Shown here: one piece after another, positions 1-56,229 of the stretch
Layout: each line of letters starts with the position of its first letter
How positions within the stretch are numbered: the stretch's first letter is position 1
Source: a bacterium
GTDB lineage: Bacteria > Bacillota_I > Bacilli_A > RF39 > UBA660
Length of the DNA: 56,229 bases
NCBI GenBank assembly: GCA_029099845.1
Contig: JAQXOT010000020.1
Span: 1 to 56,229 of the forward strand
Direction: 5' to 3'
The notes under the pieces: model-generated
The model's input: the letters and a program-made list of their open reading frames with translations, nothing else
The model's database searches: none
What the model was told of the DNA's origin: nothing
Translations under genes and position numbers: made by a program

Positions 1-54
1 CTCAATGAGAACAGATTTACAGTCTGTCGCGTTTAGCCTCTTCGCTACCTCTCC
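1..54 (-). tRNA. tRNA-Tyr (GUA), 3' part cut by window edge
   Basis: The reverse strand begins GGAGAGG (acceptor 5' side) and has a D-arm and an anticodon arm CAGA-CTGTAAA-TCTG with anticodon GUA. It then enters a long variable arm, as expected for bacterial tRNA-Tyr. The T-arm and 3' end lie outside the window. It is the last visible member of a Val-Thr-Tyr operon. Confidence 0.9.
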
Positions 55-62
55 AAAAAAAA

Positions 63-138
<76 letters not shown>

Positions 139-142
139 AAAA

Positions 143-219
143 TGGTGGGCGATATAGGACTCGAACCTATGACCCCCTGCTTGTAAGGCAGGTGCTCTAA
201 CCAACTGAGCTAATCGCCC
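143..219 (-). tRNA. tRNA-Val (UAC) with encoded CCA
   Basis: The minus strand folds into a complete tRNA: acceptor GGGCGAT/ATCGCCC, D-arm AGCTCAGTTGGTTAGAGCA, anticodon stem CCTGC/GCAGG with loop CTTACAA (anticodon UAC), T-loop GTTCGAG, encoded CCA. It is the first gene of the tRNA operon, about 17 nt downstream of the predicted transcription start. Confidence 0.96.
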
Positions 220-242
220 GAATGAATCGGTTGACAGTATTA

Positions 243-271
243 AATATACCAACTAATAGTTATTTTGTCAA
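243..271 (-). promoter_or_regulatory. Promoter of the tRNA-Val-Thr-Tyr operon
   Basis: Reading the minus strand there is a perfect -35 TTGACA (266-271), a 17-bp spacer and -10 TATATT (243-248). The predicted start near 236 precedes tRNA-Val by under 20 nt, which fits a stable-RNA promoter. Confidence 0.8.
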
Positions 272-289
272 CAAAAATCTTTATTTTTT

Positions 290-658
290 TTATTTTTTTA
301 TTTTATTTTCCTCTAAAGCTTGCGTTTTTTCAGCTACCCAAATATTTAAAGCTTCTTTTAGGGTTGAAAATCCAGTACTAGTTTCAACTATTTTAGGAGT
401 ATTTTTTTTAGTAATACGGTAATTGAAATTTTTAATACTTAATTTAACGTGATGTTCTTCTGGATTTTCATCAATTACTCTAGCTTTAATTGTCTCCCCT
501 ATTTTTACATAATCACCAATATTTCTGACAAAGTTATCAGATATTTCTGATATGTGAATTAGGCCACTATAATAGTCATCTAAACTAACAAAAATGCCAT
601 ATTTTTCTATACCTGTTACACACCCAGTAACAATTTCTCCGTTTTTATACTTTTTCAT
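290..658 (-). CDS. S1-domain RNA-binding protein (YugI/GSP13/CvfD type)
   Basis: This 122-residue protein has one S1 OB-fold at about residues 6-76, with the typical pattern G-x-V-T-G-I-x-x-Y-G-I-F-V and GLIHISEIS. A C-terminal segment containing GFSTLKEALNIW resembles the tail of B. subtilis YugI (general stress protein 13) and enterococcal/lactobacillus CvfD. Members bind RNA or ribosomes and tune translation; that role is inferred from the family. The ATG start is supported by GAAGGTG ten bases upstream and a promoter at 678-706. It runs toward the tRNA operon and has no obvious hairpin terminator, only T-rich sequence. Confidence 0.85.
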   Translation of the reverse strand: MKKYKNGEIVTGCVTGIEKYGIFVSLDDYYSGLIHISEISDNFVRNIGDYVKIGETIKARVIDENPEEHHVKLSIKNFNYRITKKNTPKIVETSTGFSTLKEALNIWVAEKTQALEENKIKK

Positions 659-677
659 CTAATGCACCTTCTTTTTG

Positions 678-706
678 ATTATAGCATTTTTAAAGTAATA
701 TAACAA
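678..706 (-). promoter_or_regulatory. Promoter of the S1-domain gene
   Basis: On the minus strand: -35 TTGTTA (701-706), 17-bp spacer, and -10 TATAAT (678-683) preceded by TGC, an extended -10. It lies back to back with the plus-strand promoter at 716-744. Confidence 0.75.
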
Positions 707-715
707 GAAACTTTC

Positions 716-744
716 TTTACATGTTTTATTATTAAGGGTATAAT
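716..744 (+). promoter_or_regulatory. Promoter of the NifU-like gene
   Basis: TTTACA (716-721), a 17-bp spacer and TATAAT (739-744). The start of transcription is predicted at about 751, immediately before GGTGAT, leaving a leader of only about ten nucleotides. The upstream ATG at 743 lies inside the -10 box and so cannot be the translation start. Confidence 0.75.
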
Positions 745-760
745 GTTCTTGGTGATTAGA

Positions 761-1000
761 ATGAAAGATGAAGACATTGAATTACGTATCCGGGCAATTA
801 TTGATAAGGTTCGTCCACTATTATTAAATGATGGTGGTAATTTAGAGTTTGTTGAATTCAAAGATGGTATTGTCTATGTTAGACTACTTGGAGCCTGTGA
901 AGATTGTCCAATGCTTGATGTAACATTAAAAGATGGAATTGAGGAATTAATAATTAATGAAATCCCAGAAGTTAAAGAAGTTAGAAATGTGAGTAAATAG
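761..1000 (+). CDS. yutI: NifU/NfuA C-terminal-domain Fe-S carrier (YutI-like)
   Basis: A 79-residue protein made only of the NifU C-terminal domain. It has the motif NDGGNLEF and the iron-sulfur ligand pair in ACEDCPM (Cys46 and Cys49). Such proteins carry or deliver Fe-S clusters to client enzymes in the cytoplasm. The start at 761 is chosen because it follows GGTGATTAG and lies downstream of the promoter; the longer frame from 743 would begin within the -10 box. Its convergent neighbour is the YutH-like gene, an adjacency also seen in B. subtilis (yutI/yutH). Confidence 0.9.
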   Translation: MKDEDIELRIRAIIDKVRPLLLNDGGNLEFVEFKDGIVYVRLLGACEDCPMLDVTLKDGIEELIINEIPEVKEVRNVSK

Positions 1001-1016
1001 TACTCATATTTTTTTT
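987..1016 (+). terminator. Rho-independent terminator overlapping the yutI stop codon
   Basis: A 9-bp stem ATGTGAGTA (987-995) / TACTCATAT (1001-1009) with one G-T pair and the loop AATAG is followed by a run of T. The stem begins inside the last codons of the NifU-like gene and also covers the stop of the convergent gene. Confidence 0.7.
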
Positions 1017-1870
1017 AGCCAGTCTATTTTTATTAAACTTGGCGAATTATTTTGCATAATAATATAGATCTCGTTAAGAAAATTTTCATATTCATCAATA
1101 CGATTAATAATTTTTATTAGGCTTTTTTCTTCTTCTTTATTATTTACTACTTGTTCATAGGTATCGAAGTAATAACTTGGATATAATAATCTAGCATATA
1201 TTAAAATATAGTTTTGATTAGAATCTGGGATTTGATTTAAAAGTAATTTAATTTCGTCTATATTATACTCTTCTTCCCAAAAGGACATTTTAATATACTC
1301 TCCAACGTCGCGCATTCTATTATCTACTACTATATTAAGGGGATTATAATATTCTCTTTTAATCATTCTTCTACGGCAAATGGCTTTTTCTTTAATAATA
1401 TTTTGATCAATATTATAATTAAGATAACTAATGGCGTTTTCGGTTAGACCTATAAAATAATTAAAGCTTTCATCTATGCTTTTGTATTTACCTTTAATAT
1501 GTTTAAATTGATATTCATAATAGTCTATCTTTTCTTGCCATAAGATAGACCAGTTGCTTCTATCCAAAAGATATTGACCTTGATTGGGAAGAATTCTTAG
1601 TTTGGGGAAATGGTGATTAAAATCTTTTTTAGCAATTAGAACATATAATTTATTATTATATGGCGTAAAAAGACTTCGATCTTTATTTAAGACTATTTTT
1701 TCATATTCGTCATAATCTTTGGTTATATTATAAGCTTCAATAATAGTTTCTTGATTTATTATTTCGGTAAATACATACACTTTATTTTGATATTTTATAT
1801 AATTTTGACCATTTATTTTACTGATGTTGATTTCATCAAACATATAATAAAATCTAATTGTATTTTGCAT
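1004..1870 (-). CDS. yutH: YutH-like spore coat-associated protein (CotS/kinase-like fold)
   Basis: This 288-residue protein resembles B. subtilis YutH, a spore-coat protein of the CotS family with a degenerate aminoglycoside-phosphotransferase-like fold. Recognisable pieces are a LRILPNQGQYLLDR segment and a WSILWQEKIDYYE segment near residues 145-165, at the place where YutH has its kinase-hinge-like region. No HxD catalytic loop can be seen, so a structural role is more likely than phosphotransfer. It sits next to a yutI homologue, and yutD and yunB homologues are a few genes away, all clustered in B. subtilis too. Identification rests on this context and modest similarity by eye. Confidence 0.65.
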   Translation of the reverse strand: MQNTIRFYYMFDEINISKINGQNYIKYQNKVYVFTEIINQETIIEAYNITKDYDEYEKIVLNKDRSLFTPYNNKLYVLIAKKDFNHHFPKLRILPNQGQYLLDRSNWSILWQEKIDYYEYQFKHIKGKYKSIDESFNYFIGLTENAISYLNYNIDQNIIKEKAICRRRMIKREYYNPLNIVVDNRMRDVGEYIKMSFWEEEYNIDEIKLLLNQIPDSNQNYILIYARLLYPSYYFDTYEQVVNNKEEEKSLIKIINRIDEYENFLNEIYIIMQNNSPSLIKIDWLKKI

Positions 1871-1895
1871 TTTATCAACTCAGTTAATTTTATGT

Positions 1896-1951
1896 AAAAA
1901 AAAAGAGAAAATTACAATGTTAGTTAATTAAAATAACATTATAAAGTTCTC
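1896..1951 (-). terminator. Terminator downstream of the coiled-coil gene
   Basis: Minus strand: GAGAA and AATGTTA pair with TAACATT and TTCTC in a long imperfect hairpin, followed by nine T residues (complement of 1896-1904). It starts within the last codons of the 352-residue gene. Confidence 0.65.
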
Positions 1952-2997
1952 GTTTTTGTTTCTTCTGTTTTATCATCCATTATTGCTAGCATATCGTTAA
2001 TAGCTTTTTGGTATTCATCTCTTTCTGCTTCAAATTCATCTCGTCTAGCATCATAAATACTAGCTTGATTATGGCTTTGTTCAGTTTGAGCAATTAAGGT
2101 TTCTTGATGAGCAGCAATCATTTCTGCTGTTTGAACTAGTTGTTTACGACTATTAGCGGCTTCTTGTTCAGCACGAGCAGCATTTTCTTTTGCTTCTTCT
2201 TCTTCTCTTTTAGCTTTTTCTGCTTCAGCTTTTAATTGAGCTGTTTTAGCAAGATACTCTCTTAATACCTCTAAATCTGTAATGTTAGCTATTTCTGATA
2301 AATTAATAGTTGCTGGTGAAGCGTTAACACTTTTTTCAGTTTCTTTTTGCTCTTCTTTAACAATTCTTTCTGGTGTAACAAGTGGAACAATTCTAGAAAC
2401 TGGTCGAGCAGCTTTTTCTTCAATTGTAAGAGTTGTTGCTTCAAGTGTTGTATTTGGTACTGTTTGTGTAGGTGTTACTATAGTCTTTTCTTCCTGCTCT
2501 GTAACTTGTTCAGTATATTTTTCTACTTTGGCAGCACTGGTAGCATTTTTGCTTACTTTGAACTTATCTAGCTCATCTAAAGATTCACTTATTTCTAGTG
2601 TATGTGGAATTTCTACTGCTGGTTCAGGTGGTATTATTTGCGCATGCTCGGTTGCAATAGCTAAATCTTTTTGGCTAGCACTATTTTTCTTCATATTATC
2701 ATACATTGTTGGCTTTACTTTTAAAGCTTTATGACCAACAGATGATATTTTTCCTTCAATTTCTAATAAATTAATCATGGCTGCTACTGCAGGGTTAATA
2801 GCAATAACACTAGTTATTTCAACACTTGATGTTTCTTCTTTTACTGGTGGTGTTAAATTCTTTTCCATGGAATTCATATATTGAGCAGATATGGTGGCGT
2901 ATGATGCATTTCTTAGTTTTATTTTTTGTGCTGGCTTCTTTTCTTGCAATTCTCTATATCCATTATCACATATTCTAATGTTTTCTAATACAGTCAT
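1939..2997 (-). CDS. Uncharacterised coiled-coil protein with low-complexity middle
   Basis: I do not recognise this 352-residue protein. Residues 1-45 are basic and compact. Residues 50-240 are rich in Thr, Val, Pro and Glu and look disordered. Residues 245-345 form a strongly charged Ala/Glu/Lys heptad region that should be a coiled coil. There is no signal peptide or membrane span. An AGGAGG site lies nine bases before the ATG. It follows the DUF1292 gene by 22 nt and ends at a strong terminator, so both probably share a transcript. A scaffold or spore-associated role is possible given the neighbours, but nothing in the sequence proves it. Confidence 0.75.
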   Translation of the reverse strand: MTVLENIRICDNGYRELQEKKPAQKIKLRNASYATISAQYMNSMEKNLTPPVKEETSSVEITSVIAINPAVAAMINLLEIEGKISSVGHKALKVKPTMYDNMKKNSASQKDLAIATEHAQIIPPEPAVEIPHTLEISESLDELDKFKVSKNATSAAKVEKYTEQVTEQEEKTIVTPTQTVPNTTLEATTLTIEEKAARPVSRIVPLVTPERIVKEEQKETEKSVNASPATINLSEIANITDLEVLREYLAKTAQLKAEAEKAKREEEEAKENAARAEQEAANSRKQLVQTAEMIAAHQETLIAQTEQSHNQASIYDARRDEFEAERDEYQKAINDMLAIMDDKTEETKTRTL

Positions 2998-3019
2998 TTT
3001 AGGACCTCCTATCTGTTAA

Positions 3020-3298
3020 TTATTCTGATTTTGATAATTCACGTAATACGTCTTTTATTCTATTCCATTCAGCTTCACTTTCAACACCTAATAATTTAGG
3101 TTCTCCAGTTGAGCGATCTATATTTGAAACATATACAGTTATATTTTCATTTTCATCTTTTTCATTCTTGGTATAGACAACATACTCTTTACCTGTATCT
3201 TTAAACTCGAATGCTAAAATTACTTCAACTTCTTCTATTGAACCATCATTAGAAACAATTGACATAATCTTTTTATTATTAGTTTGGTTTTCTATCAT
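3020..3298 (-). CDS. DUF1292 family protein (YrzB-like), first paralogue
   Basis: A small acidic protein of 92 residues with the DUF1292 pattern: an N-terminal beta hairpin (IEEVEVILAFEF), then KEYVVYT, then an ENITVYVS strand and a C-terminal helix containing EAEWNRIKDVL. The family is widespread in Firmicutes and its function is unknown. A second copy at 53487-53780 keeps the same order of motifs (KKHYIAYTD, IQVYAS, EKEWKIVETIL) and has the conserved mltG/ruvX neighbourhood, so this copy is the extra one. GGGAGG precedes the ATG, and a promoter lies at 3329-3357. Confidence 0.85.
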   Translation of the reverse strand: MIENQTNNKKIMSIVSNDGSIEEVEVILAFEFKDTGKEYVVYTKNEKDENENITVYVSNIDRSTGEPKLLGVESEAEWNRIKDVLRELSKSE

Positions 3299-3328
3299 AT
3301 ATAATAAATCCTCCCTTATTATTCGTAT

Positions 3329-3357
3329 ATTATAATTTTAACATATTTTTAGTTAAA
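3329..3357 (-). promoter_or_regulatory. Promoter of the DUF1292/coiled-coil unit
   Basis: Minus strand: -35 TTTAAC (3352-3357), 17-bp spacer, -10 TATAAT (3329-3334). The RBS GGGAGG follows at a suitable distance. Confidence 0.55.
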
Positions 3358-3367
3358 TACAAGCTTT

Positions 3368-3646
3368 TTACTTAACTTTTTTTAATAGGAAAGTTTTAGC
3401 ACCATAACTACAATAATTTATTTTATATTCTTCTAAACCTTCTATGTTATTTATTTTATTGACATTTTTACTAGTGGGATTATTAAAGCCTTTTAGGCGC
3501 ACTTTTTCATAAGCATAGTCACCAAAAATATAATCAAAGTTATCAAAATATTCAGTTAATTTTTCTTTGATTTCTTCTGGATTTAAACAGTTATCAATAT
3601 TCTCTATGATTTCATATTTTTGATTATTTATTTCTATAATTTTCAT
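3368..3646 (-). CDS. yutD: YutD family protein
   Basis: A 92-residue protein matching the YutD (DUF1027) pattern: FDYIFGDYAYEKVRLKGF at about residues 37-54 parallels the conserved YDYIVGDWGYEQLRLKGF stretch, and INYCSYGAKTFLLKK near the end parallels the family's YCNFGCAYFVLKK. Function is unknown; the family is typical of Bacilli and lies close to yunB and yutH in B. subtilis. No Shine-Dalgarno sits directly before the ATG: AAAGGAG is found about 35 nt upstream with a stem-loop between. Confidence 0.85.
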   Translation of the reverse strand: MKIIEINNQKYEIIENIDNCLNPEEIKEKLTEYFDNFDYIFGDYAYEKVRLKGFNNPTSKNVNKINNIEGLEEYKINYCSYGAKTFLLKKVK

Positions 3647-3656
3647 ATTTTATTAA

Positions 3657-3678
3657 TTCAAATATAATAGTATTTGAA
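3657..3678 (-). promoter_or_regulatory. Stem-loop between an upstream SD and the yutD start
   Basis: Perfect inverted repeat TTCAAATA (3657-3664) / TATTTGAA (3671-3678) with a six-base loop. On the minus strand it lies between AAAGGAG and the yutD ATG. There is no U-tract, so it is not a classic terminator. Confidence 0.4.
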
Positions 3679-3727
3679 AACTCCTTTTACTTTTTTATTA
3701 ATACTAATTATATCACATTAACATTTC

Positions 3728-4444
3728 TTATTCTAGGGGAAGAGAAATGGAACTAGATTTTTTTTCAATGCTTGAAGAATAATAGTTTGGAGTTTCTCCT
3801 TTAATAATTTTTATCGTTAAGGGAGCTTTAATTATTAAAGTTGATTTTTTAGAAGTTGTTGGCATAGTAACTTGTTCTTCTACTTCTACAACAATATTTG
3901 TTTCTACTATTATATTATTAATACCATAGCTTGAAATTTTAGTTTCTAAATTAGACTGCACTTGGCCAATAAATGATAGTCTTATCGGAATATTTGGACC
4001 AATGTTAGCAAAAAGGGAATTGCCCTTTAGAGCACCTAAGGGGACTTCACATAAGACTCCTTTTTTTATTTTTGTTAAGTTTTTTAATTTAAAATTGTTA
4101 GATATTTCTAGTTCTTCTATTTTGCCTTCTTCTAGATTTAATAATTTGTCTTGAATTTTATTAGTTATTTCTAGTAATAATTTATTTACTTTTTGAGTAT
4201 CATAATCTAATGTTTCTATTTGGCCTAAAGAATCTTTTTTAATAATAAATAAGTCAGGATCATAATTTTTAACGATAGTTTCATTAATCATAGAATTAAC
4301 AATATTATTAGCAAAGCGATTAGTTTCAATATTTACATAACGGGTAATAATGGGATTTAATTTTTCACCAATAGTTTTTAACAAAAAAAAAGAAAAGATG
4401 ATATTTGCTACTAGGAGCCAAAAAATAATTTTTAATTTATTCAT
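3728..4444 (-). CDS. yunB: Sporulation protein YunB
   Basis: A 238-residue protein with one N-terminal membrane segment (about residues 5-24) and an extracytoplasmic domain matching YunB: an ITRYVNIETNRFANNIVN-like start, then the NSLFANIGPNIPIRLSFIGQV stretch (written here in two parts: NSLFANIGPNIP and IRLSFIGQV) and ETNIVVEVEEQV. YunB is a SigE-controlled mother-cell protein needed for efficient sporulation in B. subtilis. The start overlaps the end of ylmC by eight bases, so it is translationally coupled to the sigG-ylmC unit. Confidence 0.88.
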   Translation of the reverse strand: MNKLKIIFWLLVANIIFSFFLLKTIGEKLNPIITRYVNIETNRFANNIVNSMINETIVKNYDPDLFIIKKDSLGQIETLDYDTQKVNKLLLEITNKIQDKLLNLEEGKIEELEISNNFKLKNLTKIKKGVLCEVPLGALKGNSLFANIGPNIPIRLSFIGQVQSNLETKISSYGINNIIVETNIVVEVEEQVTMPTTSKKSTLIIKAPLTIKIIKGETPNYYSSSIEKKSSSISLPLE

Positions 4445-4670
4445 TAGCGCTGTTTTTAACTAGGATTACGTCTTCACCTATTTTTGTTATATCTTGCCAT
4501 TTTATTTCAATATCACTTTCTCTATTTAGCGAAAAAAAGTTTTTATTGGCTTCAATTATTAAAGCTTCAATAGTTCCTGTTTCTGTTATATTGGCATCTA
4601 TAATTGTCCCTATATTTTTACCATCATTGATATTAACTATGTTTTTAGTTTGTAAATCTGATAAACGCAT
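4437..4670 (-). CDS. ylmC: YlmC/YmxH family PRC-barrel protein
   Basis: A 77-residue PRC-barrel protein: RLSDLQTKNIVNINDGKNIG at the N-terminus, an EALIIEA strand in the middle, and IKWQDITKIGEDVILV at the end. These match the YlmC/YmxH group, which is strongly associated with endospore formers and often lies beside sigG (ylmC in B. subtilis). The molecular role is unknown. It lies 44 nt downstream of sigG and overlaps yunB, which suggests co-transcription. Confidence 0.88.
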   Translation of the reverse strand: MRLSDLQTKNIVNINDGKNIGTIIDANITETGTIEALIIEANKNFFSLNRESDIEIKWQDITKIGEDVILVKNSANE

Positions 4671-4714
4671 ATTATCACCTTAATTAATTATATTGTTTTA
4701 TGATGAGTTATATG

Positions 4715-5491
4715 CTATTTTAAAACTTTTTTTAATTGTTTAATGGCTCTTTTTTCTAATCTTGAAACTTGGGCTTGACTAATATTTAGTTCACTAGCTA
4801 TTTCCATTTGAGTTTTTCCAATTATATAGCGATTATCTAAAATTTGTTTTTCTCTTTGATCTAAATTATTGATGGCTTCGTCTAGGGCAATTCTACTGGA
4901 TAATTCACTATTATCTGTTCTTTTATCTTCTATTTGATCAGCTAAATAAATGGTGTCTCCACCATCGTTATAGATTGGTTCATACATGCTTATTGGTTCT
5001 TTTAGTGATTCAAGAGCAGTTATTACTTCGGTTATTGGAACGTTTAATTTGCTAGCAATATAATCTAGCTCTGGCTCTTTACCATGGTCGAGTAAATATG
5101 ATTCTTTTATTTTTAGTGACTTATAGGCAATATCTTTAACAGAACGACTTATTCTTACTTGATTGTTATCACGAATATATCGACGTATTTCTCCTAGAAT
5201 CATGGGAACGGCATAGGTTGAAAATTTTACTTCATGATTAAGATCAAAATTATCAATAGCTTTTAAAAGACCAACACAGCCAATTTGAAATAAATCATCC
5301 ATATTATCAGCTTTGTTGGTAAACTGTCTTAAAATTGATAAAACTAATTTTAAATTGCCACTGACAAGTAAGTCTCTAGCAAATTTATCGCCTTCTTTTG
5401 CTTTTTTAAATAACTCGTGCATTTCTTCATTAGAAAGTACAACGATATCATTTGTATTTATACCACTTATTTCTACTTTATATTTAGACAT
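4715..5491 (-). CDS. sigG: RNA polymerase sporulation sigma factor SigG
   Basis: This is a 258-residue sigma-70 family protein of typical SigG length. Region 2 contains DDLFQIGCVGLLKAIDNF and VKFSTYAVPMILGEIRRY. A PIYNDGGD motif sits between regions 3 and 4, and region 4 ends with TQMEIASELNISQAQVSRLE. The N-terminal YKVEISGI matches SigG rather than SigF. SigG drives late forespore genes. The residue aligned with Asn45 of the B. subtilis protein is Ser here (LLVSGNLKLV). The start codon follows AAAGGAGC, but that site is locked in a hairpin (5492-5532), pointing to post-transcriptional control. The ylmC and yunB genes follow in the same direction. Confidence 0.95.
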   Translation of the reverse strand: MSKYKVEISGINTNDIVVLSNEEMHELFKKAKEGDKFARDLLVSGNLKLVLSILRQFTNKADNMDDLFQIGCVGLLKAIDNFDLNHEVKFSTYAVPMILGEIRRYIRDNNQVRISRSVKDIAYKSLKIKESYLLDHGKEPELDYIASKLNVPITEVITALESLKEPISMYEPIYNDGGDTIYLADQIEDKRTDNSELSSRIALDEAINNLDQREKQILDNRYIIGKTQMEIASELNISQAQVSRLEKRAIKQLKKVLK

Positions 5492-5532
5492 AAAAAGCTC
5501 CTTTCAAATCAATTATGTTGAAAAGAGCTTTT
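5492..5532 (-). promoter_or_regulatory. Leader hairpin of sigG sequestering the SD; also ttcA terminator
   Basis: Minus-strand RNA pairs AAAAGCUC-U-UUUCAA with UUGAAA-G-GAGCUUUU, a continuous stem of about 15 bp with one U-G pair and a ten-base loop. The 3' arm contains the sigG ribosome-binding site AAAGGAG, and a U run abuts the sigG ATG. The same structure can end transcripts from the upstream ttcA-like gene and block sigG translation on read-through RNA. A possible CATAAT -10 lies in the loop (5512-5517), which would yield a short transcript lacking the 5' arm. Confidence 0.75.
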
Positions 5533-5543
5533 ATTTATTCAAT

Positions 5544-6368
5544 TTAGTTATTTTTTGTATATTCTTCTAAAAATGAATGTTTTTCATTGTTTGTTTTGGT
5601 AGCTAAAACGGTATCAATATTTACGTTTTCACTAGATTTAAAAATATTATATGCAACATTTTTATTGACTTTTTCTAAGTCTTTGATAAGATTTTTTATT
5701 TCTAGACGCTTTGATGATTTTTTTGTTTCTTTGGCCGTGAATTTACAGGCACAATTAATAAATGTTAATTCATTGCTCTTGGCCCAGTTAATAATATCAT
5801 TTTCTCTAACAAGATATAATGGTCTAATTAGTTCCATTCCTGAAAAGTTGGTGCTTTTTAATTTAGGCATCATTCCTTTATATTCGCCACCATAAAGTAT
5901 TGATAGCATAATAGTTTCAATTACATCATCAAAGTGATGCCCTAAAGCTATTTTGTTACAGCCAAGTTCTTGGGCTCTTGCATATAAAAAACCGCGACGC
6001 ATTCTAGCGCATAAGTAACATGGAGATGAAGCCGCATTTTTATTCACGACATCAAAAATATCAGAATTAAATATGTTTATATTTATGCCTAATTTTTTAG
6101 CATTATCGATAATCATTTGGCGATTTTTTTCATTATAGCCAGGATCCATTACAAGATAGACTAAATCGAATTTTATTTTGCCATGTTTTTGAAGTTCTTC
6201 TAGGCATTTTGCTAAGAGCATAGAGTCTTTGCCACCAGAAATGCAAACAGCAATTTTATCATTTTCCGAAATTAATTCATAGTCCCTAACCGCTTTAGTA
6301 AATGGCCGCCAAATTGTTTTGCGATATTTAGTAATAATACTTCTTTCAATTTCTTCTTTAGTAATCAT
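5544..6368 (-). CDS. ttcA: TtcA-like tRNA 2-thiocytidine synthetase
   Basis: A 274-residue PP-loop ATPase with SGGKDS at residues 44-49, the paired cysteines of SPCYLCARMRRG at 117 and 120, GHHFDD at 143-148, and further cysteines in INCACKF (206, 208). This arrangement is that of TtcA-type enzymes, which use a [4Fe-4S] cluster to place sulfur on cytidine 32 of tRNA; TilS lacks the CxxC. The exact nucleotide modified in this lineage is an inference. GGTGG precedes the ATG. trmL starts upstream, with its stop 15 nt before this start, so the two are probably cotranscribed. Confidence 0.85.
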   Translation of the reverse strand: MITKEEIERSIITKYRKTIWRPFTKAVRDYELISENDKIAVCISGGKDSMLLAKCLEELQKHGKIKFDLVYLVMDPGYNEKNRQMIIDNAKKLGININIFNSDIFDVVNKNAASSPCYLCARMRRGFLYARAQELGCNKIALGHHFDDVIETIMLSILYGGEYKGMMPKLKSTNFSGMELIRPLYLVRENDIINWAKSNELTFINCACKFTAKETKKSSKRLEIKNLIKDLEKVNKNVAYNIFKSSENVNIDTVLATKTNNEKHSFLEEYTKNN

Positions 6369-6383
6369 TTTTCCACCAAACTT

Positions 6384-6893
6384 TTATTTTTCTAGATAAT
6401 CTTTACCTTTGTGTGGTTCTTCTAGGAGAAGATCATTATAATTTTGTTGTCGAAGGGCTTCGTAGATAACAATTGCAACACTGTTGGAAACATTTAATGC
6501 TCTAACATTACTAGTCATAGGAATACGCATGCAATGTTCTAGATCTTCTTTTAAAATTTCTTTTGGTATACCCGTTGATTCTTTACCAAAGATAAAGTAT
6601 AAGTCTTTATTTTCTTTATTACTATAATCGAAACTTGTATGTGGTTTTCTACCATAGCGAGTGAAATAGTAATAGGTTCCTGGATTTTTTTTAGTAAATT
6701 CATTGTAGTTTTCATAAACTTCGTAATCTAATTTGTCAATGTAGTTAACGCCACATCTTTTTAGATGTGCATCATCTAATTTAAACCCTAAGGGCTTGAT
6801 TAGATGTAGTTTTGTGTTTGTAGCAACACATGTACGCATAATATTACCAGTATTTTGAGGTATTTCTGGTTCATATAGGACAATGTGATTCAT
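6384..6893 (-). CDS. trmL: tRNA (cytidine/uridine-34-2'-O)-methyltransferase TrmL
   Basis: A 169-residue SPOUT methyltransferase of normal TrmL length. It starts with IVLYEPEIPQNTGNIMRTC, then has the GKESTGIP loop near residues 118-125 and the knot motif MRIPMTSNVRALNVSNSVAI (split here as MRIPMTSNVR and ALNVSNSVAI). TrmL methylates the wobble ribose in tRNA-Leu isoacceptors using S-adenosylmethionine. The AAGGAGG site six bases before ATG is strong. The ttcA-like gene follows closely. Confidence 0.93.
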   Translation of the reverse strand: MNHIVLYEPEIPQNTGNIMRTCVATNTKLHLIKPLGFKLDDAHLKRCGVNYIDKLDYEVYENYNEFTKKNPGTYYYFTRYGRKPHTSFDYSNKENKDLYFIFGKESTGIPKEILKEDLEHCMRIPMTSNVRALNVSNSVAIVIYEALRQQNYNDLLLEEPHKGKDYLEK

Positions 6894-6917
6894 AATTTCC
6901 TCCTTGTTAAAAGGAGA

Positions 6918-7430
6918 TTACTCTCCTATTTTATTTAGTTCTATAAATTGTTTAGCTTTTATAATCGTTAAGGTATCTTCTGATTCTTGAAGAATACTAC
7001 TTATTTTAGCATCTTCAAACATAATGATAGCTGGATAATTAGCTGTTAATTTTATTTTATAATTGTATTCATCATTAAATGAGTTAATAAATTCTTCTTG
7101 GTTAGCATTACTTAAATTTAGGTAAACAATTGATTCTTGAAGACTCTTTTTCTTAATTAATTTAATAAAGTCTTCTTCAAAGTTACGACAATTAGGATTA
7201 CTTGCTGTACATATGTAAACTGTGCAATTAGGGTTTTCTTGGATATAGTGGTCTAATTCTTCACTAGTAATTTCAGAGAGTGTGCCTCTAATTACAGGAA
7301 TTTCTTTAATACTTTCCCTATAGACAGTGTAACATTTACATAAATATAAAGTTAATATTATTGTTATTGCGAAAACGAGTAACAATATTAAATAATTTTT
7401 AAGTGTCAATTTTCTTTCTTGGTTTTTCAT
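6918..7430 (-). CDS. Membrane-anchored thioredoxin-fold protein
   Basis: A 170-residue protein with one N-terminal transmembrane helix (about residues 12-30) and an external domain that looks like a thioredoxin fold: TVYICTASNPNCRNFEEDF at the usual active-site position, a beta strand IVYLNLS, a cis-Pro-like ANYPAIIMFED and a C-terminal helix. The first cysteine of a CxxC pair is replaced (NPNC), so redox exchange may be monothiol or lost. It is preceded by a GAGGAG site. It lies between trmL and the U32 gene in the same direction; function is not known. Confidence 0.7.
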   Translation of the reverse strand: MKNQERKLTLKNYLILLLVFAITIILTLYLCKCYTVYRESIKEIPVIRGTLSEITSEELDHYIQENPNCTVYICTASNPNCRNFEEDFIKLIKKKSLQESIVYLNLSNANQEEFINSFNDEYNYKIKLTANYPAIIMFEDAKISSILQESEDTLTIIKAKQFIELNKIGE

Positions 7431-7473
7431 TTAACCACTCCTCATGATATATTTTATCATAAACTAACAATTT

Positions 7474-9657
7474 TTAACAACTGCTATTATTAAGATATGG
7501 CTTAATAATTTCTTCAACTTCTTTAGATGATTCATCATAAAAATCAAAACGTAAGCCAATTTTTCTATTGATATTCGCTATATTTAGTGATGAATTTTGA
7601 TAATTTAAAATGTGGGTATTACGGCCATCATAATAAACAGGAAATTTACGCGATCTTTTGTCAACTAGACTATATTGATAATTATTTTCTCTTAGACTTA
7701 AGATATTGTCTTTGATAATCATGTTTTCTACTCGACCATAAACTAAAACTTCAAGACTTGGGTAGCATTTAAAAATTTTAAGATATTCATCAATTAACGT
7801 ACTTATTTCTTGTTCTTTTAATTCAACTGAAGCATTAATAAGTGATAAACCTAGACGATTTAAATAATAAGCAGTATAGGCATTATAAACATTTAGGCCA
7901 TAGTCACCTATGCAATCTGTTTTAGAAAAAGTAAAATAGTCTGAACTAATATTTTTTTCTTTTAAGTTTTCTTCTATATGGCAAATCTGGCGAGGTAATT
8001 TATAATAGGTATTATCTAGTTGTTGATATTTTTCATATAATTTTTCATCTTTTATATAAATACGATCTAATTTTAAATTTAGACAAGCTAGTAATTGCTC
8101 TTCCGTATAAACTGAAGCTGATAGTCCAAAAATAGGAGCTTGTTTTGAGGTTTTGATAGATACTTCGTTAACAACAAAGGGAACTTTTTTGTTTTGTCTT
8201 ATTTCAATTAGTTCATTTATAGCTTGACGTCTTATCTCATTTAATTCTTTGATGGGAATAAAAATATTGGAATCGCAGTCAAGATGAATTTCTTGACAAA
8301 TAAAGGGGGTATCACCTAGTTTGGTTAGTTGCATTTTTATTCTATCACTAGTTGTTGGGCTATTAGTTGATTGTATTACTATATTGCCTGTTACTTTGAC
8401 TGTATTTTCAGTATCTGATATTTCGATGGTTAGGGCATGCCCTAATAAGCATATAGCTTTAATTGTTATAGGTAGTTTTTTTGTCGGATATTTTTTTAGA
8501 CTAGTTAATAATTTGTAGTCTTGTGTTTTAGTAACTATATCATTTATTTTTAAATCTACTTTATTATCAATATAACAAATATCTGTTGCACTATTTATCA
8601 TTTTACCATTTTCGTCATAAAGATAATTAACAATAAAGCCAGTATTAGACTTTAGAAAGCGAATTCCATCTTGTTGATTAAGAGGAGCACTTAGTTTGAT
8701 TTTAATTTTGTCTTTAGTTATTTCAACTACTCGCCCTATTTCTAGACCAATATGATTAGGAGTCTTGGTATTTAGCAATTCTTTTGGCGTACAATTAAAT
8801 AAATGACCTTTGGTAAATTCTCGATTAAAAATAGTTTTTAGTTGATTATTATAGCTTTCAATATCAACGTTTGAAAAATTATCAATTAAATTACGATAGT
8901 AGTTTGTAATGAAGCCGACATATTCAGGGCTTTTCATACGACCTTCTATTTTAAAACTTGCAATACTACTAGCAAGCAGCTTAGAAAATTCTTGAGCAGT
9001 ATTTAATTCTTTAGTACTTAATAAATATTTTTCTGGGGTTATAGGTTTATTATTTTCTTCTAAAGTGTATGGAAGCCGGCAACAACCAGCACATTCACCA
9101 CGATTACCGCTACGATTTCCAATCATGCTACTCATAAGACAGCAGCCAGAGTAAGAAATACATAAGGCACCATGAACAAATACTTCTTTTTCAATAGGAA
9201 TATCAATACTTTCTATTTCTTCAAGACTCATTTCGCGAGAGAAAACTACACGTTTTACCCCTATTTTATAAAATAATTCCACGGTTTCTTTGGAAGAGTT
9301 ATTAGCTTGAGTTGAGGCATGAATTTCTAAATTTGGATATTTTTCTCGAACTAGGCAAATCATTCCAAAGTCTTGCATAATTACGGCATCTATTCCTTGA
9401 CGATGAAGGAATTCGATTTGTTTTAAGAAATCAGCTACTTCAGTTGTTTTTATTAAAGTATTCATAGTAGCATATACTTTTACACCATATAAATGACTAA
9501 GTTTTATAGCTTCTATTATTTCTTCATTTGTAAAATTAGGGGCAAATTTTCTGGCTCCAAAATTTTTGCAGCCTAAATATACCGCATCTGCGCCATTATG
9601 AATAGCTTGATATAAGCATTCCATAGAACCAACAGGTACTAATAATTCTTTTTTCAT
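7474..9657 (-). CDS. Large U32 family protein (RlhA-like)
   Basis: A 727-residue U32 protein. The N-terminal half is a TIM-barrel-like domain with the signature EVFVHGALCISYSGCC at about residues 158-173. Further cysteines (189, 192, 193) follow; in this family four such cysteines bind a [4Fe-4S] cluster. The C-terminal half fits the DUF3656-bearing group to which E. coli RlhA (23S rRNA C2501 hydroxylation) belongs. A role in prephenate-dependent RNA hydroxylation is therefore likely; proteolysis, the historical annotation, is less so. The substrate is inferred only. An extended -10 promoter lies at 9683-9691. Confidence 0.82.
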   Translation of the reverse strand: MKKELLVPVGSMECLYQAIHNGADAVYLGCKNFGARKFAPNFTNEEIIEAIKLSHLYGVKVYATMNTLIKTTEVADFLKQIEFLHRQGIDAVIMQDFGMICLVREKYPNLEIHASTQANNSSKETVELFYKIGVKRVVFSREMSLEEIESIDIPIEKEVFVHGALCISYSGCCLMSSMIGNRSGNRGECAGCCRLPYTLEENNKPITPEKYLLSTKELNTAQEFSKLLASSIASFKIEGRMKSPEYVGFITNYYRNLIDNFSNVDIESYNNQLKTIFNREFTKGHLFNCTPKELLNTKTPNHIGLEIGRVVEITKDKIKIKLSAPLNQQDGIRFLKSNTGFIVNYLYDENGKMINSATDICYIDNKVDLKINDIVTKTQDYKLLTSLKKYPTKKLPITIKAICLLGHALTIEISDTENTVKVTGNIVIQSTNSPTTSDRIKMQLTKLGDTPFICQEIHLDCDSNIFIPIKELNEIRRQAINELIEIRQNKKVPFVVNEVSIKTSKQAPIFGLSASVYTEEQLLACLNLKLDRIYIKDEKLYEKYQQLDNTYYKLPRQICHIEENLKEKNISSDYFTFSKTDCIGDYGLNVYNAYTAYYLNRLGLSLINASVELKEQEISTLIDEYLKIFKCYPSLEVLVYGRVENMIIKDNILSLRENNYQYSLVDKRSRKFPVYYDGRNTHILNYQNSSLNIANINRKIGLRFDFYDESSKEVEEIIKPYLNNSSC

Positions 9658-9682
9658 TAGGTATCACTCCAATTACTAATAG

Positions 9683-9691
9683 ATTATATCA
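9683..9691 (-). promoter_or_regulatory. Extended -10 promoter of the U32 gene
   Basis: Minus strand TGATATAAT, i.e. TATAAT (9683-9688) preceded by TG one base upstream. No good -35 is seen. The SD TTGGAGTGA follows before the ATG at 9657. Confidence 0.5.
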
Positions 9692-9740
9692 CATATTTAA
9701 AAGATAATAAATGCTTGAAGATATAGTCTTTTTATGGAAA

Positions 9741-10031
9741 TTATTCCTTTTTATTGGATTTTAAAATAGCGATTTCTTTATTTAAAGCCGCAACCATTTT
9801 TTCTAGCATTTCAATTTCTGGATCTTTTTTTGTATTTCTATTAGTATTTTGACTTCTTTCTTGTTGGACTTGTTTATAAAAGGCATTAGTACATAAGACT
9901 TGGGCAGTTAGCATTAACCAATTACCAAGGGCATTTTGCTCATTGGCAGTTAAATCATCTATTAATAGATAGCCAACAGCAATGGCACTTAAAGAAAATA
10001 GTTTTGGGGGAATATTAGGAATAAAGTTCAA
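9741..10031 (-). CDS. Small conserved-looking hypothetical protein
   Basis: A 96-residue protein with a hydrophobic stretch (FSLSAIAVGYLLIDDL, about residues 12-27), a second mildly hydrophobic helix (NWLMLTAQVLCTNAFY) and a basic/acidic C-terminal helix likely to be a coiled coil. I do not recognise the family. The start is a TTG at 10031, supported by AGGTGA six bases upstream. It appears to be a single-gene unit. Confidence 0.6.
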   Translation of the reverse strand: MNFIPNIPPKLFSLSAIAVGYLLIDDLTANEQNALGNWLMLTAQVLCTNAFYKQVQQERSQNTNRNTKKDPEIEMLEKMVAALNKEIAILKSNKKE

Positions 10032-10121
10032 AAGATATCACCTATTCTTATATATGCTTTTATTTAGTACTTTATTTTGATAGTTAGTAGTAATAATTAT
10101 TTATTTTTCATATACTTTATT

Positions 10122-10499
10122 ATGGATGAGAAAAGTGAAATTCTTAAAAAAATACAAATTGAGGAATATATATGGATTGTCTATTTAATAATAATTGGCT
10201 TATCTTTTTATAGTAATAAAGTTGAACGTGAGTATTATGTATATAATGATTTAAGGGCAAAAGAAAAATATAGACAGTTAAATATACTTATTTTTTCAAT
10301 TGCTTTAATTATCTATATTTATTTTTTTAATGATAGTTATAATGACGTTAAGAGACTAAAGGCTAGTGATCCGTATAATAAAGTATTTTTTAATAAAGCC
10401 AGTTTTTTGGCTTCTAGTTTAATCTTGATTGCGGGGGTTATACTTTTATTTATTGCTTTAGAAGATGTAGAGTTAGAAACAGAATTAGCCTTTAGTTAA
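10122..10499 (+). CDS. Hypothetical membrane protein with three predicted helices
   Basis: A 125-residue protein with hydrophobic segments at about residues 18-33 (YIWIVYLIIIGLSFY), 55-75 (LIFSIALIIYIYFF) and 92-115 (FLASSLILIAGVILLFIAL). It begins with a short acidic/basic cytoplasmic tail (MDEKSEILKK). The ATG at 10122 is preferred over the upstream TTG. No Shine-Dalgarno is visible, and a TATACT box at 10111-10116 would put the transcript start at or next to the ATG, so the message may be leaderless. The family is not recognised. Confidence 0.55.
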   Translation: MDEKSEILKKIQIEEYIWIVYLIIIGLSFYSNKVEREYYVYNDLRAKEKYRQLNILIFSIALIIYIYFFNDSYNDVKRLKASDPYNKVFFNKASFLASSLILIAGVILLFIALEDVELETELAFS

Positions 10500-10500
10500 A

Positions 10501-10530
10501 AAAAAGCATTCCACAAGGGAATGTTTTTTA
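10501..10530. terminator. Bidirectional terminator between convergent genes
   Basis: Stem CATTCC (10507-10512) / GGAATG (10518-10523) with a five-base loop, flanked by A-run on the left and T-run on the right, so it can serve both the plus-strand membrane gene and the minus-strand rubrerythrin gene. The T-run includes the rubrerythrin stop codon. Confidence 0.75.
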
Positions 10531-11070
10531 CATATAATTATCGGCTTTTACTTCCATAAAGCTTTGTGGATGTGCACATACTGGGCAAACAGCTAAAGCT
10601 TCTGTTCCTTCATAAACGTAACCACAGTTGCGGCATACCCAAATTTTATTGCCATCTTTTTTGAATACACGATCATCTTCAATATTTTTTAATAGTCTTA
10701 AATATCTTTCTTCGTGTTCTTTTTCAATTTCACCAACTTTTTCGAAAAGATATGCTAGGCGAGTAAATCCTTCTTCTTTAGCTGTTGCAGCAAATTCTTT
10801 GTACATTTCTGTCCATTCATAGTTTTCACCAGCAGCAGCATCTTTTAAATTTTCTTCTGTTTCAGGAATAGCACCACCATGTAGTTCTTTAAACCATAAT
10901 TTAGCATGTTCTTTTTCATTATTTGCTGTTTCTTCAAAAATAGCGGCTAATTGTTCGTAACCATCCTTTTTTGCTTTACTAGCATAATAAGTATATTTGT
11001 TTCTAGCTTGACTTTCTCCGGCAAAAGCCGCAAGTAAGTTCTTTTCAGTTTTACTTCCTTTTAATTCCAT
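10528..11070 (-). CDS. rbr: Rubrerythrin
   Basis: A 180-residue rubrerythrin. The N-terminal four-helix diiron domain carries the ESQARNKY and NEKEHA motifs and, in the second half, [10 protein letters not shown]. The C-terminal rubredoxin-like domain holds two CxxC pairs (VCRNCGY and VCPVCAH). Rubrerythrins reduce hydrogen peroxide in anaerobes and microaerophiles, so the organism is probably an oxygen-sensitive fermenter. AGGAGG precedes the ATG. The promoter carries a PerR-type box, which fits peroxide control. Confidence 0.95.
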
Positions 11071-11101
11071 ATTATTACCTCCTTTGATATTATATTAAAT
11101 A

Positions 11102-11137
11102 TCATAATTATTATAACAAATTTAAACAAAGTGTCAA
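11102..11137 (-). promoter_or_regulatory. Rubrerythrin promoter overlapped by a PerR-type box
   Basis: Minus strand: perfect -35 TTGACA (11132-11137), 16-bp spacer, extended -10 TGTTATAAT (hexamer 11110-11115). The -10 is embedded in TTATAATAATTATGA (11102-11116), which differs from the PerR consensus TTATAATNATTATAA at one defined position. A second inverted repeat TGATAT-N8-ATATCA (11085-11104) follows in the leader. Binding here would block polymerase. Confidence 0.75.
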
Positions 11138-11195
11138 TGATTTAAAAGATGAACAAATTATTTTTTATAGGCATAAATTACTATAGGTGAATTAT

Positions 11196-11408
11196 ATGAA
11201 TATAAAGCATCCGTTCTTTTGCAAATGTAATAGTTGCAAGCAAAAAAGAAGAAGTAATGTTCTTTATTTAGCGCTTATTATTGTAGTATTTATAATTCTT
11301 TTTTATCAAATGCTATTATTACTTTTTATTACTACTAGACTTAATGTAGTGATATTACTTATGGAGTTCTTCTTGCTGTGTTTTTTGATCTTTTTCATAC
11401 TCTTTTGA
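11196..11408 (+). CDS. Small membrane protein with N-terminal cysteine motif
   Basis: A 70-residue protein: FFCKCNSCKQKRR near the N-terminus (three cysteines, perhaps a metal site) followed by two hydrophobic segments, about residues 24-46 and 50-70. The ATG at 11196 follows AGGTGA by five bases, which is better than the GTG three codons earlier. Its last 54 bases overlap the convergent ysxE-like gene, which lowers confidence. Confidence 0.4.
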   Translation: MNIKHPFFCKCNSCKQKRRSNVLYLALIIVVFIILFYQMLLLLFITTRLNVVILLMEFFLLCFLIFFILF

Positions 11409-12272
11409 TATAAAATGGTTTGTTTTTTTTAAATAGTCAATCAGTTTTTCTACTTTAAGAGTGTTAATATAATTAGTATTTTTAAAAGTAATTTTCCAAG
11501 GAAGTTCTATTAGTGAATAGAATAAAATTTTTTCGTCCTTAGTATATTGATATTTACTTTGATAGATATTGTAAAGACTTTCCATTTCTACATTTTCATA
11601 TTCCTTTCGATAAAGGTTTACAAAATCATATACAGGACTATCTTGCTTGGATTTTTTCCAGTTTATCAGATAATTATTATCACTTACTAAAAAGTGATCA
11701 AGAGTTAAATTATTGTGAAGAAAAACTTGGCGTTCATGTTCCTTAGTATTTTTCAATTGATACCACTCGTTAATATGTCCTTTAGCATTATTTAAAGAGA
11801 TATAAATTAAGTTGATATTTCTAATAAGTAGATATTCAGCGGGAGACATATATACTTTATTTTCTATATATTCTTGGAGATCATAATAATAGGATAATAG
11901 ATAGTCTATTTCATTTTCTATTTTTTCATATTTTTCTTTAATCTCATCAAGGTTTATTTTTTGATATGTTGTTGTTTTATTATGAAGAAGGCTTAATGTA
12001 TAGATAAGATCAAGGGCTTTAGTTTCGGGGTCTAGCTTTTTTTCTTCGATGTAAGGATATATTTCATACGCGTCTCTTGGACTGTTTATTTGGCGAAGAT
12101 AGTTTGAAAAATTATGGCTATCTAGATATTGATATATATGAGAAGTTGGACTTTCTTTTATTTTGATAGTATAGCTATTAGTGGCTGTAGTAATAATTTT
12201 GGTTTTGTTATTATAACTAATCTTAATGGGTAATAAATTATATTTAGCAAGTAGCTCTTTTTCATTAGTCAT
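11355..12272 (-). CDS. ysxE: YsxE-like spore coat protein (kinase-like fold, CotS family)
   Basis: A 305-residue protein of the CotS/YutH/YsxE group. A catalytic-loop-like segment VFLHNNLTLDHFLVSD (about residues 194-209) followed by YLINWKKS and PVYDFVNLY echoes the aminoglycoside-phosphotransferase pattern HxDxxxxN...DW. The catalytic Asp, the Asn and the metal Asp are replaced, so it is probably a pseudokinase. It begins within the end of the spoVID-like gene (eight-base overlap), reproducing the spoVID-ysxE operon of B. subtilis, where YsxE is a coat protein. Identification leans on that pairing. Confidence 0.75.
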   Translation of the reverse strand: MTNEKELLAKYNLLPIKISYNNKTKIITTATNSYTIKIKESPTSHIYQYLDSHNFSNYLRQINSPRDAYEIYPYIEEKKLDPETKALDLIYTLSLLHNKTTTYQKINLDEIKEKYEKIENEIDYLLSYYYDLQEYIENKVYMSPAEYLLIRNINLIYISLNNAKGHINEWYQLKNTKEHERQVFLHNNLTLDHFLVSDNNYLINWKKSKQDSPVYDFVNLYRKEYENVEMESLYNIYQSKYQYTKDEKILFYSLIELPWKITFKNTNYINTLKVEKLIDYLKKTNHFISKEYEKDQKTQQEELHK

Positions 12273-13080
12273 TAGGAGTTGGAATAATTATTTTAGTTCC
12301 AATAGTAAGATTAGTTAAATCGTTATATTTTTCTAATTCCTCTTTAGTTGTATGATATTTTTCGATTAGAGTTTGAATGGTTTCTTCCTGTCTTAAAATA
12401 TAAACTGAATATGTAGAAAAAGTCTCATCACTATCTTTAAAAGAAGAGAATAAAGAACCAACTTCTTCATTTAGTGAAGAATCAGCAGACTTTTGAGTTG
12501 GAGATTCGGTATTTTCTAAAGTATTATTATACTCCCCATCACACTCTCGTAATTGTTCTAGGTTAGAAGATTTAGTTTCTAATGGTTCTATTTGAGGATG
12601 CTCTTGATTTAAATCTTGCTTTTTTTCAAGGGTTGGAAAATCTTTTTCTTCAAGGCAGCGAGATTCTTTAGGAGATGGATTAGTTATTTTTTCTTTTTTA
12701 TTAGATTCTATAAATTCATTTTTTTCTATTTCAGGTTGGGGTTCTGGAATATCAATTATTTCTACTCCTTCTACTTTTACATCAATATAGCAAATCATGG
12801 TATCATCGTTTTCTATTTCATAATAAAAATCTTCTATATCAACTTTAGCGGTATCAAGAGAGATTTTTTCTTTAAGAATTATTTCTACCGGTAATTCATA
12901 AGAAAAATCTTCTTCAATTCTTGAGGCTTCGGTCATTTTGTAGCGACCGGTTATTTTAAAATTTCCAGTGATGTTGCTTTCGTCAACAAATTGTAAATTT
13001 TGATCAAGGGAAATGGCTGTTATTTCTCCAATCATACTAGGAAATTCTAATTTTTTTTCAAAGGATATTGTTTTTTTCAT
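12265..13080 (-). CDS. spoVID: SpoVID-like spore coat morphogenetic protein with LysM domain
   Basis: A 271-residue protein. Residues 1-110 are beta-rich (FEKKLEFPSMIGEITAISL, then YELPVEIILKEKI) and match the SpoVID N-terminal domain. Residues 110-220 are acidic and low in complexity. Residues 223-268 are a LysM domain (SVYILRQEETIQTLIEKYHT split before NLTIGTKIIIP). SpoVID tethers coat layers on the forespore surface during encasement; LysM binds peptidoglycan or its precursor. It is much shorter than B. subtilis SpoVID (575 residues), mainly in the middle. The downstream ysxE-like gene supports the call. Confidence 0.82.
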   Translation of the reverse strand: MKKTISFEKKLEFPSMIGEITAISLDQNLQFVDESNITGNFKITGRYKMTEASRIEEDFSYELPVEIILKEKISLDTAKVDIEDFYYEIENDDTMICYIDVKVEGVEIIDIPEPQPEIEKNEFIESNKKEKITNPSPKESRCLEEKDFPTLEKKQDLNQEHPQIEPLETKSSNLEQLRECDGEYNNTLENTESPTQKSADSSLNEEVGSLFSSFKDSDETFSTYSVYILRQEETIQTLIEKYHTTKEELEKYNDLTNLTIGTKIIIPTPND

Positions 13081-13105
13081 AATTAACCTCCTACATCATA
13101 ATATG

Positions 13106-13133
13106 AAAAAAGAAGAACTTTAATTCTTCTTTT
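13106..13133 (-). terminator. Terminator of lon
   Basis: AAAAGAAGAA (13108-13117) pairs with TTCTTCTTTT (13124-13133) across a six-base loop; on the minus strand a run of T follows. It directly follows the lon stop codon and separates lon from spoVID. Confidence 0.75.
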
Positions 13134-15434
13134 TTAGTTAAATATTTGTTGATAGATTTCGGAGTAATTGGTAACAAAAATAAATTCAATATCTTTTTTT
13201 ACATCCTCGGTAATTTCTATTAAATCTTTTTCATTATCTTGAGGAAGAAATATTTTTTTAATACCTGCTCGATGAGCTCCAATTACTTTTTCTTTTAAGC
13301 CACCAATAGGTAAAACGCGACCCCGTAAAGTTATTTCACCTGTCATGGAAATAGATGAAGATATTTTTTTATTGGTAAATAGGCTTATTAAAGCGGTGGT
13401 AATGGTAATACCCGCTGATGGGCCATCTTTATTAACTGCGCCTTCGGGGAAATGAATATGAATATCATTATTAACTAGTACTTCTCTATTGATATTAAAT
13501 TCTTCGAGATTGGCTTTGATATAACTTAATGCAATCTGGCAAGATTCTTGCATGACTTCCCCTAATGAACCAGTTAAAATTAGCTCACCTTTTCCTTTAT
13601 ATAGAGTCGCTTCTATTTTTAGTATATCACCACCAAAGACAGTATAAGCCATACCATTTACTACGCCAACTTCTTCTTCTATTTGATTATCAAGATATAA
13701 GTATTTTTTCTTTCCTAAAAATTCTTCAAGGTTTTCATATGTAATATTATAAAAAGTGCAATCTTTTTCAAGAAGAATCTTTTTAACTATTTTTCTAAAT
13801 ACAGTAGCAATTACTCTTTCTAGTTCACGAACTCCTGCTTCTTTAGTATAGTTCCTGATGATAGACATAATACAATCATCATCAATTTGTACTTGTAAAG
13901 GTGTTAGCCCATGTTCTTCTAACTCTTTAGGAATTAAGTGGCGTTTAGCAATATCTAGTTTTTCATATTCAGTATAACTAGAAAGATTGATTATTTCTAA
14001 GCGATCTTTTAATTCATATGGTATTTGTTCAATATAGTTAGCGGTTGCGATGAAGAGAACTTGTGATAAATCAAATTCTTCTTCAATATAGTGATCTGAA
14101 AATTTATTATTTTGTTCGGGATCTAAAACCTCAAGAAGACTACTGGCAGGATCGCCTTTGATGTCTTTAGTCATTTTATCAATTTCGTCAATGATAAAAA
14201 CTGGGTTTGCAGTTTGAGCTTTTCTGATGCCTTGAATAATTCTACCCGGATTAGCTCCAATATAGGTACGGCGATGACCAATTATCTCAGCTTCATCATT
14301 AATCCCACCTACACTAATCTTGGCTACTTTACGGTTTAGGCTCTTAGCAATACTTATAGCCAAGGAAGTTTTTCCTACACCTGGTGGGCCAACTAAACAA
14401 AGAATTGGGCTACGAAGGCTGTTGGTATTTTGTTTAACAGCCAAATATTCTAATATACGTTCTTTTACGTCTTCTAAGGCATAATGGGAACTATCTAAAA
14501 TACTTTTAACTTTACTTAAGTCTTCTGTATCTTTAGTATAAGTATTCCAGGGAAGGTTTAACATCCAGTCTAAGTAATCTCTAATCATTCCTAGTTCTGG
14601 AGAATTACTATTAATAGCTTCATATCGAGCTATTTCATGATTTATTTTTTCTTTTACTCTATTACTACACTTTAGCTTGGCACATTTCTTTTTTAATTTA
14701 ATGACTTCGTCATCTTTACTATTAACTTCGCCAAGCTCTTGTTGCATAATTTTGATTTTTTCACGTAGGAAATATTCTTTTTGTGTTTTATTTAATTCTT
14801 TTTCAACTTCAGATTCAATTTTTTGTTCTAGTTCAACAAACTTAAGTTCTTCGTTCATATCTTTAATTAAATCTTTGGCTCTTTCAAGTGGGCTGATGGT
14901 AGTTATGTATTTTTTCTTATGGGGATAATCAATATTTAAAAAACTGGCAATTAAGTCACAAAGATCACTTAGATTATCAATACCATCTATTTGATTCATT
15001 ATGGCATTTCCCATATATGGTACTTTGTCAATATAACGTTCTAAGGCTTTGATTAAAACATTGGCATATTTTTCGTCTTCCTTAGTTGGTGGAATTATTA
15101 TTTCTTTATAATTAGCCCGATAAAGCTTACCATCCGAAATATAATTTTGCAGTTCAACGCGTTGCAAGCCTTCAATGACAATACGGGTTTTCCCATTGGG
15201 AACATTTATTTTTAATTTTAGTCGTCCTAGAACTCCATAGTTTGGTAAAGAAGTAATATCAATGTTAGCACTGTCATCAATCGGATTAACTAGTAACATA
15301 TAATCGTCATTAATCTTATTAACAATTTCTATCATTTGATAGTCATAATTATTATCATATTCAAGACGTACTTCATTATTGGGGAAGATAACCATATCAT
15401 TGATAATCAATACTAATAATTTATTAGAATCCAA
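13134..15434 (-). CDS. lon: ATP-dependent protease Lon
   Basis: A 766-residue Lon of usual length: N-terminal substrate domain (residues 1-195), coiled-coil arm, AAA+ module with Walker A GPPGVGKT at about 349-356 and Walker B VFIIDEIDKM, and a C-terminal Ser-Lys protease domain (DGPSAG with Ser at about 673; GGLKEKVIGAHRAG with Lys at about 714). It degrades misfolded and regulatory proteins. Two in-frame TTG codons compete; TTG at 15434 is six bases from GGAGGTGA, while TTG at 15440 touches it, so 15434 is chosen. The tig-lon-spoVID-ysxE order matches B. subtilis with genes missing between. No CIRCE or CtsR operator was seen. Confidence 0.95.
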   Translation of the reverse strand: MDSNKLLVLIINDMVIFPNNEVRLEYDNNYDYQMIEIVNKINDDYMLLVNPIDDSANIDITSLPNYGVLGRLKLKINVPNGKTRIVIEGLQRVELQNYISDGKLYRANYKEIIIPPTKEDEKYANVLIKALERYIDKVPYMGNAIMNQIDGIDNLSDLCDLIASFLNIDYPHKKKYITTISPLERAKDLIKDMNEELKFVELEQKIESEVEKELNKTQKEYFLREKIKIMQQELGEVNSKDDEVIKLKKKCAKLKCSNRVKEKINHEIARYEAINSNSPELGMIRDYLDWMLNLPWNTYTKDTEDLSKVKSILDSSHYALEDVKERILEYLAVKQNTNSLRSPILCLVGPPGVGKTSLAISIAKSLNRKVAKISVGGINDEAEIIGHRRTYIGANPGRIIQGIRKAQTANPVFIIDEIDKMTKDIKGDPASSLLEVLDPEQNNKFSDHYIEEEFDLSQVLFIATANYIEQIPYELKDRLEIINLSSYTEYEKLDIAKRHLIPKELEEHGLTPLQVQIDDDCIMSIIRNYTKEAGVRELERVIATVFRKIVKKILLEKDCTFYNITYENLEEFLGKKKYLYLDNQIEEEVGVVNGMAYTVFGGDILKIEATLYKGKGELILTGSLGEVMQESCQIALSYIKANLEEFNINREVLVNNDIHIHFPEGAVNKDGPSAGITITTALISLFTNKKISSSISMTGEITLRGRVLPIGGLKEKVIGAHRAGIKKIFLPQDNEKDLIEITEDVKKDIEFIFVTNYSEIYQQIFN

Positions 15435-15469
15435 TGGCAATCACCTCCAAATTTTTAATACTGCTTACT

Positions 15470-15497
15470 ATTATAAAGGAAAATATTTTTTTTTCAA
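15470..15497 (-). promoter_or_regulatory. Promoter of lon
   Basis: Minus strand: -35 TTGAAA (15492-15497), 16-bp spacer, -10 TATAAT (15470-15475), followed by SD GGAGGTGA. The 70 bases between this and the tig terminator hold nothing recognisable. Confidence 0.7.
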
Positions 15498-15567
15498 TAA
15501 ATAAAAGTTACTTTCGTAAATTTTTCTAATAATATGATGGTTATTTATTATTATGTAGTTAATAATA

Positions 15568-15599
15568 CTAAAAAAACGAAATCATTACTGATTTCGTTT
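15568..15599 (-). terminator. Terminator of tig
   Basis: An 11-bp perfect stem AAACGAAATCA (15574-15584) / TGATTTCGTTT (15589-15599) with loop TTAC; on the minus strand it is followed by a T run. Confidence 0.88.
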
Positions 15600-15613
15600 G
15601 GATTTTTTTATTG

Positions 15614-16900
15614 TTATTTGTTGGCTTCTTTTAATAATTCAATTGTTTTACGCATTTCTAAGTCATATTGAATCATTTCTAATCCACCAAATTGTGCTAG
15701 GAATTGTTCTTTTTCCATACCATATTGTTCAGCTAATTTACTTGCTTCTTGATCTGCTTCTTCGGTTGTTACTTCAATTTTTTCAAGATTCATGATTTCT
15801 TCTAGCATTAAACGATATAAAACGTTAGCATAAGCTTCTTTTTCAAGTTGAGCTTTTAAATCTTCTTCTTTAGTATTAGTAAACTTATAATATAAATCTA
15901 AAGATATTCCTTGCATTTTCATTTGTTCTTCAAATCTACCTAATAGACGATTAACTTCTTCTTCAACCATTTCTTCTGGAATATCAACTTCAACATTCTT
16001 TGATACTTCTTCTAAGATTTTATCAATGTAATTGTTTTCAGCATCCATTTCTTTTTGAGCTTTAATTGAGTTTTTAATTTCTTCTTTTAAAGTCTCTTCA
16101 GAATTTACGCCTTCCATACCTAAATCTTCAAAAAAGTCTTCATCTAGTTCTCGAGCTTGTTTTTGTTTAATTTCATTTACTTTAACTTTAAATATTACAT
16201 TAGCACCAGCTAAATCTTTAGCACCATAATCTTCTGGGAAAGTTAAATTTAAGTCCTTTTCTTCCCCTACTTTCATGCCAATAACTTGTTCTTCAAAACC
16301 TGGTATAAATGTATTTGAACCAATTTCTAGTGAATAATTTTCTCCTTTTCCACCATCAAAAGCAACACCATCTTTGAAACCTTCAAAATCAATAATGGCA
16401 ATATCACCATTTTCTACAGCACCGTCTTCTTTTGTTACTAATTCAGTATATTTTTCTAATAAATGTCCAAGTTCATGTTCAATTTCTTCAGCTGTTACTT
16501 CAACTGTTTCTGGTTGAATATTTAAACCCTTATATTTATTAACTTTAACTTCTGGTTTAGTGATGATAGTAAATTTAAATTCTACACCATCTTCTGCTAA
16601 ACTCTTTAAATCTACGCTTGGTTGTACTACTGGAATTAATTTTGAATCTTCCATAGCTTTAACGTAAGCAGCTTGTAAAACAGCATCAGCGGCATCAATA
16701 AATAAAGATTCTTTACCAAAACGTTTTTCATAAACATCTCTTGGTACCTTTCCAGGACGGAATCCATCTACTTTAACAGTCTTTTGCTTTTTAATAAAGG
16801 CTTTATCGATAGCATCAATCCATTCTTTTCCTTCTATTTTAATTACAACTTCATGAACATTTTTGTTTGTTGTTTCTTTTGTTTGTTTTTCTTTTGCCAT
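15614..16900 (-). CDS. tig: Trigger factor (ribosome-associated chaperone)
   Basis: A 428-residue trigger factor. The ribosome-binding domain carries the signature GFRPGKVPRDVYEKRFG at about residues 47-63. The central FKBP-type prolyl isomerase domain (about 155-240) has DFEGFKDGVAFDGG and FIPGFEEQVIGM. The C-terminal part is the long helical chaperone cradle. It binds nascent chains at the ribosome exit tunnel. The ATG follows GGAGG. It has its own promoter and terminator, so it is monocistronic. Confidence 0.96.
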   Translation of the reverse strand: MAKEKQTKETTNKNVHEVVIKIEGKEWIDAIDKAFIKKQKTVKVDGFRPGKVPRDVYEKRFGKESLFIDAADAVLQAAYVKAMEDSKLIPVVQPSVDLKSLAEDGVEFKFTIITKPEVKVNKYKGLNIQPETVEVTAEEIEHELGHLLEKYTELVTKEDGAVENGDIAIIDFEGFKDGVAFDGGKGENYSLEIGSNTFIPGFEEQVIGMKVGEEKDLNLTFPEDYGAKDLAGANVIFKVKVNEIKQKQARELDEDFFEDLGMEGVNSEETLKEEIKNSIKAQKEMDAENNYIDKILEEVSKNVEVDIPEEMVEEEVNRLLGRFEEQMKMQGISLDLYYKFTNTKEEDLKAQLEKEAYANVLYRLMLEEIMNLEKIEVTTEEADQEASKLAEQYGMEKEQFLAQFGGLEMIQYDLEMRKTIELLKEANK

Positions 16901-16922
16901 TTATATCCCTCCAACGACTAAT

Positions 16923-16951
16923 ATTATATCTTATAATCTCTTTTTAGACAA
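16923..16951 (-). promoter_or_regulatory. Promoter of tig
   Basis: Minus strand: -35 TTGTCT (16946-16951), 17-bp spacer, -10 TATAAT (16923-16928). It is divergent from the trpS promoter. Confidence 0.72.
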
Positions 16952-17004
16952 CCTTTTTTCAATTAATTTAGTTGATACTACTAATAGTGGCAATACTTTT
17001 TTAT

Positions 17005-17032
17005 TTGTATTTAAAGGTTTTTGTGTTAAAAT
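17005..17032 (+). promoter_or_regulatory. Promoter of trpS
   Basis: TTGTAT (17005-17010), 16-bp spacer, TAAAAT (17027-17032) with an upstream TG, i.e. an extended -10. Transcription would begin near 17039, leaving a leader of about 14 nt: no room for a T-box or other riboswitch. Confidence 0.6.
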
Positions 17033-17052
17033 ACATGTTAGGAGTGATTTTT

Positions 17053-18057
17053 ATGGGTAAAACTATTTTGACTGGTCTTAGGCCTACTGGTAATTTGCAT
17101 TTGGGGCATTATTTTGGGGCGGCTAGTAATTGGGTTAAATTACAGGATGATTATGATTTTTATTTGGAAATTGCTGATGTTCAGGCTTTAACTGATAATT
17201 TTGATAATCCAGATAAAGTAAGAAAGAATGTTTATGAAATTACAATGGATTTATTATCAATTGGTATTGATCCTAATAAAGTTAATTTTTTTATTCAGTC
17301 TAAGGTACCGGAAATTGCGGAACTTACTGTCTTCTTTTCAAATCTTGTGACAGTTGCTAGATTACAAAGAAATCCGACAGTTAAAAGTGAAATGGCACAA
17401 AAAAAAGACTTGTTTGGTAACAATGGCGAAAGTATTACCTATGGTTTTTTAGGTTATCCAGTATCACAGGCAGCAGATATTACTGCTTTTGATGGAGAAC
17501 TTGTTCCAGTTGGTGATGATCAATTACCACTGCTTGAACAATGCCGAGAAATCGTTCGTAAGTTTAATTCAATTTATGGAGAGACATTTAAGGAGCCAGA
17601 ACAAATTTTAAGTGATGCGACTAGAGTTAAAGGTCTTGATGGCAATGAAAAAATGGGTAAAAGTTTAGGCAATGCTATTTACTTAGTTGATGATGATGAG
17701 ACTATTAGAAAAAAGATTATGGGAGCGGTTACAGATCCAAATAAGATAAAAAAAGATGATCCTGCTAATCCAGATGTTTGTATGGTTTATTATTATCATA
17801 AATTGGTTAATAATCCCAATAATGTAGAAACTATATGTGCAGAGTGTAAAAAAGGTTGCCGTGGTTGTGTACAATGTAAGGGAGCATTAATAGAAAAACT
17901 AAGAGAATTTTTAACGCCTATTAGAGAAAAAAGAAAATATTACGAAGATAATCCACAATTAGTTCAAAAAATTTTGGATGAAGGTACTGTTAAAGCTCAA
18001 AAGAGAGCTACCGAGCAAATGAAAAAAGTACGAAAAGCAATGAAAATAGACTACTAA
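17053..18057 (+). CDS. trpS: Tryptophanyl-tRNA synthetase with Cys cluster motif
   Basis: A 334-residue class I synthetase: HLGH at 17-20 (HIGH), KMGKS at 200-204 (KMSKS), and the TrpRS pattern TGLRPTGNLHLGHYFG at the start. Cysteines at 243, 265, 272 and 275 give C-x21-C-x6-C-x2-C, one residue from the C-x22-C-x6-C-x2-C ligand set of the [4Fe-4S] cluster in Thermotoga maritima TrpRS; two more cysteines (262, 269) lie between. The start at 17053 follows AGGAGTGA; the frame extends upstream through the promoter and is rejected. The yjbA gene lies convergent, another B. subtilis-like neighbour. Confidence 0.96.
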   Translation: MGKTILTGLRPTGNLHLGHYFGAASNWVKLQDDYDFYLEIADVQALTDNFDNPDKVRKNVYEITMDLLSIGIDPNKVNFFIQSKVPEIAELTVFFSNLVTVARLQRNPTVKSEMAQKKDLFGNNGESITYGFLGYPVSQAADITAFDGELVPVGDDQLPLLEQCREIVRKFNSIYGETFKEPEQILSDATRVKGLDGNEKMGKSLGNAIYLVDDDETIRKKIMGAVTDPNKIKKDDPANPDVCMVYYYHKLVNNPNNVETICAECKKGCRGCVQCKGALIEKLREFLTPIREKRKYYEDNPQLVQKILDEGTVKAQKRATEQMKKVRKAMKIDY

Positions 18058-18076
18058 TAAGTAGTTTATTTTTTTA
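18048..18076 (+). terminator. Terminator of trpS
   Basis: ACTACT (18050-18055) / AGTAGT (18060-18065) with loop AATA, extended by weaker outer pairs, followed by TTATTTTTTT. The stem contains the last codons and stop of trpS. Confidence 0.75.
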
Positions 18077-18710
18077 TGTATGTTAAACGAATTATTTCAT
18101 ATAATTCATTATGCTTAATATTATAATTGTTTTTAATATTATCAATTAATCTAGTTATTTTTTTTAAATAACTTAAATTATCTTTGGGAAAAATTTCTTC
18201 ATATATGTAATTTAATTTAGCTTGATTTTTATTTTTAGAAAGATATTCTAACTCTTTTAATAAATAATTTTTTTTAAAGTTTTCTTTTCTAGTTAAGTAG
18301 TAATTTATTTCATATGGCCTTATAATTTTATATTTTAAAGTAGTTTCTTCTAAGTCATAAGATGTTTCAACAATATCTTCTTCTTCATCTAAAAGAAGGC
18401 CACTTCTTGCTATTAAAAGACCATTATTATCAAATTCTAGGGCTAATGCTTTATTTAAATCACATATTAAAAGAGCATATTTTATATTATTTTTAGGGTT
18501 ATATGTGATTGCTTGATTTTTTATTTCATGTAAAAATTCTTCTTCTAATGCAATTTGGTTTTGGCAAATATCTTGCATTTGTTCGGAAGAAATACGATAT
18601 ATTGGAATTTTTTTTATTTGTTCTATCGAATCATTTTCATTCCATTCATAAAATTCAACTAAGCGCTCACTATCTGTAAAATTAAGTAAAATGTCATATA
18701 TATAATTCAT
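18066..18710 (-). CDS. YjbA-like DUF3603 protein
   Basis: A 214-residue protein resembling B. subtilis YjbA (DUF3603): the N-terminal MNYIYDILLNF and FYEWNENDSIEQIKKIPIYRIS parallel the family's [22 protein letters not shown] stretch, and later ALLICDLNKALALEFDNNG matches the FVVTDGIGILAVD-type strand. YjbA adjoins trpS in B. subtilis, as here. Function is unknown. The ATG at 18710 is preferred (GGAAAGGAAAAAG upstream); the ten-residue longer frame has no better site. It overlaps the upstream small membrane gene by four bases. Confidence 0.75.
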   Translation of the reverse strand: MNYIYDILLNFTDSERLVEFYEWNENDSIEQIKKIPIYRISSEQMQDICQNQIALEEEFLHEIKNQAITYNPKNNIKYALLICDLNKALALEFDNNGLLIARSGLLLDEEEDIVETSYDLEETTLKYKIIRPYEINYYLTRKENFKKNYLLKELEYLSKNKNQAKLNYIYEEIFPKDNLSYLKKITRLIDNIKNNYNIKHNELYEIIRLTYIKK

Positions 18711-18970
18711 TTTCTTTTTCCTTTCCAAGTAAAAATACATAGTAGTTCAATAAAAAAACCAAGCAAAAATGAGATACATTCAGGTTTTTTTAGGATAAAT
18801 ATCAAGTATTCTTTTATAGTATATCCAAAAGGGAATAAATTAATATAAATAATTATATAAGTTAATCCTGTTACCATAAAAAAGAAGGATATTAACATTA
18901 TGATTATTTTAGTTATCATAGTAAAGTTTATGATATTTTTAGGTTTTATAGAAGGTTTATTAAATGACAA
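18707..18970 (-). CDS. Small hypothetical membrane protein upstream of yjbA
   Basis: Up to 87 residues with two hydrophobic helices (about residues 19-48 and 67-82) and a basic C-terminus (WKGKRK). The start is uncertain: a TTG at 18970 lies inside the U-tract of the rmuC terminator, and an ATG at 18919 would give 70 residues; neither has a clear SD. Its four-base overlap with yjbA suggests coupled translation. No family recognised. Confidence 0.5.
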   Translation of the reverse strand: MSFNKPSIKPKNIINFTMITKIIIMLISFFFMVTGLTYIIIYINLFPFGYTIKEYLIFILKKPECISFLLGFFIELLCIFTWKGKRK

Positions 18971-19003
18971 AAAACTAATTAAGAATTTACTTAATTAGTT
19001 TTT
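18969..19003 (-). terminator. Terminator of rmuC
   Basis: A 14-bp perfect stem AAAAACTAATTAAG (18970-18983) / CTTAATTAGTTTTT (18990-19003) with a six-base loop, flanked by A and T runs, so it could act in both directions. Confidence 0.85.
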
Positions 19004-19022
19004 AATTTAGTTATAATAAATT

Positions 19023-20123
19023 TTAGTCTTCAGTAGAGGTATTTGGTAGTTCTTTAATATCTTCAGCAATTAATTTGCTTACTTCTACTTTGTTGATTGT
19101 TTCAAATTTTTTAGTAATTTTATCAGTAGTTATAGAAACGTTTTCAACATCTTTATTAACGGTTTGGATGCTTCTAGCTAGTTTATCCCAGCGTTCTTTA
19201 TATCTAGCAAATTCTAAACCTAATTTATTTAATTCTTCATGTATGATAGATGTATATTTATCTCTTTCCATATTTTTAATAATCATTTCAATAACAGTTA
19301 ATGTAGAAATTAGGGTTGTTGGAGATGTAATCCATACTCTTTTCTTATAGGCATAATCAATAATATCTTGATGATAAGCATTTATTTCAGCAAAAATAGC
19401 TTCGGCTGGCAAAAAGAGAATAGCTTGATCGGCGGTTTCTCCAGGAATTATATATTTGCTACTTATAGCATCAATGTGTTTTTTCATATCTTGTTTAAAC
19501 ATCTTTTCATAGTTATCACGCATATCTTGGGTTAGCTTTTTATCAACCATTAACTGATAGTGCTCTAATGGAAATTTGGAATCTATGGCTATTGTCCCTA
19601 GGGGTTCTGGGGCAAAAACTACGGAATCAGCAATAACACCAGTACTTAGGGTATATTGAAGTTTAAAGATGTTATCATTTTTTTCACCAAAAACACTAGT
19701 TAAAATATGTTTTAAGTTTACTTCTCCAAAAATACCTCTAGTCTTTTTATCGGTTAAAATACTTTGAAGACTAACAATATCAGATGATAAGGTTTCTATT
19801 TTCTTTTGGGCTTCATCAATTTTAGATAAACGTTCAATAACGTTCATGAAAGTTTTATTAGTTTTTTCAAAGTTTTGGTCAAGTCTTTCATTTACTTTTT
19901 CGTTAATAGCAATCAAACGTCGTTCTAGTTGCTCGTTTAGACTAGTAAAGTCTTTATTTAAATTACGACTTAAATCATTTTTAAAATCACCCATTTCTTT
20001 AGTCATGCTTAGTTCAAGTTTTCCTAAACGTTCTGTTATATTGCTTTCATTAATATTTTTAAATAAAGAAATTATTCCTAAAATTATGTTTATTATTAGT
20101 AATAATATAATTATGTATTCCAT
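19023..20123 (-). CDS. rmuC: RmuC family DNA recombination protein
   Basis: A 366-residue RmuC: an N-terminal membrane helix (EYIIILLLIINIILGIISLF), a long coiled coil (residues about 25-125), then the conserved nuclease-like core with KTRGIFGEVNLKHIL, VIADSVVF, IAIDSKFPLEHYQ and ILFLPAEAIFAEI. RmuC limits inversions between short repeats in E. coli; the nuclease activity is inferred from fold. ATG at 20123 follows TAGGAGTGA and is chosen over a TTG 18 bases upstream. The TVP38-type gene lies just upstream and shares the transcript. Confidence 0.92.
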   Translation of the reverse strand: MEYIIILLLIINIILGIISLFKNINESNITERLGKLELSMTKEMGDFKNDLSRNLNKDFTSLNEQLERRLIAINEKVNERLDQNFEKTNKTFMNVIERLSKIDEAQKKIETLSSDIVSLQSILTDKKTRGIFGEVNLKHILTSVFGEKNDNIFKLQYTLSTGVIADSVVFAPEPLGTIAIDSKFPLEHYQLMVDKKLTQDMRDNYEKMFKQDMKKHIDAISSKYIIPGETADQAILFLPAEAIFAEINAYHQDIIDYAYKKRVWITSPTTLISTLTVIEMIIKNMERDKYTSIIHEELNKLGLEFARYKERWDKLARSIQTVNKDVENVSITTDKITKKFETINKVEVSKLIAEDIKELPNTSTED

Positions 20124-20133
20124 TGTATCACTC

Positions 20134-20712
20134 CTATTCAATATTTAATTTTCTACTTACTATTTTGGAAATTATATAGGCAAAAAGAATCATTAGAAAA
20201 ATAGCAATAATAGTTTTCAAATCATGCATACTTTCTATAAAGCTTTTGCCAATGTAGGCCCAAAAAGAAATCATAAATACTTTGCCTATTCCTATAGCGA
20301 CGAGGTATTTTTTTTTGCTCATTTTCGAAACACCCGCTAAGATATTTATAACAAACGATGGGGTAAAAGGCAATGTTATAATAGCAACTAGGCTTGGTAG
20401 AGATATTTTTTTAAATTTTTGGGTTCCACTTTCTACTTTCTCTTTAACTTTGGTTGGTAAGAATTTATGGGTATTTTTTTTCGATAAGTGATAAAAAATT
20501 AGGTAAGTTAAATAACAACCGGTGCAATTTGATAACCAAGAGATAAGAATGCCAAATAATAGACCATAGGCATTGGTTATTAAAGCGACCATTACACCTA
20601 ATGGCAATATTGGAAAAAATGATTCAAGAATAATCAAAATAATGCCAATTATCAAACCACCATTTATGATAAGTTCAGTACTATAATTTATGAATTCATT
20701 TATTACATTCAA
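20134..20712 (-). CDS. TVP38/DedA-type (VTT domain) membrane protein
   Basis: A 192-residue polytopic protein with four or five hydrophobic segments. Features of the VTT/SNARE-associated family are a re-entrant loop with ESFFPILPLGVMVALITNAYG (ESFFPILPLG visible near residues 31-40) and FTPSFVINILAGVSKMS, an F-x-PG-like motif partner. DedA-like proteins move undecaprenyl phosphate or other lipids across the membrane; for this COG1238-like subgroup the substrate is unknown. The start is TTG, four bases after GAGGGTGA. Confidence 0.8.
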   Translation of the reverse strand: MNVINEFINYSTELIINGGLIIGIILIILESFFPILPLGVMVALITNAYGLLFGILISWLSNCTGCYLTYLIFYHLSKKNTHKFLPTKVKEKVESGTQKFKKISLPSLVAIITLPFTPSFVINILAGVSKMSKKKYLVAIGIGKVFMISFWAYIGKSFIESMHDLKTIIAIFLMILFAYIISKIVSRKLNIE

Positions 20713-20731
20713 TATATCACCCTCTTGGTTA

Positions 20732-20760
20732 ATTGTAGTATAAATTTTCTTCTTTCACAA
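20732..20760 (-). promoter_or_regulatory. Promoter of the TVP38-rmuC unit
   Basis: Minus strand: -35 TTGTGA (20755-20760), 17-bp spacer, -10 TACAAT (20732-20737). Confidence 0.5.
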
Positions 20761-20773
20761 GATATATACAGAC

Positions 20774-20791
20774 AAAAAGCCCTATTTGGGC
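20774..20791 (-). terminator. Terminator overlapping the rhodanese stop codon
   Basis: GCCC (20779-20782) / GGGC (20788-20791) with a five-base loop, then five T on the minus strand. The hairpin includes the last sense codons and the stop of the small rhodanese gene. Confidence 0.65.
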
Positions 20792-21078
20792 ATTTTCATT
20801 TGATAAGAATTATAACCTCCATTAATACTGATTGTTTTATATCCTAGGCTATTTAACTTATTGGAGGCAGTTTGACTACTTATTCCATATTGACAGTATA
20901 TGTAGTAAAGTTCATTTTTATTAAGATAATATTCGGGATTAATTAAAAGATTGGTGTGGGGAATATTTTTAGCGGTTGGAATATGGCCTAAATCATATTG
21001 TGCTTTTTGTCTAATATCAATGATATTTAGTTTATTTTTTCTTTTTTCTTCTAAGAAGGCAGTTATATCAATATTCAA
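20782..21078 (-). CDS. Single-domain rhodanese-like protein
   Basis: A 98-residue rhodanese domain: NIIDIRQKAQYDLGHIPTAKNIPH (split: NIIDIRQKAQYD and LGHIPTAKNIPH) and the active-site loop YCQYGISSQTASNKL with the catalytic cysteine at about residue 63. Such small PspE/YqhL-type proteins shuttle persulfide sulfur. The gene is too short to be the tRNA hydroxylase TrhO. It lies between the end of the secretion island and the TVP38 gene, as its own unit. Confidence 0.88.
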   Translation of the reverse strand: MNIDITAFLEEKRKNKLNIIDIRQKAQYDLGHIPTAKNIPHTNLLINPEYYLNKNELYYIYCQYGISSQTASNKLNSLGYKTISINGGYNSYQMKMPK

Positions 21079-21104
21079 AATATCACCTCTATTTTATTAG
21101 ATGC

Positions 21105-21134
21105 AAAAAAAGAATCTATAGTAATTATAGATTC
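21105..21134 (-). terminator. Terminator closing the secretion island
   Basis: A 9-bp perfect stem GAATCTATA (21112-21120) / TATAGATTC (21126-21134) with loop GTAAT, followed on the minus strand by seven T. It follows the last island gene by a few bases. Confidence 0.88.
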
Positions 21135-21146
21135 CTATTGGTAATT

Positions 21147-22334
21147 TTATTTTACAATATAAGGATCAGTTTCTGTTCCAGAGCCTCCGCTTATCACAAC
21201 AGTTGGATTTAATTTAATTACTGGTCTTACATTATAATAATCGCCTGTTTGAGAAGATTTTATTTCTCCTTTTACAGATATAGAATATGCTCGATCTGTT
21301 GTATTAGTAACTGGTGTTGCCAACCACCAAGCAAAATTCTTTACTAGATAATTGTAGTTTTGACAAGTTAAGCTTTCGGCAGTTATACATTTTGGATCAA
21401 CACTGGCATTAATATAGTCTGAAACGGTTAATAAAGAAAGTTTTTGATTTTCAGACTTGGTTTTGCATTCGATTTCATTAGTATTAGTTTTTGAGTTAGT
21501 TGCTCTACTGCCAACACAAGCATCATAAGATATTAATTTGGCTTTATCGTTTGTACTTAAGAAAATTTCGGATTCTTTAGTAGTATCATATAAAGTTTCA
21601 AGATATTCTTTAATTCTACTTGTAGCATAATTATTTAGACCAACGTTATATCCGATAGTATCATTATAGCGATTATCCCAAGCTTGTGTATACCCAGTTT
21701 GAGTATCTTTTATTAAGACTACGTTATTAGATGAATCAATTTTAACAATACGCCAAACAGCTTTTTCTAGTTGGACATAGTTATTAACTTTTTCACCACG
21801 GAAAACTTTTTCACCATTTAAGCTATATAGACCATAACCACTGTCAGTTATTGGTGAATCAGCTAAAACTTTGGTATATAGTGGCGTACTACTGTAACTA
21901 TCCCCGCAATCTAGGGTTGGCGTATAAACATACTCAGCATCAACTTTTGCGACTACAACTTTACCAGTACAACTATTACTGTTATAAGTTGACAAGTCAT
22001 TCATTTTGCCAGCAGCTACTAAATTAGCAACTGGTACTTCAACGATTCTAGTTTCAGCAATGGTAGATATAGAAGGATTTTCAGCAAGATATTCTTTGGT
22101 AGCTTTTATCATTATTTCTTCTATTTCTTCATAAGAGTAGCTTTTGTTAGTAAATTTAGAACTAATAGATAATACTAAGATTAATATTAGTATACCTGCA
22201 CCAATCACGATAGTAAGCTTTATAATTAACTTTTTTAAATCATCAGAGTTAGAACTGCTTTTAGAAGTATCTTCTTCCATGTCATCTTCTATATCAAAAT
22301 CGTTTACTTTTCCTTTTTTTAAATTATCACTCAT
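21147..22334 (-). CDS. Membrane-anchored surface protein with DUF6273-like module
   Basis: A 395-residue protein: an acidic cytoplasmic tail (residues 1-30), one membrane helix (about 33-55), then an external part. Residues about 165-395 form a module that begins NNYVQLEKAVWRIVKID, contains WWLATPV and ends VRPVIKLNP...ISGGSGTETDPYIVK. It resembles DUF6273-type (FGE/C-type-lectin-like) domains. The 600-residue protein at the other end of the island holds two copies of the same module. Cysteines (for example SNSCTGKVV, LDCGDS) may form disulfides. As the final island gene it could be an exposed component or effector; the function is not known. Confidence 0.75.
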   Translation of the reverse strand: MSDNLKKGKVNDFDIEDDMEEDTSKSSSNSDDLKKLIIKLTIVIGAGILILILVLSISSKFTNKSYSYEEIEEIMIKATKEYLAENPSISTIAETRIVEVPVANLVAAGKMNDLSTYNSNSCTGKVVVAKVDAEYVYTPTLDCGDSYSSTPLYTKVLADSPITDSGYGLYSLNGEKVFRGEKVNNYVQLEKAVWRIVKIDSSNNVVLIKDTQTGYTQAWDNRYNDTIGYNVGLNNYATSRIKEYLETLYDTTKESEIFLSTNDKAKLISYDACVGSRATNSKTNTNEIECKTKSENQKLSLLTVSDYINASVDPKCITAESLTCQNYNYLVKNFAWWLATPVTNTTDRAYSISVKGEIKSSQTGDYYNVRPVIKLNPTVVISGGSGTETDPYIVK

Positions 22335-22351
22335 AATCTTCTCTCCTTTTA

Positions 22352-24739
22352 TTAATTATCGAAAAAGTCATCAAAGAAATCATCATCGTCATCACTATCA
22401 TCATTTAAATCAATATTAGTAGAACTTACTGGTTTTATTTCTGAATTAGAAGGTGCTCCTATATTTGGTGTTGGAATCTTTTCTGATGATAATTTGCTTA
22501 ATCCTTCAAAGTTAGATTCTTTATTAGGAGTTAGGGATTGTAAGGAATCGATTGGTTTTATTTGTTGTTCTTCTTGTTCTTTTTTTAGAGCTTCTTCCTT
22601 ACTTCTTCTTTCTTCTTCTTCAAGTTGTGCTATCTTGGCATCTATTTTTTTAACCAAATCTTCAACATCAAAGCTAAAATCGTCATCAAAACCAATTGAT
22701 TCTTCTTCTGGTATAGATATAGGTTTTTCTTTAGGTAATTGATACTTTGAAGTATCAGATAATTTGTTCTCTGGTGGAAAAGTTGGTTTAAGTGGTGCTT
22801 CTTGATCCATCGCTTTTCTTGGGAGCAATTCTGCTTGTTGCTTAGTGCTCTCTTGTTTTTTTGGCATTCCTGTTGGTTTAGTTAAAAATTCAGAAACTTC
22901 ATGACTTGGATTAAATCCATTACTTGCAGTTGGTCTTTGACCGAAGCTTTTTGGAGGAACATGAATTTGTTTATCCTTTGGAGTTGGATTAGCAGGATTT
23001 TCTGGATTAGTTGAATTCATCATCTCTAGTAATTTTTGTTTCTTTTGATTTTTAACAAATTCTTTAATATCGAAGGTATGCACTGGTCGTTTGGCACGAG
23101 TTGGATATTTAGCTTTTGGATATTTTTTACCCCAATCCAATTTGTGATTAGCAATTAATTTTGTTTTAAATGGTTGCTTTCTCATACGTAAAATGACAGT
23201 TTCATACATTTGCATTCTTTGTAAATCCGAAACCGTTACTAATGGAGTTGAAGCTGTTTTATCATCTTTTTTAGATTTAACTTCACCACACATTTTAGAA
23301 ATTTCTTCTAAGGCTTTTAGTTCGGTTGTGATTAGGTAGATGATGTTTCCACAGTTACCACGAATGGTCTCGGCATCTTCTTTTCCATATACGGCATCAA
23401 GTTGAGCAAAGTTTTGAATAATCATTGTAAAGCGAATTCTTCTAGAACGAGCGGCAGTTATCATGGTAGTTACATCTTTTAGAGGAGGCATGTTGGCGAA
23501 CTCATCAAGAATAAAATTAGTTCGAACTGGCAATTTTCCTCCATGTTTTTGAGCAACGGTTATAAGAGTTTCATATATTTGCTTTAAGAGAATTGTAACT
23601 AGAGAGTGATAAGTCTTTTTTTCATCTTGAATAACAATAAATACTGCGGTTGGTCTTTCACCAATGCTTTCTAGATCAACATCACTATAGGATAACATTT
23701 CACTTAAGTTATCGCGGGATGCAAATAGTTTAACTTTTTGTTTGAAAACTGATAAAATACTACCTTTAGTTTCAGATGGTGCCATAATAGTACTTGAGGC
23801 ATTTATTGCTGCGGCACTACTAGGGTCTTTGGCAGCAAAGTATTCTTTTATATATGTTGAACCACCAAATTTTTCTTCACCTACAGTAGTTGCTAAACTA
23901 ATACTGTTAATATTTATTTCATCTTCTTTAGCATCTTCAAATAAGCCTAAAGCAACGCCGGAAAAGTAATCGGCTGATGTTTTTTCCCAGAATGGATCAG
24001 CATTTTTATTTGTTTCATCATATAGAATATTTAGTGCTAAGTCGTCTAATAGTTCAATTGCTTTATCATGATTGCCAGATTTGTATATTTTATATGGTAA
24101 GGACATTGGATTCCATGCACTACCATTTTGGGGATCACGGAAATTTAGAAGAACAATTTGGTAGCCTCGTTCTCGTAACATCATACTAGTGGTTTCATAT
24201 ATTTCACCTTTAGGGTCAGTAATAATCATTGATTCTCTTGCCTTAGCTAGACTATGAACTTGAGGGAGAACGATACCTTGAGTTTTACCAGAACCAGTGG
24301 CACCAATGATTAGTGAATGGTATTCACCATTATCTACCCACATTTCGTTTTCTTTAACGATAAGAGGAATACCTGCTACTTTGGAATTTTTTTGTTTTAA
24401 TTCAACACGTTCTAGTTCTTCTTTTATTTCTTTTTCTTTGGCCCATCTAGAATAACCTTTATCTTTTTTTTGAGTAGCAATACCAAAACCTTTTTCTCTT
24501 TCAAAGAAATAAGAACTAACGCTCATAAATAAGCCACCAAGCATTAAAAAGTATAATACTAAGGTTGTGGAAATATATTTTGCTGAAAAGGCTGGAAAGG
24601 GATTAAATCCTGATAAAGTACCAGTCTCAGCAAAGGTTGCTAAATTTACAACTCCTATAGCGACAACATATAGTAAGAATAAGGCAAATGCTCCAAACAT
24701 TAACCAATCTTCTTTGTCAGCACGTAACTTAAATTTCAT
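22352..24739 (-). CDS. virD4: VirD4/TraG-type coupling ATPase
   Basis: A 795-residue type IV coupling protein. Two N-terminal membrane helices (about 13-35 and 56-79) precede the hexameric ATPase domain with Walker A GATGSGKT (146-153), DPKGEIYE (174-181) and Walker B LDEF (411-414, in NFILDEFANMPPL). From about residue 560 the protein becomes a Pro/Lys/Glu-rich, probably disordered tail of over 200 residues that ends in an Asp/Phe-rich acidic stretch (DDDDDFFDDFF). VirD4 proteins select substrates and feed them to the secretion channel. In the absence of a relaxase the cargo is more likely protein. A promoter lies at 24763-24791. Confidence 0.93.
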   Translation of the reverse strand: MKFKLRADKEDWLMFGAFALFLLYVVAIGVVNLATFAETGTLSGFNPFPAFSAKYISTTLVLYFLMLGGLFMSVSSYFFEREKGFGIATQKKDKGYSRWAKEKEIKEELERVELKQKNSKVAGIPLIVKENEMWVDNGEYHSLIIGATGSGKTQGIVLPQVHSLAKARESMIITDPKGEIYETTSMMLRERGYQIVLLNFRDPQNGSAWNPMSLPYKIYKSGNHDKAIELLDDLALNILYDETNKNADPFWEKTSADYFSGVALGLFEDAKEDEININSISLATTVGEEKFGGSTYIKEYFAAKDPSSAAAINASSTIMAPSETKGSILSVFKQKVKLFASRDNLSEMLSYSDVDLESIGERPTAVFIVIQDEKKTYHSLVTILLKQIYETLITVAQKHGGKLPVRTNFILDEFANMPPLKDVTTMITAARSRRIRFTMIIQNFAQLDAVYGKEDAETIRGNCGNIIYLITTELKALEEISKMCGEVKSKKDDKTASTPLVTVSDLQRMQMYETVILRMRKQPFKTKLIANHKLDWGKKYPKAKYPTRAKRPVHTFDIKEFVKNQKKQKLLEMMNSTNPENPANPTPKDKQIHVPPKSFGQRPTASNGFNPSHEVSEFLTKPTGMPKKQESTKQQAELLPRKAMDQEAPLKPTFPPENKLSDTSKYQLPKEKPISIPEEESIGFDDDFSFDVEDLVKKIDAKIAQLEEEERRSKEEALKKEQEEQQIKPIDSLQSLTPNKESNFEGLSKLSSEKIPTPNIGAPSNSEIKPVSSTNIDLNDDSDDDDDFFDDFFDN

Positions 24740-24762
24740 ATTATTACTCCCTTTCTGGCCTT

Positions 24763-24791
24763 ATTATATCACTAACTAATTAAATAGTCAT
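24763..24791 (-). promoter_or_regulatory. Internal promoter before virD4
   Basis: Minus strand: -35 ATGACT (24786-24791), 17-bp spacer, extended -10 TGATATAAT (hexamer 24763-24768). It lies in the 57-base gap upstream of virD4. Confidence 0.6.
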
Positions 24792-24796
24792 ATATT

Positions 24797-25573
24797 TTAT
24801 TGATTACTTGCAAGTAACTTAAATTCATTATCTTCAAAAGTATATAGCATATCATGAGGTGTTTCCATACTATAATAGCCACATGATAGAACTATTTCAT
24901 ATATTTGGTCTTCAGTTAAATCAACGATTGTATTTAAATATGGTTTACAACCATTTTGACCATCATTGTCCGCTATGGAATTATATAGGTAGTATATTTG
25001 CCCTGATTTTTCCATAAATACAATACTAAATACTTTAGATGGTGATGTTTCTCTTGCAAAAGCATTACTAATTGCGTAAAAATTTTCAACTACTCCATCA
25101 CTATCAAAGTCTATTTTATAAAGATTATCAACAGTAAATTCTGTAGCAGAAGTTATGTTGTTTTCGGTTAATACTTTATTAATTAAAGTACTATCTTTTA
25201 TTTTAGTTGGTGTAAAATTTAGAAGTTTTACATCGTAATTAGCTTTGATTGCAAAAAAGGTACCATCATCATATAGAAATGGTTGTTTGTTTTCGTCAAA
25301 TAAATACCACTTTGTATCATACCAAAGATAATACTTGCCAATGTTTTCATTATTTATAAATACAGTAAATTCTGTCCAGTTTAATTTATCAACTTCAGTT
25401 TTATTGGCAATATTGCGCCAAGTATTTTTTTCTAGTTGCCAAACAGTGTTTTCACCAACTAAAACGGTAGCTTCTTTTTGTTCTTTCTTTATTTTTCCAT
25501 ATCCCATAAAGAAAAATAGAATTAAAAAATATATAATTATTATAGAGATTAATATAATATATCTTTTTTTCAT
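24797..25573 (-). CDS. Uncharacterised membrane-anchored island protein
   Basis: A 258-residue protein with one N-terminal membrane helix (about residues 4-24, YIILISIIIIYFLILFFFMG) and an external domain rich in Trp, Tyr and Asp. It includes VWQLEKNTWRNI, KYYLWYDTKWYLFDENK and a calcium-site-like DFDSDGVVENFYAI, reminiscent of FG-GAP/EF-type loops. Two cysteines (GCKPY and SCGYY) could pair. No family recognised. It sits between the hydrolase gene and virD4 with ten-base spacing to the former, so it may be a structural or accessory part of the channel, by position only. Confidence 0.72.
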   Translation of the reverse strand: MKKRYIILISIIIIYFLILFFFMGYGKIKKEQKEATVLVGENTVWQLEKNTWRNIANKTEVDKLNWTEFTVFINNENIGKYYLWYDTKWYLFDENKQPFLYDDGTFFAIKANYDVKLLNFTPTKIKDSTLINKVLTENNITSATEFTVDNLYKIDFDSDGVVENFYAISNAFARETSPSKVFSIVFMEKSGQIYYLYNSIADNDGQNGCKPYLNTIVDLTEDQIYEIVLSCGYYSMETPHDMLYTFEDNEFKLLASNQ

Positions 25574-25582
25574 ATTGTACTC

Positions 25583-27811
25583 CTATACTACTTTGTAATA
25601 GACGAATTTGCTGGTATTATACCATGGATAAGTTTTCCATAAATTGGTTGAAGTTGATCCAGGATCTAACATAAATACAGTATCTGATTGAATGCTATCA
25701 ATTGCGACCCAGTGCTCACCAGTATTTCCTTTTACTTCGGCAGCAACATAGTATCCTTGATTTATGAGATTTTTTAAAGTGGCAAGTTTTTCCTCTTTAG
25801 AATAGCCACTAACACTGGTACTACCAGCATATTTAAAGCTTGGGGCAACGGATGAAGCAGCAGCCCAGTTAATGCAGCCAAGGCAAGATCCTGAACCAAA
25901 GCCACCATTAGCATTTAAGGTTTGAACAAAGGTTCCGGGATTTAACTCTACGGTAGTTGGAACATTACTTTTGGCAATTAAGATGGAAACTGAAGTTGCA
26001 GCACAGCCAATATTTTTAATAGTTTTGCCAGAATTTCCTAATTGGATATTTATCCATGGTCCTTCATATTGTTTCCAAGATGTATATGGTCCACTGCTAG
26101 CTTGGTTACAGCTGCTGGTAGCAGCGGTAGTACAAGACATCTTACTAATTCCTGTGGCATTAGATTTATTTTCATTATTGTAAACTTCTAGTAGTATTTG
26201 TTTATAATCATAACCTTCGTTTGCCAAGGATATAAACTTTTTTTGAATGGTGCTATTATATGTAGTATAAATTATGTTGCCTTCTTCGTTTACTAAAACT
26301 TCTCCCATTACTTCTGTTGCAAGCGTACGTAATTTGCTATTGGTTGCTAGGGGTTGCTTTTGCCAAGCTGTTAGTTTATGGCCACTATATATTTGCCCCC
26401 ATTGAGGGTTTTCAGCAGAGCAGCCTAAATCTGGGTGACAGAAACCTTGATCTGCTGTACTATTAGCCATTTGTAAAACCCATTGTTCATCTGATTCTTC
26501 TTGTAGCTTGTGCCAGCCTCCCATATAGTTAGCTCTAGCTAAAGCGAAGTTTCTTGCGACAATTAATTGAGCTTTGATAGCCTCATCTGGTACTGAATCA
26601 CCAATTTCAAAGTAAGTTACTCCCATTACATATTCTTCAAATGGAATTAGGTCCTCACCTTCCATAGCCTTACCATAAGTTCCACCATAATCATGTTCAC
26701 CTACGGTACCAGTTTGCATCAATCTAACTTTTAAATTATTAAATTCTATAGATCTATTTAAGTAAGTATTTCCCTTTGAATTTGGATAATAGAAGCCATC
26801 TATTTGATAAGAACAAGTTCCTAATTCTGGACAAGCATAGTTGGTTACACCTAAGAAACTATAGTAATCTTCAATGTATTTTATAACTCTTTCCGCCATG
26901 CTTTCCCTTTTGGCATCATCATATTTAGGAAATTGTTTTTTGAAAAATGAATTTACAAGATTTTTTTCAAAAACTGCGGCATCATATTCATCGCCTTTGA
27001 ACATAGAAGCTGCTATTTCTCTAATTTTGGCTTTGGTCATATTACGATAAGTAAAGTTATTATTTTCAGAGGCCATGATATGATATACGGCAACAATTTT
27101 TACAGCTTCCACAGTCTTACCTTTTCTTGCGTATTCTAATTTTACATCGTTAATTCTTTCGTAAAAATCTTTAGCTTCTTCGGTAACCGCTCCAAATTCG
27201 GTAAAGCTACCCGTTTCTTCGCCACTTGCATAACTAGCACCTAGGGCATCTTCAAAATCTGCGTATGGGGTTACAACGGAAATAATAATGATTAGAAGAA
27301 AGAGAATTCCAAATAGAAAAATTAAACCAGTAATTGCGACTGTTTTTAATACTACATTGCCTTCTACTTTTCCTTCTACTTCACCTTCACTATCATTATT
27401 GTTGGCACTTCTAGGATTTCTAGCCATGGTATTTTGGTTAGTTTTTTCTTGTGGTGCTTTAGAGCCTTCTTGTTGGAAAGCATTAGGTTGGGTATTAGCT
27501 GAATTATTGATTCTTGCGGCCTGACCGACTTTATCACCAAGACCACTTTCATTCAAATCGTTTAGAGCATCTTGTAGGGCCTGTCCTCCAGGCACCCTAC
27601 TCGTTGCTTTATCTAAAATATCCCCTAATTTTTCAGAGGATTTACCATCAGTTAGCTTGTCAGCTGCTTTTACTGCCCCACCAGCAGCAGCGGCATAAGG
27701 GTTTTTGGTAGCAATAGCAACATCAGCAGCATTTCTAATATTTTGAGTATTATTTTCACGATTGCGTTCTTTACTTGTTGGTTCATCATTACGCTTTGCT
27801 TGATAGGCCAT
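25583..27811 (-). CDS. SpoIID-type transglycosylase fused to C39-like peptidase (VirB1-like)
   Basis: A 742-residue protein. Residues 1-150 are a charged cytoplasmic region, 155-181 a membrane helix, and the rest is external. About 385-540 is a SpoIID/LytB-type lytic transglycosylase domain with PFEEYVMGVTYFEIGDSVP and the expected catalytic Glu402, followed by IKAQLIVARNFAL. About 575-742 is a C39-like papain-fold domain: Cys603 in IGCAATS, His700 in GEHWVAID and Asp716 in MLDPGS. Cell-wall hydrolases of this sort (VirB1, Tn916 Orf14/CwlT types) open peptidoglycan for secretion channels. Combining a SpoIID domain with C39 in this role is unusual. Confidence 0.85.
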   Translation of the reverse strand: MAYQAKRNDEPTSKERNRENNTQNIRNAADVAIATKNPYAAAAGGAVKAADKLTDGKSSEKLGDILDKATSRVPGGQALQDALNDLNESGLGDKVGQAARINNSANTQPNAFQQEGSKAPQEKTNQNTMARNPRSANNNDSEGEVEGKVEGNVVLKTVAITGLIFLFGILFLLIIIISVVTPYADFEDALGASYASGEETGSFTEFGAVTEEAKDFYERINDVKLEYARKGKTVEAVKIVAVYHIMASENNNFTYRNMTKAKIREIAASMFKGDEYDAAVFEKNLVNSFFKKQFPKYDDAKRESMAERVIKYIEDYYSFLGVTNYACPELGTCSYQIDGFYYPNSKGNTYLNRSIEFNNLKVRLMQTGTVGEHDYGGTYGKAMEGEDLIPFEEYVMGVTYFEIGDSVPDEAIKAQLIVARNFALARANYMGGWHKLQEESDEQWVLQMANSTADQGFCHPDLGCSAENPQWGQIYSGHKLTAWQKQPLATNSKLRTLATEVMGEVLVNEEGNIIYTTYNSTIQKKFISLANEGYDYKQILLEVYNNENKSNATGISKMSCTTAATSSCNQASSGPYTSWKQYEGPWINIQLGNSGKTIKNIGCAATSVSILIAKSNVPTTVELNPGTFVQTLNANGGFGSGSCLGCINWAAASSVAPSFKYAGSTSVSGYSKEEKLATLKNLINQGYYVAAEVKGNTGEHWVAIDSIQSDTVFMLDPGSTSTNLWKTYPWYNTSKFVYYKVV

Positions 27812-27840
27812 TTACTACCACCACCTAACTATTTTTTATT

Positions 27841-29631
27841 TTATAGTCCACCGCCACTACCGAAAGATTCTAATTCTTCTTTAGTAACAGTAACATTTAT
27901 TCGCATTCTTCGGTTACCACAAACAAATAAGGCTTCACCTTGAGAATAGCGTTTAATGCTTTCTTTTTCATTATCATTTAAGTCTATTAGGTGACTTAAA
28001 TCTTCTACAGCTTGTTTTTTCAAGCCCATTACCAAGTAGTATGAAGCATTATCAAAAATAGCTTTTCCTTGAGTTATTACGGCTGGGTCTGAAAAGTCAC
28101 TAGGCTGTTGAGTAATTATAATTGTACCGGTATTATATTTACGAGCTCGACGTTGAACTTGAGCAAGGAAGTCTGCACCTTGACTATTTTTATCTCCTAA
28201 TAATACGTGAGCTTCATCTACCATTAAAATAGTGTCAACATTATAATCTAGACATAAACCCCAAGCATATTTTAAAACGTTAAAGAATAGAGCATTCTTA
28301 ATAGTACTATCACTATTCATTAATTCCTTAATGTTAAAAACCATGAAATCACTATCACGTCTTAGTGTAGTATGTCCATCGAAGTAAAATTTTAATTCTT
28401 TAGTAAGTGGACGAACCTTTAGTTCTAGTCTCTCTAGGATGTCCCTTTCTTGAGTGGCATCAGTTATAGACATAAGTTTCCCTTTTATAGTTGCATAAAC
28501 ATCACTGAATGTTGGATAATCGGCAGAAGTAAAATGAGAAAAATCGGTGTTAAAATCAATACCAAATCTTTTATAGGTGTCTTGAACTATTTCACTAAAC
28601 ATAGTTAGTACATCTTCTGTAATTGATGGATCATAATATTTCATAAAAGCTTTTAAGAATTGTAAAGTTCTTGTTAAAACAGTGTAGCCTAAACCTTGTT
28701 TTATTTCTTCTTCATCAGCATCAATAACAATTTCTAATGGATTAATAAGACCAAATTGACCACCTTTTCCAATATCAATGGTATCACCACCAAAGGCTTT
28801 AGTTATCTCACGGAACTCATCTTCTGGGTCAATAATAACAATTTGACAGCCATTACGAATGTGATTACGTAATAATAACTTAGCCGCTGTTGATTTTCCA
28901 GAACCAGAAGTACCAAGAATAATCATATTGGCATTATTACGATTGTTTTCTTTTTTTATCTTATATAAAAATTGATTGAATAAAATTACTCCACCAGAGA
29001 AATCAACGCCTAGTAAAGTTGCTGGTCCTGGGTCCTTTATACTATCAAAAATGAAAGGATACATAGCAGCTATGGTAACAGATGGAATTGGGGTACCAAT
29101 ACGCTGTTCAATATCTTGTGATGGGAAGATTGGTAAAATTGATTTTAATACCTTTTCTTGTTCAAAGCGTAAGGAAATTGCTCTTAAATCCATCGCATCT
29201 AAATAGTTTTTTACATTGACTTTTTTTAGTTCTAGTCCTTCTTTAGTTGGAGAGGTAATCATGATGTGCATTTGAAAATCAAAAATACGTGCTTGACTAG
29301 CAGCTAGCATAGAAACAAAGTATTCTAAGCTTTCAGCATCTTGACGATAACCTTCTCTTCGCGTTAAATCTTTTTCATTTTGATATTTTTCTCTTAAATC
29401 AGCCACTTGCTTGTTTAGCATTTTGGACATTTGAGAAAATGGAACTGGAATATGTTTAATAACTACTTTAATGCCAGCCATGCTTGTTAGTGATGATAAA
29501 TATCCAGGTTGGATATATTTTGGATAAGAAATTACGGTTAAGATAGTTGCATAATTATCACTAATCATAAAATCACTTGGATTAAAATGTAGCCCCTTTG
29601 GAGCTAATTGACTTCTTATACCAGTACTCAT
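27841..29631 (-). CDS. virB4: VirB4-type secretion ATPase, C-terminal part
   Basis: A 596-residue AAA+ ATPase: Walker A GTSGSGKST (about 240-248), IIDPEDEF shortly after, Walker B ILMVDEAHVLL (about 467-477) and the IITQQPSDF motif. This is the energy-supplying ATPase of type IV secretion. The ATG lies within ATGA of the preceding gene, which supplies the N-terminal part that VirB4 proteins normally have in one chain. The frame is intact on both sides, so this is a split gene and not an obvious sequencing frameshift. Together the two proteins total 777 residues, normal for VirB4. Confidence 0.92.
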   Translation of the reverse strand: MSTGIRSQLAPKGLHFNPSDFMISDNYATILTVISYPKYIQPGYLSSLTSMAGIKVVIKHIPVPFSQMSKMLNKQVADLREKYQNEKDLTRREGYRQDAESLEYFVSMLAASQARIFDFQMHIMITSPTKEGLELKKVNVKNYLDAMDLRAISLRFEQEKVLKSILPIFPSQDIEQRIGTPIPSVTIAAMYPFIFDSIKDPGPATLLGVDFSGGVILFNQFLYKIKKENNRNNANMIILGTSGSGKSTAAKLLLRNHIRNGCQIVIIDPEDEFREITKAFGGDTIDIGKGGQFGLINPLEIVIDADEEEIKQGLGYTVLTRTLQFLKAFMKYYDPSITEDVLTMFSEIVQDTYKRFGIDFNTDFSHFTSADYPTFSDVYATIKGKLMSITDATQERDILERLELKVRPLTKELKFYFDGHTTLRRDSDFMVFNIKELMNSDSTIKNALFFNVLKYAWGLCLDYNVDTILMVDEAHVLLGDKNSQGADFLAQVQRRARKYNTGTIIITQQPSDFSDPAVITQGKAIFDNASYYLVMGLKKQAVEDLSHLIDLNDNEKESIKRYSQGEALFVCGNRRMRINVTVTKEELESFGSGGGL

Positions 29632-30173
29632 ACAGGCATCACCATCCCAAATTCTGTATTTTGTCCACCATTTAAGAAATTTTCTAAAATAACTCTTAAA
29701 TCAGCATTATTAACTTTGGATGCATTAAGTCCACAGTCAGCTAGACCATTAATCATCATACGAATACGTTTTTCCAGTATATCCGGATTTTTATCTTTAA
29801 ATAAGATATAGTATTCAGTATCAACTACATTATTTTTAATAAACATATTTGCTTTTCTAATGTCTTGCATTATCAATTTACGAATAGCGGCATTAGGAGC
29901 ATCATTATATAGTAATTGCAATTCGGCTTGATATACGGAAATATCTACTGGTCGATCAGCAACAACTAGCCAGAACTCAAAGTCTAACATATTGTAAAAG
30001 TTCTTTAAACTAATCAAGATATTGTCTTGAGTATTAGCATCTAAAATAAAAATATTTCTTGGAGTTATTTTGACTCCGGTAACTTTTTGGTTTGATGTTG
30101 TGTAAATCATACCATTTTGAATACCTTTAATTGGTAACCAGTCTTCTGTATAACCACTTACTTTTTTAGCCAT
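29628..30173 (-). CDS. VirB4-type protein, N-terminal part (separate gene)
   Basis: A 181-residue protein matching the N-terminal region of VirB4/TraE proteins: SGYTEDWLPIKGIQNGMIYT, a beta-rich core VTGVKITPRNIFILD and a helix pair ending in LNGGQNTEFGMV. It has no Walker motifs. Its stop codon overlaps the start of the ATPase gene (ATGA), so the two are translated together and presumably associate. Its own start lies inside the end of the VirB3/PrgI-like gene (16-base overlap). Confidence 0.82.
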   Translation of the reverse strand: MAKKVSGYTEDWLPIKGIQNGMIYTTSNQKVTGVKITPRNIFILDANTQDNILISLKNFYNMLDFEFWLVVADRPVDISVYQAELQLLYNDAPNAAIRKLIMQDIRKANMFIKNNVVDTEYYILFKDKNPDILEKRIRMMINGLADCGLNASKVNNADLRVILENFLNGGQNTEFGMVMPV

Positions 30174-30469
30174 TCTTTATAGCACCAACCTTTCCATCTA
30201 TATTGTTGTCGAGATGTTAAATATTCATATATTTCAATAATTACTGTTAATGTATTATGATAATTTGGTATTGGGAAAACTAACAAAGCTGAAACAATAC
30301 CAGGAAGTAATACTAGAATTGTTACGCCTAATGATTCAACGGGTAAAAAGGCTAGCATTAAAACACTGGTTAAAACGCCAATACCTAATAGCCATAAATC
30401 AGATGGTTTAAACATTCCTAATATTAATTGCCCATTTTTGGAATTTGCTGGAATTAAATAATTATTCAC
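30158..30469 (-). CDS. VirB3/PrgI-like inner membrane protein
   Basis: A 103-residue protein with two adjacent membrane helices (about residues 25-45 and 48-66) and a C-terminal basic, Trp/Tyr-rich segment ending RQQYRWKGWCYKEW. Size, topology and position immediately upstream of virB4 match the VirB3/PrgI/TcpE group, which docks VirB4 to the membrane. It overlaps the next gene. Confidence 0.8.
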   Translation of the reverse strand: MNNYLIPANSKNGQLILGMFKPSDLWLLGIGVLTSVLMLAFLPVESLGVTILVLLPGIVSALLVFPIPNYHNTLTVIIEIYEYLTSRQQYRWKGWCYKEWLKK

Positions 30470-30513
30470 TATTTTTCACACTCCCTTTTTATTGTGATTA
30501 TTTATTTTTACCA

Positions 30514-32388
30514 CTATGGTGTTGGTGGCGTTGGTGGTGGCGGCGTTTGTTGTGCTGGTGGTGTTTGTTGTGCTGGCGGCGTTTGTTGTGCTGGCGGCGT
30601 TTGTTGTGCTGGCGGCGTTTGTTGTGCTGGCGGCGTTTGTTGTGCTGGTGGTGTTTGTTGTGTTGGCGGTGTTTGCTGTGTTGGTGGCGTTGCTGTTCTT
30701 CTTTTTGCACCATATCTTACACCAATACCACGACCAGCTTGTGGATCGTAGCCAGTTGCTTCATTTTGATATAACCACTTATTAGCGTCTAATTGAGCTT
30801 CTTTAGCCTTTGCACCAGATAGTTTCTTTGGAGCAACTTTTTTAAGCCCTGGTTTGTTCCACCACATATCTTCATTGTCTTTTATCTTTCTTTCGGCTTC
30901 CGAACCAGCATAATTAGCGTGGAATCTTTCGCTACCTATATCTAAGGCTCTACTATAATATTCTTCTTCTAGATCACTTCTATATTTTTCTTTTATACCT
31001 TTTACGGCACCATCTCTAGTTTTAGCAAATAATCCTTTTCCGCCTTCTTTATCACCAAAATTAGTTTTGGCAACTTCTGCCCTTGCACTATCCAATGAAT
31101 CTCTAAAGCCCGTTCCAGCGGAAAGATTAGCAGCCATAGATGTTAGTGCTGTTATACCAACACTTCCTGCACCTTTGGAACCGAAAAGACTCTTAATATA
31201 ATTTGGTGCTTGTTTGGCAAATAGAAGTAAGCCAATAATAATAAAAACAAAAGCAAAAGCATTAACTAGGAAAGAACTTGTTTGGAATTTAAGTGAACTG
31301 AAAATACCGTTAGATAGAATATTTTGAATTAGGAATAAAACGAAATATATTATAGCTAGACGTATAAATAATTCTATGTAGGTTGAAACTAATGATTGTA
31401 CCCACAAGCTAAAACTATCTCCGCCTTTTCCTTCTTTAGCACTAATATTCATATGACTAATTATTGGTATTGGGGCAATAATTCTTAATATAATTAATTT
31501 AAACACCCTAATAGCAACATCAATTGAATATGAAATTAAGACAAAATCAATTACAATTCCAACAACCGTACTAGCCAATGGAAGGTAAGAAAAAGCATAA
31601 TACTCTTTTCCTAGAAAAGATTGAACGGCCTCGTTTAAAAATGAACTAACTGTTGTACCATTTTCAGCTCTGCCACAGCCTAAATTTACTAGTGATAATA
31701 TTAACTGTGGTTCTGCATCAGAGTCATTATAAATTTTAAGTAAATCGCTATCAATATTTTTACAAACCCGGTTTGCATTTATTGTTTCGGGATCTTTTCC
31801 TGCCGGCGGTTCTTCTTGTAAAGTTGGCAAGACATTTATTCTAACAAAAGTTTTTAGAATGGTTGAGGAAAAAGTTTTTCCAACACTATATATTTGATTG
31901 CCGGTAGTAGAGTCCGAAGATGTATCAGTTCTTCCAACGATTATTCGCCCAATAGTATTATTGGCAAGCACCCTATTTTGAAGTGAAAATAATGAGCCAA
32001 ATAAAATTCCGTTGTCATTTACAGATTTTTCCCATTCATTTGAGGGATTCGGGATATCAAAAGGTGCTATCAAAACAAGCATAATTAAGGAAACAATGAT
32101 TCTTGTTACAATTTTTCCCATCCCTTGTTTTTTGTCATAAACGGTATCGGGGTTTACTATTCCTTGAAGAATTGAAATCGCTAATTTAAAGACCATAAAT
32201 ACGCCCAATATTAATTGAACACGGCCATAGATATCTCTTATGAGATCTCCACCCAGCATATCAAAAGATGCAACCGCAAAAAAGATTTCATATAAAATTG
32301 ACATTAATAAATAGACCACTCTATCTATGGTAGCAAAAATGGTACGTATTATATCATTTATAGTATTTTTGGCCATGAAATCAGTCAT
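30514..32388 (-). CDS. VirB6/TrbL-like polytopic channel protein with QQTPPA repeat tail
   Basis: A 624-residue protein with six or more hydrophobic segments in residues 20-430: for example YLLMSILYEIFFAVASFDML, IIVSLIMLVLIAPFD, IVIDFVLISYS, LIILRIIAPIPIIS, IYFVLFLIQNIL and FVFIIIGLLLFAKQAP. This is the architecture of VirB6/TrbL, the core channel subunit. A charged cytoplasmic region (about 430-560) follows, then a tail of eight QQTPP(A/T) hexapeptides. The tail is encoded by an 18-bp tandem repeat and is probably an extended, unfolded arm. It is followed by the VirB3-like gene 44 bases downstream. Confidence 0.88.
   Translation of the reverse strand: MTDFMAKNTINDIIRTIFATIDRVVYLLMSILYEIFFAVASFDMLGGDLIRDIYGRVQLILGVFMVFKLAISILQGIVNPDTVYDKKQGMGKIVTRIIVSLIMLVLIAPFDIPNPSNEWEKSVNDNGILFGSLFSLQNRVLANNTIGRIIVGRTDTSSDSTTGNQIYSVGKTFSSTILKTFVRINVLPTLQEEPPAGKDPETINANRVCKNIDSDLLKIYNDSDAEPQLILSLVNLGCGRAENGTTVSSFLNEAVQSFLGKEYYAFSYLPLASTVVGIVIDFVLISYSIDVAIRVFKLIILRIIAPIPIISHMNISAKEGKGGDSFSLWVQSLVSTYIELFIRLAIIYFVLFLIQNILSNGIFSSLKFQTSSFLVNAFAFVFIIIGLLLFAKQAPNYIKSLFGSKGAGSVGITALTSMAANLSAGTGFRDSLDSARAEVAKTNFGDKEGGKGLFAKTRDGAVKGIKEKYRSDLEEEYYSRALDIGSERFHANYAGSEAERKIKDNEDMWWNKPGLKKVAPKKLSGAKAKEAQLDANKWLYQNEATGYDPQAGRGIGVRYGAKRRTATPPTQQTPPTQQTPPAQQTPPAQQTPPAQQTPPAQQTPPAQQTPPAQQTPPPPTPPTP
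30542..30685. repeat. Eight tandem copies of an 18-bp unit
   Basis: On the plus strand the unit reads GGCGTTTGTTGTGCTGGC with a few substitutions (GGC/GGT, TGC/TGT). Eight copies in register encode QQTPPA/T on the minus strand. Copies three to five are identical, suggesting recent slippage. Being a multiple of three, gain or loss of units keeps the frame. Confidence 0.93.
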
Positions 32389-32402
32389 TTAACTCACCTC
32401 TT

Positions 32403-32867
32403 TTACTTTACACAGGTATCACTTGACGTGAAACCTAAAACATTTAACATAACACTAACTAGTGTTGGTAAAACAAACAAGACAGCTGCAAGAACTAGTC
32501 TTGTGATTAGTCTTTTATGAGCTTTGGCAAGAGATTCATCATTTGATGATAATAAGGCAGTAATATAGTCTAAACTGCTTAATACTAAGACTAAAATTGG
32601 TCCTAGAACTCTTATATAATTTAGGGCTTTTTGTAATAGCCAAGCAACGGAGTCTTCATCATTAACATTACCTAACATTGAAGTTTCGCCACTACAATCC
32701 ATGATTTGAACAAAAGAATTTATATTGGAAATATTTATTTTATTAGTAATTTCTACTGATTTGGTGTCAGTATAATTAATATTTTTTTCTTTAGCAGAAA
32801 CATTTACCGTATTAAAAAGAAAAATACTAACTATTAATAAGACATAAATTAGTGCCTTGTTTTTCAT
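32403..32867 (-). CDS. VirB2/TrbC-like pilin-type protein b
   Basis: A 154-residue protein with a signal peptide (residues 1-25, ending VSA-KE), a short linker with a Cys pair partner (MDCSG...DTCVK), and two membrane helices (about 85-108 and 123-143) separated by a positively charged loop. That loop, SSNDESLAKAHKRLITRL, is shared with protein a (SSDDKEIKAATSRLIKRI). VirB2/TrbC subunits have this double-helix layout and polymerise into the pilus or line the channel. It starts a new transcript segment with its own -10 element and precedes virB6. Confidence 0.78.
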   Translation of the reverse strand: MKNKALIYVLLIVSIFLFNTVNVSAKEKNINYTDTKSVEITNKINISNINSFVQIMDCSGETSMLGNVNDEDSVAWLLQKALNYIRVLGPILVLVLSSLDYITALLSSNDESLAKAHKRLITRLVLAAVLFVLPTLVSVMLNVLGFTSSDTCVK

Positions 32868-32884
32868 AATATCACTCCAAAAAC

Positions 32885-32893
32885 ATTATAACA
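32885..32893 (-). promoter_or_regulatory. Extended -10 promoter before VirB2-like b
   Basis: Minus strand TGTTATAAT (hexamer 32885-32890). No good -35 at 17 bp. It lies between the upstream terminator and the gene start, so it could restart transcription of the secretion genes. Confidence 0.5.
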
Positions 32894-32911
32894 TATTAAG
32901 TATAGCAAAAT

Positions 32912-32940
32912 AAAAAAAAAATAGCAATTGTTTGCTATTT
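32912..32940 (-). terminator. Terminator within the island, after VirB2-like a
   Basis: A 9-bp perfect stem AAATAGCAA (32919-32927) / TTGCTATTT (32932-32940) with a four-base loop, followed on the minus strand by about nine T. The stem includes the stop codon of VirB2-like a. Confidence 0.82.
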
Positions 32941-33294
32941 ATTTACGATATATACACTGTTCCAGCAACTAGCCCAACTTGTGGTATCTGTTTCACTTGG
33001 ATCTGCTCCAAGAGCTACAAGATTCATTACTAATGAAACGATACTTGGTACTAAGAAAATTACAACAGCATATATTATACGCTTAATTAATCTTGATGTT
33101 GCAGCTTTTATCTCTTTATCATCACTAGAAATAACGGCTTTACCTAAATCAATTATACCAAATATTAATAAAGCAATTGGGATAATAATGAATACATATT
33201 TCAATACTCCCTTAATAATTCTTACTAATGGTTCTAATCCTTGACAAGCTCCTCCACTTGCTCCACCTATACCAATTTGAAATAAACTTGACAT
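32935..33294 (-). CDS. VirB2-like protein a, candidate major pilin
   Basis: A 119-residue protein with a Gly/Ala-rich N-terminus (GIGGASGGACQG), two membrane helices (about 32-53 and 70-90) separated by SSDDKEIKAATSRLIKRI, and a hydrophilic tail with one more cysteine (WASCWNS) that could pair with Cys17. It is paralogous to protein b but lacks a signal peptide. It is framed by a near-consensus promoter and a strong terminator, so it should be made in large excess over its neighbours, as expected for a major structural subunit. GGAGAGG precedes the ATG. Confidence 0.8.
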   Translation of the reverse strand: MSSLFQIGIGGASGGACQGLEPLVRIIKGVLKYVFIIIPIALLIFGIIDLGKAVISSDDKEIKAATSRLIKRIIYAVVIFLVPSIVSLVMNLVALGADPSETDTTSWASCWNSVYIVNK

Positions 33295-33318
33295 AATTAC
33301 CTCTCCTTTGCTAAAAAT

Positions 33319-33347
33319 ATAATATCTTATATCACTTTTTTTGTCAA
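33319..33347 (-). promoter_or_regulatory. Strong promoter of VirB2-like a
   Basis: Minus strand: perfect -35 TTGACA (33342-33347), 17-bp spacer, -10 TATTAT (33319-33324). It lies entirely in the gap after the TadZ-like gene. Confidence 0.8.
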
Positions 33348-33350
33348 TTA

Positions 33351-34376
33351 TTACCTTCTAAATAAACCAAATACTTTATTGGGATTTTCTTTTGTTTCCA
33401 TTTCAACTAATCCTGCTTTTAATATGAAATTATACATAGCCTCGTTTCTTTTTCGATCATCAAGAGGTGGCATATTATAAAAGACTGTTGTTCTAGCTTC
33501 ATATTCAAAATCTGCAATATCTTTATCGGTTAGTAAGCTTTTATTTAGAATTATTTTTCGTCCTCGTAGCTTTTCAAAAACATTGCTACTTCTTCTTATT
33601 AACCTATTTAGTTTAATAATACTTGGTTCTAATAAATAGTAAATATCACTACAAATACTTTCATCAGGAAAATCGTTTAAATCAACTAAAATTATTTTAT
33701 AGTTAATTGCTCGTCGTAATATAGCCCTTACGTCTTCCTTAGTAGCGACAATCATTTCTTTATCACTGAAAACGTTAAAATCGTTTTTATCTATTTCAAT
33801 AGCAAGAACACTATTTTTACCTAATATAGCCGTTAATTCATTTTTTAGCATATATATAAAAGTTGTTGAGCCGGCTTGTTTAGTTAAATTCCTTATACCA
33901 ATTATTTTAGGGCCTACACTAGCAGGTACTTTTTCTGGTTCTTTTTGTTTTGGAATTTCAAACTTTGGCTGTTCTTTAACGGGATCAGAGGCACTGGATA
34001 ATGATAAAATATGTTCAACATCTTTTAACGTATTAGAGTGTTTTGTTAAATACTTTACTCCATCTAAATTAGTTGTAAAATTATATATACCAATATTTAT
34101 TAGACCAGATAAGAAATTTGCGGTACATAGACTAGTATTTTCTGGTAAATAAAAGATTATTTTTTCAGCGTCTAAACCACTAATAAGTTCTTTATAACTT
34201 GCTATATTATCATAATTTTTTAATGCGGTAACATCGAGGATCATTTTATTAAAAAAGAAAGTTTTAAACATTTCAATTAAAACCGAAGCTTCAAAAGCAC
34301 CGGTGATATTTTTAATAATATCTATGTCTAATTTTGATAATTCGGTTTGTTGTTCATTTGCTACTATTACATTCAT
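33351..34376 (-). CDS. TadZ/CpaE-like protein with degenerate P-loop
   Basis: A 341-residue protein. Residues 1-120 look like a receiver-like or ARD domain; residues 155-330 have the layout of a MinD/ParA-type ATPase (IIGIRNLTKQAGSTTFIYML, VLAIEID, YKIILVDLNDF). The deviant Walker A lysines are lost (KQAGSTT in place of KGGxGKT), so nucleotide hydrolysis is doubtful. TadZ proteins position Tad pili at the cell membrane and several family members are atypical ATPases. The ATG at 34376 follows GGTGA and is chosen over the GTG three codons earlier. Confidence 0.72.
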   Translation of the reverse strand: MNVIVANEQQTELSKLDIDIIKNITGAFEASVLIEMFKTFFFNKMILDVTALKNYDNIASYKELISGLDAEKIIFYLPENTSLCTANFLSGLINIGIYNFTTNLDGVKYLTKHSNTLKDVEHILSLSSASDPVKEQPKFEIPKQKEPEKVPASVGPKIIGIRNLTKQAGSTTFIYMLKNELTAILGKNSVLAIEIDKNDFNVFSDKEMIVATKEDVRAILRRAINYKIILVDLNDFPDESICSDIYYLLEPSIIKLNRLIRRSSNVFEKLRGRKIILNKSLLTDKDIADFEYEARTTVFYNMPPLDDRKRNEAMYNFILKAGLVEMETKENPNKVFGLFRR

Positions 34377-34381
34377 TTTAA

Positions 34382-34858
34382 TCACCCGACATTTTTACTT
34401 GGTTTAAATACTTTGGTTGTCCCAGTTACTTGAAACATTTTCAAATTAGGCATTATTCTATTTATGATTGGTATATCGATATATATTACAGTTACTACTT
34501 GATAATAAACTTTTCCTTCGTTGTTTTCTAAAACTATGGCAGGATCAGTATTATTTTCAGCATTTATTTCTTTTATACAGTATCCAGCATTTTGGGGGCA
34601 TATATAACCTTGATCTTGGAGATTTATTGTTTGAGGTACAGAATAGCCAATTGATTTCATATAATCAGTAATAGCTTTAGAACAAGCACCTTGATCGGTA
34701 TTACAGTTTCCCTCATACTGTTCAATAGCACTAATGATTTTGTTTTTTACACGGAAGGCTTTTGTATAGTTAACGTTGAAGGCTAAATAACCACTAACGA
34801 TTACTAAAAAGACAATTATAATAACTATATTTACTAATCCTCCAAGCGCATCACGCAT
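34382..34858 (-). CDS. TadE-like pseudopilin / minor pilin candidate
   Basis: A 158-residue protein with a short N-terminal tail (MRDALGGLVN), one membrane helix (about residues 10-28) and an external domain with four cysteines (GNCNTDQGAC and YICPQNAGYC), ending IPIINRIMPNLKMFQVTGTTKVF. The layout is that of TadE-type minor pilins. Its start, MRDALGGLVNIVI, resembles that of the small Flp-like protein encoded just upstream (KEATGELNLTVI). Five bases separate it from the tadZ-like gene. Confidence 0.7.
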   Translation of the reverse strand: MRDALGGLVNIVIIIVFLVIVSGYLAFNVNYTKAFRVKNKIISAIEQYEGNCNTDQGACSKAITDYMKSIGYSVPQTINLQDQGYICPQNAGYCIKEINAENNTDPAIVLENNEGKVYYQVVTVIYIDIPIINRIMPNLKMFQVTGTTKVFKPSKNVG

Positions 34859-34877
34859 CTATATCACTCCCTTTATT

Positions 34878-35036
34878 TTATCTTTGCTGAACTATCATTC
34901 CACCAGAAATATTTGACCATTGTGAATTTATAGAATTTTGTATACTTGGCCATAATAGCCAGAAAAATCCAATTACAGCAGCTATAGCAATAATTGTAAT
35001 AACTGTTAAGTTTAATTCTCCTGTTGCTTCTTTCAC
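34878..35036 (-). CDS. Flp-like small pilin candidate (52 residues)
   Basis: A short gene read directly from the sequence. Starting at GTG 35036 it gives 52 residues: KEATGELNLTVIT, then a hydrophobic helix (about residues 11-28, IIAIAAVIGFFWLLW) and a polar C-terminus ending GGMIVQQR. The GTG is nine bases from AAAGGAG; an ATG at 35045 in the same frame touches the SD and is less likely. It has its own promoter (35068-35096). Size, topology and place between tadC and a TadE-like gene fit a Flp-type major pilin, although no canonical prepilin cleavage motif (G followed by E at +5) is evident. Confidence 0.72.
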   Translation of the reverse strand: MKEATGELNLTVITIIAIAAVIGFFWLLWPSIQNSINSQWSNISGGMIVQQR

Positions 35037-35067
35037 TTGCAACATCTCCTTTCTATTGTTTGGTTTA

Positions 35068-35096
35068 ATTATAACAAATATTTATTTAATTAACAA
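35068..35096 (-). promoter_or_regulatory. Promoter of the Flp-like pilin gene
   Basis: Minus strand: -35 TTGTTA (35091-35096), 17-bp spacer, extended -10 TGTTATAAT (hexamer 35068-35073). Confidence 0.75.
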
Positions 35097-35111
35097 TATT
35101 TATCTTTTTAT

Positions 35112-35921
35112 TTACATCGTAAACATTACCATCATTGATATTAAAATAATTAACATAACACCAAGACCAGTAATGACTAGCATTATCATTGTTTGATTTT
35201 CCATATAATTTAGACGTTCTTTATATTTGGTCTCACGGGCTTTATGTTGAAGATTGGAAACTGTTTTTGAAAACATTAACAATCTTTCCTGTTTTTTATC
35301 TTGTGCACCAAGTCCTAAACGATATAACAAACGCATCATTCGCATGGAATCTCTTACTGGATAAGTATTGGCAAATTCCATATATGGGTCAATAGTTGAA
35401 TCTCCAGCATTTATTCTATCGATTAGTTTTCTTAAGCCTGGTTTAAAAATATCTGGAGCGTCATTAATAGATTTACCTAAAGCAACTGGCACTGTATAGT
35501 GTTGAATTAAAATCTCTAAACTCTTTAAATAGTATGGCAACATGATGTCAATTTCATGCAAATGAGCTTTATAAAACTTTTTCAATTGCATATAAGGCAT
35601 TTTAAATATTAAGACGGCAATAACAGCTGATAAAACTAAATTTAAGAAGAATTGGGAATTAAAAAGGCTTCCTGTTGAGTTACTACTAATGGTAAATCCT
35701 AATACCAAAAAGAAAGTTATAATGGCATAGAGTGCTCTTTTAATATATAATTGATCGGCATCGGCATCTTCGCCATATTTAGCATATACTAAGAAAGTAT
35801 AATCTTCTTCTCTAAATACTTGTAAATATTTTTCATTATCTATTAGGAACTTTTTCTTATCAATAGTATTATTGTAGAAAAATATTCCTAATATTATTGC
35901 TCCAACGACTAATGCTTCCAT
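35112..35921 (-). CDS. TadC-type (GspF-fold) pilus assembly membrane protein
   Basis: A 269-residue protein with membrane segments near residues 3-15, 64-82, 88-107 and 245-268 and a cytoplasmic helical domain between (SLEILIQHYTVPVALGKSI, LYRLGLGAQDKKQERLLMF). This is the layout of the T2SSF/TadC platform proteins that work with the CpaF ATPase in Tad pilus assembly. It starts two bases after the stop of the TadB-type gene. Confidence 0.78.
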   Translation of the reverse strand: MEALVVGAIILGIFFYNNTIDKKKFLIDNEKYLQVFREEDYTFLVYAKYGEDADADQLYIKRALYAIITFFLVLGFTISSNSTGSLFNSQFFLNLVLSAVIAVLIFKMPYMQLKKFYKAHLHEIDIMLPYYLKSLEILIQHYTVPVALGKSINDAPDIFKPGLRKLIDRINAGDSTIDPYMEFANTYPVRDSMRMMRLLYRLGLGAQDKKQERLLMFSKTVSNLQHKARETKYKERLNYMENQTMIMLVITGLGVMLIILISMMVMFTM

Positions 35922-35923
35922 TA

Positions 35924-36829
35924 TTATTCAGCTCCTACATTCTCATTATAATATTTTTCTCCTTTTAATAGGAAATATGAATTAATTATCAAAATACCAT
36001 GTAATAGTACTTTTACATACCAGCGATCTAGAAGGATTAAATATGTCTCTCTTCCTAATAAGTATTGTACAAGCATAACCATTAAGTACAACATAATACC
36101 AAATTGAATAAACGACTTATGGAATGAGGCTCTTTCCATTCTATCTCGATAGACACTTTCAACTAACATATCAATATCTAATTGCATATTGTCCAATGAA
36201 TCAGCGGAGTTTCTGGCTCCTTCTTTTGTGATTTGTAAAAACAACTGATGCATATTCTTAACAATATAGAATGGGTAAATTTTCGTCATATAATCTATTG
36301 ACTCATCAATACTACCATTTTGATAGGCTAATTCAATCATGTAATCTACATCTTTTTTTACAGGATCTTCTAAAATTCCAGAATTTCGTACTCCCTCAAG
36401 TGCTTTTACGAATGATTGCGTAGTAGCAAATTCCATAATTACGTTTGAGGTATACACTTGAATTTGTTCAAAAATAAATTCACTATATATTCTTTTGCAT
36501 CTTAAGTATGATAAGTATGGAACAAACATAACAGCGATGCAGACATAAACGATACAAATTATTAGGTTATAGAAATATAAATAAGTAACTACTCCAGTAA
36601 AAATTGATATAATAGCAACTTGAGTAGCATATTGTTTTGGAGTATATTCTTGACCTAATTCTTTAGTTTTTTCTCGTACTATTTTAAATGAATAGGGAGC
36701 AAATTTATCATATATTGCCTCAACTTGTTCGGTAATAAATTTATTGACATTTTGACCTTTATATTGTCTATAAGCAAAGACTAAAAAAGCAATAATTAAA
36801 ATAATAATTAATTCTTCGAAACCATACAT
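35924..36829 (-). CDS. TadB-type pilus assembly membrane protein
   Basis: A 301-residue protein with an N-terminal membrane helix (residues 5-20), two close helices at about 71-105, a cytoplasmic helical domain containing ATTQSFVKALEGVRNSGIL and YPFYIVKNMHQLFLQITKEG, and two C-terminal helices (about 242-292). This is a GspF/TadB-like platform protein, the partner of the adjacent TadC-type protein. It lies directly downstream of the cpaF ATPase gene. Confidence 0.8.
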   Translation of the reverse strand: MYGFEELIIILIIAFLVFAYRQYKGQNVNKFITEQVEAIYDKFAPYSFKIVREKTKELGQEYTPKQYATQVAIISIFTGVVTYLYFYNLIICIVYVCIAVMFVPYLSYLRCKRIYSEFIFEQIQVYTSNVIMEFATTQSFVKALEGVRNSGILEDPVKKDVDYMIELAYQNGSIDESIDYMTKIYPFYIVKNMHQLFLQITKEGARNSADSLDNMQLDIDMLVESVYRDRMERASFHKSFIQFGIMLYLMVMLVQYLLGRETYLILLDRWYVKVLLHGILIINSYFLLKGEKYYNENVGAE

Positions 36830-36846
36830 ATTATCACTCCTTTCAT

Positions 36847-38535
36847 TTAAGCTATAGATTGATTATTATTGGCTTGGATTACCGGTAAAACAACACCTGG
36901 TTGGCTTTGGGCTACTGGTTGGACTTGAGTTTGTTGAATTGGTACTACCTGTTGCATATTAGTCTGATATATTGGTGGTGTTTGAATTACACTTGGCATT
37001 TGACTAGCTTGAGCAACAGGCGGAATTATTTGATTTGGAACTTGAATTTGTTGATTATTTATCATTTGACCAGGTAGCGGCATTTGTTGCGGTACAACTG
37101 GTACTTCCAATACTGTTTGGTTTGGGACTTGAGGCATAATTACTTCTTGATTATTTGGCGGAAGTGGTGTTTCTTGAACCGTTTCCATAGCTGAAGAAAC
37201 TTGTGGTGCTATATCTGTTAATGGCATGTTGTTATTTACTGTCTCATTTATTTCAGTAGTTTGAGAAACATCTGAAATTTCTCCAGGGGTCATTTGTTCT
37301 TGGTAGATAACATTTTGATTTTCAGCTGGTTCAGTGTAATATGTTTCTGCCTCTTTTGGTTGCTCTTGTGAATATTCTGAACTGTCTTCTCCTACTTCAG
37401 AGGTTGAGGCTTGTGGTCCTGCTTGATATTCACTGTATGTTTCATCAACTTCTTCATTATCACCAAATGGTTCATCATCAATCATTTTATCGCTTATAGC
37501 AGTTATATCGATATTTTGATTTTCTAAGTATTCAATTAAATGCTTACTTGGCTTTCTTAAAATAGGCTCTTTACCAAAGACTTTTTGATAAATTGTTCTA
37601 CTTTGAGGTTGATTATTTTCATCAACATAGAACTCAACTACTTCATCGACTTCACGATGAAATTTACCGCGTTCTTTACTATAATAGGCTCTAATATGAA
37701 CACCTAATTGAATATAACGATATATGGTTGATAAAAATTGATTAACATCTAGATCGGTTTCCATCAAACTATATAGACGATAAGGAATTGCTGATGCTTT
37801 ATCTGCATGAATAGTTGATAAAATGTTGTGTCCTGATGAAATTGAATTTCTAACGGCTGATACAGCTTCAGCACTACGTACTTCAGATAATAAAATCCAT
37901 TTTGGGTTTTGTCGCATACATGTTACTAATACATCAGTGTAGCTGGCAACATTATTTGTTTTCATCGCAACAATGTCTCTTTGTGGAAATATTTTGTCTA
38001 AATGTAGTTCTAGGGTATCCTCAATAGTAATAATTTTTTCATTTACTTTAGTATGACTGGCTAAGTATTTTACAAATTCGGTTTTACCAGAACCAGTTTC
38101 TCCAGAAACAATTATATTACAGTGACCTTCAACACATTTAATTAAAATATCATGAATATCTTGAGTAAAATAATCCTCACTAATTAATTTTTCTTTTTCT
38201 AGACGAATTTTGGCTGGGGTTTTACGAATTACCATGGCAATACCATTGGTGGCAATAGATGGATGGACAAAGTTTAGACGTAATTCTGCCGATTCTGCAT
38301 CTAGAAAAGGTTTAGCGTTATTGAATGTTGTTCCCATGACATTTGAACACTGAAAAGCTAACTTTTCAACAAATTCTGGGGTAGCACCACTAACTTCTAC
38401 TCTTAGAGAGCCTTGGGTTAATGAGCGAATCCAAATTTGGCCATTGTTGTCATATGAAATATCGGTAATATCATCATTATCTAATAGGGCTTTAAAAGGC
38501 CCAAAGTCTAATTTATCAAAAATGTTTTCGTTCAT
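36847..38535 (-). CDS. cpaF: CpaF/TadA-type secretion ATPase (VirB11 superfamily) with Q/P-rich tail
   Basis: A 562-residue protein. Residues 1-365 are a type II/IV secretion ATPase: Walker A GETGSGKT (145-152), TIEDTLELHL (Asp box), ILLSEVRSAEAVSAVRNS (Walker B region with conserved E and R) and LSTIHADKAS (His box). It is in the CpaF/TadA branch and is homologous to VirB11, so a single ATPase could serve both halves of the island. Residues 370-562 form an extra Gln/Pro/Glu-rich, disordered tail absent from normal CpaF. The SD is GAGTGGG. Confidence 0.92.
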   Translation of the reverse strand: MNENIFDKLDFGPFKALLDNDDITDISYDNNGQIWIRSLTQGSLRVEVSGATPEFVEKLAFQCSNVMGTTFNNAKPFLDAESAELRLNFVHPSIATNGIAMVIRKTPAKIRLEKEKLISEDYFTQDIHDILIKCVEGHCNIIVSGETGSGKTEFVKYLASHTKVNEKIITIEDTLELHLDKIFPQRDIVAMKTNNVASYTDVLVTCMRQNPKWILLSEVRSAEAVSAVRNSISSGHNILSTIHADKASAIPYRLYSLMETDLDVNQFLSTIYRYIQLGVHIRAYYSKERGKFHREVDEVVEFYVDENNQPQSRTIYQKVFGKEPILRKPSKHLIEYLENQNIDITAISDKMIDDEPFGDNEEVDETYSEYQAGPQASTSEVGEDSSEYSQEQPKEAETYYTEPAENQNVIYQEQMTPGEISDVSQTTEINETVNNNMPLTDIAPQVSSAMETVQETPLPPNNQEVIMPQVPNQTVLEVPVVPQQMPLPGQMINNQQIQVPNQIIPPVAQASQMPSVIQTPPIYQTNMQQVVPIQQTQVQPVAQSQPGVVLPVIQANNNQSIA

Positions 38536-38582
38536 TTAACCCACTCTTTTCTTCTTTTTAATTCTTCTTTTTCTTTTATTTT

Positions 38583-39389
38583 TTAACTTTCTGTCCAAAT
38601 AGTAACTTTATTAATCCAGTCTTTTAAGCTTTCACTACTAATAGCAACCTCACCTGGTTCGTCGCTTAAGCTTTCGTTAGTTGGTACAGGGATTAGTGTT
38701 GTATCATAGTTTCTTAAATATTCAGCTTTCTTTAGTAAGATATAGTATTCTTCTGGAACTGCAAAGACAATCATGGCTGGCGCTCTTTGTTCGTCTAGAT
38801 TAGCAAATACTGGTTGACCACTAGCATCTTTTACAGCTAGTACTTTAACATTGGTAACTAGTTTACCTAACATGATACGATCAGCTTCTGCTTTGGATGT
38901 AACGCCTTCTTCGTATTTACTTACAGCTTTTAAATATATATCAATATAGTTTTCAGGATAAATTGAATTACCATATGTTGTTGCAGTAGTAACACTCATA
39001 TTGTACAAAACATATCCTTTTGGAACATTTAAAATTATGTTATCTGGTAATTGTTCTCTTTCAACAACTACACTTTTGAAAAAATAACTACCGGCAGGAA
39101 TCACAGTATCAGATCTAACATATTGATCTAATACTTGATTACTATTTTGAATAATGTCTCCCTTAATCATAGTTTTAGGAATTTGACATGACATTATTTT
39201 ATCTTCAGTAATTTTTGTACCACCATTGATGGCTTCTTTAGCACAAGGGACAGTTATTGGATTAATGGCTTGTTTTACACGAACATTATACCCAATAATT
39301 AGTACTAATATTGCGGCTACTACACCAAGCAATGTTACAGTATTTTTGTCTTGTAGAATTCGTTTAATTCCATTACTTTTGTTTCCCAT
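38583..39389 (-). CDS. cpaB: CpaB-like SAF-domain pilus protein
   Basis: A 268-residue protein with an N-terminal membrane helix (about 17-37), then a SAF domain (about 45-115) containing CAKEAINGGTKITEDKIMSC and VIPAGSYFFKSVVV, and a CpaB-like C-terminal domain (LNVPKGYVLYNMSV, YIDIYLKAV). CpaB proteins belong to Flp/Tad pilus assembly and bind the cell envelope. It precedes cpaF, as in many Tad loci. Confidence 0.82.
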   Translation of the reverse strand: MGNKSNGIKRILQDKNTVTLLGVVAAILVLIIGYNVRVKQAINPITVPCAKEAINGGTKITEDKIMSCQIPKTMIKGDIIQNSNQVLDQYVRSDTVIPAGSYFFKSVVVEREQLPDNIILNVPKGYVLYNMSVTTATTYGNSIYPENYIDIYLKAVSKYEEGVTSKAEADRIMLGKLVTNVKVLAVKDASGQPVFANLDEQRAPAMIVFAVPEEYYILLKKAEYLRNYDTTLIPVPTNESLSDEPGEVAISSESLKDWINKVTIWTES

Positions 39390-39406
39390 TTTATTCCTCT
39401 CCTTCT

Positions 39407-39892
39407 TTAATTTTTATAATAATAGTTGTCTTCAACAACTGGGTAACCAATTTCACTAGTATAATCAGTATTTGCTTCTGTTACATATGAGTCTTCTTCT
39501 CTTGTACTTTCAACAATTCCATCATAAGTTGTTGTCATTAATAGATTCTGACTATCAAAACTTAGAACAGTTGCAGAGTCAACTTTAATACTAACTTTTG
39601 GAGGGACTTCATTTAAATCATAAAATCCGATACGGTAGCTTCTAGTGTTATCTACACTATCAGCAAATCTTCTTAAAAAGCTTTCAACAAATTTATCTTT
39701 ATCAATTCTAAGCGCATAGTTGTCGCGATAGTACTTTACGTCTATCGCGTCTTCCATGGCTGCTTCGGCAGTTTCTTTAACTAGGTAGTAGTCTAATTCA
39801 CTACCTGTTGAATAATTAGAAATTACATTAATTAATAATAAACCCATTATTGCTAGTAAAATGATACCGACTGTTAACATTCCTTTATTCAT
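39407..39892 (-). CDS. Membrane-anchored pseudopilin-like protein
   Basis: A 161-residue protein with a very short N-terminal tail, one membrane helix (about 5-23) and an external domain opening SELDYYLVKETAEAAMEDAID and ending in an acidic, Tyr-rich tail (DNYYYKN). The pattern resembles TadE/TadF or other minor pilins. The stop of the 1025-residue gene overlaps its start by one base, so translation is coupled. Exact family not recognised. Confidence 0.7.
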   Translation of the reverse strand: MNKGMLTVGIILLAIMGLLLINVISNYSTGSELDYYLVKETAEAAMEDAIDVKYYRDNYALRIDKDKFVESFLRRFADSVDNTRSYRIGFYDLNEVPPKVSIKVDSATVLSFDSQNLLMTTTYDGIVESTREEDSYVTEANTDYTSEIGYPVVEDNYYYKN

Positions 39893-42800
39893 TATTTATT
39901 ACCTCCTGAGATATAACTTAAGTAATCTTCACTGCTTCTTAAATTAGCGGTATATGTATTTGTAAATGTTTCAGCACGACCACTGGCATCTTGGTTATTT
40001 ACACCTAAAACACCAAGTTTTCTAGCATCTATTTTATTGCTTGTCTTTGCATTGCTAACATTTCTAAATAAGGCACTGGCATAATAAGCAATACCATTTT
40101 CTACTCTAATTTCTCCTAAGAATTTATTATAATTATTTCCAGCATCTTTAGAGTATGCCCTAATCTTGCTAAGATCTGATGGTGATAAATAGAATTCATA
40201 ATCTAGATAATTTTCAGTTTTGTCAGCATCATAAATTTCATCGGCACGAGCTTGAATTACAGAATATAGGGCTCCTGGAGTTACTTCATAGTCTTTATTT
40301 TTAATATTAGTTGCTTCATCTGTCCAGTTATATCCTGGTGTACGCCCAGTTTCTTCTGGATTAGTTGTTGCAGTTTCATCTTGATTATTTGGGAACATGT
40401 CACCTAAATCAACAGTTCTTAGATTGTATGATAGTGGTGCTGTTTCTTCTTCTTTGTCATCATCATCATTTGGAATTGGTGAATCGTATAAGGCATAGAA
40501 ACATTTAATTTTGAAATCCCATGAGAAATGACCAAAGTTCTTAGTCATAGCTTCAATATTATATTCATCTATTGTAGCTTGACTTGTTACATTTTCTTTA
40601 GGTTTTAGAACTCGTTGTGTCCACCAGCTTGTATTAACATATCTAGAATCTAAGTTAGTACAGAATTTTTCTTTCTTTAAATGCCATGTATTATTATCAC
40701 TGTTTGGTTGATAACTTATCTTACCTGTCTTATTATTTATCCATGTACCTGGGAAACTCCATTCTGTCATATAATTACTAGTTGTACTGTCTTCAAATTG
40801 ATCTACGCTTTGATAACAACCACTACGATCTAAGACGATACTCGTACTACCAAGACCGTTACTACCATTTTTTGTAGTAATTGTTGTACCTGATAGATTA
40901 CCATTAGTTATAGAAGTTGAGTATTCAATCCAATTATCTTTTGATTCACTATTTAATTTGTTATTTACTTTGATGGTGTATTCTGCAGTTTTAGTTGAAC
41001 AAGTAGCTTTGGCTTTACAGTCAGCGGCTGCAGCTTTATAAATATCGAATTCTAATTTATAAACTTCTATAGCATCTGCACTATTTAAGAATTGACGATT
41101 AGTAGCTTCTGTAGCCTTACCATTTTTATAATAACCATTACTTTTTGCCTTTGTGCAGCCATACCATGCACATCCAGCAGTACAATAGCTAGTTCCAGCA
41201 TTATTTCTTAAAAGACCATTAGCAGCACCTGTATCAATTAGACTTATTCCACATTGCTTCTTTCCACCAATCATAAAGCTATCATTACATCTTTCGGCAT
41301 CTTGAAGTCGAGAAAGTGTATAATTAGTAATATTTAAAGTGTAATATCTTCCTGGACGTTCCCAGTATCTTTTTTCTCCACTATTCCAAACAATATTACC
41401 ACTTTGAACATCATAGTAGCCTGTTCCAATTTCTGTTAAGGCTGTTTTTAATTCTTCGGCACTATAAGTTTTACCAGGTCCGATAGCATCTGGTCCACTT
41501 GTAATGACATTTTTATAGTAATTATATAATTCTGCTTGATTTTTCTCTAAACTCTCTATATTAGCAGAATTATATTTATAATCTTTTGGCCTATTAATTT
41601 GTTTTGCGGTTGCACCATCAACATAGTTTACTGGTAAAGTTGTAGTTGTCGTTGTTGTAGACCCATAAACTTCGGTATAACATTTATTAATACAGCTTTG
41701 TGTATATTCCCCATTATCGCAAGAATTAATACAAGAATCAAAATCATCGTTTGGACCAGATGCTGAGTGGTATGTTCCACCGTTACATGCACCAGTTGGT
41801 GTACAAATTTCATAGTCTTCTGGTTGGGGTATTTCTGCCGTAAATTTAGATTCACAATTTACCTTACTTTCCACTTTTACTTTATATTCAAAGCAAAGAC
41901 CGGCTTTTGATGCAACGGGTGGTCCGTAAGTAACTGTTATAGTTTCTTCACAGGTTTGTGAACATACTCCATCATCTTTATCAGCGCCTGTTGTTTTATA
42001 CAAATTTAAAGTTGTGTTTTTTGTTTCTGATTTATAGTATTTCTGAGTTGTATAAGATTGATTTGGTATAGTTAGTCCATTAGTTGATGAATATGCAGGA
42101 CATTGTAGAGCTTTGTCGTTAGAGGTAAAATCTGTATCCTCGACAACAGTAGCGTCCCCTGGTCCAGAAAGTGCGGTTTGCTTATTATAATCATCACTAA
42201 TTTTTATACCAGCAATTTTATTTTTGATAATTTGTGCAGTTTCTCTAACGCTATAGTTATATTCTACTCTTTGAGTATAACAATATGGAAAGTTAACTCT
42301 GGTTCTGTAGGCGTTAAAGTCTGTATCAGTTAAACCTGCAGCTTCAAAAACAGTGCTATAAGCAGCATAGTTGCCATTTCTTAAAGCGCTACATATTCCA
42401 TTATAATTTAGGTTGTTAATTTGTGTCTTATTTGGTTTACTAGGAACGCCAAGATAATAGTAATATATATAGCCATATTTATCGCTGGTTGTCCAAGTAC
42501 CATCTTGATTTTGAACTGGTTTTGTATTCTCTGTTACTGTACAAAGATTATCAGTTTCTTTTAATACAAAGATAATGGCATAGTCTTTTGGCTCATCATA
42601 TAATTGATAAGTGATTCTGCCACTTTTTGCGTTTTTTCCTCCTAAAACAAGATGTTGAAGTGGTTCTTCTTTATGACTAGTTCCATTTATTAATTCATAA
42701 ACGTATACATCAAATACTCCAGATTTTATTTTTGCTTCAACATATCCTTCATCTGGGAAGTGGCTTGGTACATAGACATATGGATGATATTTACTTTCTG

Positions 42801-42969
42801 CTTTAACAAAGTTTGATCCACCTTCTGTACAAGATCCTTTTTTTAATTGAATTAATGGTTCTTCTAAATCTAGGGCTTGTGTGTCAGTAATTAGATTATT
42901 TTTACTTATAGCAAAAACACCTATTATTAACAGAAAAATTCCAAACAATTTTCTACGCTTGTTTTTCAT
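39892..42969 (-). CDS. Large cysteine-rich secreted protein, possible pilus tip adhesin
   Basis: A 1025-residue protein with an N-terminal signal or anchor helix (residues about 8-25), no other membrane segment and no sorting signal at the C-terminus. It contains roughly 28 cysteines, dense around residues 370-435 (CTPTGACNGG, CINSCDNG, CINKCYTEVYG) and a Thr run (TTTTTTLPV). Many Tyr/Asn/Thr residues suggest beta-rich exposed domains. The frame is intact and is the largest of the island. Position between the sortase and pilus genes suggests an adhesin or tip protein; no homologue is recognised by eye. Confidence 0.75.
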   Translation of the reverse strand: MKNKRRKLFGIFLLIIGVFAISKNNLITDTQALDLEEPLIQLKKGSCTEGGSNFVKAESKYHPYVYVPSHFPDEGYVEAKIKSGVFDVYVYELINGTSHKEEPLQHLVLGGKNAKSGRITYQLYDEPKDYAIIFVLKETDNLCTVTENTKPVQNQDGTWTTSDKYGYIYYYYLGVPSKPNKTQINNLNYNGICSALRNGNYAAYSTVFEAAGLTDTDFNAYRTRVNFPYCYTQRVEYNYSVRETAQIIKNKIAGIKISDDYNKQTALSGPGDATVVEDTDFTSNDKALQCPAYSSTNGLTIPNQSYTTQKYYKSETKNTTLNLYKTTGADKDDGVCSQTCEETITVTYGPPVASKAGLCFEYKVKVESKVNCESKFTAEIPQPEDYEICTPTGACNGGTYHSASGPNDDFDSCINSCDNGEYTQSCINKCYTEVYGSTTTTTTTLPVNYVDGATAKQINRPKDYKYNSANIESLEKNQAELYNYYKNVITSGPDAIGPGKTYSAEELKTALTEIGTGYYDVQSGNIVWNSGEKRYWERPGRYYTLNITNYTLSRLQDAERCNDSFMIGGKKQCGISLIDTGAANGLLRNNAGTSYCTAGCAWYGCTKAKSNGYYKNGKATEATNRQFLNSADAIEVYKLEFDIYKAAAADCKAKATCSTKTAEYTIKVNNKLNSESKDNWIEYSTSITNGNLSGTTITTKNGSNGLGSTSIVLDRSGCYQSVDQFEDSTTSNYMTEWSFPGTWINNKTGKISYQPNSDNNTWHLKKEKFCTNLDSRYVNTSWWTQRVLKPKENVTSQATIDEYNIEAMTKNFGHFSWDFKIKCFYALYDSPIPNDDDDKEEETAPLSYNLRTVDLGDMFPNNQDETATTNPEETGRTPGYNWTDEATNIKNKDYEVTPGALYSVIQARADEIYDADKTENYLDYEFYLSPSDLSKIRAYSKDAGNNYNKFLGEIRVENGIAYYASALFRNVSNAKTSNKIDARKLGVLGVNNQDASGRAETFTNTYTANLRSSEDYLSYISGGNK

Positions 42970-43759
42970 TTAGTTCTCCACCTTTCATTATATTTTCTAT
43001 TTCTTGATAATTATCTTTAATAGTTACTTTAGATAGCCTAGCTTGTTCATCATCAGCCAGTAATTTACCATCAATTTTAAACCGATATGAGGTTGTCGAA
43101 CCAAAAAATCTCGTGCAAGTTATTAAAGTAATTATTTTGTCATTTTTATCTATATCAACATCATATTTAAAGTAACTATCCTTAAGAGATTGTTCAATAT
43201 ACTCTTGCATTTCAGTTTCTGAAAGATAACCAGTTTGAATTAATTCGTCGTCTTGCACAAAACTAATAGAGAATATTTGATAAAGATAATCTTTACCATT
43301 TTTCGTATATTGAATATATTGATTTTCTTTAGCAAAATCATAATAAATGAAGGACATCAATTGTTCAAAACGAGTATGTGTACTATCAGTAATTATTGGA
43401 TTTCTTGAAACATTTCTAATATTATGTCCTAAAATAACAGTTCGATTTAATAATTCCTCGGACTTTTCTCTCTCCCAAACAAAGTCATCAACGATATCAT
43501 TAATATTAGTAGTGGCATTGTCAAAAATTACGGGATAATCAATGTTAGTTCCTTGAACTCTTAGCCAACCATCAACATCATACTCTGGCTTTTGTTTTTG
43601 ATAGGCTGTTATTTTTTCACTTCTTGATTCTATTTCATATTCTTTTGTGCCTGATAACAATTTAGATATCAAGCAAAGAAAAAGGACAATTAAAGCAATC
43701 GTTAGTAGCGTTGTTATAATTATAATTGCCATTTTTCCTTTGTTTTTTTTCTTCTTCAT
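42953..43759 (-). CDS. srtB: Class B sortase
   Basis: A 268-residue sortase with an N-terminal membrane anchor (about 10-32). The class B features are VQGTNIDYPVIF near residue 70, His112 in VILGHNI, the catalytic Cys215 in TLITCTRF and Arg226 in TSYRFKI. Class B enzymes cleave NPQTN-like or pilin-linked signals and attach proteins to peptidoglycan or to each other. No LPxTG or NPxTN motif with a C-terminal anchor is visible in the neighbouring island proteins. It overlaps the next gene by 17 bases. Confidence 0.9.
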   Translation of the reverse strand: MKKKKNKGKMAIIIITTLLTIALIVLFLCLISKLLSGTKEYEIESRSEKITAYQKQKPEYDVDGWLRVQGTNIDYPVIFDNATTNINDIVDDFVWEREKSEELLNRTVILGHNIRNVSRNPIITDSTHTRFEQLMSFIYYDFAKENQYIQYTKNGKDYLYQIFSISFVQDDELIQTGYLSETEMQEYIEQSLKDSYFKYDVDIDKNDKIITLITCTRFFGSTTSYRFKIDGKLLADDEQARLSKVTIKDNYQEIENIMKGGELNEKQA

Positions 43760-43773
43760 ACTTCCCCCTACTT

Positions 43774-45576
43774 CTATTTTGAAATTTTATATGGATCTAC
43801 TTTGGTACCTGAGCCTGATACTATTTTAATGTTTTTATCTAAATAGCCAACTGGTCTAATACAAGTTTCAAAATGATCTGGTAATAAATCATATATAACT
43901 ACACCAATATTTGAAATAACATATTTGCGGAATTCTTCTTGAGATGAATTAATTAGCCAATAGCCCATTCCACTAGATGACTGCTCAGCAGTAAACATTT
44001 CATACATATTAGGTGCTGAGAATTTTACTTTATATTTTTTGGTTTCTATCTCTTCACCATATTTAGCTACGGTTTTATAAATCGGAACGCTTATTTCTTT
44101 AGTTACAAAATATTCTTCATCAACACTATCACTTGTTTTCTTATTAATTATGTAACCAATATTACCTTTTTGTGTTGGATTGTAGATTTTTATTTCATCT
44201 TCTGTTGAATACATTACTTTACTAGAGTCAATTAACTCAATTGGTGACTCGGCAATAACTTTAGTATAGCCATCAACAGTTGTCTCCATTATTTTCCATA
44301 GTTTACCTGAATAAGTTACATATTCGCCAGAATATCTAGTGCTTAAGTAGTCATTTGCTTTACCAGTTTTGATATCTCCTAACGAATAAGGATTATCTTT
44401 TGTTCCGTTACCAGATTTGATTAGGCTGTCACCATTTATTGTTAGTACTGGACGGATACTAAAATTATATTCTTTTGAAAAAGCATAGAATTGAGTACTA
44501 CTTTCATATGGAATAAAATTATATTTAGTACTCCAAGCATGAGTATCTGATGAAGCATTAGCTATCCAATTAATGGTCTCCGTGAATAAGTAGCTATCTC
44601 CTTCAGCATCTCTACTTTCATTAATTTCTTTGTTTGATAAGATATAAACATCTCTTTTTTTCGTTTTTTCACTACAAGTAGTATTGGAATTAATATCTGA
44701 TGTATCTATTTTATTAGTACAATATTTGTTTTTTACAACTAATTTCTTAGAATCATCAGAAATATGTTCATAGAAATAGTCTAACCATTTATCTATTGCG
44801 TCATAGTTAACGCTAGCGATATCATTATCAGTAATAATTTTTACATTATTGCCATCTAAGCCAATTATTCTAAATAACATTCCAGAAAAACTAATATAGT
44901 TATTAGCAACTAGTCCTTTATATAAATTTGTTTCGTCTGTTGCTTCTTCTACTGTTTTATTTATTTTTTGAACAACATTTACTTTTCTTGTAACTTTGGT
45001 TTTATTTTTTAAACTATCAAAGGCTGTATAAGTTACTTCATAAGTTCCAGTTTGAGTAGTATCTACTTTGGAAGAATCAATGGTTACATCTTTAACATCC
45101 ATTTTTCCATCTTTATCATCTTTAACGCTTTTAACGCCTAATTCTTTGTATTCTTCTCCAAGATTAATGGTTATTTCATTTTCACCATTTAGAGTAATTA
45201 CTGGACCTTTAGCATCAACTTTTGATTTAAAAACTCCGCACTCTAGATAAGTATAATATTGATAATTTCCGGAATCATCTTTTCTTACCTTTACCCAGCT
45301 ATTAGTAACGGAACAAGTTTTATTTGTATATGGTATATAAAAATCCTCTTTAATATAAGATTTATTATATAATTCTTTAGAACTGATACTAGCAATACGT
45401 TTACCAGTTGGCAATTGACTAGAATTAAGTTCATAATACCTTTTAGCTGCTTCTTCTAAAATATTTTCATTTTTCTTAAATTCTAAAAATGGATATATAA
45501 TTAGGAACCAAGCAAATAAGCAAGGAATAGCAATAGTAATTGCTATTTTTACATATTTTAAAATTTTCTTTTCCAT
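43774..45576 (-). CDS. Surface protein with Ig-like domain and two DUF6273-like modules
   Basis: A 600-residue protein: one N-terminal membrane helix (about 9-29), a region with a Cys pair (TCSVTNSW and LECGVF), a DUF5011/HYR-like Ig domain at about 122-202 (GPVITLNGENEITINLGEEY split after NGENE; ending GTYEVTYTAFDS), then two modules. Module one (about 222-403) runs from NNYISFSGMLFRIIGLDGN to IRPVLTING...SGNGTKDNPYSL. Module two (about 413-600) runs from GEYVTYSGKLWKIME to CIRPVGYL...SGSGTKVDPYKISK. The same module ends the 395-residue protein at 21147-22334. It is probably displayed at the cell surface; role unknown. Confidence 0.78.
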   Translation of the reverse strand: MEKKILKYVKIAITIAIPCLFAWFLIIYPFLEFKKNENILEEAAKRYYELNSSQLPTGKRIASISSKELYNKSYIKEDFYIPYTNKTCSVTNSWVKVRKDDSGNYQYYTYLECGVFKSKVDAKGPVITLNGENEITINLGEEYKELGVKSVKDDKDGKMDVKDVTIDSSKVDTTQTGTYEVTYTAFDSLKNKTKVTRKVNVVQKINKTVEEATDETNLYKGLVANNYISFSGMLFRIIGLDGNNVKIITDNDIASVNYDAIDKWLDYFYEHISDDSKKLVVKNKYCTNKIDTSDINSNTTCSEKTKKRDVYILSNKEINESRDAEGDSYLFTETINWIANASSDTHAWSTKYNFIPYESSTQFYAFSKEYNFSIRPVLTINGDSLIKSGNGTKDNPYSLGDIKTGKANDYLSTRYSGEYVTYSGKLWKIMETTVDGYTKVIAESPIELIDSSKVMYSTEDEIKIYNPTQKGNIGYIINKKTSDSVDEEYFVTKEISVPIYKTVAKYGEEIETKKYKVKFSAPNMYEMFTAEQSSSGMGYWLINSSQEEFRKYVISNIGVVIYDLLPDHFETCIRPVGYLDKNIKIVSGSGTKVDPYKISK

Positions 45577-45586
45577 AGTTATCTCC

Positions 45587-47146
45587 TTATTTTAGTTTAT
45601 ACTTGTACTGATTATTTCTCACTGTAATTATTAGTTCAATACTTTCTGACTCTGTAATTTGACTAGGAACTTTTATGTAGGCATATTTACCATAATATTG
45701 TAATGTTGGTAAGGCATTTTTTATTTTTATACCATGGTTTTTATTCTCACTATCTATATAATTTATTTTACCATACATGGTTAAAAAGTCAATCATATCT
45801 TTGCCGTTAAAGTCATTAGAAGCAAAGTCTAATTTTAAAATTTTGTACCCTTCCTGGGCTGTTTGTTCATATGTTTCATAGTAACAGTATGAAGAATTAC
45901 AAAGTTCTTTGTTATAACTGGCTTGATCTGTTATTTCATAGTCATCAAAAATTATTTCTTGAGTGTTTGGGCCAATATTGAAGTTTAATGTGTCTCCTAG
46001 ATTAAGTTGAGCATTTTCTGTTAATTCTGATAAATTTTGTAATTTTAGTTTTATTTTTCTTAAATGACTAGTATTATTACCAGTAAATTCTTGATAATAT
46101 AAAACAAAATGTTTGATATCTTCTTCACCATTTACTTTATAAATTAATAAAGTGTTGAATTCTTCCCCACTACGAATTGTTTTTTCTTCTGATGGGGTTC
46201 CTAAATCTTTAAACTGCGTAGCATAAGTTTTAGCAGTTGGGGCGTAATTAGAAGTACCATTCATGATATGGAAACGATCGAAATTTATTTTTCTAGATTG
46301 AGCATTATTTTTAATTGTAACATCTAGTATTACAAAGCTACTTGTTTTAGATATTGTAGTACCTTTATAGTCTAGTCCGCTATAATAACTATGATTTATG
46401 GTCAATTCATAACTATTGGTGTTAACAACATCTCCTTGGGTATAAGACTTATTAGTAACAAAAACATAAACATATGACTTATAACCTACAAATATAGTTA
46501 AGATTATTATTAAAGTATATATAACTTTTTTGTGTTCTTTATAATAATAAGTAAAGTTTCTTTTAATACGGCGAATAAAACGTTTAAAGCTAGCTTTATC
46601 AATATTAATGTTTATTTCAACTTCATCACGGTCTGATTCTGAAAGCTCTAAGAATTCTTCATCAGTTTTAAAATCAAATTTGTTTAAATCTAAACCAAGA
46701 ATTCTGATTAGTAATATTATAAAGTTTAAGTATTGTGGTACCGTTAAAATTAAGAGAATATCTCTTATGGCTCTAGCTGTTGTTGTTGAAATTGAGCCAT
46801 CATAGCTTGCAAAAAAACCACTGGTAAAGATGAAGATAAAAAATAAGCAACTATAACTAACAACTGGTAAAATATAAATCTTCCAAGGCTTATTCTTTTT
46901 TCGCAATACAATTAATATGGTAATCAAGGCACCAATTATAAGAATTAGGAACAAATAAGAGATAAAGGGAATATAACCAGATATTGGTTCACTATAGCTG
47001 TCATATGTACCTAAAACAACAAATTCTTTTACGAAGGAATATAACTTAGTAGTTTTATATAAGATATATGTACATAATAAAAAGATAAAAATATGAATTT
47101 TTCTAAAGTGTTTTATAAGAAAGGCATATGGTTTTCTTATAATCAT
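45587..47146 (-). CDS. Polytopic membrane protein with DUF4352-like external domain, first island gene
   Basis: A 519-residue protein with about four N-terminal membrane helices, a charged cytoplasmic linker (FDLKTDEEFLELSESDRDE-like, acidic then basic), a further helix (about 210-230 of the long form) and an external immunoglobulin-like region of the DUF4352 kind: SYELTINHSYYSGL, FVILDVTIKNNAQSRKINFD. ATG at 47146 follows TAGGAG by nine bases and is chosen over the ATG 30 bases upstream. It is the first gene after the greA terminator, so it starts the island transcript. Confidence 0.72.
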   Translation of the reverse strand: MIIRKPYAFLIKHFRKIHIFIFLLCTYILYKTTKLYSFVKEFVVLGTYDSYSEPISGYIPFISYLFLILIIGALITILIVLRKKNKPWKIYILPVVSYSCLFFIFIFTSGFFASYDGSISTTTARAIRDILLILTVPQYLNFIILLIRILGLDLNKFDFKTDEEFLELSESDRDEVEININIDKASFKRFIRRIKRNFTYYYKEHKKVIYTLIIILTIFVGYKSYVYVFVTNKSYTQGDVVNTNSYELTINHSYYSGLDYKGTTISKTSSFVILDVTIKNNAQSRKINFDRFHIMNGTSNYAPTAKTYATQFKDLGTPSEEKTIRSGEEFNTLLIYKVNGEEDIKHFVLYYQEFTGNNTSHLRKIKLKLQNLSELTENAQLNLGDTLNFNIGPNTQEIIFDDYEITDQASYNKELCNSSYCYYETYEQTAQEGYKILKLDFASNDFNGKDMIDFLTMYGKINYIDSENKNHGIKIKNALPTLQYYGKYAYIKVPSQITESESIELIITVRNNQYKYKLK

Positions 47147-47177
47147 AGTATCAGCTCCTATTATTTTATTCTCCATT

Positions 47178-47206
47178 AGTATACCTTATTTTTGCATAAA
47201 AAAAAA
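47178..47206 (-). promoter_or_regulatory. Candidate island promoter
   Basis: Minus strand TATACT (47178-47183); the -35 position 17 bp upstream falls in the T-tract of the greA terminator (TTTTTT), so the -35 is poor. Spacing to the RBS at about 47155 fits. Confidence 0.4.
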
Positions 47207-47227
47207 GATAGTTTCTAAAAAACTATC
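47198..47227 (-). terminator. Terminator of greA
   Basis: An 8-bp perfect stem GATAGTTT (47207-47214) / AAACTATC (47220-47227) with a five-base loop, followed on the minus strand by nine T. It isolates the island from greA transcription. Confidence 0.88.
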
Positions 47228-47240
47228 AATTTGATTTTTA

Positions 47241-47711
47241 TTATTTTATGTCAATAATTTCTATTTCATAAGAACCATTTGGGCTATCAACTGTAACAAC
47301 ATCGCCTACTTTATGATCAAATAAAGCTTGAGCAATTGGGCTTTCATTAGAAATACGACTAGCAAATGGATCTGCTTCTTGTGAACCAACAATTTTGTAT
47401 TCATCTTCTTCATCATCATCTACATATTTAATACAAACTGTGTTACCAATTCCTACTTTATCATTTGAAACTTCAGCAATTATAGATGCATTTTCAATCA
47501 TTTTTTCTAATTGCTTAATGCGAGCTTCAATTTGTGCTTGTTCGTTTCTAGCCGCATCATATTCAGCATTTTCAGATAAATCTCCTAGAGATCTAGCTTC
47601 TTTAATAGCTTGAATATTTTCTGGTCGTTTGACATTTATCAAATTATCTAATTCATTTTTTAATTCTTCTAATCCTTCTTGAGTTAAATATACGGTATTT
47701 TTATTTCCCAT
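47241..47711 (-). CDS. greA: Transcription elongation factor GreA
   Basis: A 156-residue GreA of standard length: an N-terminal coiled coil with YLTQEGLEELKNELDNL and the signature RSLGDLSENAEYDAARNEQ at about 40-58, and a C-terminal FKBP-like domain (ISNESPIAQALFDHKVGD). It helps RNA polymerase cleave backtracked transcripts. ATG 47711 follows GAGGTGA; the frame's upstream GTG lies inside that SD. In B. subtilis greA follows the yrrK-yrrO genes, as it does here with two genes between. Two good promoters lie upstream. Confidence 0.96.
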   Translation of the reverse strand: MGNKNTVYLTQEGLEELKNELDNLINVKRPENIQAIKEARSLGDLSENAEYDAARNEQAQIEARIKQLEKMIENASIIAEVSNDKVGIGNTVCIKYVDDDEEDEYKIVGSQEADPFASRISNESPIAQALFDHKVGDVVTVDSPNGSYEIEIIDIK

Positions 47712-47739
47712 TTTTATCACCTCGTAAATGTTTTTACTA

Positions 47740-47805
47740 ATTATAATTTTATTGAGTAGTTAGCTCAACTTGCCAAAGTATAGCACATTTTTTTAATTTT
47801 AGCAA
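47740..47805 (-). promoter_or_regulatory. Two tandem promoters of greA
   Basis: Distal: -35 TTGCTA (47800-47805), 17-bp spacer, extended -10 TGCTATACT (hexamer 47777-47782). Proximal: -35 TTGAGC (47763-47768), 17-bp spacer, -10 TATAAT (47740-47745). Both read on the minus strand. Confidence 0.65.
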
Positions 47806-47809
47806 GGCG

Positions 47810-48433
47810 TTATTTTGTTTTTACGTAAGTAACCCCTAAAGTTTTTTTCATGGCATCTTCGCGTTTTTCTTCTTTAATAATCTTTTTTAAATCAGATTTT
47901 TTATATTTATCAACATTACAAATGCCTAAAGGGTTTTCTTCATCAAATAAGCTTCTAATTCTTGAACTAGAACTATCTAGGGCATGAGAATACTCATCTA
48001 TGTTTTTTAATTGGTCTTCGTGCTTGTTACGATATTTAACTTTGGAAATTTCAGAAACCCTAGACCATTCTCTGATACACCAAGTGACAGTTATTGCTCC
48101 ACCAACCAATAATACAGTCCCAGTTAAAGCTTGTCCTAATTCTGTTTTTTGAAGAGACTCAGTTTGCTTTAAAACTAGTGCGCCGGTTTCTGTTGTGATA
48201 ACACTTGCCGTTGCTAAAATAGAGCGAAGGACATATTCTTTGCTTCTGCCAATAGCTGATGCCATTTGTTCTTCCATTTTAGATTCAATTTTTTCTATAT
48301 TTTCAGGGGTATTTTCAATATCTGAATGAGTTTTGTTATCACCAAACGTTACTGTTAAGGTATTATCATCATTTTCCTCTAAATTAGTGATATACTGACT
48401 TTTATTTTCCGTTAATTTATAATATTTCTTCAT
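47810..48433 (-). CDS. Hypothetical protein with central membrane hairpin
   Basis: A 207-residue protein. Residues 1-70 are charged. Residues 72-118 hold two weakly hydrophobic helices (ILATASVITTETGALVL, LTGTVLLVGGAITVTW), perhaps a hairpin in the membrane. Residues 120-207 are strongly charged and basic (KKIIKEEKREDAMKK). GGGAGCGG precedes the ATG. I do not recognise a family. It lies alone between dgt and greA. Confidence 0.65.
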   Translation of the reverse strand: MKKYYKLTENKSQYITNLEENDDNTLTVTFGDNKTHSDIENTPENIEKIESKMEEQMASAIGRSKEYVLRSILATASVITTETGALVLKQTESLQKTELGQALTGTVLLVGGAITVTWCIREWSRVSEISKVKYRNKHEDQLKNIDEYSHALDSSSSRIRSLFDEENPLGICNVDKYKKSDLKKIIKEEKREDAMKKTLGVTYVKTK

Positions 48434-48487
48434 TATACCGCTCCCTCATTTAATTATTGCTTGTTCGTTAATGTATTGCATTTTATC

Positions 48488-48514
48488 ATAAAAAGCTTGA
48501 TTTTTCAAGCTTTT
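48488..48514 (-). terminator. Terminator overlapping the dgt stop codon
   Basis: AAAAGCTTGA (48491-48500) / TCAAGCTTTT (48505-48514) with a four-base loop, then T run on the minus strand. The 5' arm contains the TGA stop of dgt. Confidence 0.82.
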
Positions 48515-49626
48515 GAAATTTCAGTTTGAAATAAGTCGTCTGTCATTCCAGCTATAAAGTCAATAACAATTCGCTTATTGGAATTATTTTTTAGATATTT
48601 TAAATCCTGATGATTTAAAAACAAGGTATAGATAATACTATCTTGATTACCTATAGTTAGATCATTTAGATATTTGTTATATATTTTATTCATTCCTTGG
48701 CGATAATATTCAATTTTTTCTTTACTTAAACTTTTACTATAAATATTTTTATAATTAAACTTTTTTAAAGATAAAAGTGCAGTATAAACTTCTGGACTCA
48801 TTTTGATATATGGCTTGTTTAGGCTATTTTTTACGATATCCATAATTATATTGTTGATAATATCTTTGTTATTGTTACCAAGAACGGAAGTTATTTCTTG
48901 GGGAATGTCTTCTCTTTTTAGTTTTCCTAGACTAATGGCATCTTCAATATCGCGACCAATATAGCCAATTATATCACTGATTCTAACAACGCAGCCTTCC
49001 AAAGTCATTGGATGATTTTTTTTAGAGGCCTCTATATTGGTGTATGAATCTTGGTATTGAGCATAGAATTCTTCTTTGGTTTTTGGGATAGGAACATATT
49101 CGTTAGAGAGTAATTCACCATTATGGCACATAATACCATCTAAAACTTGAACAGTGAGATTTAAGCCTAGACCAAAGTTTTCAATTTCCATATAATGGCG
49201 AACGCTTTGAATATTATGAGCAAAAGACTCATTAAGTTCACGTCTTGATATTTCGTCTAAAAGTGCTTCTCCTGTATGACCAAGTGGGGTGTGCCCGATA
49301 TCGTGTCCTAAGGCGATAGCTTCTATTAAATCTGTATTTAAACCTAATGCCCGCCCGATTGTTCTGGCAACTTTACTAACTAATTGCACGTGGATCATTC
49401 GTTTAGATATGTGATCATTGTCAGTAAACGAATAAACTTGAGTTTTATCTGAATAACGGGTATAACTTAGGGCATGAATAATCCTATCTATATCATGGAA
49501 AAAAGGAGTTCTGATATCATCTTTTTCTAAAGTAAAACGCATAGCAGCACTGCTTTTGGTGGCATATTTACTATAAGTTTTTTCTAACGCAAGAAAATTG
49601 GTTTTGGCTTCTTTAATATAATCCAT
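48505..49626 (-). CDS. dgt: dGTPase-like HD-domain triphosphohydrolase
   Basis: A 373-residue HD-family protein of the dNTP triphosphohydrolase group: the N-terminal THxR-like region FFHDIDRIIHALSYTRYSDKTQV (split after HALSY), then the metal motif ALGHDIGHTPLGHTGE at about residues 105-120, and VRISDIIGYIGRDIEDAI later. These enzymes hydrolyse dNTPs to nucleosides and triphosphate. The ATG at 49626 has AAGGA nine bases upstream; an ATG nine bases earlier touches the SD. It follows the trhP genes after 29 bases and is ended by a strong terminator. Confidence 0.9.
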   Translation of the reverse strand: MDYIKEAKTNFLALEKTYSKYATKSSAAMRFTLEKDDIRTPFFHDIDRIIHALSYTRYSDKTQVYSFTDNDHISKRMIHVQLVSKVARTIGRALGLNTDLIEAIALGHDIGHTPLGHTGEALLDEISRRELNESFAHNIQSVRHYMEIENFGLGLNLTVQVLDGIMCHNGELLSNEYVPIPKTKEEFYAQYQDSYTNIEASKKNHPMTLEGCVVRISDIIGYIGRDIEDAISLGKLKREDIPQEITSVLGNNNKDIINNIIMDIVKNSLNKPYIKMSPEVYTALLSLKKFNYKNIYSKSLSKEKIEYYRQGMNKIYNKYLNDLTIGNQDSIIYTLFLNHQDLKYLKNNSNKRIVIDFIAGMTDDLFQTEISKA

Positions 49627-49655
49627 AATAATCATTCCTTTTTCTATTATTTATA

Positions 49656-50849
49656 TTATTCTTTAGATATTTGAGCTTTTTTTATTAGTCTAATCATTGA
49701 ATATGCTGGAAGTGGTTTTGAAAACTTAAGCTTTAATATTTGTTCTGGGTGTCTTGCAACTTCTAATTCATTAAGATTTTCATCATAAATTTCAGTAACT
49801 GTATAAGGATAGATTTCTCCTGATGGGGTAAATATTTCTATACTATCACCAGGTGCGAAGTAATTTCTTTCAACTAAAATAAGGCAATTGTTTTCATAGT
49901 CATAGCCAGTTATTAATCCTAAGTAGTCTTGATTAGATAATTCTTGTCTACCACTATAATATTGATCCGTATAATCAGCTTCTTTAGTTAAATACTGGGT
50001 TGATACTTCTCTATTAGCTACTCTACTTAACCTACTTTCTAAAACTTGCATTTTTTCTTCAGTTAGGGTGTTAGCATAGTAGTTATCAATTATTTCACGA
50101 TATGTGCCAATTACTGTTGCAAGATAATATAAAGAACGCATTCTTCCTTCAACTTTTAAACTCTTTATACCAGTATCAATTATTTTTCCAATATAGCGAG
50201 CAAGATTTAAGTCTTTGGTAGCCATAGTAAAATCTTCTTCAGAGGTTTTAAAGGCAAAGCGACAAACTTGAGCACAGCCACCACGATTAGCATCACGATT
50301 GGTTACATAATTTGATAAAGCACAACGACCGGAAAAGCAAGTACACATAGCTCCGTGAATGAAAATTTCTAAATCAACACCAGTTTTTTCAATCATTTCT
50401 TTCATATCTTCAAGATTGACTTCTCGTGCTAAAACAACACGATCAATACCTTCATTTTTAAAATATTCTATGGTCTTATAATTACTAGTAGAATTTTGGG
50501 TAGATAAGTGAACTTCTACTTTGGGGTAATTAGTTTTAATATGAGAAATAATAAAAGGATCACTGACAATAAAAGCATCAATTCCAGATTCTACAACGTC
50601 TTTAATATACTCCTCTACCCCAGTCATGTCCTCATTATGAAAAACAATATTTAAAGTTAAGTATACTTTTTTATTAAGTTTGTGAGCAAAAGTGGTAGCT
50701 TCTTTTATATCATCTAAAGTAAAATTAGTGGCGTTGGCTCTAAGACTATACTTTTCGCCACCAATATAAACTGCATCTGCTCCATATAATAAAGTTACTT
50801 TTAAACGTTCTAAGTCTCCTGCTGGAGATAATAATTCTATTTTATCCAT
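49656..50849 (-). CDS. trhP2: U32 tRNA uridine hydroxylase component TrhP2 (YrrO-like)
   Basis: A 397-residue U32 protein with LLSPAGDLERLKVTLLYGAD at the N-terminus and the family signature EIFIHGAMCTCFSGRCALSN at about 161-180, followed by GGCAQVCRF (about 192-200); these cysteines are the expected [4Fe-4S] ligands. In B. subtilis YrrN and YrrO (TrhP1/TrhP2) make 5-hydroxyuridine at wobble U34 with prephenate. The partner trhP1 precedes it by two bases and the methyltransferase gene trmR lies just upstream. Confidence 0.92.
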   Translation of the reverse strand: MDKIELLSPAGDLERLKVTLLYGADAVYIGGEKYSLRANATNFTLDDIKEATTFAHKLNKKVYLTLNIVFHNEDMTGVEEYIKDVVESGIDAFIVSDPFIISHIKTNYPKVEVHLSTQNSTSNYKTIEYFKNEGIDRVVLAREVNLEDMKEMIEKTGVDLEIFIHGAMCTCFSGRCALSNYVTNRDANRGGCAQVCRFAFKTSEEDFTMATKDLNLARYIGKIIDTGIKSLKVEGRMRSLYYLATVIGTYREIIDNYYANTLTEEKMQVLESRLSRVANREVSTQYLTKEADYTDQYYSGRQELSNQDYLGLITGYDYENNCLILVERNYFAPGDSIEIFTPSGEIYPYTVTEIYDENLNELEVARHPEQILKLKFSKPLPAYSMIRLIKKAQISKE

Positions 50850-50851
50850 TT

Positions 50852-51700
50852 TTACCTCACCTGATATATTGTTTTTTTAAAGAAGAAGTTCGTATTGTCT
50901 CCTAATAATTTTTGATATTTTAAAAGATAATTAGTATCTTCGCAGTTACCTTTAATATACTCTTTGGTATCATTAGTTAACTCTTTAAATAATTCACTGT
51001 CTATTCCATATTCACGCATTATAATATAAGGAACTTTATTTTCATATAAATCCTTTATAACCACTGTTCCATTAGTAAGTTTTTTAAAAAAGAAATTAGT
51101 ACCAGATTCATCTTCAATAATTTCATATTCTTGATTAGTAGCTTTTTCTAAAACAGTAATTTCTTTTTTAGGTTGTTTATTAAGATTTTTGTAATAATTA
51201 GTTATTAAAGTACGTTTAGAAAAAGCAACACTTGGAAAACTTACGACTTCAACCATAGGAGTAATAGAGCTTCTTTTTACTATTTCAATAATTTCAGCTA
51301 AAGTTATTTCTTTACTTAAAAGAGCATATTTAACGCCTTTTTGGTAATAATAGTTGCAAGTTTTATAGTTATTAACCATATATGTTTGATTCCATACTAA
51401 ATCAACTTTAAGATTTAATTCTTTTTTTAATTGAAGAACGGCAAGATCATAAAAGAAAATACCTTTTATATTTAGTGTATCTAAATAAAGTAAAGTTTCT
51501 TTTAAAGCCTCTATTTCGCTATTAAAAATATTTTTATTTAAACTAATAAATATTTCTTTATCGGGGTTTTGGTTTATTATTTTACTTATTTCTTCTTTTG
51601 TATATGTTGTTTTGCTTTGAACAGAGAAATCTTTTAGGGCTAAAATTAAGCCATCTGCTGTTGTTTGTTCTTGATTTTCTAGTTCTACTAATATTTTCAT
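50852..51700 (-). CDS. trhP1: U32-like partner protein TrhP1 (YrrN-like)
   Basis: A 282-residue shorter U32-like protein: residues 1-150 keep the TIM-barrel strands (GLILALKDFSVQ, EIFISLNKNIF, GIFFYDLAVLQ, LVWNQTYMVNN) but the cysteine signature is missing, and VEVVSFPSVAFSKRTL stands in the place of the metal site. This matches YrrN, the subunit that pairs with YrrO. Start ATG follows CGAGGTGA. A TATAAT element lies at 51719-51724 upstream. Confidence 0.85.
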   Translation of the reverse strand: MKILVELENQEQTTADGLILALKDFSVQSKTTYTKEEISKIINQNPDKEIFISLNKNIFNSEIEALKETLLYLDTLNIKGIFFYDLAVLQLKKELNLKVDLVWNQTYMVNNYKTCNYYYQKGVKYALLSKEITLAEIIEIVKRSSITPMVEVVSFPSVAFSKRTLITNYYKNLNKQPKKEITVLEKATNQEYEIIEDESGTNFFFKKLTNGTVVIKDLYENKVPYIIMREYGIDSELFKELTNDTKEYIKGNCEDTNYLLKYQKLLGDNTNFFFKKTIYQVR

Positions 51701-51734
51701 AAGTCACCTCGCGTTTTAATTATACAACAGGTAG

Positions 51735-51760
51735 AAAAAAAAAGAAAGTTATCACTTTCT
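51735..51760 (-). terminator. Terminator of trmR
   Basis: AGAAAGT (51743-51749) / ACTTTCT (51754-51760) with a four-base loop, then eight T on the minus strand. Confidence 0.8.
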
Positions 51761-51780
51761 TCTGAATAAGTACCATTTTC

Positions 51781-52371
51781 TTACTTTTTAATACTAATAG
51801 AGATGCCATCACCAACAGAATAAAAGGTAGTTTGATAATGGGAATTATTTTTTAAATATTCAATATAGGCTTTAGTCTTTCGTACAATGCCCCGAACATT
51901 ACGACTAGTAATTTCTTTTTCATCTATATTAACTAGGCCATGAAAGTTTAAATTATCAGTTATAATAGTACCATTTTCTCGTAAATTATTTTCAAATTTT
52001 TCAAAGAATTTGATATTTTGAGCTTTAGCAGCATCAATAAAAATTAAATCAAAGTTAGTATTAAGATTAACTTCAAAAGCATCACTATGAATAAGTGTTA
52101 TTTGTTCTTCTAAATTAAATTTTTTAATATTTTTCTTGGCTTCTATATATCTTTCTTCATCTCGTTCAATGGTGGTTACTTTGATATCTTTTCCTATAAG
52201 GGCCATTTTAATGGCAGAATAGCCAATAGCCGTACCAATTTCGAGAATATTTTTGATATTATTTTCTTTAATATAATTAGTAAGAAAATTAAGTCCATCT
52301 TCTAACATGATTGGAACATTGTTTTCTTTGGCATATTTTTGTAATTTACTAATTTCATCATTTATATTCAT
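51781..52371 (-). CDS. trmR: tRNA 5-hydroxyuridine methyltransferase TrmR (YrrM-like O-methyltransferase)
   Basis: A 196-residue class I SAM-dependent O-methyltransferase: NILEIGTAIGYSAIKMAL (SAM motif I, about 39-56), VTTIERDEERY (motif II), DLIFIDAAKAQNIKFFE (about 107-123, with the metal-binding Asp) and TIITDNLNFHGLV. B. subtilis YrrM/TrmR methylates ho5U34 to mo5U34 in tRNA. The neighbouring trhP genes make the substrate modification. It lies seven bases after mltG, ends the ireB operon and is followed by a terminator. Confidence 0.92.
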   Translation of the reverse strand: MNINDEISKLQKYAKENNVPIMLEDGLNFLTNYIKENNIKNILEIGTAIGYSAIKMALIGKDIKVTTIERDEERYIEAKKNIKKFNLEEQITLIHSDAFEVNLNTNFDLIFIDAAKAQNIKFFEKFENNLRENGTIITDNLNFHGLVNIDEKEITSRNVRGIVRKTKAYIEYLKNNSHYQTTFYSVGDGISISIKK

Positions 52372-52377
52372 AATTAT

Positions 52378-53460
52378 CTAATACCCCTTATTTACACTAG
52401 CTAGTTCTTCTTTCTTGTTTAGGAAAGAAGCGTAATCTTCATAGAAAAATGTTTCTTGTGTTTCAATATTGGAAATAAAATAAATATATTCTGTTTTATC
52501 TGGATTAAAAGCTGCATCAATACTATTTTTGGAAATTGTGCAAATTGGTCCAATTGGTAATTTACCGTTCATGCTACCATCTTGTAAACGAGTATTATAT
52601 GGACTTTTTAATTGAAATTCAGCAGCAGTTAGAGCTCGTTTGTCATCAATTTTATTAGCATATTTAGCGGTAACATCGCTTCCTAAATTCATATTTTTTT
52701 TAAGTCGATTTACAAAAACGCTGGCCATTTTAGAACGGTCTGTTGAAACTGAACTTTCTTTTTCAACCATACTAGCTAAAGTTAGTCGTTCATGAATGCT
52801 CATATTAGTGTAATCATAATCTTCATAGGTGGCTAGATGTTTTGCCATTTCATTAAGCATTTTATTAAAAATATATTCAACGTCAACATCTTCATTAGCT
52901 AAAGTATAGGTATTAGGATAAAGATAGCCTTCTAATTTATAATATATTTTATCATTTAAGATGTCATCAGTAATAAACCAATATTTATTTATTAGAGTGC
53001 GAATATAAGCCTCATCATTACTCTTTTCAATTACTTCATAATATGTATTAGATGTATGTGTGGAAATTATGTTAGCAATTTCACGCATATTTAATCCTTC
53101 ACGAATAGTTATATTAACTTCATCTGGATTATAGCTATTGCCTTTTTCTAGGGCTTTAATAATTTGCTTTAAAGACATGTTCTTTCTTAATTTATAAGTC
53201 GTTGCCTTTAGAGATTGTGGTTTGGTTACTTTTATATATATTTTAAAGAAATCAGCATTACGTATTAAATTTTTTTCTTCCAAAATTGTTGCAATCCGAC
53301 TAGCTCCTGCTCCTGATGGAATTACTACTTCGATTGGCGTGTTATCTTTAGCATCAACTGGTTTTTCTAAAACATTCCAAGTAATTAAACCAATTAATAT
53401 AATAGTTAAAATAATAATTAAAAAAATTGTTAGGACCTTTAACTTCTTTTTTACTGCCAT
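52378..53460 (-). CDS. mltG: Endolytic transglycosylase MltG
   Basis: A 360-residue MltG/YceG protein: one N-terminal membrane helix (about 9-30), a LysM-like subdomain (IRNADFFKIYIKV, LRKNMSLKQIIKAL), and the catalytic domain with LASMVEKESSV carrying the conserved Glu, then VFVNRLKKNMNLGSDVTAKY and SPYNTRLQDGSMNGKLPIGPI (split after LQDG). It cuts nascent glycan strands in the membrane and sets their length. ATG at 53460 follows AAAGGAG; the TTG fifteen bases before lies in front of the SD. It keeps the Bacillus yrrL position. Confidence 0.95.
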   Translation of the reverse strand: MAVKKKLKVLTIFLIIILTIILIGLITWNVLEKPVDAKDNTPIEVVIPSGAGASRIATILEEKNLIRNADFFKIYIKVTKPQSLKATTYKLRKNMSLKQIIKALEKGNSYNPDEVNITIREGLNMREIANIISTHTSNTYYEVIEKSNDEAYIRTLINKYWFITDDILNDKIYYKLEGYLYPNTYTLANEDVDVEYIFNKMLNEMAKHLATYEDYDYTNMSIHERLTLASMVEKESSVSTDRSKMASVFVNRLKKNMNLGSDVTAKYANKIDDKRALTAAEFQLKSPYNTRLQDGSMNGKLPIGPICTISKNSIDAAFNPDKTEYIYFISNIETQETFFYEDYASFLNKKEELASVNKGY

Positions 53461-53486
53461 AAATCTCCTTTTCAAAAAATAAAGAG

Positions 53487-53780
53487 CTATTGCTCATTTT
53501 TTTGTTCTTCAACTTTCTTTTTTACTTCTTCTTGTAAAGTTTCTAGTATTGTTTCAACTATTTTCCATTCTTTTTCAGTTTCGATTGGTTCTAACTGAGA
53601 ATTGGGATTAGTTGGATCAAATATTGAAGCATATACTTGAATATTGCCTGATTCATCTAAACTATTATCAGTATAAGCTATATAGTGTTTTTTTGTTTCT
53701 TCACTTTCATAGGTAAATAAAACATCATAAGTTGTTTCTACTCCATTATCATCAATTAAAGTAAATCTATTTTCTTTCAT
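53487..53780 (-). CDS. DUF1292 family protein (YrzB), core copy
   Basis: A 97-residue acidic protein with the DUF1292 pattern: FTLIDDNGVETTYDVLFTYES, then KKHYIAYTD, a GNIQVYAS strand and the helix EKEWKIVETILETLQ. The place between ruvX and mltG is that of B. subtilis yrzB. It overlaps the end of ruvX by 14 bases. Compared with the extra copy at 3020-3298, this one has a longer Lys/Glu C-terminal tail. Function unknown. Confidence 0.9.
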   Translation of the reverse strand: MKENRFTLIDDNGVETTYDVLFTYESEETKKHYIAYTDNSLDESGNIQVYASIFDPTNPNSQLEPIETEKEWKIVETILETLQEEVKKKVEEQKNEQ

Positions 53781-54198
53781 TTTCTTTTCCTTTCTTATCC
53801 AAAAATGTTTGTAAAATAATTGTAGCGGCTACGCTATCAACTACTTTTTTTCTATTTTTTCTAGAAACATTGCCCATTATTAACATGTCTGTTGCGCTTT
53901 TGGTCGTTAGGCGTTCGTCTTGTAAATAGACTGGTATAGAGATTGCTTTTTCTAGTTTTTCTTTAAAAGCAAGGCTTAGTTCACCTTTTGGGCCAATCGT
54001 ATTATTCATGTTTTTTGGCATACCTAAAACGATACCTGTGGCATTAACTTCTCCAGCAATTTTTTTGACTTCTTCTATAAGTGAATCATAGTCTTCGTTG
54101 TGTCTAATCGTTTTATAACTAGAGGCAATTAACCCTGTATTATCGCTTAAGGCAACACCTAAAGTACGACTTCCTAAGTCTAGACCAATATATTTCAT
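53767..54198 (-). CDS. ruvX: YqgF/RuvX pre-16S rRNA nuclease
   Basis: A 143-residue RNase-H-fold protein of usual size: KYIGLDLGSRTLGVALSDNTG at the start (split after LGSRT; first catalytic Asp), GIVLGMPKNMNNTIGP with the second strand, and VYLQDERLTTKSATDML with the conserved DER. A late Asp in KVVDSVAATIIL completes the site. It matures the 5' end of 16S rRNA. ATGA overlap links it to ireB. Confidence 0.95.
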   Translation of the reverse strand: MKYIGLDLGSRTLGVALSDNTGLIASSYKTIRHNEDYDSLIEEVKKIAGEVNATGIVLGMPKNMNNTIGPKGELSLAFKEKLEKAISIPVYLQDERLTTKSATDMLIMGNVSRKNRKKVVDSVAATIILQTFLDKKGKENERK

Positions 54199-54449
54199 TT
54201 TGATTTTTTTTGAAATTCATTTAAAAGAATTTCAACAATCTTAGCTCGATCAATTTCTTGAATTTTATTGCGAGCATCTTGATAGCTAGAAATATAGCCA
54301 GGATCCCCACTAATTAAATATCCAACAATCTGATTGGTAGGATTGTAACCCCTTTCTTCTAAAGCAGTATATACTTCGTTTAGAATTTTTCGAGTTAATT
54401 CGGTATCGATTTCTTTTAAATTAAATAGACTTGTTTGTTCTTGTGGCAT
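54195..54449 (-). CDS. ireB: IreB family regulatory protein (YrzL)
   Basis: An 84-residue protein: QTSLFNLKEIDTE, then VYTALEERGYNPTNQIVGYLISGDPGYISSYQDARNKI (given in parts: ALEERGYNPTNQIVGYLIS and GDPGYISSYQDARN), the defining DUF965/IreB motif. In enterococci IreB is a substrate of the IreK kinase and affects cephalosporin resistance. First gene of the ireB-ruvX-DUF1292-mltG-trmR operon. Confidence 0.94.
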   Translation of the reverse strand: MPQEQTSLFNLKEIDTELTRKILNEVYTALEERGYNPTNQIVGYLISGDPGYISSYQDARNKIQEIDRAKIVEILLNEFQKKSK

Positions 54450-54475
54450 ACTAATTAATCACCTCATTTTTATTT

Positions 54476-54504
54476 ATCATATCATTTATTTTTTTTATTT
54501 ACAA
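54476..54504 (-). promoter_or_regulatory. Promoter of the ireB operon
   Basis: Minus strand: -35 TTGTAA (54499-54504), 17-bp spacer, extended -10 TGATATGAT (hexamer TATGAT, 54476-54481). SD GAGGTGA follows. Confidence 0.7.
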
Positions 54505-54511
54505 CTAATTT

Positions 54512-55660
54512 CTAGCCAGCAAAGACAAAGGCCATATATAGTGAGAAGATTAGGAAAATAGCAGCAACAATAAAGCCATTTATCTTTTCAAATATGGTAC
54601 TCTTGTCTTTAACGCCAATAGCAATCGTTATTAAAAGGCCACCAATTAAACCTCCAATATGAGCAAAATTATCAATTCCAGTTGATAAAAATCCTATCAC
54701 TAAATTAATGATTATTAATGGGAGAATTTGACTTTTGACAACATTGCCAAGATAAACTCGATAGTAGTAGCCAAAGTATAAAAGAGCTCCCATTAAGCCA
54801 AAGATGGCACCACTTGCTCCAACAGAGGCATAGTTGCCAAATGTTATAGAAAATAAAGCTCCTATTAGGCCACTAAAGAAATATATGATAATAAATTTAA
54901 ATTTACCAAAAAAGCTTTCTATTTGACTACCAATAACATATAAGGCGTAACAGTTAAAGAGAATATGAAAAAAGTCATTATGTAAAAATATTCCTGTTAG
55001 CAATCGATAATACTGCCCTGCTCTAATGCTTGGTCCATGTATACAAAACATCTTTAAAAAAGTTTCGGTATCAGTAAAAAAAGTTCCATAAATATATATG
55101 ACAATATTTATAGCAATCAAAATATATGTCATTACTGGTATTTTTGGTTTAAATATTTTTTCAATGCGCTTAGCATCTTCCTTATTGTGCTTATTTATAT
55201 CTCCTGTTATTTTCATAAATAGTTCCATTCCTTGCTCACTAAATTTCATATTTTTAACTAAATCTGGGAAAGCCTTTTTAATTTCTGTGCTTTTACCTAA
55301 ATCTTCTTCTACTTTTATATTGACACACATAGCATTAGCATTTTCATTTAGTTGCTCGGTAACATTTTCACCTAAATCTAAAAATATACTAAAAACATTT
55401 AAGTTCAAAGATAAAGTTTTTTTCTTAATTTTTTTCATTATCCTTTTTGTCTTAAATTTATCAAAAGCAAATTGCTCATTATTATGAATATATCCAGAAA
55501 CAATACGAATTATTTTATAATCTTCATCTAAATTTTCTAACCAAATTTCATCTTCTACACCTTGTAAGATGATGGGATTATAGTTTTTTTCAGTTATAAA
55601 ATAATGTAATAATTTCATTGTTATAGTATTTTTGTTGTCTAAAACTATTTCTGTTTTCAT
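54512..55660 (-). CDS. GluP-type rhomboid intramembrane protease
   Basis: A 382-residue protein: a cytoplasmic N-terminal domain of about 170 residues, as in B. subtilis GluP/YqgP, then six or seven membrane helices. The active Ser283 lies in GASGAIFG and His334 in NFAHIGGLIGG; LLTGIFLHNDFFHILFNCYAL (seen at about 220-240) is the rhomboid HxxxxHxxxN-like region. Rhomboids cleave membrane proteins within the bilayer; GluP also acts with FtsH on a magnesium transporter. TAGGAGG precedes the ATG. Confidence 0.92.
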   Translation of the reverse strand: MKTEIVLDNKNTITMKLLHYFITEKNYNPIILQGVEDEIWLENLDEDYKIIRIVSGYIHNNEQFAFDKFKTKRIMKKIKKKTLSLNLNVFSIFLDLGENVTEQLNENANAMCVNIKVEEDLGKSTEIKKAFPDLVKNMKFSEQGMELFMKITGDINKHNKEDAKRIEKIFKPKIPVMTYILIAINIVIYIYGTFFTDTETFLKMFCIHGPSIRAGQYYRLLTGIFLHNDFFHILFNCYALYVIGSQIESFFGKFKFIIIYFFSGLIGALFSITFGNYASVGASGAIFGLMGALLYFGYYYRVYLGNVVKSQILPLIIINLVIGFLSTGIDNFAHIGGLIGGLLITIAIGVKDKSTIFEKINGFIVAAIFLIFSLYMAFVFAG

Positions 55661-55726
55661 TATTTTCCTCCTAAAACACTAATATTATTATATACTAAAA
55701 CATAAAATAAAAAAAGAGGTGATTAT

Positions 55727-56185
55727 ATGTTAAAAAAAGTAAGTGTATTCATAGGATTTTTTTTACCATGGTTTTTAGCTTCTGCTGTTCCAGTTGATTA
55801 TAATTATTATAGTAGTATAAACTTACCTAGTTTTGCACCACCTAAACTCTTTTTTATTATTGCTTGGGCAATAGTTTATACTTTTATTGCTTTAAGTTCA
55901 AGTAGTATCCTTAATAATTATAAATGGAATGAAGTAACAAAATCTTATAAGGTTACACTCTTAATCAATTATCTTTTTAATCAAGCCTATACACTAATAT
56001 TTTTTGGCTTAAAAAATAATTTTTTAGCTTTTGTTGATACTGTTGGGACTTTTATTTCTTGTTTATTTTTATGCTTAGAAACATCAAATTTAAAAGAAAA
56101 AAGTACGAGGTTATTAATTCCCTATGTACTTTTATCTTTTTTTGCTGTTATTTTAGCTTTTTCTATTTTTATTTTAAATAACTAG
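55727..56185 (+). CDS. tspO: TspO/MBR family membrane protein
   Basis: A 152-residue protein with five hydrophobic helices. The early part reads VDYNYYSSINLPSFAPPKLFF, where LPSFAPPKLFFIIAW is the TspO motif, followed by AIVYTFIALS. TspO proteins bind porphyrins and related ligands and may degrade or shuttle them. GAGGTGATT precedes the ATG. It is divergent from the rhomboid gene and its stop codon overlaps the stop of the next gene on the other strand. Confidence 0.88.
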   Translation: MLKKVSVFIGFFLPWFLASAVPVDYNYYSSINLPSFAPPKLFFIIAWAIVYTFIALSSSSILNNYKWNEVTKSYKVTLLINYLFNQAYTLIFFGLKNNFLAFVDTVGTFISCLFLCLETSNLKEKSTRLLIPYVLLSFFAVILAFSIFILNN

Positions 56186-56229
56186 TTTGGTAAGTCAAAA
56201 ACAGTAAAGCGTTCAGTATTTAAATTGTT
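56182..56229 (-). CDS. C-terminal end of an unidentified gene (partial)
   Basis: The minus strand from the window edge reads NNLNTERFTVFDLPN then stop (TAG, complement of 56182-56184). Only 15 residues are visible, too few to identify. Its stop overlaps that of the tspO gene by two bases. Confidence 0.5.
   Translation of the reverse strand, partial: NNLNTERFTVFDLPN

Follow-up and report, generated by a model that had tools for sequence, protein, structure and literature searches.

The window, which is the whole stretch of 56,229 nucleotides that was analysed, belongs to a 1.14 Mb draft genome of 30% GC and carries on its minus strand a cluster in which a Tad-like block meets a block of VirB6/B3/B4/VirD4 type. 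The gene for a small VirB2-like protein, here called pilA, lies at the junction of the two. In the direction of transcription, the features are:

38583..43759, minus strand: RcpC/CpaB-like protein (PF16976, below cut-off), DUF5411 protein (PF17424, above), 1025-aa secreted-looking protein and sortase (PF04203, above)
35112..38535, minus strand: TadC-/TadB-position membrane proteins and TadA/VirB11-type ATPase (PF00437, 3e-28)
34382..34858, minus strand: pilin-like or TadE-like small protein, from sequence and position only (no Pfam match)
33351..34385, minus strand: CpaE-position gene, adjoining the 5' side of pilA with no terminator before P1; named by position (no Pfam match)
33319..33347, minus strand: promoter P1, TTGACA-17-TATTAT (TTGACA 33347-33342, TATTAT 33324-33319; 11/12 consensus bases)
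33300..33309, minus strand: ribosome binding site AAAGGAGAGG, from sequence
33294-32935, minus strand: pilA, 119-aa VirB2-like pilin of 119 codons (PF18895, alignment, AlphaFold)
32919..32940, minus strand: terminator hairpin AAATAGCAA-ACAA-TTGCTATTT, 9 bp, loop of 4, -7.0 kcal/mol, containing the TAG stop
32912..32921, minus strand: terminator T tract of ten T, also in the P2 spacer, from sequence
32899..32927, minus strand: promoter P2, TTGCTA (3' hairpin arm)-17-TATACT with extended -10 TGC, from sequence and conservation
32403..32867, minus strand: pilB, second VirB2-like pilin, first gene behind P2 (pilA profile match)
30514..32388, minus strand: VirB6-like polytopic membrane protein (NF045890 3.5e-9, NF045848 1e-8, both below cut-off)
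30158..30469, minus strand: VirB3/PrgI-position membrane protein, from position, size and conserved synteny (no family match above cut-off)
27841..30173, minus strand: VirB4 ATPase in two ORFs, 29628-30173 and 27841-29631 (NF045975 1e-14 and 2e-106, both below cut-off)
25583..27811, minus strand: SpoIID-domain cell wall protein in a VirB1-like position (PF08486 2.5e-8)
22352..24739, minus strand: VirD4-like coupling protein (NF045973, 301 bits vs cut-off 250)

Within the Tad set the T2SSE ATPase scored above cut-off and RcpC below, while TadB and TadC were assigned by position only; the ATPase also matched the models for VirB11 (TIGR02788, 1.5e-33) and TadA (TIGR03819, 2e-30), both below cut-off. 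VirB4 and VirD4 are both present, the latter with its model above cut-off and the former with models that are strong by E-value but below cut-off. The split of VirB4 into two ORFs recurs, with both halves present in the relatives examined, and the C-terminus of the VirB6-like protein (window 30514-30713) is proline-rich with PAQQTPP-type repeats. Relatives share the gene order RcpC/CpaB-like, TadA, TadB, TadC, small pilin-like and CpaE-position on the Tad side, continuing with pilA, pilB, VirB6-like, VirB3-like, VirB4 in two parts, SpoIID protein and VirD4, several of these names being given by position alone. The cluster is flanked by housekeeping genes (a GreA-like ORF, trigger factor and Lon) and no plasmid record matched pilA; it therefore looks, from its sequence context, like a chromosomal fixture. 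No relaxase was found among the ORFs scanned near the cluster, a subset of those in the window, and these bacteria are not known to have a relaxase or a pilus.

The pilA product matched the Pfam family T4SS_pilin (PF18895) with 31.9 bits (cut-off 26.6; E 1.4e-7) and the Mbov_0395 pilin-like family NF045849 with 23.0 bits (cut-off 40; E 5e-5), and gave no match to TrbC/VirB2 (PF04956) at E<=0.1. An AlphaFold model of moderate confidence (pLDDT 77, pTM 0.55) places long helices at residues 21-56 and 59-95, followed by a short third helix, so that the two-helix VirB2-like layout read from the letters by the first-pass annotation is borne out by family and model alike. The charged turn between the helices (SSDDKEIK..LIKR) is conserved in the family alignment, which has ten invariant columns, including Cys110, and a nearly invariant Cys17; because the turn is positively charged, the positive-inside rule suggests that both ends of the protein and both cysteines face outward. 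No signal-peptide-like N-terminus was visible on inspection of the 39 aligned sequences. Searches of solved structures with the model (Foldseek and VIA-align) returned generic helical matches only, and no relative came up among PDB sequences in a profile search; this is not evidence against a pilin. A pilA-type match was present in 175 of 193 sampled genomes of an animal-gut family of Bacilli; in a class-wide sample 36 of 296 genomes matched, all within that family, and identity outside the genus is 37-64%. At a distance from the cluster, this genome also encodes a solitary third VirB2-like protein of 105 aa (L003:1435-1752).

The proposed TTGACA-17-TATTAT promoter just before the gene is present at 33347-33319, with a predicted RNA start at about 33312, and shared the top score among the 96 promoter-like sites that a pattern scan gave in 16 kb. 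Stretches of at most 20 kb surrounding the gene were taken from 40 relatives and 80 named contigs (the named genomes matched were records of uncultured Bacilli, Tenericutes and 'Candidatus Faecimonas', many of them named after gut samples), duplicates were removed, and 107 distinct loci, window included, were scored by fixed rules. P1 keeps 10 or more of the 12 consensus bases in 103 of these loci, which are not independent of one another, and has an exact TTGACA in 97; the control frequency of such promoters at 14 other gene types in the same clusters was 17/1097 (1.5%). Other genes with frequent promoters are VirD4 (51 of 66 loci) and pilB (24 of 91). The description of the surroundings as an otherwise continuous gene series is right apart from this VirD4 site, which suggests a third transcription unit. 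In the window the site lies at 24740-24797 and reads ATGACT-17-TATAAT.

On the upstream side, a terminator separates the CpaE-position gene from pilA in only 3 of 100 relatives, and the median gap of 58 nt is filled by the promoter and ribosome binding site. With no terminator upstream, transcripts from the preceding genes can run through pilA. Judged by these signals pilA is insulated downstream only and is not a sealed unit; of the insulated single-gene unit claimed earlier, the dedicated promoter, the terminator and the closed downstream side stand, but the upstream boundary does not.

A 9-bp hairpin with a U-tract over the stop codon had also been noted, and it lies at 32940-32919, with TAG inside it and ten T behind. 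A simple terminator scan missed it because its stem has two G-C pairs only. A hairpin of -4 kcal/mol or lower with a T tract follows the pilA stop in 104 of the 107 loci, compared with 59 of 1234 (4.8%) other gene ends in the same clusters and, in the first set of 41 loci, 9 of 205 block-shuffled 3' ends. Two loci (L050 and L051) have no clear 3' signal, possibly since another paralogue was picked there, and were kept in the counts. Overlap with the stop codon is not general, the hairpin lying further downstream in most relatives. In many loci the stem at this place is of unrelated sequence and hairpin and T tract are still present; it is therefore a terminator that is kept, and not a motif.

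A second promoter, missed by the first-pass annotation, is built into this terminator. The composite pattern consists of TTGCTA in the 3' arm, exactly 17 bases that include the T tract, and an extended -10 element of TGN and TATAMT. At 66 of the 103 pilA 3' ends with hairpin and T tract, the 3' arm also supplies the -35 box of P2, compared with 6 of the 4129 other hairpin and T tract sites of these loci, three of them with the same AATAGCAA/TTGCTATT-type stem. The entire genome contains three matches to a looser pattern, TTGNNNTTTTTTN8TGNTATANT. It is documented that RNA polymerase can reinitiate when it remains on the DNA once termination has taken place (PMC6978380). By analogy, one may speculate that polymerase is handed over from the terminator to P2.

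Codon usage was compared with a reference of EF-Tu, EF-G, S7 and S12, chosen because the incomplete genome yielded no ribosomal protein L4. The pilA score ranked first of 46 ORFs in the window, on a par with that of trigger factor and ahead of the GreA-like ORF, which came next; over 96 clusters pilA was first in 39 and among the top three in 65, and its score exceeded that of pilB in 69 of 85. The z-scores against an amino-acid-matched null are modest, with a mean of about +1, and that of VirB4 is similar (+1.14). The high expression of pilA that had been proposed is probably right and gains moderate support from codon bias, which is no proof of it.

The second pilin, pilB, has a signal-peptide-like N-terminus, a short N-terminal part and a C-terminal hairpin; the pilA profile matches it with 4e-15 at residues 76-149, while PF18895 does so only at E=0.075. 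Exactly one further pilin lies between pilA and VirB6 in 86 of 94 loci. These further pilins range from 122 to 567 aa, with a variable N-terminal part and a hairpin that matches the pilA profile and, in most of them, lies at the C-terminus or close to it. In one congeneric genome (L169:378-2866), four similar small secreted-looking genes stand behind the pilA terminator and pilB is on another contig; the four share a GYAALSSTL-type motif and are camelysin/TasA-like by eye.

Taken together, these results suggest that the pilA product is probably the chief building block of the filament or channel in a chromosomal Tad-plus-T4SS hybrid, made in excess by means of its own promoter and terminator. 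P1, a strong sigma-A-type promoter after the CpaE-position gene, would add short pilA mRNAs to read-through from the Tad-like operon, and the intrinsic terminator at the 3' end of pilA would stop P1 transcripts and read-through alike. Its 3' arm and T tract would be reused as the -35 box and spacer of the extended -10 promoter P2, which would separately start the pilB-virB6-virB3-virB4 unit, such that one short DNA element would end the abundant pilin transcript and start a scarcer machine transcript. Dedicated transcription would in this way lift the copy number of pilA above that of the rest of the machine, and pilB, with its variable N-terminal part, would be a lower-copy subunit, perhaps a tip or cap. 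We infer that the signals are active in the cell, and that pilA is abundant and polymerises. The same arrangement in about 100 related bacteria suggests, at the level of sequence, that far more pilA is made than the rest of the machine. That pilA is the main pilin, as first proposed, may well be so; a second VirB2-like pilin directly follows it, and further pilin-like genes, none wired like pilA, belong to the Tad-like part.

A rather unlikely alternative, though the most serious one, is that the wiring does set stoichiometry but pilA is no extracellular pilin, being instead a high-copy membrane channel or scaffold subunit of a monoderm T4SS, and that any surface filament is built from Tad-like proteins (34382-34858 and 39407-39892). 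A prepilin peptidase gene is encoded elsewhere in the genome, the set of TadA/B/C- and RcpC-like genes is full enough to account for a Tad-type filament, and no solved pilus matches the pilA model, all of which fit such a division of labour. The pilin-like genes on the Tad side, however, have no promoter and terminator wiring of the kind expected for a major subunit (promoter in 2 of 94 and terminator in 2 of 95 loci for the small pilin-like protein p158; 2 of 74 and 4 of 78 for the DUF5411 gene), and pilA itself belongs to the T4SS pilin family.

It is very improbable that the hairpin is no terminator but the DNA operator at which a P2 regulator binds. The inverted repeat does overlap the P2 -35 box in 66 of 103 loci, a classic operator position, but every case scored has a T tract behind it and stems of unrelated sequence occupy the same place. 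Moreover, the 66 elements with the arm TTGCTATT have 55 non-Watson-Crick cells in the opposite (5') arm, comprising 39 G-U and 16 mismatches; G-U keeps RNA pairing and breaks DNA symmetry, and changes that favour it fit pairing in the RNA. Chance is a hardly credible explanation for P1 and the hairpin: such signals are not rare by themselves at 30% GC (16 kb contain 96 sites resembling promoters and 9 resembling terminators, with shuffled means of 76 +/- 9 and 7.6 +/- 2.9), so conservation is the test, and they are kept in about 100 genomes versus 1.5-5% at control sites. The operator and chance readings were set aside on the G-U bias, the unrelated stems and conservation across relatives.

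VirB2-type pilins have been reported absent from Gram-positive T4SSs outside Patescibacteria, and VirB11 absent altogether (PMC12857230); the locus therefore departs from described systems, in that a VirB2-like pilin and a VirB11/TadA-type ATPase occur together in a large animal-gut family of Bacilli. The nearest described case is that of the VirB2-like pilin arrays of Patescibacteria (PMC12102498, PMC10633639), which share with the present locus the T4SS_pilin family (PF18895 was used there), a monoderm-type VirB4/B6/B3 set, a chromosomal location, more than one pilin in a row and, among the ORFs scanned here, no relaxase seen beside the cluster. The present locus differs in belonging to Bacilli, in having a joined TadA/B/C-type block and a VirD4 coupling protein, and in having one short and one extended pilin instead of arrays of 2-11, the short one with its own transcription signals. 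The weak profile match of pilA to the Mbov_0395 family (NF045849) recalls mycoplasma ICEs, whose models the VirB4 and VirB6-like neighbours also match; however, those are mobile elements, while this cluster stands among housekeeping genes and the pilA match is below the curated cut-off. Tad/Flp loci share the TadA-, TadB-, TadC-, CpaE-position and RcpC/CpaB-like genes, but here VirB-type genes are joined to them and the subunit wired for abundance is a T4SS-type and not a Flp-type pilin. Our search of the open-licence literature found no description of an RF39-type T4SS or of Tad/T4SS hybrids. As regards regulation, internal terminators set subunit stoichiometry in ABC-importer loci of Clostridia, according to the passages of PMC9045158 drawn on here, and a hairpin after the gene for the high-copy subunit lowers transcription behind it, as may be the case for pilA. 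Those passages describe no second promoter within the terminator, whereas in the present locus a -35 box lies in the 3' arm, and extra subunit transcripts would come from P1. A composite terminator/promoter offers a compact, testable way to fix subunit ratios, and confirmation of the wiring by transcript or proteome data would identify the machine's major subunit, which could then be traced in existing gut metatranscriptomes without culture.

The pilin hairpin is fused to other domains in three genomes (G058, G006 and G040), one of which, G058, has 15 matches to the pilA profile. The fusion loci in relatives are:

L183:755-6436
L184:1469-2473
L185:8227-10347
L186:366-5001
L187:1840-5330

Partner domains above Pfam cut-off are a C39-like peptidase (twice), a GDSL hydrolase, a VanY carboxypeptidase and Big_2. 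Tentatively, and with some doubt, we consider that this family of gut Bacilli might possess a fixed machine of Tad motor and VirB channel that builds a VirB2-type pilus in Gram-positive cells beyond Patescibacteria, with the hairpin as a reusable targeting module and the composite element governing pilin supply. Cell-wall enzymes and Ig-like domains fused to the hairpin would then be delivered by this machine into the envelope or across it. L,D-transpeptidase-like motifs were also seen in pilin-hairpin fusions, by eye only.
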